From: a virus
IMG/VR virus record: IMGVR_UViG_3300030099_007922
Coordinates: 6,294-27,845 of that record
Direction: 5' to 3' (one strand)
Length of the DNA stretch: 21,552 bases
Position numbers and translations under genes: made by a program
Part shown: positions 1 through 21,552 of the stretch, piece by piece
Layout of the letters: each line of letters starts with the position of its first letter
How positions within the stretch are numbered: position 1 is the first letter of the stretch
Notes under the pieces: generated by a model
The model's input: only the letters and a program-made list of their open reading frames with translations
Told to the model about the DNA's origin: nothing
Databases searched by the model: none

Positions 1-456
1 GGTTGGTCGCCAAGAATGAGATTTGATCTGGTCGTGAACGCGATGACTAAAACAGGATTAACGGAAGGGAAAATTATCGTCAATAATCCGTCTATATGGA
101 GACCGTTAGTGGATATTCGAGATGTGGTATCTGCTTATGTTAGGTCGATAGAATCTAATTTAGACATAACAGGAGTGTATAATATTTCTGAAGACAACTA
201 TACCATCGGCCGACTAGCGGATTTGGTTCGGGATACTCTTGTGGATAGTGGTCATGATGTAAAAATAGAAACAAAAGATGTTCAAGATTTCAGAAATTAT
301 AAAGTTTTAAATACAAAAGCACAAATGGAATTAGACTTTAAACCTAGATATACACCTCAAGATTCTGTTAAATCTATTTTAAAAAATGTTAAAAATAATC
401 TTGATTTAAATGATAAAAGATATTATAATATTAAAGTTTTTAAGGAAAAATTTTAA
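1..456 (+). CDS. NAD-dependent sugar epimerase/dehydratase (extended SDR), C-terminal part
   Basis: The reading frame is open from base 1 (G-W-S-P-R-M...), so the start, the glycine-rich NAD motif and the YxxxK catalytic pair lie upstream of the window. The visible part has the SPRMRFDLVVNAM stretch and the RPLVDIRDVVSAYVRSIE segment typical of the substrate-binding half of extended short-chain dehydrogenases acting on nucleotide sugars. It ends with a lysine/tyrosine-rich tail. Family members epimerise, dehydrate or reduce NDP-sugars in the cytoplasm. The next-but-one gene is an E1-type 3-dehydratase, so a role in a CDP-dideoxysugar branch (for example a final 4-ketoreductase) is possible but is inference. 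The stop overlaps the start of the next gene by 1 nt (TAATG). The family call is fairly sure; the substrate is unknown. Confidence 0.8.
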   Translation, partial: GWSPRMRFDLVVNAMTKTGLTEGKIIVNNPSIWRPLVDIRDVVSAYVRSIESNLDITGVYNISEDNYTIGRLADLVRDTLVDSGHDVKIETKDVQDFRNYKVLNTKAQMELDFKPRYTPQDSVKSILKNVKNNLDLNDKRYYNIKVFKEKF

Positions 457-746
457 TGACTTTTAAAGAATATTATCAACATTATTTACAATTGCACCAA
501 AACAAGTGGTGCAGGCGCCTGCATTTTATGGGACAAATGACCACAATTGCATTTTTATTTTTAGTTCTTTACACTCAAACGTGGATATTGATACCTTTTG
601 TGCCATTTATAGTATATCCTTTTGCTTGGAGTGGGCATTATTTTTTTGAAAAGAACAAACCAGCAGCATTTTCAAATCCCTTGTGGGCAAAAGCTTGCGA
701 TTGGATAATGACAAAAGATATTTTATTGGGGAGAATAAAGTGGTAA
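456..746 (+). CDS. Mpo1-like (DUF962) small membrane protein
   Basis: This 96-aa protein has the DUF962/Mpo1 layout: an N-terminal Tyr/His-rich segment (Y6, Y7, H9, H14), H23, a hydrophobic region at about residues 28-58 that could form two membrane segments, then WSGHYFFEKNKPAAFSNP with H61 and E65, and a C-terminal D-W-I-M segment. In yeast, Mpo1 is an Fe(II)-dependent dioxygenase of 2-hydroxy fatty acid alpha-oxidation, and conserved histidines bind the metal. Bacterial and phage members are mostly uncharacterised. It starts in the stop codon of the epimerase and ends overlapping the GTG start of the dehydratase, so it is translationally linked to the glycan genes. A role in lipid or lipid-A acyl remodelling is only a guess from context. 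The family assignment rests on motif recall. Confidence 0.72.
   Translation: MTFKEYYQHYLQLHQNKWCRRLHFMGQMTTIAFLFLVLYTQTWILIPFVPFIVYPFAWSGHYFFEKNKPAAFSNPLWAKACDWIMTKDILLGRIKW
728..733 (+). promoter_or_regulatory. Ribosome binding site that decides the GTG start at 740
   Basis: GGGGAG lies 6 nt before GTG 740, inside the 3' end of the DUF962 gene. The alternative upstream GTG at 683 and downstream ATG at 782 have no comparable site. Confidence 0.55.
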
Positions 747-2077
747 AATCAACAGATAGTAAAGAACTTTTTATCTTAAAGATGGTGGAAGAATACATCA
801 ATGAAAAGGATAAGAATAAGACCTGGACAGCAGGAAAAGATTGGGTTAGATACGCTGGACCTTTTTTTGATAGTGATGAATATGTTAGATCCGTAAAATC
901 TCTTCTGAGTGGGTGGTTAGTTCTTGGTCAAGATGCTATCAAGTTTGAAAGAAAGTTTCCAAAGTTTTTTGGCAAGAAATTTGGAATATTGACAAATAGT
1001 GGATCAAGTGCAAATTTATTAATGATGGCATCGATGCGCTCAAAGAGGTTATACAACTTTCCGAAAGGCACGAAAGTCATAACTCCAGTTGCTGGATTTC
1101 CGACAACGATTAATCCAATATATCAGGTTGGTTTCGAACCTGTTTTTGTTGATATTGAATTGGGCACTTTGAACCTCGACTTGGATCAGTTGGAGGAAGC
1201 AGCAAAGGGAGGTGCGAAGATTCTAACATTTGCCCATGTTTTGGGAAATCCTCCAAATATGGATAGGGTGATGGATGTTGTTAAAAAGTATGATCTGGTT
1301 TTACTGGAGGATACTTGTGACGCACTCGGCGGTACCTACAAAGGCGAAATGCTTGGGTCTCATGGGGAGATGGCATCTTGTTCTTTTTATCCCGCTCATC
1401 ATATTACTATGGGCGAAGGCGGATTTGTTTCTACTAAAACCTGCGAACAGGAAAGGGTGGTAAGGAGTTTCAGAGAGTGGGGTAGGGGATGTTATTGTGT
1501 GGGAAAAGCGGCAAACCTGTTAAAAAATGGAACATGCAAAAACAGATTTGATAACTGGATCCCTACGTTACCTAATGAAATTTTTGATCACAAGTTTGTA
1601 TATGAGGAGATTGGGTACAACCTCAAACCAATCGAACTTCAGGCATCGATGGGGTTGGCGCAAATCGAGAAGATTGATACCATATCTGAAAGAAGAAAGT
1701 CAAACTACAGAAAGCTTTTTGATGTTTTTGAAAAGTATGAAGATCACCTTCATTTACCAAGACCTACGGAGCATTCCGACCCCAGCTGGTTTGCTTTTCC
1801 TATGACAGTGAAGGATGGTGCGCCTTTTAAAAGGTCTGACATCACATCTTACCTTGAGGACCACAAGATTCAAACACGCAACTATTTTGCGGGTAATATC
1901 ATGCTTCAACCTGCATATGATCACTTAGCAGACACCAGTGAAATAATTAAAAAGTTTCCTGTCTCTAGAAAGGTCACTACCGACACTTTCTTCTTGGGCA
2001 CCAGTCCTGTTATTACATCTGAGCAAATTGAATATGTCGGATCTGTTGTAGATAAGTTTATGAGAGATGAAATATAA
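740..2077 (+). CDS. CDP-4-keto-6-deoxyglucose 3-dehydrase-like (E1/RfbH type, DegT aminotransferase fold)
   Basis: This 445-aa protein belongs to the DegT/DnrJ/EryC1 fold, close to E1 (RfbH/DdhC/AscC, about 437 aa). E1 removes the C3 hydroxyl of a 4-keto-6-deoxy CDP-sugar using PMP and a [2Fe-2S] cluster on the way to 3,6-dideoxyhexoses. The usual PLP lysine is replaced by histidine in SFYPAHHITMGEGG (H220), the hallmark of this dehydratase group. Cysteines follow C-X57-C-X1-C-X12-C. The E1 iron-sulfur pattern I recall is C-X57-C-X1-C-X7-C, so three cysteines match exactly and the fourth is displaced by a five-residue insertion. Other matches are LTNSGSSANLL near the N-terminus and GYNLKPIELQA. 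I chose the GTG at 740 because GGGGAG (728-733) lies 6 nt upstream and it overlaps the previous stop. An in-frame GTG at 683 would add 19 residues inside the preceding gene. The reductase partner (E3) is not in the window. Confidence 0.85.
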   Translation: MVKSTDSKELFILKMVEEYINEKDKNKTWTAGKDWVRYAGPFFDSDEYVRSVKSLLSGWLVLGQDAIKFERKFPKFFGKKFGILTNSGSSANLLMMASMRSKRLYNFPKGTKVITPVAGFPTTINPIYQVGFEPVFVDIELGTLNLDLDQLEEAAKGGAKILTFAHVLGNPPNMDRVMDVVKKYDLVLLEDTCDALGGTYKGEMLGSHGEMASCSFYPAHHITMGEGGFVSTKTCEQERVVRSFREWGRGCYCVGKAANLLKNGTCKNRFDNWIPTLPNEIFDHKFVYEEIGYNLKPIELQASMGLAQIEKIDTISERRKSNYRKLFDVFEKYEDHLHLPRPTEHSDPSWFAFPMTVKDGAPFKRSDITSYLEDHKIQTRNYFAGNIMLQPAYDHLADTSEIIKKFPVSRKVTTDTFFLGTSPVITSEQIEYVGSVVDKFMRDEI

Positions 2078-2691
2078 TGGGGATGACAGATAATCAGATA
2101 GTGGAACAGTACTCATCGGTTGTTAGTGGTATTTTGAATGAACTTCCGGTTGGTTCTAGGGTTGCTTGGTTGGGACAAAAGCACCCTTCGATGGGGCAAG
2201 ACAAGCTTTTGTATGATTCCATAATGTCAGGAGTGAACAACGATCTATATCACACATTCTACGATTTAAACAATGAGGTATATGAGGGATCAGTTAAATG
2301 GGACGTCCACTCAAAGTGGGATATAGGCGGATATGATTTGGTTCTTGGGTTAAGGGTTTTATATTTATGTGACTCTAGGGAGAGACTTCTGTCTAACTTA
2401 AAGAATATATCTGCAAACAACGATACGGTGATTTTTGATTTTATGACTGGCAATCCCGTTGCGATTAATGGTATTGAATGTTTCATGAAAAAAAATAGCA
2501 GTCCAACAATTCTCCCATTTTTTGAAGAGTTGTATGAGGGGTCATTCGATGTATCTTCAAATCACGGAGATCAGATTGTTACGCTACAGCACATTAAATC
2601 TAGTGGGATGAACATAAAAAACATATTAACTTTTAGAGATGGTGTTAAAAGAAGATTTTATACGTTATGTGAGGTGGGAAGTGAATCTTAA
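2077..2691 (+). CDS. Unrecognised protein, possible degenerate Rossmann/methyltransferase-like fold
   Basis: I do not recognise this 204-aa protein with confidence. Its predicted strand order resembles a class I methyltransferase: a first strand at about 27-33 (SRVAWLG), an acidic end of a second strand near HTFYDLN (59-65), a YDLVLGLRVLYLC strand (86-98), a TVIFDFMTG strand (117-125) and a final RFYTLCEV strand (193-200). The GxGxG SAM-binding loop is missing, so it may be a non-catalytic or very divergent relative. It starts in the stop codon of the dehydratase (TAATG), with a second ATG at 2083 as an alternative. Its 3' end overlaps the next gene. Context suggests a role in glycan assembly; the chemistry is unknown. 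Confidence 0.6.
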   Translation: MGMTDNQIVEQYSSVVSGILNELPVGSRVAWLGQKHPSMGQDKLLYDSIMSGVNNDLYHTFYDLNNEVYEGSVKWDVHSKWDIGGYDLVLGLRVLYLCDSRERLLSNLKNISANNDTVIFDFMTGNPVAINGIECFMKKNSSPTILPFFEELYEGSFDVSSNHGDQIVTLQHIKSSGMNIKNILTFRDGVKRRFYTLCEVGSES

Positions 2692-3697
2692 TTTTTTTCT
2701 TAGAGAAATGACTCACCTTAGATACTATGCCCCTGTCATTAGGGAGGGTAATGCTAGGGGTGCAAAGTCTACTTTTTACGTTGTTCCGTCTGGAAAATAC
2801 AATTGTCCATTTACTCACCAAAAAAAGTTAGAAACATTCTGCAAACAAAATCTTGTTTCTGTTGGGTCTATTAATGAAATCCTTAATTGTCAAGATTATC
2901 TTTTTACTTCTGAAGAGTCGGGGATTGATATTATTAAACGCAACAAAAAAGCAAAAAAGATATCAATGACATATCAAACAGATTTTATTAAATCTTATAA
3001 AAATTATTTTAATCATGTAGATAACATACTGATGCCTAGTAGGAATATTGCAGATTTTTATGGATTGCATAATTCAAAAAATTTATATGTTGGTATACCG
3101 AAATATGATATCGAATTGGACGAAACTTTGATCTGTGAAAAATACAAATTAAATAAAGATGAAAAAAAGGTGCTTTTTGTTTGGCCAAAAACGAGAGACT
3201 TACACAAATTTCCTATTGATATTATTAATAATTTTAACGAATTGGGTTGGCGAGTTCTGATTAAAGCTAGAGCAAAAGATCCAGTCTCTCAGGGTACAAA
3301 AAAATCTATGGAAGAAAAAGGAAATCACATCTTTTATGATGATTGGTACCCTCACACATCTCAAGAATTACTTGAGGTGTCCAATCTTGTTGTTAATTGC
3401 GGTTCAACAACAATAGAGGAGTGTGTTATGCACGAGGTTCCTTTAATTAATTTTGATATAAAACCCTCTATCCGACATGGGCAGAAACAACCTTACCGAG
3501 TTACACATTCTTATTTATATGACTATGACTTTTGTCTAAACCTTAAGTCTCTAAATTCCTCGTTTAGTACATCTAAATTGGAGTTAATGACTGCAGATTT
3601 GTTTTCAAGAGATTTAAATTCTTCTTTTAAGCAGTGTAAGGAAGATTGGTTGTACGATCACAAAAATGCTTGTAAAAACTTACTTGATGTGATATGA
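2681..3697 (+). CDS. Putative GT-B-fold glycosyl/glycerophosphotransferase
   Basis: From GTG 2681 this is 338 aa. The clearest signature is in the C-terminal half: VVNCGSTTIEECVMHEVPLI, the S/T-rich nucleotide-sugar loop and following acidic helix seen in GT-B enzymes such as CDP-glycerol glycerophosphotransferases and UDP-GlcNAc 2-epimerase-like proteins. Before it come KKVLFVWPKTRD (start of the second Rossmann domain) and GWRVLIKARAKDP. The N-terminal half has an NILMPSR segment consistent with the first GT-B domain. GTG 2681 is preferred because GAGGTG (2671-2676) lies 4 nt upstream and it overlaps the previous stop by only 11 nt; ATG 2639 in the same frame would add 14 residues and a 53-nt overlap. 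Donor and acceptor are not readable. It probably acts at the cytoplasmic side of the membrane. Confidence 0.7.
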   Translation: MNLNFFLREMTHLRYYAPVIREGNARGAKSTFYVVPSGKYNCPFTHQKKLETFCKQNLVSVGSINEILNCQDYLFTSEESGIDIIKRNKKAKKISMTYQTDFIKSYKNYFNHVDNILMPSRNIADFYGLHNSKNLYVGIPKYDIELDETLICEKYKLNKDEKKVLFVWPKTRDLHKFPIDIINNFNELGWRVLIKARAKDPVSQGTKKSMEEKGNHIFYDDWYPHTSQELLEVSNLVVNCGSTTIEECVMHEVPLINFDIKPSIRHGQKQPYRVTHSYLYDYDFCLNLKSLNSSFSTSKLELMTADLFSRDLNSSFKQCKEDWLYDHKNACKNLLDVI

Positions 3698-3704
3698 TAC
3701 CGTT

Positions 3705-4274
3705 ATGAAAGTGATAGCAATAATACCCGCCCGTGGCGGATCTAAGAGACTACCTAGAAAAAATATATTTCCTATATGGGGAAAACCATTGATCTATTGG
3801 TCAATAAAAGCAGCAAAGGAAAGCAAATACATCACAGATGTGTGGGTTTCTACTGAGGATGACGAGATAGCACGGATTGCAATCAAAAATGGTGCAAAAG
3901 TACACAGAAGGGACGCGAAACTTTCAAAAGATCACGTTTACAAGATGGAAGCAATTCGAGACACTATTTCTTATTTAGAAGATAATGAACTTGAAGCAAA
4001 TGTTTATATTTCTTTGCAAGCGAACTCTCCAGAGATAACTTCTGGTATACTTGATGATAGTATAGAGGTGTTCTTGGAAAATGACAGAAATGAATTAATA
4101 AGTGTGGGACCTGACCTGATGCAAAATGCAGCATTTAGGATCTTAAAAAGAGGATATGCACACCAAAAAGACTTGAGCACTAAGTGCGGGGTTTACATGT
4201 GTAACATTCATGATGTGCACACACTTGAAGATGTAAAGTTTATAGAAGAGAGAAATGCTGACTTCACCAGGTAA
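3705..4274 (+). CDS. CMP-N-acylneuraminate cytidylyltransferase-like (short NeuA-type)
   Basis: This 189-aa protein begins with the diagnostic nucleotide-binding motif IIPARGGSKRLPRKN (residues 6-20) of CMP-sialic acid/CMP-KDO synthetases. It continues with GKPLIYWSIKAA, DVWVSTEDDEIA and the family-like AKVHRRDAKLS segment, then YISLQANSP where relatives have LQPTSPLR. These enzymes activate a nonulosonic acid with CTP to the CMP-sugar used by glycosyltransferases. It is shorter than usual (about 225-235 aa), mainly in the C-terminal dimerisation part. No clear Shine-Dalgarno sequence precedes ATG 3705, and the gap after the previous stop is 7 nt. The 3' end overlaps the deacetylase by 20 nt. 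The NeuB-like gene at 5620 would supply its substrate. Confidence 0.85.
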   Translation: MKVIAIIPARGGSKRLPRKNIFPIWGKPLIYWSIKAAKESKYITDVWVSTEDDEIARIAIKNGAKVHRRDAKLSKDHVYKMEAIRDTISYLEDNELEANVYISLQANSPEITSGILDDSIEVFLENDRNELISVGPDLMQNAAFRILKRGYAHQKDLSTKCGVYMCNIHDVHTLEDVKFIEERNADFTR

Positions 4275-4938
4275 AGTTTTAATTTTTGCAGCACACCAGG
4301 ACGATGAGACTATAGGGTGCGGCGGAACAATAAAAAAATGGTCCGACTTGGGAAGCGAAATACACGTTTGTTTCATCACAGATGGTGCCACTGGGGTAGA
4401 GCAGGGCACAGATGGTCGCGACATAATTACAACCAGGATGCTTGAGGCAAACAAAGCGGGGAAGATTCTTGGTGTACATAAAATACATAATTTAGGACTC
4501 CCATGTCAAAGTGTTGTTAATGATCAAAAAACGTTCCACAAAGTAATACAAAAAATAAGAGAAGTGAAGCCAGACTTGGTTATTACGCACAATCAAGTTT
4601 GTAAGCACAGGGATCACAAGGTAACTTCGGCTGTGGTGGAGGAATCTTGCTGGAAAGCGTCAGAAAATATATTAGAGGAGTTGGGTAATGTACACATGGT
4701 TCGGGCCGTATGGTCTTTTGAAATTTTGGATCCTTTTGATAACCCTGACTATGTTGTGGATATTACTGAGCAATATGAACAAAAGATAAAAGCGTTCGAT
4801 GTTTACCACTCACAGTCAGAAATATTAGGAGACATACACAGATATATGGACGGTATTACCAAGGTTAGGGGTTATGCAATAGGAACTCACCGTGGAGAGT
4901 CTTTTAAAAGAATAGGAAGAATTCCAAGTAAACTATGA
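4255..4938 (+). CDS. PIG-L/LmbE family sugar N-deacetylase
   Basis: This 227-aa protein fits the PIG-L (LmbE) zinc deacetylase family. AAHQDDE (12-18) supplies H14 and D17, followed by the glycine-rich TIGCGGTI. The second zinc motif is CKHRDH (116-121), with H121 as the probable third ligand, preceded by DLVITHN. Family members remove N-acetyl groups from GlcNAc-type sugars in glycolipid or cofactor precursors. It overlaps the NeuA-like gene by 20 nt, and its stop overlaps the next start (ATGA). The next gene is a formyltransferase, which suggests a two-step exchange of N-acetyl for N-formyl on one sugar; this is inference. GAAGAGAG just upstream may serve as ribosome binding site. Confidence 0.87.
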   Translation: MLTSPGKVLIFAAHQDDETIGCGGTIKKWSDLGSEIHVCFITDGATGVEQGTDGRDIITTRMLEANKAGKILGVHKIHNLGLPCQSVVNDQKTFHKVIQKIREVKPDLVITHNQVCKHRDHKVTSAVVEESCWKASENILEELGNVHMVRAVWSFEILDPFDNPDYVVDITEQYEQKIKAFDVYHSQSEILGDIHRYMDGITKVRGYAIGTHRGESFKRIGRIPSKL

Positions 4939-5636
4939 GATGTATAGCAATAACTTCCAATCAGATTAGACACCAAGAGTTTGTAAAAAGAGTGCAAAAA
5001 CATGTGGACTTAGACCTTATAGTCTCAGTTGAGAAAAAATGCGGAGACTCTAGGTTTTGTACTTCTGAGCGATTATTCTTTAAGGGAAGAAAGGAACAGA
5101 AGGGAAACTGGGTAGAGTGCGATTCAATTCAGATTCACTCTAGAAGGATGATAGAGATGATTGCTGGTTTAAGTCCGGATGTGTGTTTTGTGTTTGGCGC
5201 ACCACTTTTAAAAAAATCAATATTTAAAATCCCTAAACATGGATGTATAAATATTCACACCGGATTGGTACAACATCATAGGGGCGTCGACAGTCCTTAT
5301 TGGGCACTGTACGAAGAAAAACCGGAAACAATTGGAGCAACGTTACATTATATAGACTCTTCAATTGATGGCGGCGGAGTAATAGACCAGTCTAAAACAA
5401 AGGGTATATCTGAAACAGACTCACCAGAAAATATTTTTATGAAAACTTGTGCAACAGGGTTTGACATTTTGGAAAAAAACATGTATGATATATTAAACAA
5501 CACTGTGAAGTCACAAACAATTAAACCTCCGGGAAAACTTTATCAAAAAAAAGATATGTGCTACGGAACAATGTTAAAGATTAGAAACAAGACATCTCGA
5601 TTGTTAAAGGAGTTCGTAAATGAAAATTATAGTTGA
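4935..5636 (+). CDS. Formyltransferase (10-formyl-THF dependent), probably sugar N-formyltransferase
   Basis: This 233-aa protein has the formyl_trans_N signature: DVCFVFGAPLL (82-92), INIHTG (105-110) with N106 and H108, HHRGVDSPYWAL (114-125), then IGATLHYID and SIDGGGVI with D145. N106, H108 and D145 match the Asn-His-Asp triad of methionyl-tRNA and sugar formyltransferases in order and spacing. A C-terminal tRNA-binding domain as in Fmt is not evident, and the setting between a deacetylase and a nonulosonate synthase points to N-formylation of an amino sugar using 10-formyltetrahydrofolate. It is coupled to the deacetylase by a 4-nt ATGA overlap and overlaps the NeuB-like gene by 17 nt. 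The sugar substrate is unknown. Confidence 0.86.
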   Translation: MRCIAITSNQIRHQEFVKRVQKHVDLDLIVSVEKKCGDSRFCTSERLFFKGRKEQKGNWVECDSIQIHSRRMIEMIAGLSPDVCFVFGAPLLKKSIFKIPKHGCINIHTGLVQHHRGVDSPYWALYEEKPETIGATLHYIDSSIDGGGVIDQSKTKGISETDSPENIFMKTCATGFDILEKNMYDILNNTVKSQTIKPPGKLYQKKDMCYGTMLKIRNKTSRLLKEFVNENYS

Positions 5637-6336
5637 TCTTTGCAACCAGCATCATGGGTCTTTAAAGGAGCTTAAAAGAATGTCTCTTAATGCTTTTTTA
5701 TCAGGAGCAGATGCTGTAAAGGTACAGTTGATGGATTCTGAAAAACTGCTCAATACCAAAGAGAAAAAGTATAGAGATATTAATTTTCAAGATGCGTATG
5801 AATTATCAAAATATTGTGATGATTTGGGAATAGAATTCATGGCATCTGTATTTGATGAGGATAGGTTTTATTGGTTGGATGATCTAGGAGTTCGCACACA
5901 CAAGATTGCAAGCAGAACTTCAAAGCACGACAAGCATCTTTCAGAATTGATATTGTCTGATGGCAAACCAACAATTATCTCAACCGGTATGCACGATTTT
6001 ACAGAATTTCCATACGGACACAGCAATCAGATTGATTATCTTTTTTGTGTATCAAAATATCCAACATTTATAGATGATGAAAAATTAGCAAAAATGCCCT
6101 TTTTTAAGCGTCCGGGGTACTCGGGGTATAGTGATCATACAATTGGCATCGGCGCCGCCTTACGCGCCCATACTCGCGGCGCTAAGATACTTGAGAAGCA
6201 TTTTTCAAATAATATTAATTCGCAAACAAAACTTGAGGGTGGACATCTTGGGTCTTTTGATCAAAATTCTTTAAGACAGTTTGTTAATATAACCAAACAG
6301 TTAGAGATTATGGAGAAATGTGGTGAGTTTAAGTAA
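5620..6336 (+). CDS. N-acetylneuraminate synthase-like (NeuB family), catalytic domain only
   Basis: This 238-aa protein covers the NeuB TIM barrel: DLCNQHHGS near the N-terminus, GADAVKVQL (29-37), EFMASVFDE (72-80), HKIASRTSKHD, IISTGM (119-124), CVSKYPT (143-149), GYSDHTIGIGAA and AKILEKHF. H173 and H194 are 21 residues apart, matching the Mn-binding histidines as I recall them for meningococcal NeuB. NeuB enzymes condense PEP with an N-acetylhexosamine-type sugar to give a nonulosonic acid. The usual C-terminal SAF (antifreeze-like) domain is absent; full-length relatives are about 340-350 aa. The family's PDH motif after EKHF is replaced by LEGGHLGSFD. It overlaps both neighbours by 17 nt. 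A GC-rich patch with an inverted repeat lies in the gene at 6145-6182. Confidence 0.87.
   Translation: MKIIVDLCNQHHGSLKELKRMSLNAFLSGADAVKVQLMDSEKLLNTKEKKYRDINFQDAYELSKYCDDLGIEFMASVFDEDRFYWLDDLGVRTHKIASRTSKHDKHLSELILSDGKPTIISTGMHDFTEFPYGHSNQIDYLFCVSKYPTFIDDEKLAKMPFFKRPGYSGYSDHTIGIGAALRAHTRGAKILEKHFSNNINSQTKLEGGHLGSFDQNSLRQFVNITKQLEIMEKCGEFK
6145..6182 (+). repeat. GC-rich patch with 7-bp inverted repeat inside the NeuB-like gene
   Basis: GCGCCGC (6152-6158) and GCGGCGC (6176-6182) are exact reverse complements around a 17-nt loop. The patch uses GGC, GCC and CGC codons, unlike the AT-rich codons around it, and encodes the conserved GIGAALRAHTRGA stretch. Confidence 0.5.
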
Positions 6337-6949
6337 TCCTGATGTTTCCGTTATAATCACAAACTATAACTATGGAAAGTATGTTTCTCGCGCCGTTCGA
6401 AGTTGCTTGAACCAGTCAAGTGTCAATCACGAGGTTATTGTTGTAGATGATTGTAGTACTGACGGATCTTTAGAGGTTTTACAAACATTTGAAAATGATA
6501 TAAAAGTGGTAAGCACTGGTGCAAATTCTGGAGTTGCAGTCGCAGCAAATCTTGGCGTAAAGCATAGTAGGGGACAGTTTTTTATTCGTGTAGACGCAGA
6601 TGATTATGTAAATTCAGACATGTGTTATATGATGAAAACTTATCTTGAGGCAAATCATGATGCGTTTTGTGTTTCTTGTGATTATATTATGGTTGACAAT
6701 TATGAAAACACCTTAGAGAGAAAGTATGCGGAGCATGAAAACATATCGTGTGGCATAATGTATCGTAGGGATCTTTTCTTGCAGATGGGTGGATATAATA
6801 CCAAGATGCGCCATCGGGAGGAAGAGGAACTGAGGAAGCGGTTAGGCGGCGATTATAAAATTCATCATTTAAGAATTCCTTTTTATAGATATAGAATGCA
6901 CGAATCCAACAAAACAAAAGAACCAGAATATGAAACTTGGGAGATATAA
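6320..6949 (+). CDS. Family 2 glycosyltransferase (GT-A fold)
   Basis: This 209-aa protein starts with VSVIITNYNYGKYVSRAV and continues with EVIVVDDCSTDGS, the N-terminal nucleotide-binding part of GT2 enzymes. The metal-binding DXD appears as RVDADDYV, and YRRDLFLQMGGYN plus MRHREEEEL give the usual acceptor/base region (ED-like acidic residues). It would transfer a sugar from an NDP-sugar to the growing glycan at the cytoplasmic side of the membrane. The start is GTG 6320 or the adjacent GTG 6323, with GGAG at 6312-6315; the 7-nt spacing favours 6323, which removes one residue. It overlaps the NeuB-like gene by 17 nt. It is short for the family but its catalytic core is complete. Confidence 0.9.
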   Translation: MVSLSNPDVSVIITNYNYGKYVSRAVRSCLNQSSVNHEVIVVDDCSTDGSLEVLQTFENDIKVVSTGANSGVAVAANLGVKHSRGQFFIRVDADDYVNSDMCYMMKTYLEANHDAFCVSCDYIMVDNYENTLERKYAEHENISCGIMYRRDLFLQMGGYNTKMRHREEEELRKRLGGDYKIHHLRIPFYRYRMHESNKTKEPEYETWEI

Positions 6950-6952
6950 AGA

Positions 6953-7633
6953 ATGACAAAGAAAATTTTTATTACAGGATGTGCCAAGTCAGGCACCACT
7001 TTATTGTTGAGAATGTGTTATGCATTTGAAGATGTCGATATACTCTATCGTCGAGGTTTTGATGGACATGAATTGCCATTTGATGAATTCGTTAAGTACA
7101 CTAGTGATAAAAAATTTATAATAGGCAAAAGACACCCACCAGCACTTTTAAGTAATGTACTTACAAAGACTTTGGACGATCAGTACGACGTTGTTAAAAG
7201 AAATAATATTGCGATTATAAATGTTGTTAGGGATGGTAGAGATGTAGTGTTGTCTGATGGTAATTATGTAAAACCGCAAAGGTGGATTGAAAGCATCAAG
7301 CAGAGAGATTTCTACAAAGACGTTATCAAAATGGAAGTAAGGTATGAGGACTTGATAAGAAATCCGGAAAAAGTACAAAAGCAGATGGAAGATATATTTG
7401 GCATGCAGTCTTCTCATCAGTTTGCAGATTATCCTGATTATGTGGAGGATTGGGTTTTTGAATGGAATGTTTCAATATTAGGAAGGCAGGGAAAATCAAA
7501 CGAAACAAATTATGGTAAGAGAAAATTGAGTGATAAAAGTGTTGGAAAAGACCTCGAAGCGTATAAAGATCTATGCTCTGATATAGAACGTCCAGAGTTT
7601 GATAGTTGTTTACAAGAATTGGAGTATATGTAG
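6953..7633 (+). CDS. Sulfotransferase (PAPS-dependent type)
   Basis: This 226-aa protein has the 5'-phosphosulfate-binding loop GCAKSGTTLL (9-18), the 3'-phosphate-binding segment VVRDGRDVVLS (91-101) and VRYEDLIRNPE (129-139), the three landmarks of cytosolic/Golgi-type and bacterial sulfotransferases. Such enzymes move sulfate from PAPS to a hydroxyl or amine on a carbohydrate or lipid. In this cassette the likely acceptor is the glycan being built, so the product would be a sulfated surface sugar; this is inference. No PAPS-making genes are in the window, so the host would supply the donor. It begins 3 nt after the glycosyltransferase stop and directly abuts the next gene. Confidence 0.88.
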   Translation: MTKKIFITGCAKSGTTLLLRMCYAFEDVDILYRRGFDGHELPFDEFVKYTSDKKFIIGKRHPPALLSNVLTKTLDDQYDVVKRNNIAIINVVRDGRDVVLSDGNYVKPQRWIESIKQRDFYKDVIKMEVRYEDLIRNPEKVQKQMEDIFGMQSSHQFADYPDYVEDWVFEWNVSILGRQGKSNETNYGKRKLSDKSVGKDLEAYKDLCSDIERPEFDSCLQELEYM

Positions 7634-8518
7634 ATGAGACCTCTGATTACTGGTTACCGTGGATATATCGGCACTAATTTGTTTAGTAAATTAAATGATA
7701 AAGGGATAGATTGGATTGGCATTGACATTAAGGATGGTTATGCTGATGATGATCTATGTAGAATAACGAGAATTCCAGATAGAATAAGAGATTTTAATCC
7801 AGATGTTATTTTTCACTTGGCAGCAATTCCAAGGGTGGCATATAGTGTGGAGAATCCGTTGGAAGTCATGAAAAACAATATTGTATCAACGTCAATCATA
7901 TTAGAATACGCAAAAGAAAAAAACATTCCAGTAATTTACAGCAGTTCTTCATCTGTAGTTGGGAATGGTGATGGTCCTGCCAGTCCTTATGCTTTATCAA
8001 AGTATGTTGGTGAGTTGGAGACATTATTGTACAATAAGTTGTATGGACTTAAGACAGTGGCGTTGAGATACTTTAATGTTTATTCGTATGATCAGGTTGC
8101 CGATAGTGAGTACGCCACAGTTGTTTGCAATTGGAAGAAGCACATCAAGTATGGCAACGTTCCATATATTACTGGTGATGGCGAACAAAGAAGGGACATG
8201 ACTCACGTAGATGATATTGTGTCAGCAAATATTTTCTGCGCAGAAAACATTGAAAAGGAGGATCTTTGGGGTCACTGGTACGATATTGGTTCGGGACAGA
8301 ATATTTCTTTAAATGAACTAAAAGAAATTGTGTTACAATATTTTCCAGAGCAACAATTTAAATACGTCGAATCACGCTCTGGAGATGTCATGTTAACAAA
8401 AGCAGATTTGTCCAAGCTTGAAGCGCATGGGTGGAAGAGTAAGGTGGATTTACAAACTGGACTACATTCAATTTATAGAATTCTTAAGGAGGATATTGAT
8501 AATGGGAAAAGAAATTAA
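7634..8518 (+). CDS. NAD-dependent sugar epimerase/dehydratase (extended SDR)
   Basis: This 294-aa protein is a complete extended SDR. The NAD loop GYRGYIG is at 7-13, the acidic end of the second strand is D31, and DVIFHLAA is at 57-64. The serine run SSSSS (103-107) and YALSK give the catalytic Ser-Tyr119-Lys123 set. LRYFNVY (144-150) and QRRDMTHVDDIVSA (185-198) are typical of UDP-glucose and UDP-GlcNAc 4-epimerases such as WbpP, which are somewhat longer (about 340 aa). It probably interconverts a UDP-hexose or UDP-HexNAc, but the exact substrate cannot be assigned. It directly follows the sulfotransferase stop and overlaps the methyltransferase by 17 nt. Confidence 0.9.
   Translation: MRPLITGYRGYIGTNLFSKLNDKGIDWIGIDIKDGYADDDLCRITRIPDRIRDFNPDVIFHLAAIPRVAYSVENPLEVMKNNIVSTSIILEYAKEKNIPVIYSSSSSVVGNGDGPASPYALSKYVGELETLLYNKLYGLKTVALRYFNVYSYDQVADSEYATVVCNWKKHIKYGNVPYITGDGEQRRDMTHVDDIVSANIFCAENIEKEDLWGHWYDIGSGQNISLNELKEIVLQYFPEQQFKYVESRSGDVMLTKADLSKLEAHGWKSKVDLQTGLHSIYRILKEDIDNGKRN
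8486..8492 (+). promoter_or_regulatory. Strong ribosome binding site that decides the start at 8502
   Basis: AAGGAGG lies 9 nt before ATG 8502, within the 3' end of the epimerase gene. It fixes the methyltransferase start; an in-frame ATG at 8418 would add 28 residues that overlap the epimerase by about 100 nt and do not resemble the family. Confidence 0.85.
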
Positions 8519-9140
8519 TTTCAATCATTGGAAAAATGCAAAATATGGTAATCCTAAAACGCACTATACAGAAGTTAAAATAGCGCCAAAACAAGAAAGA
8601 ACAGATGCGTTGTTGGACATTGTAAAAAAGTATGAAGTTGACACTGGCAGTAAGTTTAGCAAAATTTGTGAATTTGGTTGCAATAATGGTAGAAATTTGA
8701 TGCCATTTTATCACCTCGGTATAGATGTTTATGGGTATGACATCTGTGAATCTTCTTTGGATGCATCAAGAGATTCTATGGAGAGGTGTTCGGGTAATTT
8801 TAAAAATGTAGATCTTTTTAACCAATACTCTGAGTTGGCGCCAATACCAGACAATTATTATGATTTTTCATTTACTATGGGTTTTTTAATGCACTTGCCG
8901 AAAAGTGAAAATAAAAGTTCATTAATTAACGAAATCATCAGAGTATCTAAGAATGTCTTAGTATACGAACCATCCAAACTTGGCGGAATTGAAGAAAGTG
9001 ATTTATCACAGGATGGTTGGCACTTAAGTATGATGGATTACGATGAGTGTGATTCTCGATTCCAACAGTTAGATATAACGCACACTGTGTCTGAAAATGC
9101 ACTCATGAAAGTGTGGTTTCTTCAAAAAGAGGTATTATGA
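8502..9140 (+). CDS. SAM-dependent class I methyltransferase
   Basis: This 212-aa protein starts at ATG 8502 behind a perfect AAGGAGG. Motif I is CEFGCNNGRNLM (56-67), a form of ExGxGxGxN; the second strand ends in YGYD with D80, the expected ribose-binding acid. NVDLFNQ, YYDFSFTMGFLMHL and the NVLVYEP strand follow in the expected order for Methyltransf_11/23-type enzymes. In this cassette the probable target is a sugar hydroxyl or a similar small acceptor, although sugar methyltransferases cannot be told from other small-molecule types here. It overlaps the epimerase by 17 nt, and its TGA overlaps the next ATG by 4 nt. Confidence 0.85.
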   Translation: MGKEINFNHWKNAKYGNPKTHYTEVKIAPKQERTDALLDIVKKYEVDTGSKFSKICEFGCNNGRNLMPFYHLGIDVYGYDICESSLDASRDSMERCSGNFKNVDLFNQYSELAPIPDNYYDFSFTMGFLMHLPKSENKSSLINEIIRVSKNVLVYEPSKLGGIEESDLSQDGWHLSMMDYDECDSRFQQLDITHTVSENALMKVWFLQKEVL

Positions 9141-10021
9141 AATTAGGTATTATTGGCAATGGTTTCGTGGGTAATGCGATTGCACACGCTTTTATACCGT
9201 GTATGGAAGTTAAAATATATGACAAAGATTCTGAAAAGTCTTTTAATACTTTAGACGAGGTGGTAAACGATTCAGATGTTGTGTTTATTTCTGTACCAAC
9301 CCCAATGAGTCAAAATGGTGTTATTGATCTATCGATAGTGGAGAGTGTTTTTAAAGACATCGAAAAAGCAAAAAACAAAGAATCAGATGTAATCTTTGTT
9401 CTTAAGTCTACTGTTGTGCCTGGTACTACGAGATCGATAAAAGAAAAGCACAAAAAATTAAGAATTGTGTTTAATCCCGAGTTCTTAACAGAGAGGCATG
9501 CAAGGTTTGATTTTCTTAACCAGTCTAGAATTATCCTTGGGTTTGAAAATGATATCGATGTTGGTAATGGGCACACACATAGGGACGTTCAGGTTGTGCA
9601 ATCTTTGTATAATGAGAGGTTTTCTGGAAACAATTTCATCGTTACGAATTATGAGACCGCTGAGATGATCAAGTATTTTAATAATTTATTTTTTGCTGTT
9701 AAAGTTTCGTTTATGAACGAGATGAAGATGGTTTCTGATAAATTGGAGATTATCAATTGGGGCAAAGCAGTAAGAGGTTTTGTCAGTGATGGGCGCATAG
9801 GTGATTCTCATTTGCAGGTACCTGGACCTGACGGCAAAAGGGGTTTCGGAGGGTCTTGTTTTCCTAAAGATATAAACGCATTTATGACGTTTACAGATTC
9901 GATTGGTTTAGACCTTTCGCTTTTAAAGGGAGCATGGAAAACCAATCTACATGTAAGACCGGAAAGAGATTGGGAAAAATTAGAAGGAAGAGCAGTTAGC
10001 AAAAAAGGAGAAGTAAAATGA
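9137..10021 (+). CDS. UDP-glucose/GDP-mannose dehydrogenase family, short form
   Basis: From ATG 9137 (GAGG at 9129-9132, ATGA overlap with the previous stop) this is 294 aa. It has GIIGNGFVGNA (4-14) for NAD binding, SVPTP, KSTVVPGTT, VFNPEFLTE, AEMIKYFNNLFFAVKVSFMNE (about 175-195, with conserved K179), and GGSCFPKDINAF with the catalytic nucleophile C241. These are the marks of enzymes that oxidise UDP-glucose to UDP-glucuronate, or similar NDP-sugars. Usual members are 390-440 aa; here the protein ends about 50 residues after the catalytic cysteine, so the C-terminal UDP-binding domain is missing. It may still work as a short form, bind a different nucleotide, or need a partner. It is the last glycan gene and overlaps the next gene by 4 nt. 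Confidence 0.87.
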   Translation: MKLGIIGNGFVGNAIAHAFIPCMEVKIYDKDSEKSFNTLDEVVNDSDVVFISVPTPMSQNGVIDLSIVESVFKDIEKAKNKESDVIFVLKSTVVPGTTRSIKEKHKKLRIVFNPEFLTERHARFDFLNQSRIILGFENDIDVGNGHTHRDVQVVQSLYNERFSGNNFIVTNYETAEMIKYFNNLFFAVKVSFMNEMKMVSDKLEIINWGKAVRGFVSDGRIGDSHLQVPGPDGKRGFGGSCFPKDINAFMTFTDSIGLDLSLLKGAWKTNLHVRPERDWEKLEGRAVSKKGEVK

Positions 10022-10221
10022 AGTTATCTGATCAAGCATTAGGTGCCATCATGATGGCACTACAAAATTCACTCATGAATCAAACAGACATTGTTCCTGT
10101 TTTAAAAGACTTTGATTTAATGATGAATGAGAATGAGGAGGTGGTTGTTTTAAATCCACCACCGGTAGAATTGGACTCCACTATCGGGCAAGAAAATCAA
10201 AAGACTGTCGGAAGCGACTAG
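10018..10221 (+). CDS. Small conserved phage-type protein of unknown function
   Basis: This 67-aa protein contains the segment LGAIMMALQNSLMNQTDIV and a short VVVLNPPP motif followed by an acidic, Gln-rich tail. I associate this general form with small uncharacterised proteins of T4-like marine phages, but I cannot name a family. There are no membrane segments or cysteines. The start is supported by GGAG at 10007-10010, 7 nt upstream, and the gene is coupled to the dehydrogenase by ATGA and to the next gene by one shared base. A perfect 18-bp palindrome lies in its coding sequence near the start (10043-10060). Confidence 0.75.
   Translation: MKLSDQALGAIMMALQNSLMNQTDIVPVLKDFDLMMNENEEVVVLNPPPVELDSTIGQENQKTVGSD
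10043..10060 (+). repeat. Perfect 18-bp palindrome inside the 67-aa gene
   Basis: GTGCCATCATGATGGCAC is identical to its reverse complement. In RNA it could fold as a 7-bp stem with a CATG loop. It sits 25 nt after the start of the 67-aa gene, in codons for G-A-I-M-M-A, at the junction between the glycan cassette and the core phage genes. Whether it is a protein-binding site, an mRNA hairpin or chance is not known. Confidence 0.6.
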
Positions 10222-10475
10222 TGCCCCTTTATGAATATCATTGTTCAGAATGTGATAAAGCGTTTAGTGTTTTTTTATCCATGTCGGAAACGCAAGATGT
10301 TTGCACCAAGTGCAATTCTAGGGAAATTACTAAAGTAGTTAACAGGATTTCTGACTCGATAAATGGAAATAAATATATAAACAAGGCAGGAGATGTAGTG
10401 AAATCGCACATCGAACAAGCGAAAACTGAAATAAAGGAAGAAAAAAAGAGAATGAAAAGAGAGATGAAAAAATGA
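10221..10475 (+). CDS. FmdB-type zinc-ribbon protein
   Basis: This 84-aa protein begins MPLYEYHCSECDKAFSVFLS and has two CxxC pairs, C8/C11 and C28/C31, the pattern of the FmdB/CxxC_CxxC_SSSS zinc-ribbon family, whose founding member was described as a putative regulatory protein. The C-terminal third is a charged, probably coiled-coil tail rich in Lys and Glu. It starts with GTG one base into the preceding stop (TAGTG) and ends in an ATGA overlap with the next gene. Its role in the phage is unknown; nucleic-acid or protein binding during late gene expression would fit the neighbouring sigma-like gene. Confidence 0.82.
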   Translation: MPLYEYHCSECDKAFSVFLSMSETQDVCTKCNSREITKVVNRISDSINGNKYINKAGDVVKSHIEQAKTEIKEEKKRMKREMKK

Positions 10476-10783
10476 TTTTAGAAACAATACTGGCACTTTC
10501 TATTGTATTGAATGTGTTTTTGATTTTTTATTCAATTAGGATTGCTAGAAAACTTTTTGTTGTAGGTACAAACATGGAAGCTCTTTCTGGTGCCTTTCTA
10601 TCGTTTAGAAATCATGTGGAGAGTGTACATGAAGCTGAGATGTTTTATGGTGATCAAACTCTACAGTCTCTTATACAGCACTCAAAGGATGTTTTGACTT
10701 TGCTTGATGAGTATGAGGATCTTATGGCGATGGTATCAGAAGAAGAAGGGGAAGAAGAGCAGTATGCCGAAGAAGAAGACTAA
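10472..10783 (+). CDS. Small membrane-anchored protein with acidic tail
   Basis: This 103-aa protein has one N-terminal hydrophobic segment (about residues 3-22, ETILALSIVLNVFLIFYSI), probably a signal anchor, followed by a helical soluble part containing AEMFYGDQTLQSLIQHSKDV. It ends in an extremely acidic tail, SEEEGEEEQYAEEED. I do not know a named family. The central segment seems reminiscent of small conserved proteins of T4-like marine phages, but this is only an impression. It is coupled to the zinc-ribbon gene by ATGA. Its last 20 nt overlap the start of the sigma-like gene, where the GAA/AAG-rich DNA is read in two frames. Confidence 0.75.
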   Translation: MILETILALSIVLNVFLIFYSIRIARKLFVVGTNMEALSGAFLSFRNHVESVHEAEMFYGDQTLQSLIQHSKDVLTLLDEYEDLMAMVSEEEGEEEQYAEEED

Positions 10784-11456
10784 CTATTATTTCACAAGTG
10801 TTCACGAGAATGCAATAGTGGAATATTGTTCGGTAGAGGATCGTTCCAAGAGAGAGCAGATTTATATTGAATATATACAACCTGCATTTAGTGAGATGGT
10901 GGATAAGATAATCTACACTTATAAGTTTACAAATATACCAAATATAGATTTTTTAAAAGAGGATTGTAAAATTTGGTTAACAACGATTTTAAGCAAGTAC
11001 GACCCAAATAGGGGTTCTAAAGCATTTTCATACTTTTCAGTTATAACCAAACACTGGTTCATTCATCAATTAAAGAAACACTCTACAAAAATTAAGAGGG
11101 AGGTTTCCTACAACGATATTGTTAAAGAGCATGCGCATGAAAAACTTATTTATAATGATGTCACATATATTCAAAAAAGGCAAAAGCATGAGTTTTGGAC
11201 AAACCTAAGAAAAGAAGTTACTCGATGGAAAGAGTCCAACTTATTCACAAAGGATAACGAGAAAAAGGTTATAACTGCAGTTGAAATACTTTTAGACAAT
11301 GTTCAAGATATTGACATTTTAAATAAAAAAGCAGTTTATCTATACCTAAGGGAGATGACGGGGTTAAAAACAAAACAAATCGTTAACACTTTGAATAAAA
11401 TGAGGGAAAGATATAAATATTTTATTATCAAATATGAACGGGGTGATAAATTTTAG
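10764..11456 (+). CDS. 55: T4 gp55-like late-transcription sigma factor
   Basis: From ATG 10764 this is 230 aa; an in-frame ATG at 10704 would add 20 residues that overlap the upstream gene. The core is DPNRGSKAFSYFSVITKHWF (about 80-99), the region-2 helix of sigma-70-type proteins in the form seen in T4 gp55 relatives. A basic stretch HSTKIKREVSYND and a helical C-terminal part with LREMTGLKTKQIVNTLNK follow. gp55 directs host RNA polymerase to late promoters with a TATAAATA box, helped by gp33 and the sliding clamp. It is somewhat longer than T4 gp55 (185 aa). It precedes the structural genes, and a TATAAATA box lies in its own 3' end. Family call fairly sure; the orthology is inferred from the motif. 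Confidence 0.8.
   Translation: MPKKKTNYYFTSVHENAIVEYCSVEDRSKREQIYIEYIQPAFSEMVDKIIYTYKFTNIPNIDFLKEDCKIWLTTILSKYDPNRGSKAFSYFSVITKHWFIHQLKKHSTKIKREVSYNDIVKEHAHEKLIYNDVTYIQKRQKHEFWTNLRKEVTRWKESNLFTKDNEKKVITAVEILLDNVQDIDILNKKAVYLYLREMTGLKTKQIVNTLNKMRERYKYFIIKYERGDKF
11412..11419 (+). promoter_or_regulatory. Possible T4-type late promoter (TATAAATA)
   Basis: An exact TATAAATA, the T4 late-promoter -10 core, lies 56 nt before ATG 11475, the first gene of the structural block. Copies at 5246-5253 and 18044-18051 lie deep inside genes, and about two copies per strand are expected by chance in DNA this AT-rich, so only the position makes this one attractive. Confidence 0.35.
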
Positions 11457-11474
11457 TTTTTTCATAATTAGGAT

Positions 11475-11783
11475 ATGAAAACAAAACAGTCAGTACAGGA
11501 ACTAATAGACGCAGCAACAACAAATGTCCAAGACGACAGAGCTGCCACGAAGGTACTTCTCATGAATTTGATGAAGTATATGCAATCAACTGACGACCGC
11601 CATCGAGAAGTTGGTCTAGTGGCAGCAAAATATCTAGAAACCCTCCAAAGATCCAACGAGCAATTGGTAAAAATTGCAGCACTGGTTCAAAAAAAGGCAT
11701 CAAACGAACAAGATACATCAATTTCAGAAGAAGAAAGGGACGAATTGTTTGAGATGATCAACTCTGACATGGAGGAAGATTGA
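11475..11783 (+). CDS. Small helical phage protein, possibly terminase small subunit or assembly factor
   Basis: This 102-aa protein is predicted to be almost entirely helical: a first helix (residues 5-17), a long amphipathic one from DDRAATKVLLMNLMKYM through VAAKYLETLQRSNEQLVKIAALVQKK, and an acidic C-terminal helix (EEERDELFEMI). The arrangement and its place at the head of the late genes recall small terminase subunits and small assembly chaperones, but no diagnostic motif is visible, so the function is not assigned. It begins 18 nt after the sigma-like gene with a weak AGGA next to the start. It ends in a TGATG overlap with the amidase gene, whose GGAGGA ribosome binding site lies inside this gene. 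Confidence 0.7.
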   Translation: MKTKQSVQELIDAATTNVQDDRAATKVLLMNLMKYMQSTDDRHREVGLVAAKYLETLQRSNEQLVKIAALVQKKASNEQDTSISEEERDELFEMINSDMEED

Positions 11784-14455
11784 TGGCATCGATTAGTAAA
11801 GACTTAATTGATAGGTTTCGAAGTCCTAACAGTGCAAACACTAGGATGCATGATAGTGTAGTGCCCAAAAACAGCACTATTGGCGGTTTCATATCAGATC
11901 TTGGTAGTATGACCAATGATGCATCAAGACCTCACCGTATCGATGACGGAATTAGTGGACTTAGGTACGCTCTTATACTTAAATCAGTCGAACTTGAAGG
12001 AGAGTATCAGATTCAAGATCCTGGTATAATTGATGTAGGATCAGTATTAAAAAATGGATCTGGGATATCGGATCCGATTCCTGTAAAACTTCACTATGGA
12101 ATTCCAGCTGGAACGACGTCTGCAATAATGGATATTAAACCTACTTCTGTGGATTTGTCAAAATGCTTTAGGTTTTACGAATTGCTGGATGATTACTCAT
12201 CCACACCAGCCGCCGACCGCACGGGGCAAGTTTGCAGAGTGGAAATGAAGGGCGTTACGCATGGACTTATAAAATCGTTTATGGATGAAACCCAAGATGG
12301 AAGTCCTGACGCTGAAAACACGGAATGCCCACCAGGACAAACTTGCGACTCGGCAACTTCATCGAGAACTGGACCCGGAGGCAGAAGACGTCCTGGCAGG
12401 ACTTCGCTTAGTCCTGCCAGCGCAGCTGCCTTTACTATTAACCCGCTAAAGATCTCAAAGAGTGGAACCCTTGTAGCGTCATCTCTTAGAGTGGTGCAGT
12501 ATCCTAGAGGATTTTATTGTAAACCATCTAACTGGCCTTCAAATTTAACATTTTTTAGCAATGGTAAATTTCCTAAAGGCAAAGAATCGATAGTGTATTT
12601 TGTATTGCATGAAACAGGCGGATGGAACGAGATCCAGGCAGAAAAAAGTATGCTCTTAAAAGGCGGCGGCGTTCACTTTATGTCAGGCGGACACCCAGGA
12701 TTGCGAGCAAAGCAGCAAGGCAAAGACGGCGGCAGGTTGTCATTCCAGTTCAGCAAAAAATCAACTTCAAGAATGCCGGAACAGGATTGGTTTAAAATTT
12801 TTAAATATTTGCCTTATGAGCAAAAGTTGTACCACTGCCCCGGCGCTAACTCAAATGGTATTGGGGTTGAATTTTGTAATCCGTTTTTTTCTGTTTTGCC
12901 ATATTTGGAGGACCCACCCAAAAAAAGAGGCAATAGAAAACACAATTTCGACAACAAAAATATGTATCAACAAGAGATTTCTCGCACAAGATGGCATGGG
13001 TGTGGAGGTTTTAAAAATAGAAAAGTGCAAAACACTTACGTAATTCCACCAGCTGCGCAATTTGAATCTGCATACGCTCTTTCTTTAAAGGTTTGTGAGG
13101 ATATTCCGTCTATAGATAAGATAACTGCTTCATATCGAATACTTGAAAATTCTCAATGGTTTGTAAGGGATGATTTACCATCAGGAAAATATTCTTTTTC
13201 AGCTACTCGAATGTCAACTAATATTGGATTTGTTGAAGAGCAGTGCCCCCCTGGCCGCCGAGGAAGGGCATGCCGCCGACGCAATAAATTGAAAAGAAAA
13301 AAACACAAAGAAACAGATCTATATGATGATACCACTCGATCTCGCATGGGCGTTAAAATTAGGGATATGCAATCAGATATAGACGCTGGAGTGTATGCCC
13401 CTATGGATGAACCGACTTATGAATCACGACATAAAATAAAAACATATAGAAATGGAACCAAAGTCGTTGAGCGCATTGGAGGCAAAGGCACCCAACCCTA
13501 TAAATCAGGAATGAAAGGGTTGGAAAAAGTAGGAAAAATAAAAATGGTAGAAGGTGACCAACATGTTTTTTACTGGATCATGGGAGACTTAAAAAGAAAG
13601 CGTGGAAAAAAGGGTGACGGTGGCGATAGAAGCAAACATATACTTGGAAGAAAGTCAGGGATAACTTCTCATCAAGCATTTGGCGGACATTCTGATGGAA
13701 AGCCTATGGAGTTATATGTACAATTAAGGTTGATGGGAAATAGTTCATCTTGGTCTTATGATATCGTTAAAAAAATAATTCTCACACATGGGTATGGACA
13801 AGTTAGAGACTCCAACGGAGTTCCATTGTTTGATATGCCCAAGGGTGTTGAAAAGTGGAAGGCGCATGTCATGGGTATTTCAAAAGACTCCGAGCCGGTT
13901 CTTAGTTGGAATGGTCGTGCTTTCGGTGCTGAAAAGATGCCTGATCAGATCGACTCACCAAAGCATTGGAACGTTTTAATATTGAACAACATTCCGGGTA
14001 TCAAATTGCTTAAAAAAGGCGAAGATGGATACGCTCCAAGACCAGACCAAGAAATAGAAGTAATAGACAGGCAGGCATCTGGATTTGCTCAAGATTGTGG
14101 AAAACCAGCACCAGTTTCTGCATTTCGCAAAGGCGGCGCAAAGGGTAAAAGTCTGGGCACACAAGGTGTGGGTAGTTATAGTCAAGCTAAAACTTTGTAT
14201 AAACATGGGGGCGTCGTTACTCTCGGCGGCGGTATGTCTGAAATTAGTCATAAAAGATATAAACCAGGAGAACTAACAGCAGAACAAGCGGTTATAGCTA
14301 CATATCCTCATCGACGCCGAGACCGGAAATTTATTGCCTCAATGGCGGCAAAACTCAGGGCGGAAGTTACTCACAGACCAACGAACCCGTGTCCAGCAGG
14401 TCAAATCGTCGGCGGCAATAACCCGGATGGGTCAGTGTTCTGCGTACCCGGCTGA
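11783..14455 (+). CDS. Tail/baseplate protein with N-acetylmuramoyl-L-alanine amidase-type domain
   Basis: This 890-aa protein starts at ATG 11783 (GGAGGA at 11771-11776, TGATG overlap); a TTG at 11780 is less likely. Residues 1-180 form an N-terminal domain of unknown family. An Amidase_2/PGRP-like domain starts near 220: IVYFVLHETGG (H276), GGGVHFMSGG and YHCPGANSNGIGVEFCNP (349-366), then RWHGCGG. Such enzymes cut the lactyl-amide bond of peptidoglycan during tail penetration or lysis. The usual C-terminal zinc His plus Asp/Cys are not at the expected distance; GITSHQAFGGHSDG (626-639) may supply them after a long insertion. Three Cys-bounded proline/glycine modules occur: ECPPGQTC (181-188), QCPPGRRGRAC (487-497) and CPAGQ...FCVPG at the end. 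No signal peptide is seen, which fits a virion-carried enzyme. Confidence 0.82.
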   Translation: MASISKDLIDRFRSPNSANTRMHDSVVPKNSTIGGFISDLGSMTNDASRPHRIDDGISGLRYALILKSVELEGEYQIQDPGIIDVGSVLKNGSGISDPIPVKLHYGIPAGTTSAIMDIKPTSVDLSKCFRFYELLDDYSSTPAADRTGQVCRVEMKGVTHGLIKSFMDETQDGSPDAENTECPPGQTCDSATSSRTGPGGRRRPGRTSLSPASAAAFTINPLKISKSGTLVASSLRVVQYPRGFYCKPSNWPSNLTFFSNGKFPKGKESIVYFVLHETGGWNEIQAEKSMLLKGGGVHFMSGGHPGLRAKQQGKDGGRLSFQFSKKSTSRMPEQDWFKIFKYLPYEQKLYHCPGANSNGIGVEFCNPFFSVLPYLEDPPKKRGNRKHNFDNKNMYQQEISRTRWHGCGGFKNRKVQNTYVIPPAAQFESAYALSLKVCEDIPSIDKITASYRILENSQWFVRDDLPSGKYSFSATRMSTNIGFVEEQCPPGRRGRACRRRNKLKRKKHKETDLYDDTTRSRMGVKIRDMQSDIDAGVYAPMDEPTYESRHKIKTYRNGTKVVERIGGKGTQPYKSGMKGLEKVGKIKMVEGDQHVFYWIMGDLKRKRGKKGDGGDRSKHILGRKSGITSHQAFGGHSDGKPMELYVQLRLMGNSSSWSYDIVKKIILTHGYGQVRDSNGVPLFDMPKGVEKWKAHVMGISKDSEPVLSWNGRAFGAEKMPDQIDSPKHWNVLILNNIPGIKLLKKGEDGYAPRPDQEIEVIDRQASGFAQDCGKPAPVSAFRKGGAKGKSLGTQGVGSYSQAKTLYKHGGVVTLGGGMSEISHKRYKPGELTAEQAVIATYPHRRRDRKFIASMAAKLRAEVTHRPTNPCPAGQIVGGNNPDGSVFCVPG
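12393..12420 (+). repeat. Intragenic 10-bp perfect inverted repeat (stem-loop)
   Basis: CTGGCAGGAC and GTCCTGCCAG are exact reverse complements separated by TTCGCTTA (8 nt). The GC-rich stem lies in the amidase gene between the first CPPG module and the amidase domain. No U-run follows, so it is not an intrinsic terminator. Confidence 0.7.
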
Positions 14456-14486
14456 TCATAATAAGGAAATAAGGAGATAAAAAGTA

Positions 14487-14774
14487 ATGATGTATGCTAA
14501 AATGAACAACAAAGCAGAAATAGTTGTGATACAAACTAATCCGGATCAATTTAACAGGGTTGTATCAACAAAGATATTTAAAGATATGGAAAAGTTTAAG
14601 GAGTCTGCTGATTGGGTTGCTTTTGATCAGGGTCCATCAAAAATGATAAACACGAAAGAAGAGATGGAAAAGATGATGAAGGCACACGCTGAACAAAAAT
14701 TAAAAAGGTCACTAGAGTCAGCTGAATCAGTTCCGATGACCGATGATAGATCTAGTACCGGATACCAGGCATGA
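14487..14774 (+). CDS. Small late-region protein of unknown function
   Basis: I do not recognise this 95-aa protein. It has a possible beta start (MMYAKMNNKAEIVVIQTN), a middle part with FKDMEKFKESADWVAFDQGP, and a helical, charged C-terminal half (KEEMEKMMKAHAEQKLKR) ending in a Ser/Asp-rich tail. No membrane segment or cysteine is present. AAGGAG at 14471-14476 precedes the start by 10 nt, and a second ATG follows immediately. It lies between the amidase protein and the spike-like protein, so a minor tail or baseplate role is plausible but unproven. The 64 nt after its stop hold only a short palindrome (TGATAA-T-TTATCA at 14795-14807) and no clear terminator. Confidence 0.7.
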   Translation: MMYAKMNNKAEIVVIQTNPDQFNRVVSTKIFKDMEKFKESADWVAFDQGPSKMINTKEEMEKMMKAHAEQKLKRSLESAESVPMTDDRSSTGYQA

Positions 14775-14838
14775 TAACCTGAGAAACATCGTAATGATAA
14801 TTTATCAATTCTACTACTTAAACTATAAGGTATGACAT

Positions 14839-15927
14839 ATGAGTGATGAAACATTTGAAATGCAAGACGGACCACCTGAAGGTGAAGAATCTGAAAAGAC
14901 GTCTGATATCACTGAAGAACTTGAAGAAGCAAAACATAAGGCTCGTCGGTATCAAAATGATAGGCAACTAAAAAATAGAAAATCTCCTTTAAACAGGGGA
15001 AGGGAAAATACGCGCCCTGAAAAGAAAAAGTCTGAACTAAGAGCAGAAAATTCTGGGTATTTTGATAAGCAAAAAATTGAGGAAGTTCCTGGATTTAAAT
15101 TGTGCAGTGGCGACGTGCCTCTTTCTGGAAAAAACAATCAATGGATAATATTTTGCCGTGACCGCCCAGCTGGGTATACTTCTGGTTACGGTCCCGGTCA
15201 AGGCGAAAACCAGGCCGGCGCAATTGATATGGTTGTCGGGCGTATGTCTCCACATCCAAGAAGCAAGAGACCTGACAATACTCCGATGAAAGTTGGACCA
15301 ATTTTTAATTCTGAAATGTATCGAGGTGATGAGGTTGTCGACGCAGCAAGAATATACATTTCACAAAGAACTGATATGGATCATAATTTCAAGTTATCTC
15401 CTGGGCGCATCGGTCGACCAAAAGATCGATCTGGCATATGTATGAAAGCTGACGGTGTTAGAATAATAGCAAGAGATGCCGGAATAAAATTAGTAACTCA
15501 GCACAATCAATTGATAAATTCAAGAGGCAATAGGTCAACTAAAATAAATGGCATTGATATTATTGCTGGTAATAATGCCGAAGATTTACAACCAATGGTT
15601 CTGGGTAATAATTTGGTTGAGTGCTTAACATCGCATGGGGTATTGTTGGACAGGATCGTCGGAACAATTGCAAGTTTGATTGAAAACATATCTGCACTTG
15701 ATTTGGCACTAGCAACACATATACATCCACAAGCATTCCCTGCAGGTATTCCAAACATTATTGATCCAAGAATTTGTTCCTCTGCTGTGTTATCGATATC
15801 TAAATTAGTAAGTCTTGATGCTTTTTCTGCTTTTGCAGAAAAATATTCAATAGAGAAAATAGACAAACAATATTTACAACCTGGTGGTGAACAGTCCATA
15901 CTAAGTTCCCACAATAACGTTAATTAA
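14839..15927 (+). CDS. Putative baseplate/spike-related virion protein
   Basis: This 362-aa protein has three parts. Residues 1-70 are highly charged and probably disordered (many Glu/Lys/Arg). Residues 85-260 contain NNQWIIFCRDRPAGYTSGYG (99-118), AGAIDMVVGRMSPHP and VDAARIYISQRTDMDHNF, then short repeating beta units (SGICMKADGVRIIARDAGIK, and NGIDIIAGNN) like those of beta-helical spike proteins. Residues 260-340 are helical and include THIHP, with H294 and H296. I associate this domain set with T4-like marine phage baseplate proteins, but I cannot give it a T4 gene number. AAGG lies about 9 nt upstream of ATG 14839. It is followed after 17 nt by the giant structural gene, which fits co-expression in the tail module. 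Confidence 0.7.
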   Translation: MSDETFEMQDGPPEGEESEKTSDITEELEEAKHKARRYQNDRQLKNRKSPLNRGRENTRPEKKKSELRAENSGYFDKQKIEEVPGFKLCSGDVPLSGKNNQWIIFCRDRPAGYTSGYGPGQGENQAGAIDMVVGRMSPHPRSKRPDNTPMKVGPIFNSEMYRGDEVVDAARIYISQRTDMDHNFKLSPGRIGRPKDRSGICMKADGVRIIARDAGIKLVTQHNQLINSRGNRSTKINGIDIIAGNNAEDLQPMVLGNNLVECLTSHGVLLDRIVGTIASLIENISALDLALATHIHPQAFPAGIPNIIDPRICSSAVLSISKLVSLDAFSAFAEKYSIEKIDKQYLQPGGEQSILSSHNNVN

Positions 15928-15944
15928 AGTGAGAGTACTATACA

Positions 15945-18900
15945 ATGTCCGCTAGTAGTTATATTTTTGAATACAATAGAACGCTTCCTGACGGCGGCAT
16001 GCGGACGGACTTGTTTGAGTTTAATGTCCCTGTCAAACCACCAACTTCGGACAGTCAGGCATTCGAAGTAGAAATTTTAAAACTGTATTTCGGACTCATT
16101 TCAAAACCGGGCGAAACCGCAACAGCAAATCGTTTTGACACAAGACTTCAAGTTAGAATAAGTCAATGGCAGGCGGAGCATCGAACAGCACTGGAAGAGG
16201 AGACTACAGTCTGGAATGAAGATACTGCCAGACGCGTGGATATTGTTCCTGAGATTAGAATTAACGAACCATTTAAAGAAAATGGTCACGTTGGGGAAAT
16301 AACTTTTAGAGTTATGATGCGTCGCGGACTCGCTCGCGCCGCAAAAGAGTTTTTAGAATCTCGCTACTACAATGATTATATCAATAATTTGGAGAAGGCC
16401 CAGGAACCATTTGGTGAAAACATATTGGTTGATGAGTATGGAAATACATCTGTTTTTCCTGGAGAGAATGACGATATACAAAAACCCCCTAAAGTTGGAA
16501 AAGAGTACATAACATATAAGTATGTATCAAAATACACAACTAAAGATTTTGCATCCATAGATGATTTCTATAAAGAAGAAAACATTTCAACTCTTAAAAC
16601 AATTTTCAGAAAGTCTGTTTTAGCTGTTTTTAGATTTTACAAAAAAGATCTTGCATGGACTATTACTGGCGAGAATCCACAAAAAAGTGAGTATGAGAAA
16701 CTTTTAAGAGCATACGGGGGATTAGAGGGGTCTATGTCCCCTCTCTCAAGATATAATTTTGTAGTTACTGCGACAAATGATCGAAATGACGCACAAAATA
16801 GAATTGCTGGTGGATTTGAAGATGTATTGCGTAGGCAGAGTTTATCACAGAATTTAACTAAAGACAAAGTTTATTTTGCATACATTAAGGAAATTTCACC
16901 CCCCTCTTTAAGACCGTTATCAGTATACAATTTTGTTATACGTATTAAAAAAGGTATGTTCAATGAAGTTCCGGGAGGCAGTGACGCACTTCAACCAAAT
17001 GAATTTGATCTTGACGACGAAAGTAGTTTGGAAAGAATTGGCAAAGCGTATGATGATGCAAAGGAAAAGGCAGAAGAACTTTGGTCGACTGCCAAGGGTG
17101 CCTATAACGCAGCTGGCGACCTCGCAGAAGAGTTTGAAAACCTAACTCTTGAAAAGGTAGGAGACCAGATTGAAAAGGGAATCTATGGTGCAGGTAGAAA
17201 AATAAAAAATAAAGCGTCCAAGATAGCAAAAAATGCATGGTCTCAAGCACTTGAAGGCCGCGGCGAGTTGGATGAGGATTTTCAAAGAAATCTTGCAATG
17301 AAGCATATTGAAAATTCAGAATTTATAAGAAAACAAAACTTGCCGCCACCCATACTTCACATAAATATGTTAGATTTTGAAAGCACTGTTAGGCGAGTTG
17401 CGGGTAAAATAAGAGATTTTAGTGATGATATAAAAACTTTTGTTGAGGAAAATTCAAAACCTGGAAAAACGACGAGTAGATTCGAACGAATCGACCCGCC
17501 CATTGTGCCGTCCATAAATCCCGATACTATAGCGTCGGATTTGGAAAGTGTCATTGAACCAATGAATGAATACATGCAATTGAATTATAATGATACATTG
17601 CCATTTAGGGAGGGTCCTGACCGATTCTTGAAAGACACTAAGTTAAGGGTAACATTCACTAAGGTAAGTGGTTTTGTTAACAACGCGATCAGATCAGATC
17701 CCTCAGTACAGTCAGCAACTGCAGGCAACGTAACAACAACAAATGTAAAAACGATCGTCGGATACAAAGTACAGTCAATATCTCTTACTAATGCTAAAAA
17801 AGGTCTCGATAAACCTCTGCTTGTTGGTCTGGATGTTTTTAATAGAAGCGCCAACACACCCGGTCGCCGACCATTTACAAACCCAACAACAATGGGATTC
17901 TTATCCTCGCTCATGACATTGGATGAAGAATTGAGAGACAACCCTTGCTCAGATTTAGACGAGGGTAAGCCTGCTTTGGTGTTTTTTTCTAGATATCATT
18001 GGCCAACGTTGTCAATAAACTTTAACAAACAGCATCAATCCGGTATAAATATAGACGTTACAATAAATGAAGAAGTTAATTCGGGCAGAGGAATACACAC
18101 TGCTGCACTGAAAAGTATTTCAGAAATTAAAAACAAAGCAATACTGACTGTCCAACAGGAAGCAAAAGAACTTAAGGCGCTAAAAAATAACATTGCAGCT
18201 GCATCAATAGAGGATGTTATCAAATTCAAGGGAACGCTAATACCAGAACTTCCAACTCGTTGGCCAAAAATTGGCGAATTGCCATGTGATTTAAAAAAGA
18301 TGTGGTCAGAGTTTATAAATCAGTTTGACATGAACATGTTGATTTGTGATCTTTGGAAGTGTGTGCCTTCGCTTAATTTAAATTGGAATTTTAATTTCAA
18401 TTGGTCAATACCAAGTTTGCCGGATATCCCTAGTTTTGATCCGCTTGTTTTTATTTTGCCAAGGTTGAAAATTGCAATAAACGACATTATTTTGTCTTTT
18501 ATATGTGAATTCATTGGGAACATCCTAAAAACAGTAAATATGCCTGATTGTACTGATGTTTTGAGGGCCGGCGTAGCACTTTATTCTGCAATTGATGCAA
18601 GAGATGAAGGAAATCCTTTTGCCAACGCGCCAGAAAAAGCCTCAACAGCAGAGAAGGTTTCTGAAACTCTTGATAATATGGGGTTGACTGATTATACTAT
18701 TGGTGATGATGAAACCAATCTTTTGGAATCTGTAAGTGTTGTTTTAAGTCCAACAGAGTTTTGTGCTCTCTTACAGGGTAAAGCTTCTGACGATGTTTTG
18801 GGTATTGTGCTTAAGATTATAAAAGCAACCCCCAATTCACTTAAAGAGGTGTTGGACAATATTGAAGATGTCAATAAATTTTTCATGACACTTGGCACCG

Positions 18901-21552
18901 TAGTGGATCCGATGATTTGCGATAGAATTCTAGAACTAAGTGATGTGATTATATCTCAGGAGTTGTGTGAAAATGATGAAGACTTGCGTCGACTGCTTCA
19001 AGATGCAGGCGCAACTGATGATCAAATAAGAAGCGAATTACAGGCACTTAACGACAAAAGAAAAATCTTAAAAGATTTAGCAGATTCTGGGGATCTTTCA
19101 AAATTACTACCAGAGTTTACAGCAGATCAATTAAAAGAAGCTGGTTTGCCAGGACCATATGATAACGAATATCACGACAAGATTATGAAAAGAGCGATTG
19201 CAACAATATTAACATCTTTTAAATCTTATCTTCAACTAGAAATAGCAGCATTTCCTCAAACTATTATTGATGAGTTTTCTATGCTTCCAGAACCCGGCGA
19301 CCCATCTTTTAACGAGGTTGACTATCTAAGGTTTAGGTGGTATACAAAACAAATTGAATATTTAGGAGAAGATGTAAACGGGGTTAGGATACCTCCAAAA
19401 AAAATCAAAAAGTTTGCTATGAAGATAGGGACAGGAACTCTTGAAGAAATAGCTATATATCAGTCACTTGGGATCCCCCAAGAGCAGTGGAACAAACTTA
19501 CCATGTATCCGGTCGAGGGTGAAGCATATAACCTGGAAGATTCAGGTCAAGAAGATTTTAATAATCACATTGAAAGATTCGTTACAAGATATCTTGAAAC
19601 ATACATTCAGTTTAGTTATGCGGTTTCGGACGTATTGAAAAAACTGCTAGTCGATGCAGCAACTATTACAAGAAAATATCCAAATTATGCCCATGGTGGA
19701 GCAAGAGAGTTGTCTGTTGCTATATTAACAACGCCTCAAAATCTAGACTCCATTCCGTATGATTTAACGTTGGAAACGGAAAGATCCGCAAACAATGCTA
19801 TAGGGGTTGTGGACTTGCCCTTCCAGGGCGCTGGCGATATAAAGGATTGCTATAGGGTTAGTTATAACGTCCCTCAGGGAGATGGAATTGTAACAAGAAC
19901 TTTTTCAAACACAATACCAGATCCATACGTTGAAATGAGAATAGGTGATATTGATATAATAAGTAACATCCATAGCGATAAACTTTTGAGACCCGGCGCC
20001 TTTACTTCATTTTTAATTAATAAATATCGAAACTTGCTTCCCGGAGGGCGAAACATTGGAAGAAACACTTTTGATGTATATTCTGACGGCGACAATATAA
20101 TACCTAAAATTCAAGGATATATTGCGGGCCCAGACATGGCGAGAATAGAACAGTTCGCTTCCGACGGTGAAAACGCTAGAACTCTGGAAGCACTAGCACA
20201 ATACAGAGTAAAAGTTAGTCAGATGCCATTGTATAGTTCAGTTTCTGATTCTTTAAACTATCAAATATCTGAAATGATAAAGAAATCAAAATATTTTGAA
20301 GTTGAAAACGTGCAAGACCTTAAGGTAAGTCTAACCCAGGAACACACTGTCGGCGAAAATGGGTGCTTAAAAAAGAGCGATAAAATCATTGACCTAGAAC
20401 CAATATTAGACAAATTCATGGAAAACTTTAAACAAAAGATATCCGAACCGAGGCATGATCCGACCACTAGAGACTTTAACAAAAAGGGTCCCTATGAAGA
20501 GGTAATGGTTGAGACTTTGTTTAAGTTATATATCGATATGTCTTGTTTGGAGATCTTGTTGAAAAATATTTTTATGTTATCTGAAATTGGCGCAAAGAAT
20601 ATTTTATCTGACAAGATTGTCTTAGATTATGTCGCAGAGTACGTCACTAGCGAAATGAGTAATCTTCTTGGCGGTCAATTAAATCGCAAACTACACGAAG
20701 TTTTAAGGACAATGACAGGATTGGAGGATCCAAAGGCAGCAATTAGAAGTATTGTTTTAAAGAATGTTGATTTTAAAACTTTGACTGATTTTGTATATCA
20801 AATCTATGAACCAAGACACAAATCTTTTAAAGAAGTTGTCTATAATGATATTTCTAACAATATAAAGGAATATCCATCAAAATCAGATTATCCAAAAGTA
20901 ACTGTTTTGAAAAATTCAGAAAACGCCCTCGACGAACAGACAACAGCGCAAATCCTTGCAGGATATTTGAGCAGATCGGGAGATGATGGCGACACAGGTA
21001 GGTATGAACAGGGCGAGTTAACAGTTAACGAATCAGAATTGTTTTTGGATTATTTAAACAATCAGGGTTTTGTTGATGTACCAGTATCAGGAAGGTTGCC
21101 GAATTTATACGATAGATTTAGGTTTAAAGGATATTCAGAAGAATTAATTCAAAAAAAGATAAACTCTGGACATTTTTGGATAGAAAAGTTCTATAAAATA
21201 GAAAACTTTTCAGAATTTAAGACAATATACAACGAAATATATCAAATCTGCAGTAATGATCCATATATAGGCAGAATCGTGCCACTTTCAAATGACTACG
21301 AGTACATATCATCAGAAGATTTGGAAGGAATATTATTTGGATATGAAAGCACAGAGACTTATAATGAAATACAAAACACTCTTGAAGAGGGTTTTCAAAA
21401 ACAGCAATTGGAATATGACTACATAAAAACTGTATATTTAGCACTTTTATCAGATTTCTTCCTTAATCGTGAAGACCTTTCCAATGCAATTGCATTTAAG
21501 GTAATGGAGGATTTGGGAATGGCGGATGTCACCTCTTTCAATCCGGAGAGGT
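15945..21552 (+). CDS. Giant virion/baseplate structural protein, 3' end outside the window
   Basis: The frame is open from ATG 15945 to the window end: 1869 complete codons with no stop. The N-terminus reads MSASSYIFEYNRTLPDGGMR. Residues about 360-450 are Lys/Glu/Ala-rich and probably helical or coiled-coil. At 810-830 comes an aromatic Asn/Trp/Phe- and Pro-rich stretch (NLNWNFNFNWSIPSLPDIPS), followed to about 865 by a hydrophobic segment (VFILPRLKIAINDIILSFIC) and then MPDC with C869. A TEFCALLQG motif follows near 930. No enzyme signature, signal peptide or collagen-like repeat is seen. Its size, and its place after the amidase and spike-like genes, suggest a large baseplate or tail-fibre-network component. 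No strong ribosome binding site is visible (weak GTGAGAG at 15930-15936). The function is inferred from context only. Confidence 0.8.
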   Translation, partial: MSASSYIFEYNRTLPDGGMRTDLFEFNVPVKPPTSDSQAFEVEILKLYFGLISKPGETATANRFDTRLQVRISQWQAEHRTALEEETTVWNEDTARRVDIVPEIRINEPFKENGHVGEITFRVMMRRGLARAAKEFLESRYYNDYINNLEKAQEPFGENILVDEYGNTSVFPGENDDIQKPPKVGKEYITYKYVSKYTTKDFASIDDFYKEENISTLKTIFRKSVLAVFRFYKKDLAWTITGENPQKSEYEKLLRAYGGLEGSMSPLSRYNFVVTATNDRNDAQNRIAGGFEDVLRRQSLSQNLTKDKVYFAYIKEISPPSLRPLSVYNFVIRIKKGMFNEVPGGSDALQPNEFDLDDESSLERIGKAYDDAKEKAEELWSTAKGAYNAAGDLAEEFENLTLEKVGDQIEKGIYGAGRKIKNKASKIAKNAWSQALEGRGELDEDFQRNLAMKHIENSEFIRKQNLPPPILHINMLDFESTVRRVAGKIRDFSDDIKTFVEENSKPGKTTSRFERIDPPIVPSINPDTIASDLESVIEPMNEYMQLNYNDTLPFREGPDRFLKDTKLRVTFTKVSGFVNNAIRSDPSVQSATAGNVTTTNVKTIVGYKVQSISLTNAKKGLDKPLLVGLDVFNRSANTPGRRPFTNPTTMGFLSSLMTLDEELRDNPCSDLDEGKPALVFFSRYHWPTLSINFNKQHQSGINIDVTINEEVNSGRGIHTAALKSISEIKNKAILTVQQEAKELKALKNNIAAASIEDVIKFKGTLIPELPTRWPKIGELPCDLKKMWSEFINQFDMNMLICDLWKCVPSLNLNWNFNFNWSIPSLPDIPSFDPLVFILPRLKIAINDIILSFICEFIGNILKTVNMPDCTDVLRAGVALYSAIDARDEGNPFANAPEKASTAEKVSETLDNMGLTDYTIGDDETNLLESVSVVLSPTEFCALLQGKASDDVLGIVLKIIKATPNSLKEVLDNIEDVNKFFMTLGTVVDPMICDRILELSDVIISQELCENDEDLRRLLQDAGATDDQIRSELQALNDKRKILKDLADSGDLSKLLPEFTADQLKEAGLPGPYDNEYHDKIMKRAIATILTSFKSYLQLEIAAFPQTIIDEFSMLPEPGDPSFNEVDYLRFRWYTKQIEYLGEDVNGVRIPPKKIKKFAMKIGTGTLEEIAIYQSLGIPQEQWNKLTMYPVEGEAYNLEDSGQEDFNNHIERFVTRYLETYIQFSYAVSDVLKKLLVDAATITRKYPNYAHGGARELSVAILTTPQNLDSIPYDLTLETERSANNAIGVVDLPFQGAGDIKDCYRVSYNVPQGDGIVTRTFSNTIPDPYVEMRIGDIDIISNIHSDKLLRPGAFTSFLINKYRNLLPGGRNIGRNTFDVYSDGDNIIPKIQGYIAGPDMARIEQFASDGENARTLEALAQYRVKVSQMPLYSSVSDSLNYQISEMIKKSKYFEVENVQDLKVSLTQEHTVGENGCLKKSDKIIDLEPILDKFMENFKQKISEPRHDPTTRDFNKKGPYEEVMVETLFKLYIDMSCLEILLKNIFMLSEIGAKNILSDKIVLDYVAEYVTSEMSNLLGGQLNRKLHEVLRTMTGLEDPKAAIRSIVLKNVDFKTLTDFVYQIYEPRHKSFKEVVYNDISNNIKEYPSKSDYPKVTVLKNSENALDEQTTAQILAGYLSRSGDDGDTGRYEQGELTVNESELFLDYLNNQGFVDVPVSGRLPNLYDRFRFKGYSEELIQKKINSGHFWIEKFYKIENFSEFKTIYNEIYQICSNDPYIGRIVPLSNDYEYISSEDLEGILFGYESTETYNEIQNTLEEGFQKQQLEYDYIKTVYLALLSDFFLNREDLSNAIAFKVMEDLGMADVTSFNPER

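Follow-up and report, generated by a model that had tools for sequence, protein, structure and literature searches.

Amidases of the Amidase_2 superfamily, among them T7 lysozyme, AmpD and the PGRPs, hold three zinc ligands in the order H, H, D/C, of which the last two lie close together. In T7 lysozyme the ligands are H17, H122 and C130, and K128 is important for activity (PMC4573324). In phage T4 the wall is opened by another kind of enzyme, the tail lysozyme gp5, which belongs to a cell-puncturing device and in which an N-terminal domain precedes the catalytic domain (PMC3004832).

Here, a window of 21,552 nucleotides is analysed, namely positions 6294-27845 of a 68,265-bp IMG/VR virus record from an uncultured phage. 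One of its genes encodes an 890-aa protein, P0001, that probably serves as the cell-wall hydrolase in the virion of a phage from a distant T4-like lineage, a zinc amidase with the ligands H276, H630 and D638 and an accessory basic insertion. No description of this architecture was found in open-licence papers. The frame, on the plus strand, runs open from the ATG at 11783 to the stop at 14455, as an initial annotation of the window had it; GGAGG at 11771-11775 precedes the ATG, and the start codon overlaps the stop of the upstream gene. The features are collected in Table 1.

Table 1. Features of P0001 and its flanking genes (window positions; aa, residues of P0001; conservation counts refer to the 14-sequence alignment)
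Feature	Position	Strand	Remarks
Late sigma-factor-like gene	10764..11456	+	Upstream anchor; PHROG 234, E 0.0018; 78% identity to L002
s98	11475..11783	+	Conserved gene of ~100 aa, kept across related loci; anchor directly upstream of the slot
P0001	11783..14455	+	N-terminal baseplate-adapter-like domain, predicted zinc amidase with long insertion, C-terminal region
N-terminal domain	11783..12307	+	aa 1-175; homologous to N-domains of slot proteins in L077, L007, L002, L109
CPPGQTC	12326..12346	+	aa 182-188; linker before amidase
Amidase, first part	12575..13120	+	aa 265-446; profile of 13 relatives (single domain 265-668, 64.6 bits)
H276, predicted zinc ligand 1	12608..12610	+	14/14
H351	12833..12835	+	With N356 forms HxxxxN motif; invariant, 14/14
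E363 of GVEF	12869..12871	+	Acidic in 14/14 (10 E, 4 D)
Inserted basic segment	13121..13558	+	~aa 447-592, borders +/- ~20 aa; gap in profile alignment; 22% K+R
CPPGRRGRAC	13244..13273	+	aa 488-497; within insertion
Amidase, second part	13559..13852	+	~aa 593-690; contains GITSHQAFGGHSDGKPMELY
H630, predicted zinc ligand 2	13670..13672	+	14/14
H636	13688..13690	+	Two before ligand 3, position of T7 lysozyme K128; basic (H/K/R) in 14/14
D638, predicted zinc ligand 3	13694..13696	+	14/14
C-terminal region	13853..14377	+	aa 691-865
CPAGQIVGGNNPDGSVFC, C-terminal Cys module	14390..14443	+	aa 870-887
Putative baseplate hub/spike gene	14839..15927	+	Downstream anchor; 51-53% identity to L002 homolog

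The baseplate slot and its contents

The giant ORF downstream of P0001 led to a second locus, L002, which has the same gene order and a different protein at the position of P0001. This order is late sigma gene, s98, one or a few slot ORFs, the hub-like gene and the giant ORF, and in L002 the giant ORF is followed by gp25- and gp6-like wedge genes, beside which the hub/spike homolog was assigned by operon position. A profile of the hub gene found no credible solved relative in the PDB. Searches with the late-sigma-like gene and s98 brought together 235 loci in all, s98 matching at least 588 IMG/VR loci. Since the loci were fetched through one or the other of these genes, the presence of the two is by construction. 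The sigma gene lies upstream of s98 in 226 of the 226 loci that have both, and the hub gene follows s98 in 212 of 212, with a gap in 183 and adjacent or overlapping in 29. Every amidase-subfamily match in the ~10-kb loci is located in the interval from s98 to the hub gene wherever both flanking genes are present, which is not by construction. By the late-sigma gene, the nearest cultured phages are Flavobacterium phage immuto and Microcystis phage Mel-JY01, at ~30% identity. The phage lineage of P0001 would be a distant T4-like one known mainly from metagenomes.

Related phages exchange the domain in the slot among amidase, M23, M15/VanY, M74, SLT transglycosylase, muramidase, GH46 and GDSL, and the flanks are conserved. 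Pfam domains of unlike wall or envelope hydrolases in 36 slot members were Amidase_2 (6), M23 (3), VanY (3), and GH46, SLT, Phage_lysozyme2 and GDSL (1 each); those in 45 further members were M23 (5), VanY (4), and GDSL, Amidase_2, Muramidase, M74 and DUF2272 (2 each). Because the slot holds such unlike wall hydrolases in related phages, P0001 is most likely the virion wall hydrolase of its phage. The initial annotation had called it a tail or baseplate protein, and its gene indeed lies within the baseplate operon between s98 and the hub-like gene.

Slot ORFs come as tandem pairs in six loci (L014, L020, L102, L103, L116 and L126). An FtsZ/tubulin-like ORF with a GGGGGTGS motif lies between the late sigma gene and the slot in one locus (L022:4858-5967), and one Pfam Tubulin match appears in the slot tally. 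In the window, a 95-aa ORF at 14487-14774, between P0001 and the hub gene, is without counterpart there in L002.

P0001 resembles T4 gp5 as a wall hydrolase of a baseplate operon with an adapter-like N-terminal domain and a spike, its own spike-like gene being directly downstream. The catalytic domain is a lysozyme in gp5 and a predicted amidase in P0001, in which no lysozyme family was found in Pfam or PHROGs. The gp5 chain also carries a C-terminal beta-helix, whereas P0001 ends after its CPAG module and the candidate spike is a separate gene.

Relatives of the amidase domain

Used as a direct query, P0001 found no relative in cultured phages, PHROGs or the PDB, and its own peptides found none in IMG/VR; relatives were reached via the neighbouring genes (giant ORF, late sigma, s98). 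A profile built from 13 amidase relatives in IMG/VR, P0001 being left out, matches P0001 collinearly as one domain, and the highest score among 1000 shuffled versions of P0001 was 3.4 bits against the same profile. The alignment takes the HSDG block as a continuation of the amidase domain and leaves a gap at ~447-580. The homologous second half was revealed by the compact slot amidases of L022 and L116 (GIIAHRHVSTHSDA, GLLAHSHISPSRRADG).

Against the PDB, the 14-member profile finds AmpDh2 (E 1.3e-10) and T7 lysozyme (E 2.6e-08), as well as AmiD, XlyA, PGRPs and AmpD; these matches span E 1e-10 to 1e-5, and their alignments cover the first half only. Pfam Amidase_2 (PF01510) gives P0001 alone 15.6 bits (E 0.021), which is below the 26-bit cut-off, whereas relatives lie above it (L116 35.9, L022 26.6, L230 41.1 and L182 48.7 bits). 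P0001 is therefore a divergent relative by transitivity and not a direct Pfam member, and its middle domain, judged from sequence, belongs to the Amidase_2/T7-lysozyme superfamily via its subfamily. The call of an amidase in the initial annotation is thus upheld by the subfamily match and by the PDB matches of the subfamily profile. One member of the subfamily had no match in bacterial genomes and only three weak, partial matches in cultured phages, two of them annotated as amidase or lysozyme.

Predicted zinc ligands

The columns invariant in the alignment of P0001 with its 13 relatives are H276, H351, N356, G626, H630 and D638; H387, H405, C365, C407 and the CPxG cysteines are not conserved. 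H276, H630 and D638 supply the three ligands in superfamily order, the last two close, and since they are invariant in the relatives they form what is predicted to be a complete catalytic set. P0001 has the ligand order H...H-x7-D/C of the T7 lysozyme-AmpD-PGRP amidases and likewise a basic residue two before ligand 3, an HxxxxN motif and a SIGIE-like motif. The spacing of 8 between H122 and C130 of T7 lysozyme equals that of H630-x7-D638, and K128 matches H636. The differences are that ligands 1 and 2 are 105 residues apart in T7 lysozyme (PMC4573324) and 354 in P0001, that the Y46 position holds V297, and that P0001 has an HSDG motif whose Asp is the predicted ligand 3, as well as Cys-rich modules and extensive additional regions.

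Both amidase motifs that had been pointed out, H276 in VLHETGG and GANSNGIGVEF at 354-364, are present. The proposal of a metal site split between H276 and the distant GITSHQAFGGHSDG block agrees with the invariance of the ligands in 14 of 14 sequences. H632 and H636 had been named as the partners; the block was rightly chosen, and within it the first residue is actually H630 (TSHQ), H636 is auxiliary and D638 is the third ligand.

AlphaFold models of the full chain (10-row alignment, mean pLDDT 31.8) and of residues 205-765 (5-row alignment, mean pLDDT 37.4) are of too low confidence to judge ligand geometry either way; both runs used alignments from before the wider amidase family was collected. 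A Foldseek search with the full-chain model was uninformative because of this low confidence.

The inserted basic segment

The long ligand interval of P0001 is accounted for by an insertion of ~145 residues in the loop that runs from the helix behind the GVEF strand to the GITSH strand. It had been described as very basic and bounded by cysteines. The first holds, with 22% K+R and a net charge of +14 at 446-592; the second does not, as C488 and C497 are internal and there is no Cys at 498-771.

The distance from ligand 1 to ligand 2 is 144-305 in the relatives, being 144-172 in six (L182, L116, L230, L022, L210, L179), 190-252 in five (L174, L193, L212, L224, L173), 291 in L025 and 305 in L024. 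The extra length lies mainly from the Q-helix to ligand 2, where most have 44-94 residues, L025 has 150, L024 164 and P0001 205. L024 and L025 share with P0001 the slot, the amidase subfamily and a long insertion in the same loop, of 100+ residues at the same site; they differ in an insertion of dissimilar sequence, in having no CPxG and in their C-terminal region. The insertion of P0001 (~447-592) has no homolog among the related loci. The suggestion that this architecture is without parallel is not supported: P0001 is at the far end of a continuum of 144-354 and, on these alignments, reads as a stretched known enzyme within a known superfamily. A C-terminal region of unknown kind, absent in P0001, is apparently common to L024 (~aa 760-935) and L025 (~aa 770-947).

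Cysteine motifs and the C-terminal region

CPxG occurs at residues 182, 488 and 870 of P0001, with a second Cys 6, 9 and 17 positions later, respectively. Among 445,923 aa in 155 related loci (ORFs of at least 150 aa) the motif is found 10 times, three of them in P0001 and 7 elsewhere, and it is found nowhere else in the 68-kb record of P0001. A protein as long as P0001 would be expected to contain ~0.02, for a motif chosen post hoc. The three modules of the initial annotation are present, far above background in related loci; of their proposed location at domain borders and the C-terminus, two lie at domain edges and the one at 488 lies inside the insertion. The C-terminal Cys peptide has no match in the phage collection, and residues 691-865 before it have no homolog in Pfam or the related loci.

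It is doubtful that the insertion, together with the three CPxG-Cys modules, makes up a dedicated device for control or anchoring of the amidase. In such a device the insertion might keep the site open or blocked up to the moment at which the Cys loops become oxidised or encounter the periplasm; alternatively, the modules might pin P0001 to the wall. If true, the insertion between the zinc ligands would act as the switch of a virion amidase. Since virions are assembled in the reducing cytoplasm, disulfides would have to form after lysis, and caution is therefore called for with the idea of disulfide clasps.

The N-terminal domain and a possible mode of action

By phmmer, the N-terminal domain matches those of slot proteins in L077 (E 3.7e-36), L007 (E 2.6e-25), L002 (E 1.3e-23) and L109 (E 5.9e-09). 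The nearest three are fused to other C-terminal parts: the L002 protein has a conventional Amidase_2 domain (E 3.2e-15), and those of L007 and L077 have no Pfam match and carry HxxGxAxD motifs that by eye suggest M15 peptidases. A profile of the domain had no credible match in the PDB, and AlphaFold modelled its strands weakly (mean pLDDT 37 or less). An OB fold is suspected from its position and by analogy with gp5.

In the preferred explanation, this domain would dock P0001 in the baseplate hub, and the middle domain would be a zinc N-acetylmuramoyl-L-alanine amidase, with H636 and E363 as auxiliary catalytic residues, that may cut the MurNAc-L-Ala bond once the tail reaches peptidoglycan. 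The insertion would leave the enzyme intact and extend one wall of the active site; its most plausible role would be binding of the anionic wall or membrane.

Alternative explanations

P0001 could instead be an amidase-fold protein with lost or fading catalysis, its site disabled by the insertion, that serves as a structural or wall-binding part of the baseplate. Loss of ligands is known in the slot, where a 664-aa protein of L018 scores 50 bits against the family profile and shows R at the position of H276 and A at that of H630, and P0001 has the longest insertion of the family; yet it retains three ligands and both auxiliary positions, unlike L018, and this explanation is unlikely. A lysis endolysin, as opposed to a virion protein, is suggested by the frequency of Amidase_2 domains in endolysins. 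It is very unlikely in view of the 890-aa length of P0001, an N-terminal domain common to slot proteins with other hydrolases, the fixed place of its gene, which follows s98 and precedes the hub gene in the baseplate operon, and a record (G002) that has both a slot amidase and a separate 252-aa Amidase_2 gene elsewhere.

That the metal site is a conventional one within residues 220-450 and the HSDG block coincidental, the arrangement which the initial annotation had set against a split site, could be read from the Pfam alignment of residues 330-395 only. The other His candidates there after the GVEF strand are H387 and H405, and these are rejected as zinc ligands, each being conserved in 1 of 14 sequences against 14 of 14 for H630 and D638; moreover, the profile made without P0001 extends the domain through the HSDG block, and a conventional site is highly improbable. 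Equally improbable is an inserted segment that stems from a chimeric assembly or a frameshift pair or is a mobile element such as an intein. Its lack of a found homolog would suit such an origin, but the frame is open throughout, P0001 has no intein family match in Pfam, and long segments of other sequence occupy this site in L024 and L025. An artefactual insertion is rejected on the basis of matching G+C (0.397, against 0.406 and 0.388 in the amidase parts) and the absence of any but trivial tandem repeats.

The slot protein of L018 (6962-8953, identical in L032, L143 and L145) is itself a candidate pseudo-amidase in the baseplate slot.

Significance and wider context

As a probable virion amidase, P0001 illustrates how far the Amidase_2 scaffold may stretch between its metal ligands. 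One uncultured phage lineage, with its anchor gene in at least 588 IMG/VR loci, exchanges the catalytic domain and keeps the surroundings. The slot thereby offers virion hydrolases of differing chemistry already assembled on a common chassis, a useful set with which to ask how the entry enzymes of phages follow the wall chemistry of their hosts.

Upstream of the baseplate genes, at 683-10021 of the window, lies a sugar cluster with genes for a DegT aminotransferase, a cytidylyltransferase, a PIG-L deacetylase, a formyltransferase, NeuB, GT2, a sulfotransferase, an epimerase and a UDP-sugar dehydrogenase, which looks like a pathway for glycan synthesis of the nonulosonic-acid type.
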